From NCBI GenBank assembly GCA_021201565.1, contig JAJQES010000114.1, forward strand, positions 1-42,444: a DNA stretch of 42,444 nt, given 5' to 3'. The DNA is from Tannerellaceae bacterium. GTDB lineage: Bacteria > Bacteroidota > Bacteroidia > Bacteroidales > Tannerellaceae. This document shows, piece after piece, positions 1-42,444 of the stretch (positions are counted from its first letter, which is position 1; the number at the start of each line of letters is the position of its first letter). The translations under genes and the position numbers were made by a program. The notes beneath the pieces are model-generated. The model did not search any database. It was not told the origin of the DNA and was given only the letters and a program-made list of their open reading frames with translations.

Positions 1-460
1 TTCAAAAATACCATCTGGTCAGAGGGGACCCCGATAAACCGGGATGTTCCATTTGCAATCCCCGACTAAGGAGTATTAGAATCTGTGATTCTAAAAATAA
101 ATAAATACCGAATAAACCGGGACTTATATGTTAGTAAAGCGGATTATAAATCCCCTTCAACCAACAACAGCCCTTGGTAAACCGGGATATACCAACTGCA
201 GCGTTTCCGGCGGGCTATTATCAATTGTCCCTCCGGGACTTAGAGAGAATTTAACTGCTCTGAAGGATTGCCACGGGCTAACATATAGTACTCTCTGCGA
301 GGGTGAAAAGAGGGGAGAGAGCGTCTCTCAGGAGGAGGAAAATATGTTTTATAACCTATTTTGTAAACCCGGGATGGCATTTTGTTGATAAAAATTGCTA
401 TCCCGGTGTTGCAATATGGATATTTTTATTACATTTGCATGTACTATTCTAACTGAGTTT
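1..460. repeat. Gene-free mosaic of dispersed repeats
   Basis: No credible gene is seen here. The stretch is assembled from pieces found elsewhere in the window. Bases about 45-94 resemble the left part of the cloverleaf element at 19774-19889, with a small hairpin agaatctgtgattct. Bases 84-142 match 22499-22557 at 55 of 59 positions. Bases 228-246 repeat the tccctccgggacttagag motif of 22469-22486. Bases 275-344 resemble 26653-26724. An 86-codon open frame at 128-388 runs through these repeats and has no protein-like features, so I do not call it. The promoter of the next gene begins near 407. Confidence 0.75.
407..438 (+). promoter_or_regulatory. Bacteroidetes-type promoter of the AAA_14 ATPase gene
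   Basis: A tacatttgc box at 430-438 matches the Bacteroidetes -7 consensus TAnnTTTGC, and tgttg at 407-411 lies about 18 bases upstream as a -33 candidate. Transcription would start near 445. That is downstream of the upstream in-frame TTG (395) and ATG (416) and upstream of GTG 461, so it decides the start of the following gene. Confidence 0.5.
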
Positions 461-1639
461 GTGGAAACATTTTACAGAACACATAATTATTTGCTGGAAC
501 ACACGGAATCACCGGTGAGAAGGCTGTTAATGGACGAGATCAACTGGAACGACCGCCTGATCGGTATTAAAGGCTCCAGGGGGGTCGGGAAAACCACTTT
601 TCTGCTCGAATACGCGAAAGAATTTTTCGGGAAGGATAACCGGGAATGTCTCTATATAAATCTGAATCACTTTTATTTTACCGAACGTACCATTATAGAT
701 TTTGTAGCTGAGTTCCGGGCAAAGGGGGGAAAAGTGTTGTTGATTGACCAGGTATTCAAATATCCGGACTGGTCCCGTGAATTAAGATACTGCTACGATC
801 ATTTCCCGGATGTACGCATTGTATTCTCCGGTTCGTCCGTGATGCGGCTGAAAGAAGAGAATCCCGATTTGTCAGGAAAAGTAGTCTCCTACAACCTGCG
901 TGGCTTTTCTTTCCGGGAGTTTCTCAATTTAATGGCCGGAACTGCTTTCCCGGTGTATTCTTTTGAAGAAATCATCCAGGATCACCGGATCATCGCGGAA
1001 TCAATCTGTTCGCAGGTGAAACCCATGGCCTATTTTCAGGATTACCTGCATCATGGCTATTATCCGTTTTTTCTGGAAAAGAGAAACTTTTCAGAGAATC
1101 TGCTGAAGACTATGAATATGATGCTGGAGGTAGATGTTCTTTATATTAAACAAATAGAGCAAAGTTACCTGCCTAAAATGCGCAAATTATTATATTTGCT
1201 GGCGATCAGTGCTCCCTGTGCCCCGAATGTGAGTCAATTGAGTAAAGATATTGAAACCAGCCGGGCTACGGTAATGAACTATATTAAATACCTGACAGAC
1301 GCACGGTTAACCAATATGTTGTACACGGAAGGAGAAACATTTCCGAAAAAACCGGCTAAGGTGTACATGCACAATACTAATCTGATGTATCCCATCCGTC
1401 CGGAAGCGGTGAATGTGCAGTCTGTACGGGAGACATTCTTTTATAATATGTTGCATAAGGACCATAAATTGAATCTGGGAACCCGGAATGCACATTTTAT
1501 GGTAGATAAGGAATATAATTTCAAGATAGAAGAATCCCTGCGGGTGCGGAATCATCCCGGTATCTATTACGCAGTCGATAAAGCGGAGACCGGAGAAGGA
1601 AATCTGATCCCGCTGTGGCTGTTTGGGTTTTTGTATTGA
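461..1639 (+). CDS. AAA_14 / DUF4143 family ATP-binding protein
   Basis: Probable AAA-type P-loop ATPase of the AAA_14 plus DUF4143 class, common in Bacteroidales and of unknown cellular role. Seen with the GTG start at 461 (392 aa): Walker A GSRGVGKT at residues 38-45; a Walker B-like strand KVLLIDQ with D96 but Gln97 where the catalytic Glu normally sits; a sensor-like strand ending FSGSS; then the family signature NLRGFSFREFL. The C-terminal third has the DUF4143-type wHTH and nuclease-like fold region, including SRATVMNYIKYL. Longer starts at TTG 395 or ATG 416 are open, but the promoter lies inside them and residue 2 onward (ETFYRTHNYLLEH) looks like a normal family N-terminus. The start is moderately sure and the family is sure. 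Confidence 0.85.
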   Translation: METFYRTHNYLLEHTESPVRRLLMDEINWNDRLIGIKGSRGVGKTTFLLEYAKEFFGKDNRECLYINLNHFYFTERTIIDFVAEFRAKGGKVLLIDQVFKYPDWSRELRYCYDHFPDVRIVFSGSSVMRLKEENPDLSGKVVSYNLRGFSFREFLNLMAGTAFPVYSFEEIIQDHRIIAESICSQVKPMAYFQDYLHHGYYPFFLEKRNFSENLLKTMNMMLEVDVLYIKQIEQSYLPKMRKLLYLLAISAPCAPNVSQLSKDIETSRATVMNYIKYLTDARLTNMLYTEGETFPKKPAKVYMHNTNLMYPIRPEAVNVQSVRETFFYNMLHKDHKLNLGTRNAHFMVDKEYNFKIEESLRVRNHPGIYYAVDKAETGEGNLIPLWLFGFLY

Positions 1640-1645
1640 TTTTTT

Positions 1646-1775
1646 AGAAGTTAAGAAGTCAAGAAGTACAGAATATTTTTTTCTTCTTGACTTCTCACGA
1701 GCATAGCGAGTGATAACTTCTGAGAGAGCGTTAGCGAGCGGTAACTTCTTAACTACTTGTAATGAGCGAAGCGAA
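1646..1775. repeat. Inverted and tandem 'aagttaagaagtc' repeat upstream of nifJ
   Basis: aagttaagaagtcaagaagt near 1648-1667 can pair with cttcttgacttct at 1681-1693 and again with the later taacttcttaact. Two similar units follow (agcatagcgagtgataacttct and agcgttagcgagcggtaacttct types). The same vocabulary recurs at 19700-19735 and 19978-20034, so it is a dispersed family and not a nifJ-specific leader. Confidence 0.7.
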
Positions 1776-1809
1776 TTTTAAACGTGTTACTTAAATATTA
1801 TTTAAAAAG

Positions 1810-4800
1810 ATGGCAAAAGAGAAGAAATTTTTAACCTGTGATGGAAACCAGGCTGCCGCGCATATTTCTTATATGTTCAGCGAAGTAGCAGCAATCTATC
1901 CGATTACCCCATCTTCCACGATGGCAGAATATGTGGATGAGTGGGCTGCTGCCGGACGGAAAAACATTTTCGGCGAAACAGTTTTAGTACAGGAAATGCA
2001 ATCGGAAGCAGGAGCTGCCGGTGCGTTGCATGGTTCTTTGCAGGCGGGTGCGTTGACAACCACTTATACGGCTTCACAGGGATTGCTGCTGATGATCCCG
2101 AATATGTATAAAATTGCCGGGGAATTGCTGCCCAGTGTATTCCATGTGTCGGCCCGTACGATTGCATCCCATGCCCTTTCTATTTTTGGAGACCACCAGG
2201 ACGTGATGGCCTGCCGCCAGACCGGTTTTGCTATGCTGGCTGAAGGGTCTGTGCAGGAGGTGATGGACTTATCAGCCGTTGCTCACCTGGCTACTATCAA
2301 ATCACGTGTACCTTTTATTAACTTCTTCGACGGATTCCGTACGTCTCACGAGATCCAGAAGATTGAAGCATTGGAAAATGAAGACGTGGCTCACCTGATC
2401 AACCAGGAAGCGTTGGCCGAATTCCGTAACCGTGCCCTGAACCCGGAGAATCCGGTGGCCCGTGGTATGGCTGAAAATCCGGATGTATTCTTCCAGCACA
2501 GGGAGTCCAGCAACAAATATTATGAAAATGTTCCGGCTATCGTAGAGGAATATATGAATGAACTGTCCGCTATCACCGGACGTAAATATGGGTTGTTCGA
2601 TTATTATGGAGCAGACGATGCGGAACGGGTGATTATCGCGATGGGGTCGGCTACGGAAGCGATCCGTGAAGCGATTGACCACCTGGTGGCGCAGGGTGAA
2701 AAGGTAGGGTTGGTAGCCGTTCACCTGTACCGTCCGTTCTCAGCGAAACATTTCCTGGCTGCTGTCCCTAAAACAGCGAAACGGATTGCAGTATTAGACC
2801 GTACCAAAGAACCGGGTGCAAACGGCGAGCCGTTGTTCCTGGATGTAAAAGAGGTATTCTACGGAAAAGAAAACGCTCCGTTGATCGTAGGCGGACGTTA
2901 CGGACTTTCTTCAAAAGATACGACTCCGGCACAGATGATCGGTGTCTATGAAAATCTGGCTTTACCTGAACCGAAAGACCATTTCACCGTAGGTATCGTA
3001 GATGATGTCAACTTCTCCTCCTTACCTCCGAAAGAAGAGATTGCTTTAGGGGGTGACGGTATGTATGAAGCGAAGTTCTACGGTCTGGGGGCTGACGGTA
3101 CAGTAGGTGCTAACAAGAACTCCATCAAGATCATCGGAGATAATACCGATAAATATTGCCAGGCTTACTTCTCGTATGACTCTAAAAAGTCAGGCGGTTT
3201 CACCTGTTCACACCTCCGGTTCGGGGATACACCGATCCGTTCAACCTATCTGGTAAATACACCCAACTTTGTGGCATGCCACGTACAGGCTTACCTGCGT
3301 ATGTACGACGTGACCCGTGGGCTGCGTGAAAACGGAACTTTCCTGCTGAATACGGTGTGGAATGAAGAAGAACTGGATAAACACCTGCCGGTGAAAGTAA
3401 AACGGTACCTGGCACAGAAGAATATTTCTGTTTACTATATCAACGCGACCAAAATCGCGGAAGAAATCGGGTTAGGTAACCGCACCAATACGATCCTGCA
3501 ATCCGCTTTCTTCCGGATTACCCAGGTAATCCCTGTGGACCAGGCGATTGAAGAAATGAAGAAATTTATTGTGAAGTCGTATGGAAAGAAAGGGGAAGAC
3601 ATTGTAAATAAAAACTATGCGGCGGTTGACCGTGGCGGTGAATATAAACAGCTTCCTGTAAAACCGGAATGGGCAAACCTGCCGGACGAAGAGGCTGCCG
3701 CAAGTAACCAGCCGGACTTTATTAAGAATGTAGTCAATGTGATCAATGCACAGGATGGTGACCTGTTACCTGTATCAACGTTCGTAGGACGTGAAGATGG
3801 TACCTGGGGCCAGGGAACGGCTAAATATGAGAAACGGGGTGTGGCTGCTTATGTTCCGGAATGGATCTCCGGCAACTGTATCCAGTGTAACCAGTGTGCG
3901 TATGTATGTCCTCACGCTTCTGTCCGTCCGTTTGTGCTGGATGCTGCTGAGCAGGAAAAAGCACCGTTTACGGATATGCTCAAAGCCACCGGAAAACAGT
4001 TTGACGGCATGAAATTCCGTATCCAGGTAGCGGTATTAGACTGTCTGGGTTGTGGTAACTGTGTGGATGTCTGTCCGGGCAACAAACAGGGCAAAGCGTT
4101 GAAGATGGTAGAACTGGGTACGCAATACCATGAAGTGCCGAATTGGGAATACTGCGCGGAAGTAGTGACCAGCAAAGCCCATCTGGTGAATGTAAATGCT
4201 AATGTAAAGAATTCACAGTTTGCGACTCCGTTGTTTGAGTTCTCCGGAGCCTGTTCAGGTTGTGGTGAAACTCCTTATGTGAAACTGATCACTCAGTTGG
4301 TAGGTGACCGCCAGATGATTGCGAACGCGACAGGTTGTTCGTCTATCTATTCCGGTTCGGTTCCGTCCACTCCTTATACAACCAACGAAAAAGGACGGGG
4401 TCCGGCATGGGCGAACTCCCTGTTTGAAGACTTCGCTGAATTCGGTATGGGGATGAGCCTGGCCGTAGAAAAAATGCGTGACCGGTTGGTAAAACTGATG
4501 AAAGAGGCGATCGAAAAAGAGTGTCCGGCCGGAGCAAAAGATCTGTTTGAAGACTGGATCCTGAACAGGGAAAACGTTGAAAAAACGGTTGAGCTGGAAG
4601 CCAGAATCACTCCGCTGGTAAATGCGAATGCCGCTAACTGTCCGATCTGCCAAGAGATCGCTTCGCTGAGCAAATACCTGATCAAACAATCCCAGTGGAT
4701 CATTGGTGGTGACGGTGCTTCGTATGACATCGGTTTCGGTGGTCTGGACCACGTGATTGCTTCCGGGCGGAATGTGAATATCCTGGTATTGGACACGGAA

Positions 4801-5361
4801 GTATATTCCAATACAGGAGGCCAGTCCTCCAAAGCCACGCCGGTAGGGGCAATCGCTAAGTTTGCCGCGGCAGGTAAACGCATTCGTAAGAAAGACCTCG
4901 GCCTGATGGCTACCACGTATGGATATGTCTATGTGGCCCAGATTGCGATGGGAGCTAACCAGGCGCAAACCCTGAAAGCCATCCGTGAAGCAGAGGCGTA
5001 TGACGGACCTTCTCTGATCATTGCTTATTCTCCCTGTATTAACCACGGACTCCGTTCCGGTATGGGTAAGAGCCAGGCAGAACAGAAAAATGCGGTTGCA
5101 TGTGGATACTGGCATCTGTGGCGGTACAATCCGGCCCTGGAGGCAGAAGGACAGAATCCGTTCAGCCTGGATAGTAAGGAACCGGACTGGAGCAAATTCC
5201 AGGACTTCCTGAAAGGGGAGGTGCGTTTCTCTTCATTGATGAAACAATATCCACAGGAAGCGGCCGAATTGTTTGCCGCTGCCCAGGAAAATGCACAGTG
5301 GAGATACAACAACTACAAACGGTTGGCCAAACAACAATGGGGTGTGGACCCGGAAGCCTGA
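1810..5361 (+). CDS. nifJ: Pyruvate:ferredoxin (flavodoxin) oxidoreductase
   Basis: Homodimeric PFOR that oxidatively decarboxylates pyruvate to acetyl-CoA and CO2 in the cytoplasm and passes electrons to ferredoxin or flavodoxin, the normal anaerobic route in Bacteroidales. At 1183 aa it has full family length. Seen in order: the N-terminal TPP-pyrimidine domain (CDGNQAAAHISYMFSEVAAIYPITPSS); the transketolase C-like and gamma domains; two [4Fe-4S] ferredoxin motifs (CIQCNQCAYVCP about 689-700 and CLGCGNCVDVCP about 745-757); the proximal-cluster motif CSGCGE near 814-819; TPP-diphosphate binding GDGASYDIGFGG near 967-978 with YSNTGGQSS after it; and a C-terminal SPCINHG Cys near 1073, the likely fourth ligand of the proximal cluster. 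It appears monocistronic, with a strong terminator just downstream. Confidence 0.97.
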   Translation: MAKEKKFLTCDGNQAAAHISYMFSEVAAIYPITPSSTMAEYVDEWAAAGRKNIFGETVLVQEMQSEAGAAGALHGSLQAGALTTTYTASQGLLLMIPNMYKIAGELLPSVFHVSARTIASHALSIFGDHQDVMACRQTGFAMLAEGSVQEVMDLSAVAHLATIKSRVPFINFFDGFRTSHEIQKIEALENEDVAHLINQEALAEFRNRALNPENPVARGMAENPDVFFQHRESSNKYYENVPAIVEEYMNELSAITGRKYGLFDYYGADDAERVIIAMGSATEAIREAIDHLVAQGEKVGLVAVHLYRPFSAKHFLAAVPKTAKRIAVLDRTKEPGANGEPLFLDVKEVFYGKENAPLIVGGRYGLSSKDTTPAQMIGVYENLALPEPKDHFTVGIVDDVNFSSLPPKEEIALGGDGMYEAKFYGLGADGTVGANKNSIKIIGDNTDKYCQAYFSYDSKKSGGFTCSHLRFGDTPIRSTYLVNTPNFVACHVQAYLRMYDVTRGLRENGTFLLNTVWNEEELDKHLPVKVKRYLAQKNISVYYINATKIAEEIGLGNRTNTILQSAFFRITQVIPVDQAIEEMKKFIVKSYGKKGEDIVNKNYAAVDRGGEYKQLPVKPEWANLPDEEAAASNQPDFIKNVVNVINAQDGDLLPVSTFVGREDGTWGQGTAKYEKRGVAAYVPEWISGNCIQCNQCAYVCPHASVRPFVLDAAEQEKAPFTDMLKATGKQFDGMKFRIQVAVLDCLGCGNCVDVCPGNKQGKALKMVELGTQYHEVPNWEYCAEVVTSKAHLVNVNANVKNSQFATPLFEFSGACSGCGETPYVKLITQLVGDRQMIANATGCSSIYSGSVPSTPYTTNEKGRGPAWANSLFEDFAEFGMGMSLAVEKMRDRLVKLMKEAIEKECPAGAKDLFEDWILNRENVEKTVELEARITPLVNANAANCPICQEIASLSKYLIKQSQWIIGGDGASYDIGFGGLDHVIASGRNVNILVLDTEVYSNTGGQSSKATPVGAIAKFAAAGKRIRKKDLGLMATTYGYVYVAQIAMGANQAQTLKAIREAEAYDGPSLIIAYSPCINHGLRSGMGKSQAEQKNAVACGYWHLWRYNPALEAEGQNPFSLDSKEPDWSKFQDFLKGEVRFSSLMKQYPQEAAELFAAAQENAQWRYNNYKRLAKQQWGVDPEA

Positions 5362-5382
5362 TAGGTAGCATATAATAAATGG

Positions 5383-5414
5383 TGAGGTATCCTGTTATGG
5401 GGTACCTCATTTTT
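5383..5414 (+). terminator. Rho-independent terminator of nifJ
   Basis: A perfect 10-bp stem (tgaggtatcc at 5383-5392, gggtacctca at 5400-5409, one T-G pair) with a 7-base loop is followed at once by ttttt. It lies 22 bases after the nifJ stop. Confidence 0.85.
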
Positions 5415-5436
5415 ATTTTATGTTTTAAACACTTTC

Positions 5437-5564
5437 TGGATGAAGGGGATATATTATTCCCGGCTGATTGGTGTACGGACTTGTAATCCGTTTTGTTAAA
5501 TTGGATTAGATATCCAAAGAGGAAAGAGCTGGAGCCGGGGATTGCAAATCCCCTCCGTCCAAAA
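5437..5564. repeat. Cloverleaf-like repeat element A, copy 1
   Basis: Outer arms (tggatgaaggggat... and ...atcccctccgtcca) enclose two small hairpins, acggacttgtaatccgt and ttggattagatatccaa. It is a direct copy of 6244-6363 and a relative of 19774-19889. It lies downstream of the toxin gene (minus strand) and nifJ, between convergent genes. Confidence 0.8.
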
Positions 5565-5585
5565 AGATTCTGCTTAATTCCTTTC

Positions 5586-5912
5586 TTATACCTGGATTAT
5601 TGAGTCTACTAAATTTTCTAAACCTGCCGGGTCCTGGCGACAGCACCAAACAGCAAAAATATAGATTGTATCCTGTTCCTGATAATAAAGGATTTTATAT
5701 AGACCTTTGTAAGTGATCAGGGAACGGTAAGTTTGAGAAGTTTCCTGATAAAATCCTTCTACTTTACCTGCTTCCGGATGGTTTTGTAATATTTGTCCCG
5801 TATCGTAAATTTCATTTACGATACGATAGGCTCTTTGCTCACTGTATTGTGCATAATAATTGAAGACTTCATCTAAATGAGATAAAGCCATCTCTAACCA
5901 TACCAAGGTCAT
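5586..5912 (-). CDS. RelE/ParE superfamily toxin of a type II toxin-antitoxin pair
   Basis: A 108-aa protein with the look of the RelE/ParE fold: an N-terminal strand then a helical hairpin (ALSHLDEVFNYYAQYSEQRAYRIVNEI), an NHPEAGKVEGF turn, then the antiparallel sheet (TYRSLITYKGLYKILYYQEQDTIYIFAVWCCRQDPAGL). The RSL..YKGLYKILYY strand pattern and the terminal RQDP are typical of ParE-like toxins, which act on gyrase or, for RelE, on ribosome-bound mRNA; which target applies cannot be read here. Its ATG at 5912 overlaps the stop of the upstream antitoxin gene by 4 bases, so the two are translationally coupled. The cassette is flanked by element A copies. Confidence 0.8.
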   Translation of the reverse strand: MTLVWLEMALSHLDEVFNYYAQYSEQRAYRIVNEIYDTGQILQNHPEAGKVEGFYQETSQTYRSLITYKGLYKILYYQEQDTIYIFAVWCCRQDPAGLENLVDSIIQV

Positions 5913-6139
5913 GAGAAGCGTTTTTTATATCTGTCCATAACCTTATCATGGGGCACATATTTACCGGCAGCCTGTTCTTCTTTTGCCTGTTCCAGTTGTG
6001 CCCATTTTTCTTCTGACGTAAACTGGCAAGGCAATGGTCTTTGCAATTTGGTTAAAAAATCATCCAGAATTACATCATCCTCCAAAGATAAAACTGCCTG
6101 GATGGCAGATAATTTTTTATTTTGTAAGTCTGTATTCAT
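5909..6139 (-). CDS. Antitoxin of the RelE/ParE-type pair
   Basis: A small acidic/basic protein of 76 aa directly upstream of, and overlapping, the toxin gene, which is the standard order for type II pairs. The N-terminal half (NTDLQNKKLSAIQAVLSLED) is helical. The C-terminal half (EEKWAQLEQAKEEQAAGKY...KVMDRYKKRFS) looks like the extended toxin-wrapping tail. The frame stays open upstream to 6361, but that part lies in element A copy 2, and the -7 box and palindrome sit just before ATG 6139, so I choose 6139. The antitoxin family is inferred from context and is not recognised by a strong motif. Confidence 0.7.
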   Translation of the reverse strand: MNTDLQNKKLSAIQAVLSLEDDVILDDFLTKLQRPLPCQFTSEEKWAQLEQAKEEQAAGKYVPHDKVMDRYKKRFS

Positions 6140-6140
6140 A

Positions 6141-6160
6141 GCAAATCTATAATTAATTAT
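6141..6160 (-). promoter_or_regulatory. Toxin-antitoxin promoter with palindromic operator candidate
   Basis: Read on the minus strand, TAGATTTGC (6149 to 6141) is a -7 consensus box immediately before the antitoxin ATG. A perfect 12-base palindrome ATAATTAATTAT (6149-6160) abuts it. By analogy with type II systems this is where an antitoxin or toxin-antitoxin complex would bind to repress itself; that is inference. Confidence 0.45.
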
Positions 6161-6243
6161 CAAAAGTAAGTTTTTCTCTTCACTTAACCAAAGATGTTTC
6201 TTTAATAAAATGGAATCCGGATGGGTAGATAACAGATCTCCTT

Positions 6244-6363
6244 TGGATGAAGGGGATATATTATCTCCGGCTGATTGGTGTACGGATTTGTAATCCGTTT
6301 TGTTAAATTGGATTAGAAATCCAAAGATTAAACAGTCGGGTTGCAAATCTCCTCCGTCCAAAA
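6244..6363. repeat. Cloverleaf-like repeat element A, copy 2
   Basis: It has the same orientation as 5437-5564 and is largely identical through the central part, with hairpins acggatttgtaatccgt and ttggattagaaatccaa. With the antitoxin promoter and the receptor promoter it fills the 307-base gap 6140-6446. Confidence 0.8.
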
Positions 6364-6446
6364 TTTACTATTCTTTTGGGTAGTTGCGGTTGTGGATATA
6401 GTCAAAAATATATACATTTAACCCCTGAGAGAGAATTCAATTGTAT

Positions 6447-8858
6447 ATGAATAAATTGTTGAAGGGAATCCCCCTGCTAATCCTTTATGCCCTTTTTTGG
6501 CCTTTTCTATCTTATGCCCAGACATATACTATCAGTGGATATATACGGGACCATCATACCAAGGAGTGTTTAATTGGTGCAACGGTCTATGAACCCGGCC
6601 TCCGCCAGGGAAGTGTGACCAATTCGTATGGTTTTTATAGTCTGACTTTACCGGCTGGCGAAGTACAGGTTGCTTTTTCGTATGTAGGCTATCAGACTAC
6701 GGTCATGCAATTTTCACTCCGGAGTGATACCACTCTACAGATTATGTTGACCCCGGCTACGGCTGAATTGGGTGAGGTGGTGGTGATGGGTGGTAATCCT
6801 GCGTTGCGGGCGGCGCGTCCGGGCACGATGGATGTACCCATCGAACAAATCAACAGCATGCCGGCTCTGCTGGGAGAAACGGACCTGATGAAATCCCTCC
6901 AGCTTCTTCCGGGAGTGCAGACTACTTCAGAAGGGAAAAGCGATATTTCTGTCCGGGGCGGTGGACCGGACCAGAACCTGATCCTGCTGGATGGCATCCC
7001 AATCTATAATCCGAATCATATTTTTGGTTTCCTGTCCATCTTTAATACGGACGCGATTAAGAATGTAACGCTCTATAAATCGGGTTTTCCGGCACGTTTT
7101 GGGGGACGGCTTTCTTCGGTGGTGGACATTCAGACCAAAGAAGGCAATAAACAGGAATTTAAAGGGTCTGCTACTATTGGGATACTCGCTGCGAAGGCAA
7201 ATATTGAGGGCCCGTTGATCAAAGATAAAACCTCGTTTACCCTTTCGGTGCGGCGTACCTATATTGACCTGTTTATGGACCAGATCACGAAGTGGATCAA
7301 CCAGGCAGACGAGTCTATCTCAAATGAAAATAAATATAATCTGTTCTTTTACGATATTAATGCAAAGCTGCACCATCAGTTGTCGAATAAAACCTCTATG
7401 TATGTGATGTTTTATAACGGACAGGATAAATTAAAGACCCAATATGGAAACCGGGAGGGGTACAGTGGGGAGTATGAAGTACTGACCAACCAGGACTGGA
7501 AGTGGGGGAGTACGATAGCCGCGGTGCGCCTTAACCGGGTGCTGGCCGGGAATGCGTTCCTGAACACGACCGTGTCTTTTAACAATTATCATTATAAGAC
7601 ATTTCTTCAGAAACAATATGAAGATTATTGGGGCTACAGTAATGAGACCCGGATGGACCGTATTTTTTATGATTCGGGTATCCGTGATTACAGTTTTGTG
7701 TCGGATCTTGATTATATCCCTGCTCCGGGCCACTATATCCGGAGCGGACTGGCGTATACCTATCATAATTTTAAGCCCGAAGTATTGAATGCGGAGGTGC
7801 AGGACCGGACCACAGATCTGTTTAAAAGTTCTTCCGGGGAGCGGATACATACGCATGAAGTAGCCCTCTATGCGGAAGATGACTGGGACGTGACGGAACG
7901 GTTGCGGGCCAACATCGGATTCCGGTACTCGCTGTTCCAGGTAAAGAATAAAACATGGCATAGTTTCGACCCGCGTCTCTCCTTCCGCTACCTGTTGACA
8001 GATGCGATCTCTTTAAAAGCAGGTTATTCGCAGATGAAGCAATTTATTCATCTGTTGTCCAGTAACACCCTCTTCCTGCAAACAGACCTGTGGGTGCCGG
8101 TGACTGATAAAGTTTCTCCCATGAGTTCACACCAGATTTCCGCCGGTGCTTTCTTTCAGTTGCCTCACCAGTTGGAGTTTACGGTGGAAGGATATTATAA
8201 GGGGATGAAGAATGTGGTGGAATACAAAGACGGAGCCTCTTTTGTGGGTGGTTCGGGTAACTGGGAAAATAAAGTGGAAGCTGGCGATGGAAGGGCATAC
8301 GGGATTGAGTTTTCGGTGCAGAAGAAGTTGGGTAATACGACCGGTTGGATTTCCTATACGTTGGCAAAGACAGAACGAAAGTTTAAAGAGATCAATTACA
8401 ACGAATGGTTTCCGGCTAAATATGACCGCCGCCATAACCTGAATGTTACGCTGACCCATCAGTTAAGTGAGAAGTTTGATTTGTCTGCCAATTGGGTTTG
8501 TTCGTCCGGGAATGTGATCACTCTGCCGCTGGAACGGATTGTGAGCGGTGATATTCCGGATGACTCCTTTTTCTGGCGGGAAGTATTTCAACAGTTTGAC
8601 CACCGCAACAATTACAGATTGAGTACCTATCACCGGCTGGATGTGGGAGTGAGTTACTTTACAAAACGGAACGCGCGCAGGTATGGGGTGCTGAATCTCA
8701 GTATTTATAACCTCTATAACCGGCAGAATCCGTTGTTACTGTATGCGGATGTCATAGACGAGGAAGATGAGTCTGGTGCCTGGAAATCCAAACAGGTATT
8801 AAAGCAGGTCACTATTTTTCCTATCATGCCTTCTTTGTCATTTACCTATTATTTTTAA
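6447..8858 (+). CDS. TonB-dependent outer-membrane receptor with carboxypeptidase-like N-terminal domain
   Basis: Outer-membrane active transporter of about 803 aa powered by TonB; the substrate is unknown. Seen: a signal peptide ending at SYAQ (about residue 25); a carboxypeptidase regulatory-like beta-sandwich (TISGYIRDHHTKECLIGATVYEPG, about 27-110); a plug domain (LMKSLQLLPGVQTTSEGKSD, ISVRGGGPDQNLILLDGIPIYN, about 150-240); then a 22-strand-type barrel ending in aromatic FTYYF. The next gene, 12 bases downstream, encodes a DUF4249 lipoprotein, a standing partner of this receptor subclass, so the two likely form one uptake complex different from classical SusCD. Start: TTG at 6441 is also open, but ATG 6447 gives a normal signal peptide. 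Confidence 0.93.
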   Translation: MNKLLKGIPLLILYALFWPFLSYAQTYTISGYIRDHHTKECLIGATVYEPGLRQGSVTNSYGFYSLTLPAGEVQVAFSYVGYQTTVMQFSLRSDTTLQIMLTPATAELGEVVVMGGNPALRAARPGTMDVPIEQINSMPALLGETDLMKSLQLLPGVQTTSEGKSDISVRGGGPDQNLILLDGIPIYNPNHIFGFLSIFNTDAIKNVTLYKSGFPARFGGRLSSVVDIQTKEGNKQEFKGSATIGILAAKANIEGPLIKDKTSFTLSVRRTYIDLFMDQITKWINQADESISNENKYNLFFYDINAKLHHQLSNKTSMYVMFYNGQDKLKTQYGNREGYSGEYEVLTNQDWKWGSTIAAVRLNRVLAGNAFLNTTVSFNNYHYKTFLQKQYEDYWGYSNETRMDRIFYDSGIRDYSFVSDLDYIPAPGHYIRSGLAYTYHNFKPEVLNAEVQDRTTDLFKSSSGERIHTHEVALYAEDDWDVTERLRANIGFRYSLFQVKNKTWHSFDPRLSFRYLLTDAISLKAGYSQMKQFIHLLSSNTLFLQTDLWVPVTDKVSPMSSHQISAGAFFQLPHQLEFTVEGYYKGMKNVVEYKDGASFVGGSGNWENKVEAGDGRAYGIEFSVQKKLGNTTGWISYTLAKTERKFKEINYNEWFPAKYDRRHNLNVTLTHQLSEKFDLSANWVCSSGNVITLPLERIVSGDIPDDSFFWREVFQQFDHRNNYRLSTYHRLDVGVSYFTKRNARRYGVLNLSIYNLYNRQNPLLLYADVIDEEDESGAWKSKQVLKQVTIFPIMPSLSFTYYF

Positions 8859-8870
8859 ACAGTGCATATC

Positions 8871-9791
8871 ATGAGACAATATCTATACCTATTGAGTCTT
8901 GGTGTACTCCTGCTTTTGGGAGCCGGATGTGAAAAGATCATTGATTTCGATGGCAGGCAACCTCCTAAAAAACTGGTGGTAACTACTATGGTAGGCTGTG
9001 ATACGGAGCTATCCACGTTGACGATCTCCGAAAGTTTTTTGATTTATGGGGAGAATGACGAGTTTGACATGCCAGAAGAAGGAGAGGTGAAAATAGAGAT
9101 TAACGGCGAAGAGTGTGAGATTCTTGAGTTTTATGTATATGAATATGACCGGATTGTAAAATGTTATTTTGATGCACAGGTGAAAGAGAATGATGTGATC
9201 CGTGTTTCGGTAAGAACAGACAAACATCCTGTGGCTACCGGCGAAGAGAGGGTGCCGCCGCCGCCGGTCATTGTAGATGTTCAGACGGAACCCTTTTATA
9301 CAGAACCTTTTTATAGTGAATATGGAGCAGGCTGGACGCGGGCTCTGATACGCATAAAAGATGATCCGGGAGTTTCCAATTATTACCGTTTGTTTATTAA
9401 ACAGTATTATGATGAGGAGCGATGGTATTATATAGATTATCATATTGACCAGGACCTGGTGATGAGTAGTCTTTCGAGCCAGGAAATACAGGAGGGGGAT
9501 GGGGATACGAACCGGATGCGCATATTTCCGGATGATCTCTTCAATGGAAAAGAATATACGTTGAATATCTATTTCTGGGATCCTAATTATTATGAATATG
9601 AGGGAAATGGGACATTGATGGTCGAGTTACAGTCCCTGTCCGAATCTATGTATTTGTATATGCGTTCCCTGGAAATGAGCTATAACAGTGATATCTTTTC
9701 CGAACCCGTCCGGATCTATTCTAATATCCAGGGTGGTTATGGGATAGTGGGCGCGTATAATTCTACTGTACGGGTTGTGGATAAATGGTGA
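8871..9791 (+). CDS. DUF4249 family lipoprotein
   Basis: A 306-aa lipoprotein following the receptor by 12 bases, probably co-transcribed. The signal peptide ends in a lipobox LLGAGC with the acylated Cys at residue 20; the mature end CEKIIDFDG is the usual start of DUF4249 proteins. The rest is rich in beta-strand and aromatic acidic segments (YYRLFIKQYYDEERWYYIDY). DUF4249 proteins accompany TonB receptors with carboxypeptidase-like domains in Bacteroidetes and are presumed surface or periplasmic partners; ligand unknown. GTG 8862 is an alternative start and is less likely. Confidence 0.88.
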   Translation: MRQYLYLLSLGVLLLLGAGCEKIIDFDGRQPPKKLVVTTMVGCDTELSTLTISESFLIYGENDEFDMPEEGEVKIEINGEECEILEFYVYEYDRIVKCYFDAQVKENDVIRVSVRTDKHPVATGEERVPPPPVIVDVQTEPFYTEPFYSEYGAGWTRALIRIKDDPGVSNYYRLFIKQYYDEERWYYIDYHIDQDLVMSSLSSQEIQEGDGDTNRMRIFPDDLFNGKEYTLNIYFWDPNYYEYEGNGTLMVELQSLSESMYLYMRSLEMSYNSDIFSEPVRIYSNIQGGYGIVGAYNSTVRVVDKW

Positions 9792-9807
9792 ATAACGTAA
9801 CGTATTT

Positions 9808-9907
9808 GTTCCCCAACCTGATGGGGGACCGCATTAGAACAGGCGTTAGTTATAATTACAATGTGATAAGGCCTGTACCTCTGCGGTCCCCGATCAAGTC
9901 GGGGAAC
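9808..9907. repeat. Three-hairpin repeat element B, copy 1
   Basis: Between convergent genes. Left hairpin cccc-aacctgatg-gggg; middle stem acaggc...gcctgt; right hairpin ccccgatcaagtcgggg; closing pairs gttccc/ggggaac and accgca/tgcggt. It is closely related to 12629-12728. It may double as a bidirectional terminator for the DUF4249 and aldo/keto reductase genes. Confidence 0.75.
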
Positions 9908-9971
9908 AGGGATAGTGAGTTTCTATATACTATATATCTTTCTGTCCAATATTATTCTTTTTTCCCTATTT

Positions 9972-11006
9972 TCAGAATGTCAACTGTGAATTCAGGTAAG
10001 GGAACTGGGCCTGGTGCCAGTAGGGATAAACCGGAGTTATTTTACTGGCTTCGTCCAGGCGTTTTACCTGTTCCGGGGTTAAATTGAATTCTGTTGCTTT
10101 GATATTCTGTTTTAGCTGTTCTTCCGTGCGGGCTCCGATGATCACACTGCTCACAGTGGGACGTTGCAGCAACCAGTTGATCGCACATTGGGCGACACTC
10201 CGTCCGGTCTCTCCGGCCAGTTGGTCCAGTACATCTACTACACGATATAAACGTTCGTTGTCAATGGCTTCATCGGGAATGGGGCTGCCTCCCCGGGCTA
10301 CGCGTGACCCTTCCGGGCGGGGATTCTCCCGGCGGAACTTTCCGCTCAGGCGTCCGGCTGCCAACGGACTCCACACGATGGTTCCCACCTGCTGGTCGAT
10401 CCCCAGCGGCATAAGTTCCCACTCAAACTCCCGGTTTACTAATGAGTAATATACCTGTTGAGCGATGTAGCGGTTCCAGCCGTACCGGTCAGACACACTC
10501 AGGGATTTCATCAGGTGCCATCCGGAAAAATTGGAGCAGGCAATGTAACGTACCTTCCCGCTGGTCACCAGATCGTCGAGTGCCCGCAGGGTTTCTTCCA
10601 CCGGTGTGTTGCCATCGAAACCATGCATGTGATAAATATCAATATGATCCGTGCCCAGCCGGCGCAGGCTCGCTTCGCAGGCATTGATGATATGAAACCG
10701 GGAAGATCCCATATCGTTTCTGTCTCGTTGCCGGATGCTAAACGTTGTTTTGGTAGAGATCAGTACCCGGTTGCGAACTTCTTTAATGGCTTTTCCCAGG
10801 ATCTCTTCAGACAGCCCTTCGGAGTAAACATCTGAGGTGTCAAACAGGTTGATCCCCGCGTCCAGACAAAGATGTATCATCCGGGTGGCTTCCGCTGCCT
10901 GGGTTTGTCCCCATGCTTCAAACCCATCTGTACCACCAAATGTTACCGTACCAAAACAAAGAGCAGGGACATATAATCCCGATCCGCCTAATTTTCTATA
11001 TTCCAT
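9972..11006 (-). CDS. Aldo/keto reductase
   Basis: NAD(P)H-dependent oxidoreductase of the aldo/keto reductase superfamily, 344 aa, cytosolic, (beta/alpha)8 barrel; physiological substrate unknown. The catalytic tetrad is visible: D56 and Y61 (NLFDTSDVYSEG), K86 (ISTK) and H128 (YHMHGFD). The cofactor region SSVIIGARTEEQLKQN near the C-terminus is typical of the YajO/Tas/IolS-like subgroup. It is transcribed divergently from the sulfatase with 182 bases between them; a TATTTTCGC box upstream is one mismatch from the -7 consensus. Confidence 0.93.
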   Translation of the reverse strand: MEYRKLGGSGLYVPALCFGTVTFGGTDGFEAWGQTQAAEATRMIHLCLDAGINLFDTSDVYSEGLSEEILGKAIKEVRNRVLISTKTTFSIRQRDRNDMGSSRFHIINACEASLRRLGTDHIDIYHMHGFDGNTPVEETLRALDDLVTSGKVRYIACSNFSGWHLMKSLSVSDRYGWNRYIAQQVYYSLVNREFEWELMPLGIDQQVGTIVWSPLAAGRLSGKFRRENPRPEGSRVARGGSPIPDEAIDNERLYRVVDVLDQLAGETGRSVAQCAINWLLQRPTVSSVIIGARTEEQLKQNIKATEFNLTPEQVKRLDEASKITPVYPYWHQAQFPYLNSQLTF

Positions 11007-11188
11007 ACTTTATTGCATTTAAGAAGTTGCGAAAATAGAGATAGGATCATGGAATAGAACAACCGGAGATGTTAAAGTTCTGAAAGGAACGTTGAATTTC
11101 TTATTTCTTTACCCGGATTCACCCATAAGACAGGTTTATTTATTTTCTATCTTTACCGGGAACTTAAGGCTAATTTATAATAAATAGA

Positions 11189-12613
11189 ATGAAAACACAA
11201 CTACTTAGCGGTGGACTTTTATGTACTACCGCTTTATTTGCCCAGAATCAGCCACCGAATATTCTCTGGATTGTAGCGGATGATATGCGTGCATCGACCA
11301 TTGAATGTCTGGGAGAGGAAGAGGTCAAAACGCCTGTTCTGAACCAGTTAGCCGGCGAATCCACGCTGTTTACGAATGCCCATATTATGGGAGGCACCAG
11401 TGGCGCAGTCAGTATGCCCAGCCGTGCGATGTTAATGACGGGAAAATATCTGCATGCACTGGAGAGACAGGGAGCTGTTTTGCCTCCGTCCCACACCACA
11501 GTGGGAGAGGTATTACGTGAAGCTGGTTATCAAACATTTCATACAGGGAAATGGCATAATGATTTTGCTGCCTTTAACCGGACATTTGATTCGGGCGAGG
11601 CTATCTTCTTTGGCGGAATGGCGGATCACTGGAATGTGCCGCTGTTCCACTATCATGCAGATGGACAGTATAAAAGCAGCCGCCGGGTGATCCGTGAACC
11701 GGGACGGAATAATCATACGGAGGTGTTGAGTGGGGAGTATGCGTATTCAGGAAAACATTCGGTGGATATTTTTACGGATACGGCGATTGACTTTCTGAAT
11801 AACAGGCAGGAGGGCGACAAACCTTTTTTCCTTTCCCTCTGCTATATGTCGCCTCATGATCCCCGCAGTATGCCGGACGAGTTTCTGGAAATGTATGATC
11901 CGGCATCTGTTACGTTGCCTGCCAATTATGTGACTGAACACCCGTTTGATAACGGGGAACTAAAGATTAGGGATGAAGTCCTGGCCGCTATTCCCCGGCA
12001 GGAGGCAGAAGTAAAAAAGCATATCGCGGACTATTATGCGATGATTTCCCACCTGGATGCCCGTATCGGACATGTGATTCAGGCGTTGAAGGATAATGGG
12101 CTCTATGAAAATACCATTGTTGTGTTTCTGGCAGACAACGGACTGGCTGTCGGGCAACACGGCCTGATGGGTAAACAAAACCTGTACCGTCATAGTGTCA
12201 ACGTACCGTTGATGATTAAACGTGCCGGACAGACTGTCCCGGTTGTTACGGATAAAATGTGTTACCTGATTGACCTGTATCCGACGATGTGTGTCCTGGC
12301 CGGCATTTCGGTTCCGCAGTCGGTGGACGGAGTCAGCCTGTTGCCGGTACTGGAGAGGGATGAAGTGGTGCGCCCGTACCTGTATCTGGGATACCGTCAT
12401 CTGCACCGGGCTGTTACGGATGGAGAGTGGAAACTGATTGATTACCGGGTGAATGGGGCCCAGACTTCTCAATTGTTCCATCTGAAAAATGATCCGATGG
12501 AAACGAACAACCTCTATGATGAGAAAAAACAGGTCAAGGTAATCAAACGGTTGCGGAGCCAGATGGACAAACTCCGGGTGGAGACGAAGGATCAGTCGGA
12601 GTTTTGGGAATAG
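11189..12613 (+). CDS. Secreted Ser-type sulfatase (S1 family)
   Basis: Formylglycine-dependent sulfatase of 474 aa, exported to the periplasm (signal peptide to about residue 19, ALFAQ). The signature SMPSRAMLMTGKY has Ser75 as the formylglycine precursor, so activation needs a radical-SAM anaerobic maturase, not an FGE; that maturase is not in the window. Other active-site elements: D31 and D32 (VADDMR), K86, HTGKWH at 118-123, SPHDPR, and D316/N317 (ADNG) with GKQN after it. S1 sulfatases of gut Bacteroidales remove sulfate from host or algal glycans; the substrate here cannot be read from sequence. Adjacent genes are not glycoside hydrolases, so no polysaccharide utilisation locus is evident. 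Confidence 0.93.
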   Translation: MKTQLLSGGLLCTTALFAQNQPPNILWIVADDMRASTIECLGEEEVKTPVLNQLAGESTLFTNAHIMGGTSGAVSMPSRAMLMTGKYLHALERQGAVLPPSHTTVGEVLREAGYQTFHTGKWHNDFAAFNRTFDSGEAIFFGGMADHWNVPLFHYHADGQYKSSRRVIREPGRNNHTEVLSGEYAYSGKHSVDIFTDTAIDFLNNRQEGDKPFFLSLCYMSPHDPRSMPDEFLEMYDPASVTLPANYVTEHPFDNGELKIRDEVLAAIPRQEAEVKKHIADYYAMISHLDARIGHVIQALKDNGLYENTIVVFLADNGLAVGQHGLMGKQNLYRHSVNVPLMIKRAGQTVPVVTDKMCYLIDLYPTMCVLAGISVPQSVDGVSLLPVLERDEVVRPYLYLGYRHLHRAVTDGEWKLIDYRVNGAQTSQLFHLKNDPMETNNLYDEKKQVKVIKRLRSQMDKLRVETKDQSEFWE

Positions 12614-12628
12614 TAAATAACAGGTTTG

Positions 12629-12728
12629 GTTCCCCGGCCTGATCGGGGACCGCATTACAACAGGCGTTTGTTATAATTATAATATGATACGGCCTGTTCC
12701 TCTGCGGTTCCGCATCAAGTGCGGAAAC
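12629..12728. repeat. Three-hairpin repeat element B, copy 2
   Basis: Same architecture as 9808-9907: left hairpin ccccggcctgatcgggg, middle stem acaggc...gcctgt around an AT-rich loop, right hairpin ttccgcatcaagtgcggaa. The right stem differs from copy 1 by paired changes while the loop atcaagt is kept. Confidence 0.75.
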
Positions 12729-12776
12729 AAAGCTTGTTTTTGTTTTAAATTCTGTACCATCCTAATCCTTTTTTTT

Positions 12777-12784
12777 TACTTTTG
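12777..12784 (+). promoter_or_regulatory. -7 promoter box of the ECF sigma operon
   Basis: tacttttg matches TAnnTTTG. It overlaps the upstream TTG (12782) that would otherwise be the longest start, which supports ATG 12794 as the real start with a very short leader. Confidence 0.45.
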
Positions 12785-12793
12785 TGGGTAATT

Positions 12794-13366
12794 ATGCTGT
12801 TTTTCAAAAAGAATATATCTAAGCTAACCGACGAGGAATTATTACAAACCTATTGTACGTCCGGGGATTCGGAATATTTCGGAGAGTTATACAACCGTTA
12901 TATTCCGCTAATATATGGTGTTTGCCTGAAATATCTGAAAGACCCGGACGATGCCGAAGACGCTGTCATGGAAATCTTTGAACATCTGTTGCCGCGTGTA
13001 GCTAACTATGAGATCCGGGGATTTAAAACCTGGGTGTATAGTGTGGCCCGCAATCACTGTTTACAGATTCTCCGTAAAGACCAACCGGAGATTTTTGTCG
13101 ATTTTACCACGCATGTTATGGAATCTGACGAGGTGTTGCATCTATTAAATGAAGATGGTCCGGACGAGGAACGAATGGCGGCGTTAAACCGCTGTATAGA
13201 AAAGCTGCCGGAGCATCAGCGTACGAGTATTGTCCTCTTTTTTATGGAGGAGTTATCGTATGTCGAGATAGTAGAGAAAACGGGCTATGCCCTCTCGAAA
13301 GTAAAAAGTTATATTCAAAACGGTAAACGGAATTTGGCAATCTGTATAAAAAAGAGCTTATCATGA
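12794..13366 (+). CDS. ECF-type RNA polymerase sigma factor
   Basis: Sigma-70 family, extracytoplasmic-function type, 190 aa. Region 2 spans about 25-95 (YFGELYNRYIPLIYGVCLKYL, DAEDAVMEIFEHLL, FKTWVYSVARNHCLQILRK). Region 4 spans about 130-185 (LPEHQRTSIVLFFMEELSYVEIVEKTGY, SKVKSYIQNGKRNL). It directs transcription of an unknown regulon. Its stop overlaps the start of the next gene by 4 bases (ATGA), and that gene encodes a membrane protein with an anti-sigma-like cytoplasmic end, so the pair probably forms a signalling unit. The start at ATG 12794 is preferred over TTG 12782, which lies in the promoter. Confidence 0.92.
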   Translation: MLFFKKNISKLTDEELLQTYCTSGDSEYFGELYNRYIPLIYGVCLKYLKDPDDAEDAVMEIFEHLLPRVANYEIRGFKTWVYSVARNHCLQILRKDQPEIFVDFTTHVMESDEVLHLLNEDGPDEERMAALNRCIEKLPEHQRTSIVLFFMEELSYVEIVEKTGYALSKVKSYIQNGKRNLAICIKKSLS

Positions 13367-14163
13367 AGTTACAGGAGTACATCAGAGGAAACCGCCGGGG
13401 CAAAGAGGCCCACCGGTTGGAGCGCGAGGCGCAGACAGATCCTTTCCTGTCGGATGCGCTGGACGGCTATATACAGTTGCAGGAGGATGCGACTCCGCGG
13501 ATCGGGAACATGCGTAAACGTATCCGCGTGCGTACTACCCATAAACGAAAAGGATTCCAGGTCTGGAGTGCGGCGGCTGTTGTGCTGTTGCTGTTGAGCC
13601 TGGGAGTTTATTCCATAGTCAATCCGGTCGAACCGGCCGATATTTATTATAGTCTTTCAGACCCGGAACGTTTTTCTTTGGATCTTCTTACCAGAGATAG
13701 TTACGAGGTAGCGGATAGTCATTATGAACCGGCGCCCCTGGCGGGTTCTACCCAGGTAGTAGCTGTGGAACCTGTCCCTCTCTTTGCGTATCCCCTGCCG
13801 ATTGGGGGAGAGCCTTATGTAGAACCCTATCTGCCGGTTCTGAACGGTGACCTTCCCCTGACAGCTCTGGACCTTCCCGAAGTGCAGGAAGGGATCGGCA
13901 AGAAACCGGAACCGGCTGTACCTGCCGGACTTTACAAACAATATCTGGCTGACCATATCCAGATCCCGATTCAGGGAGTGTGTCCCCGGACCAAAGGAAA
14001 AGTAACAGTTTCCTTTAAAGTAAATCCAACCGGCCGGCCTTATAATATCCGGGTGGTGAAAGGGCTTTGTGAGAGCCTGGATAATGAAGCCGTGCGGCTG
14101 GTGCGGGAAGGACCGGACTGGAAATTCGGCGACCAGGAGGTCCGTATGACTATACAACTTTAA
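13363..14163 (+). CDS. Membrane protein with anti-sigma-like N-terminus and TonB C-terminal domain
   Basis: A 266-aa bitopic inner-membrane protein. Seen: a charged cytoplasmic segment 1-65 with the motif HRLEREAQTDPFLSDALDGY, as in many Bacteroidetes sigma-linked membrane proteins; one transmembrane helix about 66-86 (VWSAAAVVLLLLSLGVYSIV); a Pro-rich periplasmic linker; and a TonB_C-like domain about 205-266 (GKVTVSFKVNPTGRPYNIRVVKGL, LDNEAVRLVREGPDW). The start overlaps the sigma gene stop (ATGA). The likely role is sequestering the sigma factor and sensing or energising an outer-membrane partner through the TonB domain; that combination is inferred from domains and coupling. Annotation pipelines would probably call it an energy transducer TonB. 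Confidence 0.82.
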   Translation: MKLQEYIRGNRRGKEAHRLEREAQTDPFLSDALDGYIQLQEDATPRIGNMRKRIRVRTTHKRKGFQVWSAAAVVLLLLSLGVYSIVNPVEPADIYYSLSDPERFSLDLLTRDSYEVADSHYEPAPLAGSTQVVAVEPVPLFAYPLPIGGEPYVEPYLPVLNGDLPLTALDLPEVQEGIGKKPEPAVPAGLYKQYLADHIQIPIQGVCPRTKGKVTVSFKVNPTGRPYNIRVVKGLCESLDNEAVRLVREGPDWKFGDQEVRMTIQL

Positions 14164-14494
14164 TTTATAGATGAATATAGTAACCGTTTTAAACAAAAAG
14201 GAATTATCTGGCCTGTACCCCTTCTATTGATCTCTTTTTATAGGACTCTGTACCTGTTTCGAGTTTGAAGAATAGGGAACGCAGATTGCACAGAGGGCGC
14301 AGATGAACGCAGAAAATAGTTTGAATAATTAATTTGCGTTCGTCTGCGCTCTCTGTGCGGTTTGCGTTCTTTTTAGTTCTTCGTTTTGTAAAAATTGGGA
14401 GGTGATTTTGAAACTTTTTCCAAATAAAATGCAACAAATAGGTACTCAATTACGTCTTATATAATATAAGACAAGAAAATAACTTAATTCTGCT
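14164..14494. repeat. Gap with a long inverted 'gcagag/gcagat' repeat and a small palindrome
   Basis: At 14274-14373, a left arm (agggaacgcagattgcacag, continuing to 14315) pairs imperfectly with a right arm (ttgcgttcgtctgcgctctc to 14372) around an AT-rich loop, a stem of roughly 40 bases. The vocabulary aacgcagag/gcgcagatgaacgcag resembles a dispersed repeat I know from many distant bacterial genomes. A separate perfect palindrome, gtcttata-taa-tataagac, lies at 14454-14472, 22 bases before the next start. No gene is seen. Confidence 0.7.
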
Positions 14495-15067
14495 ATGTTA
14501 GAAAAAGTAAAAAGATTAATTGTGTTGATGACCTTACTGGCCGGATGTGTCTTTATTTCATGTAGTAAAGAGGAGGTGGATACTTCCCGGGCTGAGCAGT
14601 TAGTGGGTATCTGGGAGCTGGATGATATCATGTTATCTGTAAATGCTAACGAACCTTATCTGGAAAGTATTTTGGCAGAAAAGATTCTGAATGAACATGG
14701 AATGCTTCGCCCGTATATTTTTGAAGATACTATCCAGTTCCATGAAATGGGATACTTCCTGGAATCATACCAACTTGTACAGGAGGGAGATCTTCCTTCT
14801 GAATTCAGCGGAACCTATAGTGTGAACGGGCGGGAGATTACATTTTCCCAACCGCGTCTCTCGGCTGTCTGGTATGACCGGACCCCATTATTTGACTGTG
14901 AAGATGATTTGCTGGTGTTCTACATCACCCTGCCGGAAAGTAGTCTGGAGGAAATTAGACTGCATTTGCAGTCCGATGGCCATGATGTGGATAACCTGGA
15001 GATTGAAAAGATTAATTACACCCAGATCTACAGGAAGATGAAGAGTTTTCCATACGATCAGGAATAG
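14495..15067 (+). CDS. Lipoprotein with lipocalin-like opening
   Basis: A 190-aa predicted lipoprotein of unknown function. Two Cys could be the acylation site: C18 (LLAGC) or, more likely, C23 (FISCSKEE), whose acidic following residues fit Bacteroidetes surface-export signals. The mature part begins QLVGIWELDDIML, the usual start of lipocalin-like and DUF4923-like small beta-barrel lipoproteins, and contains FSGTYSVNGREITFSQPR, another barrel-type strand pair. It probably stands alone, with a palindrome before its start and a terminator after it. No ligand can be inferred. Confidence 0.72.
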   Translation: MLEKVKRLIVLMTLLAGCVFISCSKEEVDTSRAEQLVGIWELDDIMLSVNANEPYLESILAEKILNEHGMLRPYIFEDTIQFHEMGYFLESYQLVQEGDLPSEFSGTYSVNGREITFSQPRLSAVWYDRTPLFDCEDDLLVFYITLPESSLEEIRLHLQSDGHDVDNLEIEKINYTQIYRKMKSFPYDQE

Positions 15068-15108
15068 GGTGTAGCTCTATATTCGTAATAAAAGTGTGTC
15101 TATGAAGA

Positions 15109-15138
15109 GGCATCCCCGTGATGGGGATGTCTTTTTTT
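15109..15138 (+). terminator. Rho-independent terminator
   Basis: ggcatcccc (15109-15117) pairs with ggggatgtc (15123-15131) around gtgat, followed by seven T. It ends the lipoprotein gene. Confidence 0.85.
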
Positions 15139-15140
15139 GT

Positions 15141-15148
15141 TACATTTG
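15141..15148 (+). promoter_or_regulatory. -7 promoter box of the 659-aa secreted protein gene
   Basis: tacatttg directly follows the terminator T-tract and precedes ATG 15164 by 15 bases, matching TAnnTTTG. No clear -33 element is seen. Confidence 0.5.
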
Positions 15149-15163
15149 TAGCCCGTTTAGAAA

Positions 15164-17143
15164 ATGAAACCAATGAAAAACATTCGTTGTTATTCCTGTA
15201 TGCTTTGGTGCCTGTGGTGTCTTTTGCCGGTTTGCTCACTCTTCTGTCAGAATTCCGGGTGTGTTTTCCCTAACGCTCAGGAGGAGTTCCGGACTAATCT
15301 GTACGGGTTTACCTATCCGGCGGAGTGGGAGATTGTGTACCGTGATCAGTGGTATAGTAGCGTAGGTGCGACGGAATTGGAAGGGTGTGAGCTTTTGCAT
15401 TTTTTTACTTATAAACTAACGGAGGAAGAAAAGAACGATCCTGCTATTTTGCCGTTGGCTTCGATTACGTTTAATTCATATATGAAATGGAACGGAAATA
15501 TTGAATTGCCGGAACAAGAGGCAGAGCTGTTGCGGAGGATTGACGAGGAATTGCTGGTCAGCGGTGGACAGTTTCATTCGTATTCGGTATATGTGCCGGG
15601 CGAACTGGGAGCCCAACAGCTGTATCCGCTGGTATGTGTGCTGACGGTTGAACAGGGAGTCCTTTTTAATCATTGGTTTGTGCTGACTCCCTATGGTACC
15701 GGGCATCTGGCGTTTCCCTGCCGGGAAGACGGACAATGTTTTGAATGTGAGGAGACATTGATGGATATTGTTCTTTCGGTACGGGGACTTTATGATATGC
15801 TGGACCGGACCCTGTCTGTTTTCCGGACGGAAGGGTGGACGATCTCTTTCCCCCGTTACTGGGAGGATGTGTATGTGTTGACCCGGGAAGGAGAGGAGGA
15901 GAAAGCGGAAAGAACCGAATGGGAAAACCGGCTCCATTCTGTGGGTAAGTTGGTTCAGTTTGTTTCCGGCCAGGTTTTTATTCAACTCATACCGCTTCCT
16001 TTTGCGGATTTGCAATCTAATCCGTTTATTGCGGGCCATCTGTCGAAGGATTTGCACCTGCGGTATGGGAAGGGGGCGTTGCCGGAGGAGGTAACGTATG
16101 ATCTTTCCGGTTGCCTGAAGGATCTTTCTGCCTCTTTTTGGAATGAGGGGGCGTTTGGTGGTTCTTATATCCGCAGACGGCAAACGGCAGACCGGTTGGT
16201 GCTGAAAGGGGATTATGAGAGCCAGAAAGAGTGGTTGCTGGTCACTTCAAACCGGGCGTACCGGGTGTATTGTCTTTTGTCTCTGACGGATACGGATGAT
16301 AGGGTCTTTGAGCAATATGTGGCTGATATTGACCGGATGCTGGATACGCTTACGGATGTGCCTTATAGCGGAGAGGAAGCGCGGACTGTTTTGCAGACGG
16401 TAAAAGAACAGCCTGTGCGGCAGGCGGAACTGTCTGAAACAGTGTATCCTGAATTGTCGCCTGAACTGTCTTCGCTGGGTTATGTTCTGGAGAAGGTTTC
16501 CCGGACTGGAAAAGTGACGGAGGAGATCTATTTCTGTAAAAAACATCAACATTTTATGATTCCTTATCAGGATAAAGTGTATGAAAGAACTTCCTGGCCG
16601 TACACGTTGCAGGAGGAGGAAACGACTTTCCGGATATTGGATAAAGAGGGAAAAGTGATCGGGGAACGGGAGACGATAGACGGGTATAATCCGGAGGATA
16701 TGCTGATCTATCAGTATGGCATCTGGGCGCCTGTGTTGCTGGATGAGGAGGCATGGGATGTGTATGCTGCGGAGCATCCGGCTCCGGAAGGATTGTGTCA
16801 TTATGTGGGATATGAGTGGGAAGGGTTTCAGTTCGGGCAAGACCCGGCTAAGTGGCGTGACGAACCTTCTGCAATAAATGAAGGGGTGGGTATGGCTACC
16901 CTGCTATTAAACTATTATGAAGTGCCCGTTGGAAATGACTGTTTTCGTTTCCATACCGGTGAAGGAATATATGGTATGGGTGTCTTTTACTGGTCAACGG
17001 ATTTTCCCGTATCTGTTATCCCTTATCCAACAGCCTGCACAGGCAAAGAAGGCCCTGCTTTTATGAGCTGGGAACCTTCTTTTGATGAGCAGCGAAAAGG
17101 GGAAAGGTGTTATTGGTTTTTCATTACCCCCGGGAATAACTGA
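15164..17143 (+). CDS. Large exported protein with two related N-terminal domains, function unknown
   Basis: A 659-aa protein with a signal peptide (to about residue 29, CSLFCQ), so periplasmic or outer-membrane associated. I do not recognise a named family. Two segments of about 170 residues look related: about 42-212, starting YGFTYPAEWEIVYRD, and about 218-385, starting EGWTISFPRYWEDVYVL. Each opens with the G-F/I-P-x-W pattern of PsbP/Mog1-type alpha-beta sandwiches and ends in a helix with an I-L/D pattern (TLMDIVLSVRGLYDML; YVADIDRMLDTL). The last 270 residues have no such repeat and are rich in W, Y and E. Fifteen or so Cys is high for an exported protein. ATG 15173 is an alternative start. 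It lies alone between a terminator and the GIN-domain gene. Confidence 0.7.
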   Translation: MKPMKNIRCYSCMLWCLWCLLPVCSLFCQNSGCVFPNAQEEFRTNLYGFTYPAEWEIVYRDQWYSSVGATELEGCELLHFFTYKLTEEEKNDPAILPLASITFNSYMKWNGNIELPEQEAELLRRIDEELLVSGGQFHSYSVYVPGELGAQQLYPLVCVLTVEQGVLFNHWFVLTPYGTGHLAFPCREDGQCFECEETLMDIVLSVRGLYDMLDRTLSVFRTEGWTISFPRYWEDVYVLTREGEEEKAERTEWENRLHSVGKLVQFVSGQVFIQLIPLPFADLQSNPFIAGHLSKDLHLRYGKGALPEEVTYDLSGCLKDLSASFWNEGAFGGSYIRRRQTADRLVLKGDYESQKEWLLVTSNRAYRVYCLLSLTDTDDRVFEQYVADIDRMLDTLTDVPYSGEEARTVLQTVKEQPVRQAELSETVYPELSPELSSLGYVLEKVSRTGKVTEEIYFCKKHQHFMIPYQDKVYERTSWPYTLQEEETTFRILDKEGKVIGERETIDGYNPEDMLIYQYGIWAPVLLDEEAWDVYAAEHPAPEGLCHYVGYEWEGFQFGQDPAKWRDEPSAINEGVGMATLLLNYYEVPVGNDCFRFHTGEGIYGMGVFYWSTDFPVSVIPYPTACTGKEGPAFMSWEPSFDEQRKGERCYWFFITPGNN

Positions 17144-17328
17144 TCTGCTGGTCCTGCTGTCTGTTGCTGGCGCGGATCTCCGGTTCCGTGCCTTCATGTT
17201 TTTATTATCGCACAGTTGTCCGGAAATGAACACGCTCATAAATAGATAATCCGTTTAGTATGAATGAGATATAGATGTGACATGTGATTTGTCTGCTTCT
17301 TTTATTATTTATTTATACTATTACATTT

Positions 17329-17883
17329 ATGCGGAAACATCTTTTTTACTTATGGAGTCTTTTATTTGCTTGTTCTTTTCACATGCAGGCTCAGACAGAA
17401 CAGTTTTATACCAAAAACAAAGTAGAAGGGGATTATACATCCCTTAGTTTTTCAGGTTTCAGGGTGGAGGTGATCCCATCTGACACATTTGGGATTGTGT
17501 TTAATAATGATGGTTGTTTGAAGCAACAAACAGTGCGGGATAATAAATTATCTTTTCTCATCCTTGACCAAACCGGGCGGGTACCGAAAGAAACGGTGCA
17601 GGTCTATACGGGTGGGCAGGTAAAGGCTTTCAGTATCCATAATGGGGAATTGGTCATGGATCAATATCTGTTGACAGATTCTTTAAAGGTAAATTTTGCC
17701 GTTGCACGCGGACGGTTAAAAGTCCACGCTGAAAAACTGTACATAACTGCCGGAGGCGGAATAGACTGTGAGGTGCAGGGAACTGCCGGCTATTTTTATG
17801 GTCACCAGGGAGGAGGGAGTACGATCCACCACAATCAGCTGGAATGTGATCATAAAGACGTGAAAACAACCCGTTATTTTTAA
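17329..17883 (+). CDS. Exported head-GIN-domain-like protein (DUF2807 type)
   Basis: A 184-aa protein with a signal peptide (KHLFYLWSLLFACSFHMQAQ, cleaved about residue 21). The mature start VEGDYTSLSFSGFRVEVIPSD matches the opening of the head-GIN / putative auto-transporter adhesin domain, a right-handed beta-helix-like fold; the repeating GG- and DS-rich strand-turn pattern continues to HQGGGSTIHHNQ. The family is common in Bacteroidetes and of unknown function. It is short: usual members are about 220-240 aa and carry a second half of the helix. A longer frame from GTG 17284 exists, but tactattacattt directly before ATG 17329 looks like promoter sequence. Confidence 0.65.
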   Translation: MRKHLFYLWSLLFACSFHMQAQTEQFYTKNKVEGDYTSLSFSGFRVEVIPSDTFGIVFNNDGCLKQQTVRDNKLSFLILDQTGRVPKETVQVYTGGQVKAFSIHNGELVMDQYLLTDSLKVNFAVARGRLKVHAEKLYITAGGGIDCEVQGTAGYFYGHQGGGSTIHHNQLECDHKDVKTTRYF

Positions 17884-17908
17884 TGGTTCTTAGGTCAAAC
17901 TGCACTAA

Positions 17909-17932
17909 GGCGCGGAACCGGAATTCCGCGCC
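17909..17932. repeat. Palindrome ggcgcggaa...ttccgcgcc
   Basis: A 24-base near-perfect hairpin. Relatives with the ccgcgccagc tail occur at 25753-25825 and 29874-29900. Confidence 0.7.
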
Positions 17933-17952
17933 AGCATATTGCTAAGAGACGA

Positions 17953-18041
17953 AGGTGGGGATCGCATAGGAACAGGTTTTATCACTTTTTTATATTGTAA
18001 CTCAAGCCGGTGCTGGTGCGGTCCCCGCCTTCGCGGGGATC
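17953..18041. repeat. Three-hairpin repeat element B, divergent copy 3
   Basis: It keeps the gcata-gaacagg left part, an AT-rich middle and a right hairpin ccccgccttcgcgggg after gtgcggt. It lies between convergent genes (GIN protein and ABC-F) and may act as a terminator for both. Confidence 0.6.
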
Positions 18042-18058
18042 AGGATTGTTTTCTGTTT

Positions 18059-19696
18059 TTATGATTTGCGTTCCAGTTCCCGGAGGTTTTCCATCTTTTT
18101 GCGTTGCAGGAATTCGTAGATGCCTTCGAGGTGTTCCACTACTTTGCCGCCGCCGAACTCATACACTTTGGTCACCAGGCCATCCAGGAAGTCCCGGTCG
18201 TGGGAGACTACGATCAGGGTCCCGTCAAAATCCTGTAGTGCCTGTTTCAGGATATCTTTTGTTTTCATATCCAGGTGATTGGTCGGCTCATCGAGGATCA
18301 GCAGATTCATCGGTTCCAGTAACAGTTTGATCATGGCCAGACGGGTCCGTTCACCTCCGGAAAGCACTTTCACTTTCTTGGTGGAGTTCTCGCCCCCAAA
18401 CATAAAGGCACCCAGCAGGTCCTTGATCCTGTTCCGGATATCCCCTTTCGCCACATCATCAATGGTCTGGAACACAGTCAGGTTTTCATCCAGCATGGAA
18501 GCCTGGTTCTGGGCAAAATAGCCGATCATCACATTGTGGCCGATCGTCAGGGTTCCTGTATGGTCAATCTCTTTCATGATACACTTCACAAGTGTTGATT
18601 TCCCTTCCCCGTTTTTACCTACAAAAGCAATCTTATCCCCCCGCTCAATCGTCAGGTTCGCATGGCTGAATACCGGTTTGTCTCCATACGTTTTCCCAAC
18701 TCCTTCAATCAGTACCGGATAAGTACCCGAACGGGGCGCCGGGGGGAATTTCAGGCGCAGGGCAGAGGTATCCTCTTCGTCCACCTCCAGGATGTCCAGT
18801 TTTTCCAGCATCTTTACCCGGCTCTGTACCTGTAGTGTTTTAGAGTAAGTCCCCTTGAAGCGTTCGATAAACTCCTTTGTTTCCGCGATCATCTTCTGCT
18901 GTTCGTCAAACGCCTTTTGCTGTTGTTCCCGGCGTTCTTTCCGTAGTTGCAGGTACGTACTGTAATTCACTTTATAGTCGTAGATCCGGCCCATGGTCAC
19001 TTCGATGGTCCGGGTCGTGATCCGGTCCACAAAGGCCCGGTCGTGGCTGATCACCACTACTGCCTGTCCGTTGTCAATCAGGAAATCTTCCAGCCATTGG
19101 ATGGACTCAATATCCAGGTGGTTGGTCGGTTCGTCGAGCAGCAAAACATCCGGCTTCTTCAACAGCAGTTTAGCCAGTTCAATCCGCATCCGCCATCCAC
19201 CGCTGAATTCACTGGTTTGCCGGTGAAAGTCCTCCCGTTTGAATCCGAGTCCCAACAGTGTCTTTTCAATGTCCGCGTCATAATTGATCTCTTCAATCGA
19301 ATAAAACTTTTCACTCAGGGTAGAGACACGCTCGATCAGTTCGTAGTAACTTTCCGAATCGTAATCCGTTCGCGTTTCCAGTTCCTGGTTGATCGCTTCG
19401 ATCTCCGCCTCCATGGCATGCAGGTGGGCGAAGGCCTGGGCCGTCTCTTCAAACACCGTCCGGCCGTCCTCCGTCATCAGATGCTGGGGAAGGTAGGCAA
19501 TCACCGTGTCTTTTGGCGCGGATACTTTCCCACGGGTAGCCTCCCGTGTACCTGCCAGAATCTTGAGCAGAGTTGATTTACCGGCACCGTTCTTTCCCAT
19601 CAGGGCAATCCGGTCCTTTTCATTAATCACAAAAGATATATCGGAAAACAGCGCACTGCCGCCAAATTCCACCGTTAATCCATCAACTGAAATCAT
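18059..19696 (-). CDS. ABC-F family ATPase (ribosome-associated type)
   Basis: A 545-aa soluble protein with two ABC domains in one chain and no membrane segment, so an ABC-F translation factor-type ATPase and not a transporter. Domain 1: Walker A GKNGAGKST (about 35), signature SGGWRMRIELA (about 165), DEPTNHLD (about 190). Interdomain linker with a long charged helix pair about 245-315 (LRKERREQQQKAFDEQQKMIAETKEF). Domain 2: GKNGEGKST, LSGGERTRLAM, DEPTNHLD. ABC-F proteins bind the ribosomal E site; some protect against antibiotics but most act in normal translation. Length and the short linker resemble YbiT/YkpA types; resistance is not implied. The promoter must lie upstream in the repeat region 19697-20037. 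Confidence 0.93.
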   Translation of the reverse strand: MISVDGLTVEFGGSALFSDISFVINEKDRIALMGKNGAGKSTLLKILAGTREATRGKVSAPKDTVIAYLPQHLMTEDGRTVFEETAQAFAHLHAMEAEIEAINQELETRTDYDSESYYELIERVSTLSEKFYSIEEINYDADIEKTLLGLGFKREDFHRQTSEFSGGWRMRIELAKLLLKKPDVLLLDEPTNHLDIESIQWLEDFLIDNGQAVVVISHDRAFVDRITTRTIEVTMGRIYDYKVNYSTYLQLRKERREQQQKAFDEQQKMIAETKEFIERFKGTYSKTLQVQSRVKMLEKLDILEVDEEDTSALRLKFPPAPRSGTYPVLIEGVGKTYGDKPVFSHANLTIERGDKIAFVGKNGEGKSTLVKCIMKEIDHTGTLTIGHNVMIGYFAQNQASMLDENLTVFQTIDDVAKGDIRNRIKDLLGAFMFGGENSTKKVKVLSGGERTRLAMIKLLLEPMNLLILDEPTNHLDMKTKDILKQALQDFDGTLIVVSHDRDFLDGLVTKVYEFGGGKVVEHLEGIYEFLQRKKMENLRELERKS

Positions 19697-20037
19697 TTTT
19701 TTAAGAAGTTAGAAGTTAGAAGTTAAGAAGTCAGGAAGTTAAGAAAATACTTTTTTTCCTGGACGGAGGCTCTTGGACGGAGGGGATTTGTAATCCCCGA
19801 CTAATGACCTTCCGGATCTGTGATCCGGGAACGAATGGATTGCAAATCCATATACATACCAGTCGGGGATTACAAATCCCCTCCATCCAGTGTATTCCCT
19901 CCATCCAGTCTCCCTTCCGTCCGGTAAATCCCTTTATCCAGGTAAGCCGGGAGTTCCTTTGTCCGGGATCTTTTTATTCTTAACTTCTAAGGAGCGAAGC
20001 GACTGATAACTTCCTGACTTCTTAACTTCTCAATAAA
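19697..20037. repeat. Nested inverted repeats with cloverleaf element A copy 3 at the centre
   Basis: A 341-base gap between two minus-strand genes with no ORF of note. The outer layer is aagaagttagaagttagaag (from 19700) with ttaagaagtcaggaagttaa, against cttaacttct and taacttcctgacttcttaac at 19978-20034. The inner layer is element A at 19774-19889, then three further cctccatccag/ctccgtccggt-type half sites. A gcgaagcgac motif at 19994-20003 also occurs at 1766-1774. Confidence 0.75.
19774..19889. repeat. Cloverleaf-like repeat element A, copy 3 (best formed)
   Basis: Outer arms 19774-19802 and 19861-19889 are reverse complements at 28 of 29 positions (left arm tggacggaggggatttgtaa...). 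Inside are two hairpins: ccggatctgtgatccgg and atggattgcaaatccat. It has the same architecture as 5437-5564 and 6244-6363, with paired base changes in both inner stems. Confidence 0.85.
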
Positions 20038-20991
20038 TTAATATATTTCCTTCGCTACCTTGTACACGCTGTCGGTAGCCATCAGGGTGTAAAAGTGGAT
20101 GCTGGGTACGCCGTGGGCGATCAGTTCTTTGCACTGGGCAATGCACCATTCCAGTCCCACCGCTTTTGCCTCTTCATCGGTTTTACACGCACGGAGTTCT
20201 GTTGCTAATACTTCCGGAATGTCCGAACGGAAAATACGGGGCAGCACGGTCAACTGGTTCCTGAACACAATCGGTTTGATGCCCGGAATGATCGGAACGG
20301 TAATTCCTTCGGCCCGGCAACGTTCCACGAATGAGTAATATTTTTCGTTGTCAAAGAACATCTGTGTTACCAGGTAATCCGCACCGTTCTTTACTTTCTC
20401 TTTCAGGAAATGAATATCTGAATCCAGGTTCGGGGCCTCTTCGTGTTTCTCCGGATAACAGGCCATCCCATACGAGAAGGGAGTTTCGTTTGCTTCAAAT
20501 GTAGAGCCGTCCAGGCTAATCCCTTTATTGAAATCATTCACCTGCTTCTGCAACTCCGTCGCGTAGTCATGATAGAGTGCCGGATCCTGACCCGGTTCCA
20601 GGCTTTTCACATCTCCCCGGAGCAATAACAGGTCATGTACTCCCAGAAAGTTCAGGTCAATCAGGGCATACTCCGTCTCCTCTTTGGTAAACCCTTTGCA
20701 AATAATATGCGGGACCGCCGTGATGTCATATTTGTTCTGGATCGCGGAAGCGATCGCTACTGACCCCGGGCGTTTCCGGAGATTCACTTTCTTATAGGTA
20801 CCATCCGGCTGGGCTTTGTAAATAAACTCACTGTGATGGGAGGTGATATTGATATACTTCGGGTCAAATTCCCGCAGTTTATCAATCACATTATACACCC
20901 GCTGAATGCTATTCCCCTTCAACGGAGGAAGGATTTCAAACGAAAAAGCAGTTTGTTTGCTATTTTTTATCAGATCAATAACGCGCATCAT
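20038..20991 (-). CDS. metF: Methylenetetrahydrofolate reductase
   Basis: FAD-dependent reduction of 5,10-methylene-THF to 5-methyl-THF, supplying methyl groups for methionine synthesis in the cytoplasm. 317 aa, the usual length for bacterial MetF. Seen: FSFEILPPLKGN near residue 16-27 with the catalytic Glu; YINITSHHSEF; GVHDLLLLRGD near 118-128; LVTQMFFDNEKYYSFVERCRAEG; and IIPGIKPI, all MetF signatures of an (alpha/beta)8 barrel. ATG 20991 or the adjacent ATG 20988 could be the start. It is transcribed divergently from ilvE; the probable promoter lies beyond the inverted repeat, which would place that repeat in the metF leader. No SAM riboswitch is seen. Confidence 0.95.
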   Translation of the reverse strand: MMRVIDLIKNSKQTAFSFEILPPLKGNSIQRVYNVIDKLREFDPKYINITSHHSEFIYKAQPDGTYKKVNLRKRPGSVAIASAIQNKYDITAVPHIICKGFTKEETEYALIDLNFLGVHDLLLLRGDVKSLEPGQDPALYHDYATELQKQVNDFNKGISLDGSTFEANETPFSYGMACYPEKHEEAPNLDSDIHFLKEKVKNGADYLVTQMFFDNEKYYSFVERCRAEGITVPIIPGIKPIVFRNQLTVLPRIFRSDIPEVLATELRACKTDEEAKAVGLEWCIAQCKELIAHGVPSIHFYTLMATDSVYKVAKEIY

Positions 20992-21002
20992 TGTTAAAAT
21001 TT

Positions 21003-21112
21003 TGGTAGTTAGTAGTTGGTAGCTGGTAGTTAGTAGAAAGAATTCGGAAGAAAACCCTGTGTAAAAGGTTTGAAAGACTACTAACTACCAACTACCAACT
21101 ACTAACTACTCA
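21003..21112. repeat. Inverted 'tagttagtagttggtag' repeat in the metF leader
   Basis: Left arm tttggtagttagtagttggt (21002 on) with ggtagttagtag, right arm ctactaactaccaactacca (21079 on) continuing actactaactact to 21110. Stem of about 30 bases with a purine-rich loop. Similar low-complexity arms are common between Bacteroidales genes. Confidence 0.75.
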
Positions 21113-21133
21113 TTATTCCCTTCTTTTTTGTGT

Positions 21134-21142
21134 GCAAATGTA
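21134..21142 (-). promoter_or_regulatory. -7 promoter box for metF
   Basis: On the minus strand this reads TACATTTGC, an exact match to the -7 consensus. The metF leader would be about 135 bases and contain the inverted repeat. Confidence 0.5.
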
Positions 21143-21164
21143 ACAATTATACCCCAAAATAGCT

Positions 21165-21173
21165 TATTTTTGC
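21165..21173 (+). promoter_or_regulatory. -7 promoter box for ilvE
   Basis: tatttttgc matches TAnnTTTGC, 28 bases before the ilvE ATG. Confidence 0.5.
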
Positions 21174-21201
21174 AAGTATAATCTTATAACGACGAATCTA
21201 T

Positions 21202-22221
21202 ATGGAAAATATGAACTGGTCCGACCTGACATTTGGTTATATAAAAACGGACTATAATGTAAGATGCTACTATCGTGACGGGAAATGGGGAGAGTTAGAA
21301 GTAAGTTCTTCTGAAATACTGAATCTGCATATGGCTGCCACCTGTCTCCATTACGGACAGGAAGCATTTGAAGGACTGAAAGCGTTCCGGGGAAAAGATG
21401 GCAAGGTCCGGGTGTTCCGTATGGATGAAAATGCCAAACGGATGCAGGCTTCCAGCCGTGGCCTGCTGATGGCTGAACTGCCTGTGGAGAAGTTTGAAGA
21501 AGCTGTGCGTAAAGCCGTACGCCTCAATGAACGTTTTATTCCTCCCTACGAAAGCGGTTCCTCCCTTTATATTCGTCCGTTATTGATTGGTACAGGTGCC
21601 CAGGTAGGGGTAAAGCCGGCAGATGAGTATCTGTTTCTGGTATTTGTGACCCCGGTAGGCCCTTATTTCAAAGAAGGGTTTAAACCGACTCCGGTATGTA
21701 TCATGCGGGAGTATGACCGGGCCGCTCCTCATGGAACCGGGAATATCAAAGCCGGAGGAAACTACGGTGCCAGCCTGGTGGCCGGAAATAAAGCGAAAGA
21801 AGCCGGATATAGTGCTGTGCTTTACCTGGACCCGAGAGAGAAAAAATACCTTGATGAATGCGGGCCTGCCAATTTCTTCGGGATCAAAGATAATTGTTAT
21901 ATCACTCCCCAGTCTACTTCTATCCTGCCTTCCATCACCAACATGAGCCTGATGCAACTGGCAGAAGATATGGGACTGACTGTTGAGCGTCGCTCTGTGC
22001 CGGTGGAGGAATTAGCGACTTTCGAGGAAGCTGCCGAATGTGGTACTGCCGCTGTGATCGCGCCTCTTTCCCGTATTGACGACCTGGACGAAAACAAATC
22101 GTATGTTTATTCTACGGATGGTAAACCGGGTCCGGTGTGCGAAAAGCTCTACAAGAAGCTAAGAGGTATCCAGTATGGCGACGAGCCCGACACCCACGGT
22201 TGGGTACAGGTTGTTTTGTAA
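21202..22221 (+). CDS. ilvE: Branched-chain amino acid aminotransferase
   Basis: PLP-dependent (fold type IV) transaminase interconverting Leu, Ile and Val with their 2-oxo acids using glutamate/2-oxoglutarate, cytoplasmic. 339 aa, typical of the longer ilvE type. Seen: LHYGQEAFEGLKAFRGKDGKV, RMDENAKRMQASSRGLLM, PLP Schiff-base lysine K183 in NIKAGGNYGASL, ECGPANFFGIKDN, and the phosphate-binding ECGTAAVIAPLSRI near the C-terminus. Single gene with its own promoter; no leucine-rich attenuator leader is seen upstream. Confidence 0.95.
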   Translation: MENMNWSDLTFGYIKTDYNVRCYYRDGKWGELEVSSSEILNLHMAATCLHYGQEAFEGLKAFRGKDGKVRVFRMDENAKRMQASSRGLLMAELPVEKFEEAVRKAVRLNERFIPPYESGSSLYIRPLLIGTGAQVGVKPADEYLFLVFVTPVGPYFKEGFKPTPVCIMREYDRAAPHGTGNIKAGGNYGASLVAGNKAKEAGYSAVLYLDPREKKYLDECGPANFFGIKDNCYITPQSTSILPSITNMSLMQLAEDMGLTVERRSVPVEELATFEEAAECGTAAVIAPLSRIDDLDENKSYVYSTDGKPGPVCEKLYKKLRGIQYGDEPDTHGWVQVVL

Positions 22222-23164
22222 AGGCCTCTTCCAACCTCCCTCCCCGGATCACAGATCATAGGTCAAACCCCTATTTAAGTCCCGTAGGGACATCCCATGT
22301 TAGCCCAGGGCAACGCCCTGGGTCTGAATCTGTTGTCTCTGTTGAGTCCTGAAGGGACGGCATAAATTACGATCTATTTATCTGTTGCTATTTTATTATG
22401 CCGTGCTTACATCACTCCTTTCCTCTTATCATCTATTACCCAGGGCGTTGCCCTGGGCTGGGATAGGGCGTCCCTCCGGGACTTAGAGGTGTTTGATGTG
22501 TGATTCCAAAAATAAATAAATACCGAATAAACCGGGACGTATGTGTTAGTAAAGGGGAGGCAGATGCGTTTCCTGTTGGATTTTAATGAGAACGGGCCTG
22601 AATTGACTGAACAGATCTACGAGGAATACCTGGCACTTGAAGACGTAAGCTACCGGATCGTATGCCTCAGTGAGCCGTTCCAGTTCCTATTTCACTTCGC
22701 GCCTGAGATATGTCTTTTCTCTTATACTCTTTTTGCTGCCGCCCGGTAGTTTTTTATACCCAGGATACCTCTGTCAGGAGATGGAAACCTATTGGAGAAC
22801 AGGAGAAAATCTACTGACATCTTTTGTTTCCGCCCTTATCGTTTGAGCTGAGCCTCCAGCCTGAGCAATCAGGGGAACATACTCACCCGCGGTGTCATTC
22901 TCCACGGTGTTGCTATTCCACGGTGTTGCTATCCCACGGTGGCGTTCACTTCGTTCACTCTGCCGTGGGCTATCATAGGCTGCCCCTTTCAGGGGCGACA
23001 ACAGCAGATAATTACCTTGAACCTACTGACCGGGCAGGCCTCCCGGGAGAAAGTGAGTATGTGAATTCCTGAAAGGGCTGTATATGGAACTTCCCGGTTT
23101 GCTGTTTATATGAGGTAACAATCGCCGGTTATTGTGCGGTCCCCAATCAGGTTGGGGATTTTGT
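22222..23164. repeat. 943-base gene-free repeat island
   Basis: Contains a long imperfect palindrome (22277-22486); a 59-base unit shared with 84-142 (22499-22557); a 68-codon frame 22543-22749 that starts inside that unit and is not recognised; two and a half exact 16-base tandem units tccacggtgttgctat (22901-22942); a two-stem unit 22933-23000 shared with 25619-25687; and a partial element B (tgtgcggtccccaatcaggttgggga) ending near 23158, just after the TlpA-like gene stop. A decayed gene under 22543-22749 cannot be excluded. Confidence 0.75.
22277..22486. repeat. Long imperfect palindrome (REP/BIME-like)
   Basis: Arms aagtcccgtagggac (22277) and gtccctccgggactt (to 22483) pair; inside, cccagggcaacgccctggg near 22303 is itself a perfect hairpin and is exactly complementary to cccagggcgttgccctggg near 22440; the centre has acggcataa and ttatgccgt. 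Confidence 0.8.
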
Positions 23165-24325
23165 TCAGAGGTCTAATAGCTGGTTTATTTCCGGGAGGAG
23201 GGCCAACGGGTGGTTGCGCTCGATGATGGTGCCTTCCGGGGAGATCACGATGGTGTGGGGAACGCCGTCTACGGCATACAGTTCGGGAACGGAGGGGGTA
23301 CCTTCATCCAGCAATTGCAGCCAGGGCAGCCCGTCCTCTTCCACGGCGCGCCTCCAGTTGTCCGGATGTTGTTCCCAGCAGGCAATGCCTATCATCACAA
23401 TATTTTCGTTGTCTTTGATTTCCTGGTAGAACTCTTTGAGTTGGGGCGATACTTCCCGGCAGGGAGCGCACCACGATCCCCAGAAATCCAGGATCACATA
23501 CTTCCCTTTCAGGTCGGATAGTTTCACCCGGCCGCCTTCCAGGGAGGGCAGGTCAAACGCAGGTGCTTTTCCACCCGGGCGGGTACTCCGGATCCGGTCC
23601 ATCATACGTCTTAACATCTGTCCGGCAGGTGACGCATGTACTTCGGGGGTAAGGGCCAGAAACCGTTTTTCATATTCTTCCCAGTCCTCCTGCAGGTCAT
23701 AATCATATTGCATCAATACAGCTGAGTAGGCCATATCCGGATGGTTACGGGCGAACTCATTTTGCAACGGGATCATCTGCATGAACATCTGTTCCACCTC
23801 ATCCATTAGCCGCATCCCTTCTTCTCTCAGCTTTTCATCTCCGGTGAGTCCTGCCAGTTGCAGCATATCAACCGCCCGTTCCTGCATGGGGCCACCGATC
23901 CAAATGATCCGGTTTATCTCCTGCATATCCGGGTGGTCATACAATCCCCCGGTTGCCTGCAGGTAATACCATTCGTCCACTTTCCCGGTCAGCGCCAGGT
24001 TGTCATATCCTTCCAGGAAAAGATAATAAGTCTGCATCTCTGCCTCTTTATCCTCCGGGTCAAACGGGCCGCCCTGTGGCAGGTGATACAGTAACGCGGT
24101 GGTTCCTGTCTGGCTGGTGGAGAGACGGAACTCCTTCTCTTTCGTGACCGTCATACTGTCCAGTATTATCTTTTCTGAGGTAACGGGGTCCTCCATGACC
24201 AACACAATTTTACTTACGGGATATACCCCTTCCACCTGCCCGGTTATCCGGTTCACCTGTTTGCCGGGCTGGCACCCCGAACAAACCAACACCGAAACGG
24301 CAAAGATCAAAAATAGATGTTTCAT
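23165..24325 (-). CDS. TlpA-like thioredoxin-fold lipoprotein (WCAPC)
   Basis: Periplasm-facing lipoprotein of about 386 aa. Signal peptide with lipobox VCSGC (Cys18); a DUF4369-type N-terminal domain (ITGQVEGVYPVSKIVLVMEDP, about 25-120); a helical middle; and a C-terminal AhpC/TSA-TlpA thioredoxin domain from about 255 (GKAPAFDLPSLEGGRVKLSDL) with active site WCAPC. Such proteins reduce or exchange disulfides, or act in stress defence; the partner is unknown. Start: GTG 24334 immediately follows the upstream stop, but ATG 24325 gives a normal signal peptide. It is the second gene of a tandem pair and clearly a paralogue of the upstream one, with which it is surely co-transcribed. Confidence 0.9.
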   Translation of the reverse strand: MKHLFLIFAVSVLVCSGCQPGKQVNRITGQVEGVYPVSKIVLVMEDPVTSEKIILDSMTVTKEKEFRLSTSQTGTTALLYHLPQGGPFDPEDKEAEMQTYYLFLEGYDNLALTGKVDEWYYLQATGGLYDHPDMQEINRIIWIGGPMQERAVDMLQLAGLTGDEKLREEGMRLMDEVEQMFMQMIPLQNEFARNHPDMAYSAVLMQYDYDLQEDWEEYEKRFLALTPEVHASPAGQMLRRMMDRIRSTRPGGKAPAFDLPSLEGGRVKLSDLKGKYVILDFWGSWCAPCREVSPQLKEFYQEIKDNENIVMIGIACWEQHPDNWRRAVEEDGLPWLQLLDEGTPSVPELYAVDGVPHTIVISPEGTIIERNHPLALLPEINQLLDL

Positions 24326-24334
24326 ATTTTCCAC

Positions 24335-25489
24335 TTACATATTAATTACTTGTTTCACTTCAGGAAGCAACGCCAGCGGATGGTCCCGTTTCAGGATAAT
24401 TCCTTCCGGCGAGATGAGGATGGCATGAGGGACACTGGTGATCACGTAATTTTCTGTTACCAGCCGGGTCGCGTCCAGCAATTGCAGCCAGGGCAGCCCA
24501 TCCTCTTCAATGGCCTGCCGCCAGTTATCCGCGTTTTGTTCCCAGCAACCGATGCCCACGATCACGATGTTTTCCCTGTCTTTTACCTCTTCATAGAATT
24601 CGATCAACTTCGGCGCGGCTGCCCGGCAGGGACCACACCATGAGCCCCAGAAATCCAGCAGTACATATTTGCCCTTCATATCCGACAGTTTCACCTGGTT
24701 GCCCTCCAGCGAAGCCAGTTCAAATTCCGGTGCTTTTCCGCTTACCCCGGTACCCCGTACCCTGTCAATGAAGAGTTGCACCTCTTGTCCGGCCAGCGAT
24801 TCGCGAACCTCCGGGTGGAGTGCCAGGAAAAGCTTTTCATATTCCTCCATATTTTGTTGTACTCCTCCTTCCTGCCGCAGCAACCAGGCTGAAGAAGCCA
24901 ACTCCGGATGTGCCGCTATAAACTCTCTTTGCAGGGAAGGCAGAGGCTCATACAGCGCTCGTGCCTGTGTAATGATTTCCTGCATTTCCCGGCGCATATC
25001 CAGATCTCCGGTCTGCTGTACTTCCCCGCTCAGGTATTGGATCTGTTGTTGTAACCGGAACCCTTCCCGGTGAATGTGGTTCATCTGCCGGATATCCGGT
25101 AATGTGTACAGGCCTCCTTGTACCTCTGCCAGAAACAGGTTCCCGGCCTCTCCTTTCAACGTCAGGAAGTCATATCCTTCCAGGAAAATCATCAGGCTGT
25201 TGCGTCCCGGTTTCAGGTTTTCCAACGCCGTATCTTCCCCTGCTTTCACATAATAAAGGGTAGCGGCTGTTCCCGTTGCCTCTGTTTCCAGGAGGAACTC
25301 CCCCTCTCCGGTAATCCGGGTCTGGTCCAGCAGGATTCTTTCTGAAGTCTGCGGGTCTGTCCGGACCAGCAGGACCAGGCCACCGGGAGCCGCTCCTTCT
25401 ATCTTTCCGTAAATCACATTGGTTGTTTGTTTATGAGTACAGGACAGGAGGCTTAACAACAGGAAAAGGAAAACAGCCGGCTTTTTCAT
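24335..25489 (-). CDS. TlpA-like thioredoxin-fold lipoprotein (WCGPC)
   Basis: A 384-aa paralogue of the downstream gene. Lipobox LLSC with Cys17; DUF4369-type N-terminal domain (VIYGKIEGAAPGGLVLLVRTDP); helical middle; C-terminal thioredoxin domain (GKAPEFELASLEGNQVKLSDM) with active site WCGPC, the TlpA/ResA and thioredoxin form. The C-terminal thirds of the two proteins are near-identical in places (EEDGLPWLQLLD, HPLALLPE), while the N-terminal halves have drifted, so it is a tandem duplication. A -7 box lies 24 bases upstream. Likely role: redox or disulfide chemistry in the envelope. Confidence 0.9.
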   Translation of the reverse strand: MKKPAVFLFLLLSLLSCTHKQTTNVIYGKIEGAAPGGLVLLVRTDPQTSERILLDQTRITGEGEFLLETEATGTAATLYYVKAGEDTALENLKPGRNSLMIFLEGYDFLTLKGEAGNLFLAEVQGGLYTLPDIRQMNHIHREGFRLQQQIQYLSGEVQQTGDLDMRREMQEIITQARALYEPLPSLQREFIAAHPELASSAWLLRQEGGVQQNMEEYEKLFLALHPEVRESLAGQEVQLFIDRVRGTGVSGKAPEFELASLEGNQVKLSDMKGKYVLLDFWGSWCGPCRAAAPKLIEFYEEVKDRENIVIVGIGCWEQNADNWRQAIEEDGLPWLQLLDATRLVTENYVITSVPHAILISPEGIILKRDHPLALLPEVKQVINM

Positions 25490-25513
25490 GCGAATCTCTT
25501 ATTTAGTGTTCCG

Positions 25514-25522
25514 GCAAATCTA
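25514..25522 (-). promoter_or_regulatory. -7 promoter box of the TlpA-like pair
   Basis: On the minus strand this reads TAGATTTGC, matching the -7 consensus. Confidence 0.5.
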
Positions 25523-25878
25523 CTTATTATTTTTATGATTCTATGCCCGGATGCGTAGTTTTTGGATAGAATGTTTGTGCCGGGCTTTTAGCCCGGAAAG
25601 AGAGGGGTGGTATTCTAACCCGGGGTGCCGTTCGCTTTGCTCCCTCTGCCCCGGGCTATAATAAGCTGCCCTTGCCAGGGCGACAGGGAGAATTGAATAC
25701 CTATCCATTTCCGTGCCTAATAGACTTCCTCTGGCTTGTACAAAATGCCTTACTGGCGCGGAATTCCGTTTCCGTGCCTAATCTATCCCGGCATTAGGGT
25801 ACGGATTTGAAAATTCGCGCCAGCAGGTCCGGTAGGTATCATCTGGGGGCAAGCCGGATGGTTTTGGGTATTTATAGT
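25523..25878. repeat. Repeat-filled gap between divergent genes
   Basis: Contains a perfect hairpin ccgggc-tttta-gcccgg (25580-25596); the two-stem unit 25619-25687, matching 22933-23000 in architecture; and a palindrome 25753-25825 (ctggcgcggaattccgt against attcgcgccagcag, with an inner cctaat...attagg hairpin). No gene is seen. Confidence 0.75.
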
Positions 25879-25886
25879 TACCTTTG
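25879..25886 (+). promoter_or_regulatory. -7 promoter box of the methyltransferase gene
   Basis: tacctttg matches TAnnTTTG and overlaps the longest possible start (GTG 25886), so ATG 25907 is preferred. Confidence 0.45.
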
Positions 25887-25906
25887 TGAAAATAAGAAGG
25901 GACATT

Positions 25907-26659
25907 ATGAAAGAGAATAAATATGATCAGGAGGCCTTTTTTAGTCAATACAGCCGGATGACGCGTTCGGTGGAAGGGCTCAAAGGGGCCGGGGAGTGGC
26001 ACGAATTCCGGAAACTGCTTCCTGCTTTTGACGGGAAACGGGTGCTGGACCTGGGATGTGGTTTCGGATGGCATTGTGGCTATGCGGTTGAACAGGGAGC
26101 GAGTGCGGTCACGGGTATTGACCTGTCCCGCAACATGCTGGAAGAAGCTGCCCGGCGTAACCCGTCGCCCTATATTACGTATGAGTGTGTGGCGGTCGAA
26201 GAGTATGCTTATCCGGCGGAGGCTTTTGACATCGTGCTCAGTTCGCTGGCGCTGCATTATGTAAGTTCTTTCGCAGCCGTCTGTGAACAGGTGTACCGCA
26301 CCCTTGTTCCCGGCGGGCATTTTGTCTTTTCCGTTGAACATCCGGTCTTTACGGCCTACGGTAACCAGGACTGGTTTTATGATGAACAGGGGAATAAACT
26401 CCATTGGCCGGTGGACCGTTATTTTACGGAGGGGAAACGGACGGCTGTCTTCCTGGGAGAGGAGGTGACAAAGTATCATAACACGCTTACTACTTATCTG
26501 AATGAACTGGTGAAAGCGGGTTTCCGGATTACCGGAGTGGTGGAGCCTCAGCCGGACCCGGCTCTCCTGGACCGGATGCCGGGGATGCGTGACGAATTGC
26601 GCCGCCCCATGATGTTATTGGTGTCGGCTGTTAAGCCCCCCAGCGTTGCTGGGGGCTAA
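25907..26659 (+). CDS. Class I SAM-dependent methyltransferase
   Basis: A 250-aa cytosolic methyltransferase of unknown substrate. SAM-binding motif I VLDLGCGFGWH (about 46-56), motif II region VTGIDLSRNMLEEA (acidic loop D), FDIVLSSLALHYV (motif IV-like) and LVPGGHFVFSVEHPVF, together typical of the UbiE/COQ5-like Methyltransf_11/25 class. The last residues AVKPPSVAGG and the stop codon come from a hairpin repeat (ccccccagcgttgctggggg) and not from an ordinary C-terminus, so the natural end may have been altered by repeat insertion. ATG 25907 is chosen over GTG 25886 because of the promoter. Confidence 0.88.
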   Translation: MKENKYDQEAFFSQYSRMTRSVEGLKGAGEWHEFRKLLPAFDGKRVLDLGCGFGWHCGYAVEQGASAVTGIDLSRNMLEEAARRNPSPYITYECVAVEEYAYPAEAFDIVLSSLALHYVSSFAAVCEQVYRTLVPGGHFVFSVEHPVFTAYGNQDWFYDEQGNKLHWPVDRYFTEGKRTAVFLGEEVTKYHNTLTTYLNELVKAGFRITGVVEPQPDPALLDRMPGMRDELRRPMMLLVSAVKPPSVAGG

Positions 26660-26888
26660 CATATATTACCCTCTACGAGGGTGAAAAGATGTGTGTAGAG
26701 AGTAGCCTCTGAAGAGAGGAAAATCAACCAAATCAATACGTTAAAATCTCCTGAACATCACCGGGCGTTGCTCTGGGATGGGGTGTCTTTCCGGGGCTTG
26801 AGGTGAAAGAAATGGATGGGGTTTGTAAGGGCCTGTAAACTGGGAGTGATCTGCCGGGCTCTGCAAAAAGGATGTTCCCTTTTCCGGA

Positions 26889-26930
26889 AAACGATGCGCC
26901 CTTTTTTTGAGAAGGGTGCATCGTTTTTGC
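26889..26930 (+). terminator. Terminator-like long hairpin
   Basis: A stem of about 15 bp with one G-T pair around a T-rich loop, followed by ttttt. It may end transcription of the methyltransferase gene, though it lies 230 bases downstream. Confidence 0.5.
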
Positions 26931-26940
26931 CGGGAATTTC

Positions 26941-26949
26941 TATATTTGC
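26941..26949 (+). promoter_or_regulatory. -7 promoter box of the 168-aa hypothetical gene
   Basis: tatatttgc matches TAnnTTTGC, 41 bases before ATG 26991. Confidence 0.5.
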
Positions 26950-26990
26950 AGAACGGACAAAAAGAAAAGGCAATTTATAAATTTAACTAT

Positions 26991-27497
26991 ATGAAAACAA
27001 AAGAACAGTTAGCGAAGGAGTTGGAAACAACGCAGGGTTGGAAATCTATCCTGGGAGGATGGTTTAAAGGATACCGGGCAGGTAAAAAATGCAGGGAGTA
27101 TACCAGTGCCGATTGGAAGGGGGTGGCGGACCTGCATATCCTACGCCGGGAAACGCACGAGGATTTTTATTATGCGGTAGGGGCTTTTTCTACTTCTGCT
27201 CCTCTGACGGAAGAACAACTGGCGGTTTTGAAGGAACGGATTGATGAGTTTCCTATCAACCAGATCCGGTATGAATCGGTGGGCACGGGTGGTTTTTACC
27301 TGCATGTGACGGATGAGGGTGAATATTTTATGGAAGGGTATGCTCTGCATGCGCAGGCGGAGGATATGGAAGATGTCTATGTGGTGGTGTTCTCGGATGA
27401 TAAGAAGAAAGCCCTCCGGTGTCCTTATATTGTATATAAACATCAGGAGGGAGGGCTTTATATTAACTTTGTGGATGAAAAATACCTTATTTCTTAA
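26991..27497 (+). CDS. Hypothetical protein, possible immunity-type partner of the SUKH gene
   Basis: A soluble 168-aa protein with no signal peptide or membrane segment; family not recognised. It opens with MKTKEQLAKELETTQGWKSILGGWF, then a mixed alpha/beta region (LTEEQLAVLKERIDEFP; GGFYLHVTDEGEYFMEGYALH; VYVVVFSDDKKKALRCPYIVY). Its 3' end overlaps the 3' end of the minus-strand SUKH gene by 11 bases. Small acidic cytosolic proteins next to SUKH proteins are often immunity proteins against polymorphic toxins, but no toxin is present, so this is only a suggestion. Start chosen at ATG 26991 because the promoter lies just upstream; the frame is open further up. Confidence 0.7.
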   Translation: MKTKEQLAKELETTQGWKSILGGWFKGYRAGKKCREYTSADWKGVADLHILRRETHEDFYYAVGAFSTSAPLTEEQLAVLKERIDEFPINQIRYESVGTGGFYLHVTDEGEYFMEGYALHAQAEDMEDVYVVVFSDDKKKALRCPYIVYKHQEGGLYINFVDEKYLIS

Positions 27498-28197
27498 ACA
27501 ACCGTTTCCAGAAACTTACTTTGGGTTCTCCGGCCCAGATCAGTTCGGTCGGGTGGGGGATGATGGTGGTACAATGTCCCAGGGAGATCCCATCGTCCAC
27601 TGATTTGCCGCGCAGGTCTCCGATCACATAGTTGTCCGGCAGGGGGGAGACGAACAGGCGGAGGGTTTCATCTCCTTTGGCCAGTGCCTCCGCTTTGCTG
27701 GTACGGCTGTCCGGCCGGCGGGCCAGTTCCCAGACTAATTTTTCGGAGACCAGGGTGTAATGGTCTTTTCCCGGATTTTCCATAGAAAGGCGCAGGTCCC
27801 GGATAAAGCCTTCGAGGTCTTCCGCGCATTTTATGATGGACATGGTTTCATGTTCAAAGAAGTAGACGCTTAACCAGTTGCCTGCTTCGTCGAGCGCGAT
27901 AAACCAGAAGTTCCCGGCTCCATCTTCCTGTAAGGTAATGGACAGGGGAAACCATTCATGGTTGTGGGGATACCCGTAGAAACGGAGATCTTCTCCGTAG
28001 TCTGAAGATTTGATCCCGGAGGCGGTGGATAACAGTTCGCGGACCTCTTCCGGCAGATGATCTTCCGGCAGGGTTCTGACGAACTTTTCCATCTCATATT
28101 CGTTTAACGGAGGAAGGAGGGTGGGGTGAACTTCTTCGCCATCCTCGTCTGTATAGGTTTTTGATACTAATAAATTAAGTTCTTCTATCAGGCTCAT
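27487..28197 (-). CDS. SMI1/KNR4 (SUKH) family protein
   Basis: A cytosolic 236-aa protein. The middle has the SUKH pattern: LNEYEMEKFVRTLPEDHLPEEVRELLSTASGI, then YGYPHNHEWFPLSITLQEDGAGNFWFIALDE and WLSVYFFEHETMSIIKCAEDLEGFIRDL, which is the family's G-x-G-D/N core of an alpha/beta fold. SUKH proteins in bacteria are mostly immunity proteins for secreted or contact-dependent toxins. No toxin lies beside it. A CAGCTTTG box with TTGG 18 bases upstream, on the minus strand near 28224-28253, is a reasonable promoter. Tail-to-tail with the 168-aa gene. Confidence 0.78.
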   Translation of the reverse strand: MSLIEELNLLVSKTYTDEDGEEVHPTLLPPLNEYEMEKFVRTLPEDHLPEEVRELLSTASGIKSSDYGEDLRFYGYPHNHEWFPLSITLQEDGAGNFWFIALDEAGNWLSVYFFEHETMSIIKCAEDLEGFIRDLRLSMENPGKDHYTLVSEKLVWELARRPDSRTSKAEALAKGDETLRLFVSPLPDNYVIGDLRGKSVDDGISLGHCTTIIPHPTELIWAGEPKVSFWKRLFKK

Positions 28198-28272
28198 CTT
28201 TTTTGTGATTGAAGTTAAGAGTACAAAGCTGCGAAATTTTCTTTTCTTTCCAACTACCAGGCCGGAAATTTT

Positions 28273-29757
28273 TTAGATCCTTACCCCGAAAGTGAGCATC
28301 ACATCTGAAGTAGAGGTGTTGATGTCATCAAAGTCCGGGTTTTTATAATGGGTCCGGCGGGAGAAATACCGGTTGGTCAGGCTAATATTCCAGCGTTTGG
28401 GTGAATTGTAAATGACCTGGGTGGTGAATACCGTTAGCCGGGCATTGCCTGCGTCGCCCTGTACGTTGAGGACTTCATATTCTTCTTTGGTAAGGGTGGA
28501 CAGGTCAAGGTTATAATCGTAGCCTTTCCAGGTAAAGATATGGTAGTTTTCGGTGTTGATCAGGAAACTCCAGTGCTTGCGGTAAGTGAGTCCGGCAAAG
28601 GCTTTGACACTGTATCCGCTCCCGAGGTTATAGTCGCGCTCATCTACAAAGAAATGGTCGGTTTTACTGGCTCCCAGGGCAATCCCGTTGATATACATTT
28701 CAGCATAGACATCTACCCGGTCGGTGGCGGAGGATTTATTGTACAGGACGCCTCCTCCGAGGGCGGCTGCCTGGGAGATGCGGTAGGGGTACACCAGGTC
28801 TCCCCCGCTGGTTTTGAGCTGGGAGTCGTAGTAGTCAAAATGCTGGAAAACTCCGACAGTGACGGCCCGGTCTCCTTTGGTCCAGACATTTTTCCCCCAT
28901 AGAGGACCGATTACATTTACCTGGCTGATAAGGGGTTGTTTGGAAAAGAAGTCGAACCCGGCTTTGAGCTGGAACCATTCATAGGGAGAATAGAAATCGT
29001 CTCCGTAGGGGTTTCCGTAATCCAGCCGGACAGCCAGGTGCAGACTGGTGGCGGAGTTGTCGGAATGTTCCCGTTCAAACAGGAAGCGGGGTCCTGCACT
29101 TACTACAAAATTGATGGGCACATGGGTGTACACCCGGCCTTTGTTGCGGCTTTTTTTCCAGGCATCACCGGTAATGATGCGGTTGACCGCGCGGACGGGT
29201 GAGATCACTCCGGCCAGTATTTCGCGTCCGATCCGTTCTTTGCCTGTGGTGCGGTCGTCCAGGAACAGGTCGGACAGGCGGAAGGTGATTTCCCCTAAGG
29301 CTGTTCCGCCAAAGGTGGTGGCGATCAGGTCATTGGTGGAGGGTGGTTCGTTTTCCATAAAGAACTCCCACATAAAACTACCGCCTAATGTGAAGGGCAC
29401 GGATTCCCAGAAGTTCATCCCGTTACTCCGGGCGGCATTGAAGTAGAGGGACCCGTGATAGGGATGGGCAACGAGGTTGGTGGAGAACATATCGGTGTCC
29501 CATACCGGGCCTATCTGAAAGTTCCGTTTGATGGTTTTGAAGTTGATCTTAGCGAAGTCCTGGTTCATGATGTAACGGTTGAAGGAACCGACTACCAGGT
29601 TGGTGGCGATTACTTCCCCTACTGCCCGCCAGGGATGCCTGGGCAGTACGATGGCACTGTCACTTACGTAATTACGGGTGTCTACTTGCGGGAAGTTTTG
29701 TCCGTGCGCTGTTATACATACGGTTAGGGTCAGAAGGACAACCAGGAATTTTTGCAT
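28273..29757 (-). CDS. DUF3943 domain outer-membrane-type protein
   Basis: A 494-aa protein with a signal peptide (LLTLTVCITAHGQ, about residue 20). The DUF3943 core is visible at about 70-180: AHPYHGSLYFNAARSNG, SFMWEFFMENEPPSTNDLIAT, GGTALGEITFRLSDL. The C-terminal 300 residues alternate polar and aromatic residues and end in FGVRI, consistent with an outer-membrane beta-barrel. Function unknown. It stands alone; TATGTTTG on the minus strand at 29796-29803 is a promoter candidate. Confidence 0.85.
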   Translation of the reverse strand: MQKFLVVLLTLTVCITAHGQNFPQVDTRNYVSDSAIVLPRHPWRAVGEVIATNLVVGSFNRYIMNQDFAKINFKTIKRNFQIGPVWDTDMFSTNLVAHPYHGSLYFNAARSNGMNFWESVPFTLGGSFMWEFFMENEPPSTNDLIATTFGGTALGEITFRLSDLFLDDRTTGKERIGREILAGVISPVRAVNRIITGDAWKKSRNKGRVYTHVPINFVVSAGPRFLFEREHSDNSATSLHLAVRLDYGNPYGDDFYSPYEWFQLKAGFDFFSKQPLISQVNVIGPLWGKNVWTKGDRAVTVGVFQHFDYYDSQLKTSGGDLVYPYRISQAAALGGGVLYNKSSATDRVDVYAEMYINGIALGASKTDHFFVDERDYNLGSGYSVKAFAGLTYRKHWSFLINTENYHIFTWKGYDYNLDLSTLTKEEYEVLNVQGDAGNARLTVFTTQVIYNSPKRWNISLTNRYFSRRTHYKNPDFDDINTSTSDVMLTFGVRI

Positions 29758-29873
29758 TCTATCAATTTAATTTGGGTGATACAATATACAAATTACAAAC
29801 ATACATAATAATAACAGACGTGGGTTCGTTTGGTTTAAACCTTTATTCGGCCGGATGGGGAGAGTGTATGTTG

Positions 29874-29905
29874 GGCACGGATTTTGGAAATCCGCGCCAG
29901 CGCGC
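29874..29905. repeat. Short palindrome with ccgcgccagc tail
   Basis: gggcacggatttt and aaatccgcgccagc pair imperfectly and match the family at 25753-25825 and 17909-17932. Confidence 0.6.
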
Positions 29906-29994
29906 CGGCGGGGGATCGATGGGATTTATCTCTTAATAATCGCTATATCTTTTTAATTTGTAAGAACAACGATTATTTGTCGCTGCTTTCTTAT

Positions 29995-30003
29995 TACTTT
30001 TGC
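29995..30003 (+). promoter_or_regulatory. -7 promoter box of the TRIC-family gene
   Basis: tacttttgc matches TAnnTTTGC, 13 bases before ATG 30016; it supports that start over an open frame reaching 29884. Confidence 0.55.
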
Positions 30004-30015
30004 AGAAAAAACAAA

Positions 30016-30627
30016 ATGATAGATTTTGTCTCTATTTGCGACTATACCGGGACTTTTGCCTTTGCTATCAGTGGGATGAGACTGGCTTCTGCCAAACAAT
30101 TTGATTGGTTCGGGGCTTATGTGGTGGGACTGATCACTGCGGTCGGCGGGGGTACTGTGCGGGATATGTTGCTCAACACGACTCCTTTCTGGATGGAGCA
30201 GCCTTCTTATTTTATCGTGTCGGGGCTGGCGTTGTTGTTTGTGATCGTTTTCCGCCGCCATGTGATTAAACTGACGAATACGTTTTTTATATTTGATGCG
30301 ATTGGCCTGGGGCTGTTTGTGGTCGTGGGACTGGCTAAGACACTGGCGTTTGGTTTCCCGATGTGGGTGGCCATTGTGATGGGAACGATCACCGGCTCTT
30401 TCGGGGGTATGATCCGGGATATTATTATCAATGAGGAACCGTTGGTGTTCCGGAAAGATATTTATGCCCTGGCGTGTGTGTTCGGAGGCTGTGTCTATTG
30501 TATTTGTTTGCGTGCAGGGCTTCCAACGGCTTTGTTGCAATTCCTGACCGCTTTTTCGGTGATCCTGGTACGGGTGGTTGCCGTGAAATATCATATCAGT
30601 GTTCCCGTACTAAAGGGTGAAGAATAA
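30016..30627 (+). CDS. TRIC/UPF0126 family membrane protein
   Basis: A 203-aa integral membrane protein with about seven hydrophobic segments, belonging to the UPF0126 (YadS/YicG) family now placed with trimeric intracellular cation channels. The two-fold repeat is visible: each half carries a G-G-x-x-R-D motif (AVGGGTVRDML near residue 39-49 and GSFGGMIRDII near 125-135). The family conducts monovalent cations in structural work on homologues; a role in glycine uptake has also been proposed for some. It has its own promoter and is followed by an independently promoted asparaginase gene. Confidence 0.88.
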   Translation: MIDFVSICDYTGTFAFAISGMRLASAKQFDWFGAYVVGLITAVGGGTVRDMLLNTTPFWMEQPSYFIVSGLALLFVIVFRRHVIKLTNTFFIFDAIGLGLFVVVGLAKTLAFGFPMWVAIVMGTITGSFGGMIRDIIINEEPLVFRKDIYALACVFGGCVYCICLRAGLPTALLQFLTAFSVILVRVVAVKYHISVPVLKGEE

Positions 30628-30632
30628 TTTAT

Positions 30633-30641
30633 TAACTTTGC
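30633..30641 (+). promoter_or_regulatory. -7 promoter box of ansA
   Basis: taactttgc lies 6 bases after the previous stop and 5 before ATG 30647. It shows separate transcription with an almost leaderless mRNA. Confidence 0.5.
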
Positions 30642-30646
30642 AGGCC

Positions 30647-31717
30647 ATGACAATACATGCATCTACCAACCAGGAAAAAGCGAATATCCTTTTGATCTAT
30701 ACGGGCGGAACGATCGGTATGATCGAAAATCCGGAGACGGGGGCACTGGAATCGTTTAATTTCCAGCACCTCAAAGATAATATGCCGGAGTTGAAGAAGC
30801 TGGGGCATACGATTTCGACCCTCCAGTTTGATCCTCCGATGGATTCGTCGGAGATGGGGCCTGATTCGTGGAAGAAGCTGGTGAAGATCATCGCGGATAA
30901 TTATCATTTGTATGATGGGTTTGTAATCCTGCATGGAACGGATACGATGTCTTATACGGCTTCGGCGCTGAGCTTTATGCTGGAGAACCTGAGCAAACCG
31001 GTGATCCTGACGGGGTCGCAGTTGCCGATTGGTATGTTGCGGACGGATGGGAAGGAGAACCTGATCACGGCGATTGAGATCGCGGCTGCCCGGGAGAATG
31101 GCTTCCCGGTGGTGCCGGAGGTGTGTGTGTTCTTTGAAAATGAGTTGTTGCGGGGGAACCGGACGCGTAAGATCAACGCGGACCATTTCAATGCCTTCCG
31201 CTCTTATAATTATCCGCCGCTGGCGCATGCCGGTATTTATATTAAATATGATGTCAGCCAGATCTATCATCCGGTGGCCCGTAAGCCGCTGAAACCTCAT
31301 TACCTGCTGGACCGGAATATTGCGATCCTGAAAATATTCCCGGGTATCTCGCCGCATGTGGTGAAGAGTATCCTGAATATCCCGGGACTGAAAGGGGTGG
31401 TGATGGAGACGTTTGGCAGCGGGAACGCGCCTGGCTTCGACTGGTTTATCGGCCAGTTAAAGGAGGCGGTTGACCGGGGGATTGTGATTGTGGATGTCAC
31501 CCAATGCAGCGCCGGGAGTGTGGAAATGCACCGGTATGGCACGGGCCATAAGCTATTGGAGGCGGGGGTGATCAGTGGGTATGACAGCACTACGGAGAGC
31601 GCGGTCACGAAGCTGATGTTCCTGTTTGGGCATGATATGACACCTGGCCAGGTAAAGGAACACATGAATTGTTCCCTGATCGGAGAGGTGACGATCCCTG
31701 ACTTTGTCCGTTCCTGA
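30647..31717 (+). CDS. ansA: Type I (cytosolic) L-asparaginase
   Basis: Hydrolyses L-asparagine to aspartate and ammonia. 356 aa with no signal peptide, so the cytoplasmic AnsA-like type. Catalytic motifs: nucleophile Thr in IYTGGTIGM (about residue 15-23), the second triad HGTDTMSYTASALSF (about 90-104), LTGSQLPIGMLRTDGKENL, and the C-terminal domain with GVVMETFGSGNAP and QCSAGSVEM. The start at ATG 30647 is preferred over GTG 30617, which overlaps the preceding gene. The MBL-fold gene follows after 47 bases and may be co-transcribed. Confidence 0.93.
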   Translation: MTIHASTNQEKANILLIYTGGTIGMIENPETGALESFNFQHLKDNMPELKKLGHTISTLQFDPPMDSSEMGPDSWKKLVKIIADNYHLYDGFVILHGTDTMSYTASALSFMLENLSKPVILTGSQLPIGMLRTDGKENLITAIEIAAARENGFPVVPEVCVFFENELLRGNRTRKINADHFNAFRSYNYPPLAHAGIYIKYDVSQIYHPVARKPLKPHYLLDRNIAILKIFPGISPHVVKSILNIPGLKGVVMETFGSGNAPGFDWFIGQLKEAVDRGIVIVDVTQCSAGSVEMHRYGTGHKLLEAGVISGYDSTTESAVTKLMFLFGHDMTPGQVKEHMNCSLIGEVTIPDFVRS

Positions 31718-31764
31718 GTGTGAGGGAACCGGATGAATGAATAACGAAAAAAGACAAACAAGAT

Positions 31765-32568
31765 ATGAAAGTTTCATTTTTTAGTTTAGCCAGCGGGAGC
31801 AGTGGCAACTGTTACTATCTGGGTACTCCGGATTATGGGATCCTGATCGATGCCGGGATTGGCCTGCGTACGATCCGGAAGGTGCTGAAGGAACGGTCTA
31901 TTGATTTATCCCGGATCATGGCGGTGTTGGTCACACATGACCACGCGGACCATATCAAGACGGTCGGTTGCCTGGGAGAACGGTGTGCCATTCCGGTGTA
32001 TGCTACGGAACTGGTGCACCAGGGGATCAACCGCAGCCGGTATGTGGAGGATAAACTGGTGGCGTCCAAACGGTTAGTTTATAAAGAGAAGGCGTTTGCG
32101 ATCCGTGACTTTGTGATTACTCCTTTTGAGGTGCCGCACGACAGTACGGACAATGTGGGGTATTACATTGAGTGTGCCCACCACCGGTTTACGTTTATTA
32201 CGGATGTGGGGCATGTGACGGAGACGATCCGGAAATATATGCGGTTGGCTAACTACCTGATCCTGGAGGCGAACTACGATGAGGAGATGTTGCGGTTTGG
32301 TACGTATCCGGCTTTCCTGAAGGAACGGGTGGCCAGTCCGACGGGACACCTGAGCAACCGGGAAGCGGCGGAACTGTTGGCTACTCATTACCAGCCTCAT
32401 CTCAAAAATGTCTGGTTATGCCATCTCAGCCGTGATAACAACCACCCTGAACTGGCGTCTAAAACGGTGGATGAACGCCTCTACCGGGAAGGGATCCGGG
32501 TGGGGAAAGATGTGATGCTGATTGCCCTTAAACGGACGACTCCCTCAGACCTGTATGAGTTTGAGTGA
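31765..32568 (+). CDS. MBL-fold metallo-hydrolase, YycJ/WalJ type
   Basis: A 267-aa cytosolic metallo-beta-lactamase-fold hydrolase. Zinc motif HDHADH at 58-63; SLASGSSGNCYYL at the N-terminus and GHLSNREAAELL and CHLSRDNNHPELA in the second half are hallmarks of the YycJ/WalJ group, which is linked to DNA repair/nuclease function and, in Firmicutes, the walRK operon. The substrate in Bacteroidetes is unproven. Nothing of walRK is nearby. Confidence 0.9.
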   Translation: MKVSFFSLASGSSGNCYYLGTPDYGILIDAGIGLRTIRKVLKERSIDLSRIMAVLVTHDHADHIKTVGCLGERCAIPVYATELVHQGINRSRYVEDKLVASKRLVYKEKAFAIRDFVITPFEVPHDSTDNVGYYIECAHHRFTFITDVGHVTETIRKYMRLANYLILEANYDEEMLRFGTYPAFLKERVASPTGHLSNREAAELLATHYQPHLKNVWLCHLSRDNNHPELASKTVDERLYREGIRVGKDVMLIALKRTTPSDLYEFE

Positions 32569-32608
32569 GAATGAAAGAAGAAAAGTTAAAAAGAATTTTA
32601 ATGATCCC

Positions 32609-32640
32609 TTGCATGGGAAAAAAGATTCGGTTATCTTTGC
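32609..32640 (+). promoter_or_regulatory. Promoter of tRNA-Lys
   Basis: ttg at 32609-32611 and tatctttgc at 32632-32640 are separated by 20 bases, the best-formed -33/-7 pair in the window. Confidence 0.65.
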
Positions 32641-32664
32641 CGCCGCAAACCACAAAACAACTAA

Positions 32665-32737
32665 GACTCCGTAGCTCAGCTGGTAGAGCAAATGACTCTT
32701 AATCATTGGGTCGAGGGTTCGAGCCCCTCCGGGGTCA
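32665..32737 (+). tRNA. tRNA-Lys (CTT anticodon)
   Basis: A full cloverleaf is seen: acceptor gactccg/cggggtc, D stem gctc/gagc, anticodon stem aatga/tcatt with loop ctcttaa (anticodon CTT at 32698-32700), T stem gaggg/ccctc with loop ttcgagc. CCA is not encoded (discriminator A then CCG). Phage tail genes begin about 250 bases further on, and tRNA 3' ends are common attachment sites. Confidence 0.97.
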
Positions 32738-32744
32738 CCGGGTG

Positions 32745-32775
32745 AAAAGCGTAACTTACGGGTTACGCTTTTTTA
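32745..32775 (+). terminator. Terminator after tRNA-Lys
   Basis: aagcgtaac (32747-32755) pairs perfectly with gttacgctt (32762-32770) around ttacgg, followed by T residues. Confidence 0.85.
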
Positions 32776-32895
32776 TTTTATCTTCCTTTTCTTATTTTCC
32801 TACGGAAATATAGTAGTCTCCAAAGGCTTTGAGGGGAAAATTGTGCTGAGTAAGAAGGAGATGTAAAGTTCCGGAAGGGATATAATAAGGCCTAT

Positions 32896-32924
32896 CTTGT
32901 TCCGGGTTACAAACCCGGAGCAAG
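32896..32924. repeat. Hairpin downstream of the 129-aa gene
   Basis: cttgttccgggtt-aca-aacccggagcaag, a 13-bp stem with one mismatch. It could end transcription of the minus-strand gene above it, although the T-run is weak. Confidence 0.55.
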
Positions 32925-32983
32925 TTACTATCTGGACTAAGGTTAGATATGAAATGAGGTACCGGAAAGGAGTTTTTTTCTGT

Positions 32984-33373
32984 TTAGGAAAGGGTGAAGT
33001 TGTGGATGCCGGCCTGGAAGACTGCCAGGTTAGTAATGATCTGGCCGGCAATATACGGGTCGCGGGGGATGACCCGGACCTGTAAGGTGCAGAAACGGCT
33101 GCCGGCTTCGTTATAGCCGGCCTGTATGGTTATCTGCCGGGGCGTTAACTCGATGATGCCGGACCACTCCTGTGGGGACTGGACGGTGATCATAAAGTTG
33201 TTGTCTGTAAATGGGAGGGTAATGATATTTCCTTCCCGGTCTGTCAGGTACAGGACCAGGTCTTTTACTTTCAAACTCTGGGGTATTCCTGAGCAGGGCA
33301 GGGAGACCGCCTGACATTCATACGTGAGGCTACCGCTTAAAATGGCGAGATAGTTAGTGCTTTGTTCTTTCAT
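32984..33373 (-). CDS. Hypothetical protein at the prophage edge
   Basis: A 129-aa protein without signal peptide; family not recognised. Predicted mainly beta (YLAILSGSLTYECQAVSLPC; LVLYLTDREGNIITLPFTDNNFMITVQSP; RFCTLQVRVIPRDPYIAGQIITNL), like a small Ig-like or phage structural accessory domain. It is separated from the fibre operon by a terminator and has a TACATTTG box on the minus strand at 33524-33531, so it is probably expressed independently of the late genes. It could be a lysogenic-conversion (moron) gene or a fibre accessory; neither is shown. Confidence 0.65.
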   Translation of the reverse strand: MKEQSTNYLAILSGSLTYECQAVSLPCSGIPQSLKVKDLVLYLTDREGNIITLPFTDNNFMITVQSPQEWSGIIELTPRQITIQAGYNEAGSRFCTLQVRVIPRDPYIAGQIITNLAVFQAGIHNFTLS

Positions 33374-33578
33374 GTTATTAATTCTCTTTACAAATTTATA
33401 TTAAACACTGATTAATTATATGTTATCGTACTATTTTTCTATACAGTAGGGTGTAACCTGGGTATGGGATTCTATTCTTCCATGTTGTTGTTTGTTAAAT
33501 AGTTGATACGCATGTTAGTTAACCAAATGTAATAAATATTTTGTTTCATTCCGGTCAAAAGAGGTAAAATAAACAGAT

Positions 33579-33610
33579 GCCTGCCGGGAATTTCCCAATC
33601 CCCGGCAGGC
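33579..33610 (-). terminator. Terminator at the end of the tail operon
   Basis: gcctgccggg (33579-33588) and cccggcaggc (33601-33610) form a perfect 10-bp stem; on the minus strand it is followed by atctgtttatttt. It lies 41 bases after the stop of the 149-aa gene. Confidence 0.75.
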
Positions 33611-33650
33611 GTAGGCTTCAAAATATCACAAAGGTGTGGTTATTGATTGG

Positions 33651-34100
33651 TTATGCACAAAGTATTTCGTCCAGTAGGGCGAGTTTGCCGGCTTCGGTCT
33701 TTTCGTTGGCAGCGATGAGCTTTTCAAAGTCCTCTTCTGAGAGGTGTCCGGTCTGCACATCCTGTTCTTCTTCGCCTAACTCTTCCGCGTAGCTGTTGAG
33801 ATTACTGTGGTAGGTGGTCAGTAAAGCGGAGACCTGTTTGAACTCTCCGGCCTCCAGGCGGCCTTCCAGAGTGCCGGCCTGTACGGCTTCGTTGTGCCGG
33901 TTGGCCTTTTCCTGTGCTTCTTCCAGTCCTTCGGGTTTGAGCTTTTCCTGTGCCTCTTTGAGGGATTCTACATATCCGTCAAAGATGGATTTCATACTGC
34001 GGATCGCTTTCAGGATCACCCGTTGTCCTGCGAAAGTTAAACCTGTGATGGAGGTCTCTTTTAAAATGTTATACGTTTCTACGATTGTTGTTGTTTTCAT
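33651..34100 (-). CDS. Small helical protein downstream of the tail fibre
   Basis: A 149-aa, highly charged, largely helical protein (RVILKAIRSMKSIFDGYVES, KLKPEGLEEAQEKANRHNEA, LLTTYHSNLNSYAEELGEEE). Short proteins of this type follow tail genes in Bacteroides-type prophages; the place after the fibre is where tail-fibre assembly proteins sit in Mu and P2, so that is a possible role. No motif proves it. Last gene of the operon before the terminator. Confidence 0.7.
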   Translation of the reverse strand: MKTTTIVETYNILKETSITGLTFAGQRVILKAIRSMKSIFDGYVESLKEAQEKLKPEGLEEAQEKANRHNEAVQAGTLEGRLEAGEFKQVSALLTTYHSNLNSYAEELGEEEQDVQTGHLSEEDFEKLIAANEKTEAGKLALLDEILCA

Positions 34101-34133
34101 ATTGTTCTTATTTTTATTGTTTGAACCGGGAAA

Positions 34134-37016
34134 TTATTTAGGGTAATAGAATGTTGCAAATGCAGAAGTTGAAGAAAGAACTATGATCTCTATACTTCCC
34201 CAAGCCATGTCACCTACTGAAGTCCCGGTGGATGTAATTATGGTATTACTATATACATGAGCCTCTCCTGGTCTTGGAAGAGCCAACATAATTCCGCCAA
34301 AAGGAGCAGTGGAGGGATATATATATCTACATGTAAATATCGCTCTTGTTCCAATTGGTACTTCATACGGTATCTTCGTCATATTCAATGTATATGTAGG
34401 TCCTGTTTGAGTAATAAATGTTCTTTTTCCCCATAAATCTGCAATATCATAATTATTCACAGGGGAGGTGATTATGTTTATTTCCAGGTCTCCACTGCTC
34501 TTTGTGTTTGTAAGAGCTGTGCTTACATTTCCGGAACCATCGAACGAAAATGATCCTGTTACGTCACCAGTAAAGGTAACGCTTCTTGCAGTTGCCAGCT
34601 TAGTGGCTGAGGTAGCAGTGGTGGCTGTCGTTGCAGTTGTAGCATTCCCGGAAAGGTTTCCGCTGAATGTGGGTGCTGTAATAGTACTGCTTGCATTGAG
34701 GGTGGTGACTCCCGTTAGGGCGCCTGCTACATTTGCTGTCCCATTGAAAGATTGTCCCCACAGCGTACGTGCTGTTGCCAGTTGGGTGGCTGAGGTGGCT
34801 GTCGTTGCGGTGGTGGCTGTTGTTGCGTTGCCTGATAGTGCTCCGACGAATGTGGGTGCTGTAATGTTTCCACTTGCGTTAAGTGTGGTGACTCCTGTCA
34901 GGGCGCCTGTTACGTTTGCTGTACCATCGAATGATTGTCCCCAGAGGGTTCTTGGGGTTTGCAGCCTGGTGGCTGAGGTTGCGTTTCCGGAGAGTGAACC
35001 GGTGAATGTTCCGGTAATGTTTCCGGTAGCGTGTAGGTTTCCTGTTACGTGCAGAGCGTAGCTGCTGTTATTTGTTGCCGAACCGATGGCCATTCTGTCG
35101 GGGGTATACAGAAAATTGGTTGCACCGTTATAGATAGATCCAGTGACAGTAGTTCCTTGTCTGCGGAAGCATATGTAAGGATTGGCTGTTGCATAAGTGA
35201 TGTCTATAGCTCCTGCGGCTAATACAACCCCGCTTATTCCATCATTAGGTGCTGTTTTATTAAAAGAGTAGATGGCAGCCCCACTTGTCATTGCCCCTCC
35301 TGTTTTTATTGTGGAACCTGTGGTGACTGCACCGGTTAGTGTAGAAGTGCCTGTTACTGAGAGAGTATTCGATATGCTTACCGGGCGTGCCATATTTACA
35401 TTTCCGGTTGCCAAATTGATATAGAAAGGGCGGAAACTATTATAAGAATTTGCATTCAGGTCACTAACTAAAATGTAGAATCCCGTTTCATCTGTTCGTA
35501 AAAATGCTTTATATTGTCCGTAATTCAGTATAAAAGCATTAGATGCGTGACTTGTAATTGTGTCATTAGCATTTATAATGGATCCTGTGTTGACGGCTCC
35601 TGTTAAGGTAGTAGTACCGGATACATTCAGTAGGTTGGTGAGTACGTTTGACCATCGGTTGTTTGTAGTTCCTAAAGAGATCGCATTGGTTGTTCCCGGA
35701 TAGATGGTTGTCCCGGTGACTAACATGGATGAATTGGCAGCGTTGGCTACTTTACCGGCTGCAACAAGTCCCAGGTAGCCACTGGCATGGGAGTTGTGGA
35801 TGTAACAGGCATCTCCTCTGTTAAATTCCAGCATATTATACCCGAACAAATTCCCTGCGGTGGTGACTATATTTCCTGTTGCACTAATTGTTCCAGCGTT
35901 GTTTATATTCCCTGACACATCCGTACTACCGTTGAAGTCTTGTCCCCAGATCTTTCTTGTATTGGCTAAGGTGGTTGCGGTGGCCGCGTTTCCGGTGGTG
36001 GGGATGGTGGTTGAGCCTGTTAACAGGGTACCGGGTATGGCTGTGACGTTGAGGTTGATGTCTTTTTCGCCGTTGAAATCCTGTGCGGTGGCTGTGACTC
36101 CTGTCAGACCGATTTTGCGTGCGGTTTGCAGCCTGGTGGCTGAAGTGGCATTCCCGGTTAATGCTCCGGCAAACGTGGGGGCGGTTACGGTACCGGTGGC
36201 GGTGATGTTGGCTGCGTTGCTCAGGTTGCCTGTTACATCGGCTTCGCCGTTGAAGGGCTGTCCCCAGATCTTCCGGGGAGTTTCCAGTTTGTGAGCGCTT
36301 CCGGCTACAATACTGCCTGATTTTATATCGTCAATGGCTCCGTTCAGGTGGTGGATCTCCTCTTCGTTTGTATGGATCCGTCCTTCATGGTCTTCGATCT
36401 GCTCTTCAGCCTGGGTGAGGCGGGTTTCATGATCATCGAGGATCTCTTTGTGGTCTTTTAGCTCCTGTTGGTGGCTGTCGAGACGGTTCTCATGGTCGAT
36501 GAGTTCTACATCGATTCCGTGCAGGCGGCCGGTATGGATGTCGAGTTCGGCCTGGTGTGCGGCCAGTTCCTCCGCGTGTTCCCGGAATTGGGTAGCGACT
36601 TCCTCAAACTGGTTGTCATGTGCGGCCAGGTGGTTGTCCTGTTTTTCCTGCCAGCGGGTTTGCCGGGCGAATTCTTCATCGTGTTCGAGCAACCACTCTT
36701 CGTGTTTGTCGAGGCGTACGTCATGTTCGTCCAGCCGTTCTCCGGTTTTCTCCGCTCCCTGGTACAGGCCGGCGATGTCGCTGTCGTGATGGTCTAACCG
36801 TTCTTCGGCATGGTCCATCCGTTGTTCGAGGATTTCGCCGGACTGGGTGTCGTATTTGCTGTTCAACACTCCGTCCAGGTCTTCGATAGCGGAGGTAGGT
36901 ATTTCATCGTGCTTGTGCCAGAAGCTGAAAAAGGTGTTTTCAAATTGTTCCTGTGTAGGGTATTTGCCTTTCTCAAACCAGCTGAATATGGTTTTTAACC
37001 GTTGTATTGTTGCCAT
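34134..37016 (-). CDS. Large tail-fibre protein with His-patterned coiled coil and 61-aa repeats
   Basis: A 960-aa receptor-binding or fibre protein of the contractile tail. N-terminal domain 1-60 (TIFSWFEKGKYPTQEQFENTFFSFWHKHDEIP) probably attaches to the baseplate. Residues about 67-232 form a long heptad coiled coil with His at 98, 105, 112, 133, 147, 154, 161, 175, 182, 189, 196 and 210, always the same heptad position. From about 240 a phage-fibre repeat of the form L-x-T-x-R-x-I/L-W-G-Q-x-F-N/D-G recurs, including perfect-length 61-residue tandem units near 684-808. The last 100 residues form a distinct C-terminal head (TYTLNMTKIPYEVPIGTRAIFTC). The unit KLETPRKIWG is shared with the 463-aa fibre upstream. 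No chaperone-type C-terminal autoprotease is recognised. Confidence 0.9.
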   Translation of the reverse strand: MATIQRLKTIFSWFEKGKYPTQEQFENTFFSFWHKHDEIPTSAIEDLDGVLNSKYDTQSGEILEQRMDHAEERLDHHDSDIAGLYQGAEKTGERLDEHDVRLDKHEEWLLEHDEEFARQTRWQEKQDNHLAAHDNQFEEVATQFREHAEELAAHQAELDIHTGRLHGIDVELIDHENRLDSHQQELKDHKEILDDHETRLTQAEEQIEDHEGRIHTNEEEIHHLNGAIDDIKSGSIVAGSAHKLETPRKIWGQPFNGEADVTGNLSNAANITATGTVTAPTFAGALTGNATSATRLQTARKIGLTGVTATAQDFNGEKDINLNVTAIPGTLLTGSTTIPTTGNAATATTLANTRKIWGQDFNGSTDVSGNINNAGTISATGNIVTTAGNLFGYNMLEFNRGDACYIHNSHASGYLGLVAAGKVANAANSSMLVTGTTIYPGTTNAISLGTTNNRWSNVLTNLLNVSGTTTLTGAVNTGSIINANDTITSHASNAFILNYGQYKAFLRTDETGFYILVSDLNANSYNSFRPFYINLATGNVNMARPVSISNTLSVTGTSTLTGAVTTGSTIKTGGAMTSGAAIYSFNKTAPNDGISGVVLAAGAIDITYATANPYICFRRQGTTVTGSIYNGATNFLYTPDRMAIGSATNNSSYALHVTGNLHATGNITGTFTGSLSGNATSATRLQTPRTLWGQSFDGTANVTGALTGVTTLNASGNITAPTFVGALSGNATTATTATTATSATQLATARTLWGQSFNGTANVAGALTGVTTLNASSTITAPTFSGNLSGNATTATTATTATSATKLATARSVTFTGDVTGSFSFDGSGNVSTALTNTKSSGDLEINIITSPVNNYDIADLWGKRTFITQTGPTYTLNMTKIPYEVPIGTRAIFTCRYIYPSTAPFGGIMLALPRPGEAHVYSNTIITSTGTSVGDMAWGSIEIIVLSSTSAFATFYYPK
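34594..34960 (-). repeat. 183-base tandem repeats inside the fibre gene
   Basis: Units begin near 34594 and 34777, with a third start near 34960, a period of 183 bases (61 codons). Copies are clearly related at DNA level (gtggctgaggt, gtgggtgctgtaat, gtggtgactcc, gattgtcccca) and encode TARTLWGQSFNGTANV-type units. Confidence 0.85.
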
Positions 37017-37053
37017 AATATGATCTGTTTGTTTGTCTTTAAAATTGTTTTGT

Positions 37054-38445
37054 TTATTCCCATTTGTTTCTGCCTACGATAATGACCATGGCCTGGTAGC
37101 TGGCTTTGGAGAGGTAGTCTGTATCAACTCCCCGCAGGCAGAAGGTGTTGGGGGTCTGGTTGGTGATACGCAGGTGTACCTGGTCAGGATAGTCGGCTGT
37201 CTCGGTGGTGTAGGAGGTATAGTAGGGGGTGGCTACTACGGTGTACTCGCTATGCCCGAGGCTGTGGCTGACCTGGATGACGCCTTCGGCCAGGATCTTG
37301 TGGCTGTAAATTTGGAGGCCGTCTCCCCAGTACCGGATGAGGGCTGTCTCTTCTCCACAGGTGAAGAGCCCGGCCCAGAGGACACCGGGCGCGTTCCAGG
37401 CTTCGCCTTCGCGCTGGGCGAACAGGTGGTTGCCCTGGCTTTGTAGGGCCCAGGCTTTTCCGGGGGTGGTGTCGCCGGCTTCTATCTGCAGGCAGGTGAG
37501 GTTGTTGCCGTTACCCCGGATGGTCACTGTCCCGTTGGCAGCCAGGGTACTCCGGGCCTGGTTGCCGATGCTGATACTGCTTTTTCCGTCGTGGTTGCTG
37601 AGGGAGTCTTCGCCAATGGTGAGTCCGGCCAGTTGGCCTGTCAGCAGGTGGGTGGGCACTTCCTGTACTTCGAGGGTGATGTCTTTGGTCCCGTCGAAAG
37701 TTGCGGATGTGGCTGTGACGCCTGTGATTTTTACCTGCCGGGGAGTAGTGAGGCTGGCCGCGCGTACGCCTTCTGTCCGGATGGCCAGGTCCGCTGACCC
37801 GTCGAAGGTCCCTTCTCCTGTGAGGTCGCCTTCGAGCCGGATGGTACGGGGTGTTTCGAGTTTGGAGGCATTACCGGCTACAACGGTTCCATCTTTGATC
37901 TGGTTGATCACCGCGTTGGTTTTGCTGATCTCCTCTTCCAGTTCTTCGTCTTTGCCGCTAAGTTCCTGGTCTTTGCGGGTGAGTATCTCTATGGTTTTGC
38001 TCATCGCGATTTCAAAGTCATCCAGCTGTTTGCCCAGGTCGGGCAGGGTGCGTAGTTCCCGGAAGTCGTTCCAGTCGTAGTGTTCCGTGCCCCGTCCGGG
38101 TTTGAGCATCCGGAGGGTGTAGGCGTTTTCAAAGAGTTTGCCCTGTACGGTCATGTCTACGGGTAGGGTTTCGACATGCATGCCGTTGAGAATGTTGCCT
38201 CCCTGCCAGTATAATACTTCCCCGTGGGGGTAGTCGTTGGTGCGCAGGAAGACGAGTCCTTCGCTGCGGGTGTTTCCGTTTTTGGATCGTTCGCATCCTT
38301 TGAGGATGGCTTTGTCGCCGGCGATGTTGCCTAAGGTGGCGATTCTGAACAGGTTCTTTTGCAGGCTCTCATACAGTTCGCAGTCGTGTGGGAATGCTTG
38401 TTCATCCTGTGTGAGGAAGTTTCCGATAATTGTCTGGCTATACAT
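37054..38445 (-). CDS. Tail-fibre or collar-type protein
   Basis: A 463-aa phage tail protein. The N-terminal region 1-130 is globular (FRIATLGNIAGDKAILKGC, GEVLYWQGGNILNGMHVETL), followed by a short coiled coil about 140-185 (LDDFEIAMSKTIEILTRKDQ, KDEELEEEISKTNAVINQIK). Two fibre repeats follow (KLETPRTIRLEGDLTGEGTFDG; LTTPRQVKITGVTATSATFDG). The C-terminal part (SHSLGHSEYTVVATPYYTSY, VIIVGRNKWE) resembles fibre tip domains. Its start overlaps the previous stop by 8 bases. The IKDGTVVAGNASKLETPR junction is nearly the same as IKSGSIVAGSAHKLETPR in the 960-aa fibre, so the two share a module. Confidence 0.85.
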   Translation of the reverse strand: MYSQTIIGNFLTQDEQAFPHDCELYESLQKNLFRIATLGNIAGDKAILKGCERSKNGNTRSEGLVFLRTNDYPHGEVLYWQGGNILNGMHVETLPVDMTVQGKLFENAYTLRMLKPGRGTEHYDWNDFRELRTLPDLGKQLDDFEIAMSKTIEILTRKDQELSGKDEELEEEISKTNAVINQIKDGTVVAGNASKLETPRTIRLEGDLTGEGTFDGSADLAIRTEGVRAASLTTPRQVKITGVTATSATFDGTKDITLEVQEVPTHLLTGQLAGLTIGEDSLSNHDGKSSISIGNQARSTLAANGTVTIRGNGNNLTCLQIEAGDTTPGKAWALQSQGNHLFAQREGEAWNAPGVLWAGLFTCGEETALIRYWGDGLQIYSHKILAEGVIQVSHSLGHSEYTVVATPYYTSYTTETADYPDQVHLRITNQTPNTFCLRGVDTDYLSKASYQAMVIIVGRNKWE

Positions 38446-38926
38446 AATTTATATTGAATCTTTTGGATGTTAATTTATACATGTTTACGACGGCGCGCAG
38501 GCGCTTTTCGTCGATTTCAAACCGGAGGTCGGAGGGAATCCTGACGGTGAAGTCATAGGCGTAGGCTCCGCTCATGGACTGCCGGTAGATGAGTTTGCCG
38601 GGGTTGTTTTCCCGGAGGGGGATGGGATCATTCCGGTTGGTGTCGCGCCAGATCACGGGTTGTTCGGCCAGTTGTACGCTGTCGGTGATGGTGATCCGGC
38701 GGTCGTTGGAGTCAAACAGGTCGTTGAGGATGGCCTGGAGGTAGCACACTTGTCCGTTTTTGGTCAATTGCTGGAGGCAGTCGAGCCGGAAATGGTGGAA
38801 CTGGGTGTAGCAATAGCCGAGTGAGGAGACGGCGGCGTAGGCGATCCCGGTGATGGCCGGTTTGCGCATGAAGGTAGGCAACTGCATCAGGGCCAGCTTC
38901 TTAATGTTGATCTGGTATTTATTCAT
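38438..38926 (-). CDS. Probable baseplate/tail protein in the gpI (Mu gp48) position
   Basis: A 162-aa protein between baseplate J and the fibre genes, the place of P2 gpI or Mu gp48, which connects fibre to baseplate. Sequence itself is not recognised: MNKYQINIKKLALMQLPTFM, then FHHFRLDCLQQLTKNGQVCYLQAILND and VRIPSDLRFEIDEKRLRAVVNMYKL. Overlaps both neighbours by 8 bases, so strictly co-translated. Function is from position only. Confidence 0.72.
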   Translation of the reverse strand: MNKYQINIKKLALMQLPTFMRKPAITGIAYAAVSSLGYCYTQFHHFRLDCLQQLTKNGQVCYLQAILNDLFDSNDRRITITDSVQLAEQPVIWRDTNRNDPIPLRENNPGKLIYRQSMSGAYAYDFTVRIPSDLRFEIDEKRLRAVVNMYKLTSKRFNINYV

Positions 38927-39761
38927 GGGGATACATGTTTAGTTGTACTCCTTCGTCTCCTACTTTGAAATAGCCGGCTTCGGGTACATAGCGTACCTGG
39001 GGACTGATTACCTGTGCGCTTCCGGCAGGGGTGATATTGGCGGCGGTGATCTCCGCGATCTTTACTCCTTCGACCTGCTGGAGGACGTCTACCAGTCCCA
39101 TGTGGGAGTATTCCCCGTTGAAGGGGAGGTTTTCCACATAGTTTTTGATGGCGGCCTGGCAGGCTTCTTCCACGGATGCTCCGGTCAGGATGGGGTTGTA
39201 GTAGATCTCTGCCTTGCAGTCGAACAGGTCGGGCTCCGCGTTGGTGAGGATGATCCGTACGCCCGCGTCTTTGATCTGCCGCAGGTAGGCCACGAGTTGT
39301 TCTTCGGTGTCTTTGTCGAGTGGACCGCGCACGCCTCCGCTTTCCTCGGCTACTTTGATGAGCAGGCCGGACTGGTCTGCGGACTCGGTGGCGACGGCGT
39401 GTTTAATGACGCGGGCGGCTTCGATCTCTTCACTGGTCATTCCGGTGGTGTCGTATTGGTCGGTTTCTTCGACCAGCAGCCGGTCTTTCATAAAGTGGAG
39501 GACTTTGTCGCAATACCAGCGTGCCCGGTGGGGCAGGATGCTTTCGAGCATATTGTTTACTTCCTGCTTATGGGTTTCAAACATCTTTTCGACGATCCAC
39601 GCGGCTGAGGCGAAGATGTAGAAGAGGATGTTGATGAGTGACACTTTGCTGAAATGTTTGTTGTAGTCGTCTCCTACGGTGAAGCCGAACTTTTTGCTTA
39701 CGAATTCATTGTTCATGAAGTCGTTGGTGATGCCTTCTTTTATTTCTTCTATGGTTCTCAT
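38919..39761 (-). CDS. Baseplate J-like protein
   Basis: A 280-aa homologue-type of Mu gp47/P2 gpJ, the wedge protein of the contractile baseplate. Seen: an N-terminal helical segment (FASAAWIVEKMFETHKQEVNNMLESILPHRARWYCDKVL), then the J-like alpha/beta region with KDAGVRIILTNAEPDLFDCKAEIYYNPILTG and AAIKNYVENLPFNGEYSHMGLVDVLQQVEGV, whose order matches the Baseplate_J C-terminal domain (YxxxLPFG, LxDxxxxVxGV). Gene order gp25 - small protein - J - I supports it. Confidence 0.85.
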   Translation of the reverse strand: MRTIEEIKEGITNDFMNNEFVSKKFGFTVGDDYNKHFSKVSLINILFYIFASAAWIVEKMFETHKQEVNNMLESILPHRARWYCDKVLHFMKDRLLVEETDQYDTTGMTSEEIEAARVIKHAVATESADQSGLLIKVAEESGGVRGPLDKDTEEQLVAYLRQIKDAGVRIILTNAEPDLFDCKAEIYYNPILTGASVEEACQAAIKNYVENLPFNGEYSHMGLVDVLQQVEGVKIAEITAANITPAGSAQVISPQVRYVPEAGYFKVGDEGVQLNMYPHE

Positions 39762-39767
39762 GATTTT

Positions 39768-40046
39768 TTAGCTTACGATGAAATCAAATTCTATTGCCAT
39801 ATAGCCGATGCCTCCCCAGGGGAGTTCGCGGTCCTGGCTGCTGAGAGCGGTGGCGGGTTCTATGCGGCGGAGGGTGTTTTTCCTGTCTATCCATTCGGGC
39901 AGGAATTCGATTTCTGTCCCGGCGGGTATGTCGCTGGTGACGGAGAGATCGTTGTGTTCTGCCAGGGTGAAGGTGGACTCGAAGGTGCCGCATTCCTGGA
40001 TTGCGAAGTCGATCAGGGACTGTCTGTTTTTAATTGTATTCTGCAT
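39768..40046 (-). CDS. Small LysM-like tail protein (gpX-type candidate)
   Basis: A 92-aa protein. SLIDFAIQECGTFESTFTLA followed by NDLSVTSDIPAGTEIEFLPE fits the LysM outline (helix, G, helix, N-x-L, I-x-x-G-x-x-I-x-L-P) of tail protein X in P2-like phages, where it may help the tail cross peptidoglycan. The match is by pattern only; the second half (RIEPATALSSQDRELPWGGIG) is unassigned. Overlaps the gp25-like gene by 17 bases. Confidence 0.6.
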   Translation of the reverse strand: MQNTIKNRQSLIDFAIQECGTFESTFTLAEHNDLSVTSDIPAGTEIEFLPEWIDRKNTLRRIEPATALSSQDRELPWGGIGYMAIEFDFIVS

Positions 40047-40359
40047 CTATTTCCATTGTTTTATTTTCAAAATCTATGTTTACATCCCGTACGGTCATGC
40101 CGTCGGATTCGAGTTGGAGCAGGACTTCGCGGTTCCATCCTACTGTTTCGTTGTCGTTGGCCATTTCTGTGATGGCTGCTCCCAGTGAGGGGTACTCTTT
40201 GAGTTCTCCTTTGCATGCCTGGAGGATCAACGCCTGGTTTTGCCAGGTGACGTAGCCGGTTTCCAGCTCTCCGGCGAACCAGCCTTCGGGGGTCCGTTTG
40301 GTGTTGATTTTCAGGTCACCTGTACCGGGGTCTAATAATATACCTGTACTTTTTCCCAT
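40030..40359 (-). CDS. Baseplate wedge protein, gp25/gpW-like
   Basis: A 109-aa protein, the usual size for the family. TGYVTWQNQALILQACKGELKEYPSLGAAI, GWNREVLLQLESDGMTVRDVNIDFENKTMEID fits gp25/gpW (Mu gp46) with a helical start and the V-x-I-x-F strand end. It is translated through a TGATG overlap with the spike gene stop. Part of the baseplate ring of the contractile tail. Confidence 0.82.
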   Translation of the reverse strand: MGKSTGILLDPGTGDLKINTKRTPEGWFAGELETGYVTWQNQALILQACKGELKEYPSLGAAITEMANDNETVGWNREVLLQLESDGMTVRDVNIDFENKTMEIDAEYN

Positions 40360-41000
40360 CAGTGTGTTATTTTTCTGTTTTCGTAAGCGGAGGGATCGAA
40401 GCTGGCGGAACCGGCTTCCTGCGCGGTGGTAGGGGCGGCTCCGTAACTGCCGTGTGTGTGCCCGTTGTAGTTGCCGATCAGGCTGTTGACAACTTTTGCC
40501 AGGTCGTTTAACTGGCTGGTGAGTTCGTTGACCTGTACCAGGCCTCCGAGGGTGCCTTCGTTGTGCCGGATCAATCCGTCTGTCATTTCTATCTGGCTGT
40601 TGCCTGCTTTTGCTTCGATGGTTCCGTCGGTGATTTTGACGACGCTCTGGCCTGTTTCGATGTGGATGGTCTGGTCGTCGGCGTAGATGAGGGTATCTTC
40701 TTTGTGGATCCGGATGGAGTCGATCTCGGAATAGGCGATGGCTACGAGGTTGCGCAGTTCGCCACAGGAGATGTCGGCCACAAGGATGATGCTGCCTTCG
40801 GCGGGGGTGACGAGAATACCGTTTTCGGCTCCGTCAACGATGGAGGCGAGGCGGATGTTGGGGATCTCGAAGGTGCCGAGCCGGGCGGTGCAGCGGTCTC
40901 CTTCTACGCTTACGACTTCCATCAGGCGGAAGTTGTAGGTTGCTTTGTCTGTTCCGGCTATTTTGCGCAACAGGTCTTTTATTTTTGAACTGGTATCCAT
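40359..41000 (-). CDS. Baseplate spike protein, gp45/gpV-like
   Basis: A 213-aa central spike. The N-terminal OB-fold region (MEVVSVEGDRCTARLGTFEIPNIRLASI, GSIILVADISCGELRNLVAI, about 25-90) is followed by short beta-helix strands with regular I/D spacing (IRIHKEDTLIYADDQTIHIETGQSVVKITDGTIEAKAGNSQIEMTDG, about 95-145), as in P2 gpV and Mu gp45. Near the C-terminus GHTHGSYG carries an HxH pair; HxH at the tip of such spikes binds iron in P2 and phi92, though here it is followed by about 30 residues. The function is puncturing the outer membrane. Confidence 0.85.
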   Translation of the reverse strand: MDTSSKIKDLLRKIAGTDKATYNFRLMEVVSVEGDRCTARLGTFEIPNIRLASIVDGAENGILVTPAEGSIILVADISCGELRNLVAIAYSEIDSIRIHKEDTLIYADDQTIHIETGQSVVKITDGTIEAKAGNSQIEMTDGLIRHNEGTLGGLVQVNELTSQLNDLAKVVNSLIGNYNGHTHGSYGAAPTTAQEAGSASFDPSAYENRKITH

Positions 41001-41011
41001 GTGTTGTTATT

Positions 41012-41977
41012 TTAGTTGGTTTCTAACTTTTTTCCGAATGATATTTTCCGTACGCCTCCCCGTTCGGAGAAGGAGGTTTCGACGGCGATGACGTAGTAGG
41101 TACCGTTGCGCGCGGGGTAGTCTTCGTCGCGTATCCCGGCCAGGTAGCCGGGTTCTACGTAGGGAACCAGCCAGCCGGTAAGGTTGCCTTCGCATTCGGC
41201 GGATTCCTGTATCCGGAGTTCTTCTTCGGCGCGGGCGGCGAGGGTAGGGATCTGGTAGACGCCTTCCATGCGGACGTTGATCTCCCGGCCTCCCTGTTCG
41301 CCTTTGGTCACGGTGACGGTGGTGCCCCGGTCGTCATTGCCTTCTACGATGACGAATATTTTTTCTTTCTCCTGCTTGTTGTTGCTCATATCGGCTTTCT
41401 CGACGTTGACGGCAAAGTCGTAGATGACTTTGGGGCCGCTTTCGGTGAAGTGGGGATGCACATGGAGTTCGTTGCCGTGAAACCAGATGTTGGCCCGGGT
41501 ATCCTGCTGGATTTTCAGAAGCAGCCCGGCTCCGGAGAGGTTGTGGATGCTGAACTGGTCGTAACAGAAGTCGTAGTTGCATTTAATGGTGTAGTTCCCT
41601 ATCTGGGTGACTGTCTGTTTGAGGAGTTCTTCCACACTTACCTCCATGAATATCTTGTCTTCTATGTGCTTTTCAAATTTGCAAAACTCATCGACGCAGT
41701 TGATTTTGATATTGTTTTCGTCGGTGGTGATGCTTTCTACATAGCCGGAGAATTCGGTCGGCAGTTCGTTGATGTGGGCATTGTAGCCAAGTTTGATGAC
41801 TACGAGGTCGCCTACTGCGATTTTGTCCTCTACTTCCAGGGTTTTGTTGTGGAGCATCCCGGGCAGGGTGATCTGTGCGGTGTTGGCCAGGTTCCCTACG
41901 CTGCATTTTATAACTACGCTGCTGAGGCTTCGTAGTTTGTGGCTGCCTATGGTGATGTCGAAATCGAGTGTGTACAT
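41012..41977 (-). CDS. Phage late control D / baseplate hub protein (Mu gp44-like)
   Basis: A 321-aa hub with the D/gp44/gp27-like split beta-barrel plan: TLDFDITIGSHKLRSLSSVV at the start, KIAVGDLVVIKLGYNAHINELPTEFSGYVESI (barrel strands with the G-Y-V), a middle insertion domain (NYTIKCNYDFCYDQFSIHNLSGAGLLLKIQQDT), and a C-terminal part VPYVEPGYLAGIRDEDYPARNGTYYVIAVETSFSERGGVRKISFG typical of hub proteins. It forms the base on which the spike sits. Followed after 11 bases by the spike gene. Confidence 0.85.
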   Translation of the reverse strand: MYTLDFDITIGSHKLRSLSSVVIKCSVGNLANTAQITLPGMLHNKTLEVEDKIAVGDLVVIKLGYNAHINELPTEFSGYVESITTDENNIKINCVDEFCKFEKHIEDKIFMEVSVEELLKQTVTQIGNYTIKCNYDFCYDQFSIHNLSGAGLLLKIQQDTRANIWFHGNELHVHPHFTESGPKVIYDFAVNVEKADMSNNKQEKEKIFVIVEGNDDRGTTVTVTKGEQGGREINVRMEGVYQIPTLAARAEEELRIQESAECEGNLTGWLVPYVEPGYLAGIRDEDYPARNGTYYVIAVETSFSERGGVRKISFGKKLETN

Positions 41978-41980
41978 GGC

Positions 41981-42444
41981 TTAGGTGTTTATAAGCAGTT
42001 CGGCCTGGGTGTCGCTGTAGGCTTTGATGACGAACCGCTGGTTATTAATTCCCTGTGTGTGGGGGAAGTCGATGCTCTGGATGGCAAGGAACTTGATGCC
42101 GAGCGCGAGGAGCATGTCCTGGTTGACTTCGATCTCCTGTTTTTCCCGGAAAAGGGCGAGCAACTCGTGGATATTGCCCGTGGGATATGTTTTTTCTCCG
42201 GGATTGACGATGATTCCTTCGATGGTGACTTCAAAGTCGTCCTGGCTCCATCGCTCTTTGATGGTTCCATACTCTTTCGCTTTGGCAACATGGCGCCTGA
42301 CAATGATGTTTTTGCTGGTCACGGATACGATGGGTTCGAGGGGGAAGGTGATCCACTCCCCGGCTCCTTTTTTCCGGACGTGCATGGGCATCTGTGAGTG
42401 TACGACTTCGCATCCGGTGAGGGGTCTGGAGGGGGCTTTATAGG
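41981..42444 (-). CDS. DUF6046 family phage tail protein, cut by window end
   Basis: Partial: the frame runs to the last base of the window with no stop (the reading YKAPSRPLTGCEVVHSQ precedes Met at 42391), so the start is outside. At least 153 residues. It resembles DUF6046, a protein seen in prophage tail regions of Bacteroidales: KKGAGEWITFPLEPIVSVTSKNIIVRRHV, WSQDDFEVTIEGIIVNPGEKTYP, ELLALFREKQEIEV. Position before the hub is that of Mu gp43, a DNA-circularisation/N-type tail protein, so it is likely a tail tube-to-hub component. Ends 3 bases before the hub start. Confidence 0.78.
   Translation of the reverse strand, partial: YKAPSRPLTGCEVVHSQMPMHVRKKGAGEWITFPLEPIVSVTSKNIIVRRHVAKAKEYGTIKERWSQDDFEVTIEGIIVNPGEKTYPTGNIHELLALFREKQEIEVNQDMLLALGIKFLAIQSIDFPHTQGINNQRFVIKAYSDTQAELLINT

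Follow-up and report, generated by a model that had tools for sequence, protein, structure and literature searches.

A probable R-type tailocin of Mu-like ancestry beside a tRNA-Lys gene in a Tannerellaceae bacterium

Pseudomonas syringae is known to carry R-type tailocins derived from Mu. Reviews derive R-type tailocins from P2-like phages (PMC8910223), and BceTMilo of Burkholderia cenocepacia, which is P2-related, combines headless contractile tail genes with a CI-type repressor and a holin-endolysin-spanin set (PMC5411513). Injection systems (eCIS) of the Bacteroidales are likewise headless contractile machines (PMC7394362). Our search of open-access full text, with subscription papers outside its scope, returned no tailocin report from the Bacteroidales.

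Here we describe a Bacteroidales cluster that is, with a probability of roughly 80%, an R-type tailocin (a bacteriocin resembling a contractile phage tail) that arose by domestication of a Mu-like, Winoviridae-type phage and would be produced and kill as such particles do. The reading draws on gene content and order, on a complete homologous locus in which no head genes were detected, on neighbouring lysis and repressor genes, and on a tRNA flank common to two species. The cluster resembles pyocin R2 and BceTMilo in its headless contractile tail genes, repressor and lysis set, and it shares with pyocin R2 similar predicted folds of the hub and gp47. Unlike the P2-related, proteobacterial BceTMilo, it is of Mu-like Winoviridae descent, belongs to the Bacteroidota and has DnaD/DnaB genes near the repressor, whereas from the Bacteroidales injection systems it is separated by different sequence families. 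The R-type tailocin is already a known kind of system, and the differences here lie in phage ancestry, phylum and repeated origin. As for the phages, the Winoviridae-type Mu-like Peternella and Flavobacterium phage fF4, together with a prophage of a sister species (G001, contig C43), possess homologous genes for tail completion, DUF2586 sheath, tube, tape measure, DUF6046, hub, spike, gp46-48 and fibres, in largely the same order. All three however possess genes for a terminase, a portal, a protease and a capsid, and fF4 additionally encodes a DDE transposase; no such gene was found in the cluster of the window or its homologue on contig C86 of G001.

The window, 42,444 nucleotides long, is the entire contig C26 of genome G000, whose assembly comprises 533 contigs and is 87.7% complete; the cluster is thus cut off by the assembly. 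A contractile baseplate and fibre operon occupies positions 32984-42444 of the minus strand and ends beside an intact tRNA-Lys, with two small genes (33651-34100 and 32984-33373) between the fibres and the tRNA. The first-pass annotation had recognised the gene order of Mu, DUF6046-gp44-gp45-gp46-small-gp47-gp48-fibres, and the reading frames bear this out: all are present on the minus strand, and every tail frame from DUF6046 down to the fibres (42444 to 34134) is open. From the contig end towards the tRNA, the features are as follows.

41981-42444, minus strand: DUF6046 protein (PF19512, E=1.8e-31), its 5' end cut by the contig end
41012-41977, minus strand: gp44-like baseplate hub (phrog_4930 baseplate hub, 1.2e-56), with matches of its AlphaFold model
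40359-41000, minus strand: gp45-like spike with a GHTH motif near the C-terminus
40030-40359, minus strand: gp46-like baseplate protein, by position and homologues
39768-40046, minus strand: 92-aa tail protein, gpX/LysM-like by pattern only, without a family match
38919-39761, minus strand: gp47-like baseplate wedge (J) protein, with matches of its AlphaFold model
38438-38926, minus strand: gp48-like baseplate protein, by position and homologues
37054-38445, minus strand: 463-aa fibre protein, adjoining the baseplate genes
34134-37016, minus strand: 960-aa tail fibre with repeats, likely receptor-binding
33651-34100, minus strand: 149-aa protein sharing 32% identity with a hypothetical protein from Bacteroides phage C3_41T2LP
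33579-33610, minus strand: strong terminator-like hairpin of 14 pairs, after the 149-aa gene, the last of the tail operon
32984-33373, minus strand: 129-aa protein with 28% identity over 111 aa to the 129-aa first gene of contig C98, which lies at the far end of the cluster
32744-32773, plus strand: terminator-like hairpin after the tRNA gene
32665-32739, plus strand: intact tRNA-Lys(CTT), a flank marker with no sign of being an att half-site

Searches of the PDB by sequence with the hub and the sheath gave no useful match, and AlphaFold models of the hub and gp47 were built from alignments of relatives and compared with PDB structures. The hub model (pLDDT 88) matched Mu gp44 (1wru, 1.2e-17), the Mu baseplate (9ki1_G, 4.9e-20) and the pyocin R2 hub (6u5h, 1.5e-13), with an eCIS hub as its best structural match. 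Analogously, the gp47 model (pLDDT 92) matched the pyocin R2 baseplate (6u5b, 1e-7) and Mu (9ki1_H, 3.7e-5). The Mu-like assignment made at first pass was correct; the predicted hub agrees with solved structures of Mu gp44 and the pyocin R2 hub.

The remainder of the tail was located by searching G000 with the sheath of the sister species, which led to contig C98. The DUF6046 gene is interrupted by the end of C26, its reading frame carries on by inspection into C98, and the end of the one and the start of the other have nine bases in common, CTTTATAGG. Most likely C26 continues into C98, a join that rests on the 9-bp overlap and the kept reading frame. From DUF6046 onwards, C98 encodes the tape measure, a 103-aa protein, tube, sheath, tail completion and a 129-aa gene, the last resembling its counterpart at the tRNA end. 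In the approximately 1 kb between this gene and the contig end no head gene was recognised. The element thus probably extends past the window, as had been expected, with C98 most likely supplying the tape measure, tube, sheath and tail completion; neither head genes nor a recombinase were recognised on C98. A complete contractile tail set (sheath, tube, tape measure, baseplate, spike, fibres) is accordingly present on C26 plus C98, and on C86 alone.

This latter contig, 92 kb of the 98% complete genome G001, holds a homologous cluster at approximately 28559-44365, complete from tail completion through the fibres and adjoining the orthologous tRNA-Lys, with flanking host proteins 85-91% identical to those of the window. 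Scans with single proteins over genome and viral contig collections recovered no relatives, whereas an alignment of the tube did, and these are mostly complete Winoviridae-like Mu-type phages. Head-gene HMMs (terminase, portal, protease, capsid and others), built from such Mu-like relatives, pick out their targets in nearly every relative whose flanking sequence is long enough, but gave no match across the initial 60 kb of C86. The portal and capsid models likewise gave no match on C26 and C98, and the terminase profile none in the whole assemblies of G000, G002, G003, G004 and G118; its sole match in G001 is the separate prophage on C43, and in G221 it matched a different contig. Head genes of Mu type and a candidate transposase of 497 aa are present in the C43 prophage, and an HMM from this single candidate MuA matched nothing on C86, C26 or C98. 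We had also considered the tail-completion gene beside the sheath as proof of domestication, and dropped it because some complete phages share that position.

These data bear on whether the cluster instead forms the edge of a full Mu-like prophage of Winoviridae type, whose head and transposition genes would lie beyond the assembled contigs. Every structural gene has its closest counterparts in such phages, the sister species holds one on C43, and the window contig is truncated. Yet in C98 no head module was recognised upstream of the sheath, the position it has in phages, the G000 assembly has no matching terminase, and the homologous, fully assembled C86 locus is headless, which together make a complete prophage unlikely. 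Of the two options left at first pass, a prophage edge or a tailocin, the data speak for the latter. Against it stands that the cluster is split over contigs of an 87.7% complete assembly, with C26 and C98 joined by 9 bp and frame, so that for G000 a head module could lie in a gap.

Decay was weighed in the same manner. Between species (C86 versus C98/C26), the tube (dN/dS 0.035) and the 103-aa protein (dN/dS 0.067) are under strong purifying selection; dS is saturated in most other tail genes, including most baseplate genes, and selection is therefore measurable for only a few genes. A decaying, functionless prophage remnant would account for the missing head and transposition genes, and the tape-measure gene of G004 (contig C592) is indeed split into two overlapping frames by an apparent frameshift. 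The selection on these two proteins, the open tail frames of the window, the complete gene order in two species at one locus, and the retention of other headless clusters in more than one species (G118 and G221; four Tenacibaculum loci) nevertheless render a remnant distinctly improbable. As regards an eCIS delivering protein effectors, it would likewise be a headless contractile tail and the top structural match of the hub model is an eCIS hub, but the sequence families are those of Mu/Winoviridae tails with a DUF2586 sheath, no AAA+ ATPase, eCIS-type core protein or effector gene was recognised among the C86 cluster proteins scanned, and G000 holds a separate eCIS-like cluster with a PF04984 sheath on contig C510, leaving this explanation with almost no weight.

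The C510 cluster (L027, L047) spans 6875-22227, its parts other than the sheath being assigned by gene size, order and sequence start only. Its sheath was tried as the missing tail part and rejected, as it belongs to the eCIS-like cluster.

The location just after a tRNA had been taken to fit a site-specific integrase, a proposal that the data do not support. A further copy of the tRNA 3' end, the attR looked for, was detected neither on C86, which spans the whole cluster and both flanks and where other tRNA-internal matches are 11-bp exact stretches, nor in the G000 assembly, where the tRNA matches only apparent other tRNA genes. Tyrosine and serine recombinases (PF00589, PF00239) are absent from C26, C98, C97 and C86, and no integrase, resolvase or att repeat was found on the contigs examined. 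With no att copy, no recombinase and the tRNA intact with its own terminator, we reject site-specific integration at the tRNA. Among relatives, tRNA-Lys(CTT) is present in four species of the genus and G001 has the headless cluster at the orthologous gene, whereas G002 and G003 keep the tRNA and have different genes after it. Short repeats near window positions 32893-32928 and 21005-21114 are members of dispersed families that number tens of copies in this genome and its relatives.

Linkage of a lysis cassette to the tail genes is seen in C86, where a holin (PF05105, scoring 22.5 bits where the threshold is 22.2), an amidase (PF01510) and a lipoprotein that is spanin-like by inspection, with a C-terminal hydrophobic stretch, lie at 24650-26020, approximately 2.5-4 kb upstream of the tail completion gene. 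The same contig has, 12-16 kb upstream, an S24-type repressor (approximately 15 kb away) together with DnaB-like and DnaD-like genes. In G000, homologues of the repressor, DnaD/DnaB and holin are on contig C97, which is separate from C26 and C98 and showed no end overlap with C98. Contig C136 of G004 carries a holin and amidase adjoining a homologue of the first small gene of C86. Several of these features speak against a tailocin: the DnaD/DnaB-like genes that accompany the S24 repressor in C86 and C97 would, if they are part of the element, be superfluous for a pure tailocin, a GH43 gene sits between the lysis and tail genes of C86, and relatives of the holin occur in the sister species G002 and G003, both without the Mu-like tail cluster.

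If the cluster is an R-type tailocin, the S24 domain of the repressor suggests SOS control, and DNA damage would inactivate this S24/LexA-type protein. Expression of the tail, baseplate and fibre genes would then yield a headless contractile tail with its length set by the tape measure, and holin, amidase and spanin-like lipoprotein would lyse the producer. The released particle could attach to a relative via the variable fibres, upon which tail contraction would drive tube and spike through the envelope, with death by depolarisation. Induction, particle formation and killing are thus predicted steps, deduced from the gene complement. Such a narrow-spectrum, self-released killing particle would represent a long-range weapon of a dominant gut phylum, beside T6SS and eCIS.

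Headless clusters extend beyond the genus. In a sheath tree of 77 rows, obtained by a quick search and with some long branches, the headless label changes at least four times by starred branches, and the headless loci are spread over Tannerellaceae, Tenacibaculum, family f83 and others in the Bacteroidota; outside C86, the headless calls draw on 8-19 kb of upstream sequence, and for G118 on 2.5 kb and the lack of a terminase in the assembly. The clusters of G118 and G221 are approximately 93% identical over 17.5 kb, including a common flank. Four Tenacibaculum loci (L146, L148, L150, L151) have tail clusters in which no head genes were detected, and the two examined over their whole length show a repressor and an amidase-like gene; L146 has an S24 repressor and an amidase by Pfam, and L148 similar-looking genes and a spanin-like lipoprotein. 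A headless locus also occurs in one Candidatus Azobacteroides bin, and that of an Alistipes bin may represent an early stage. With headless loci in named genomes, including Tenacibaculum, the tailocin question can be tested in culture.

More tentatively, and with somewhat less than even confidence, we propose that Bacteroidota have repeatedly made R-type tailocins from Mu-like Winoviridae-type phages, and that one genus pairs a common module of S24 repressor, DnaD/DnaB and holin with headless tails of either contractile (G000, G001) or siphophage type (G003, partly G002), i.e. a swappable tailocin platform.

At the recF locus of two sister species lies a shared tail cluster of siphophage type, accompanied by DnaB-like genes (G002, contig C63, L168 and L173; G003, contig C58, L169 and L172), that of G003 being also accompanied by an S24 repressor, LamG adhesins, a holin and an M15 peptidase. 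The proteins scanned from these clusters, which are candidate F-type tailocins, included no recognisable terminase, portal or capsid.

At locus L132 a single contig holds two Mu-like structural modules one after the other, and in L103, L104 and L155 the hub-spike-DUF6046 segment is inverted within the tail operon.
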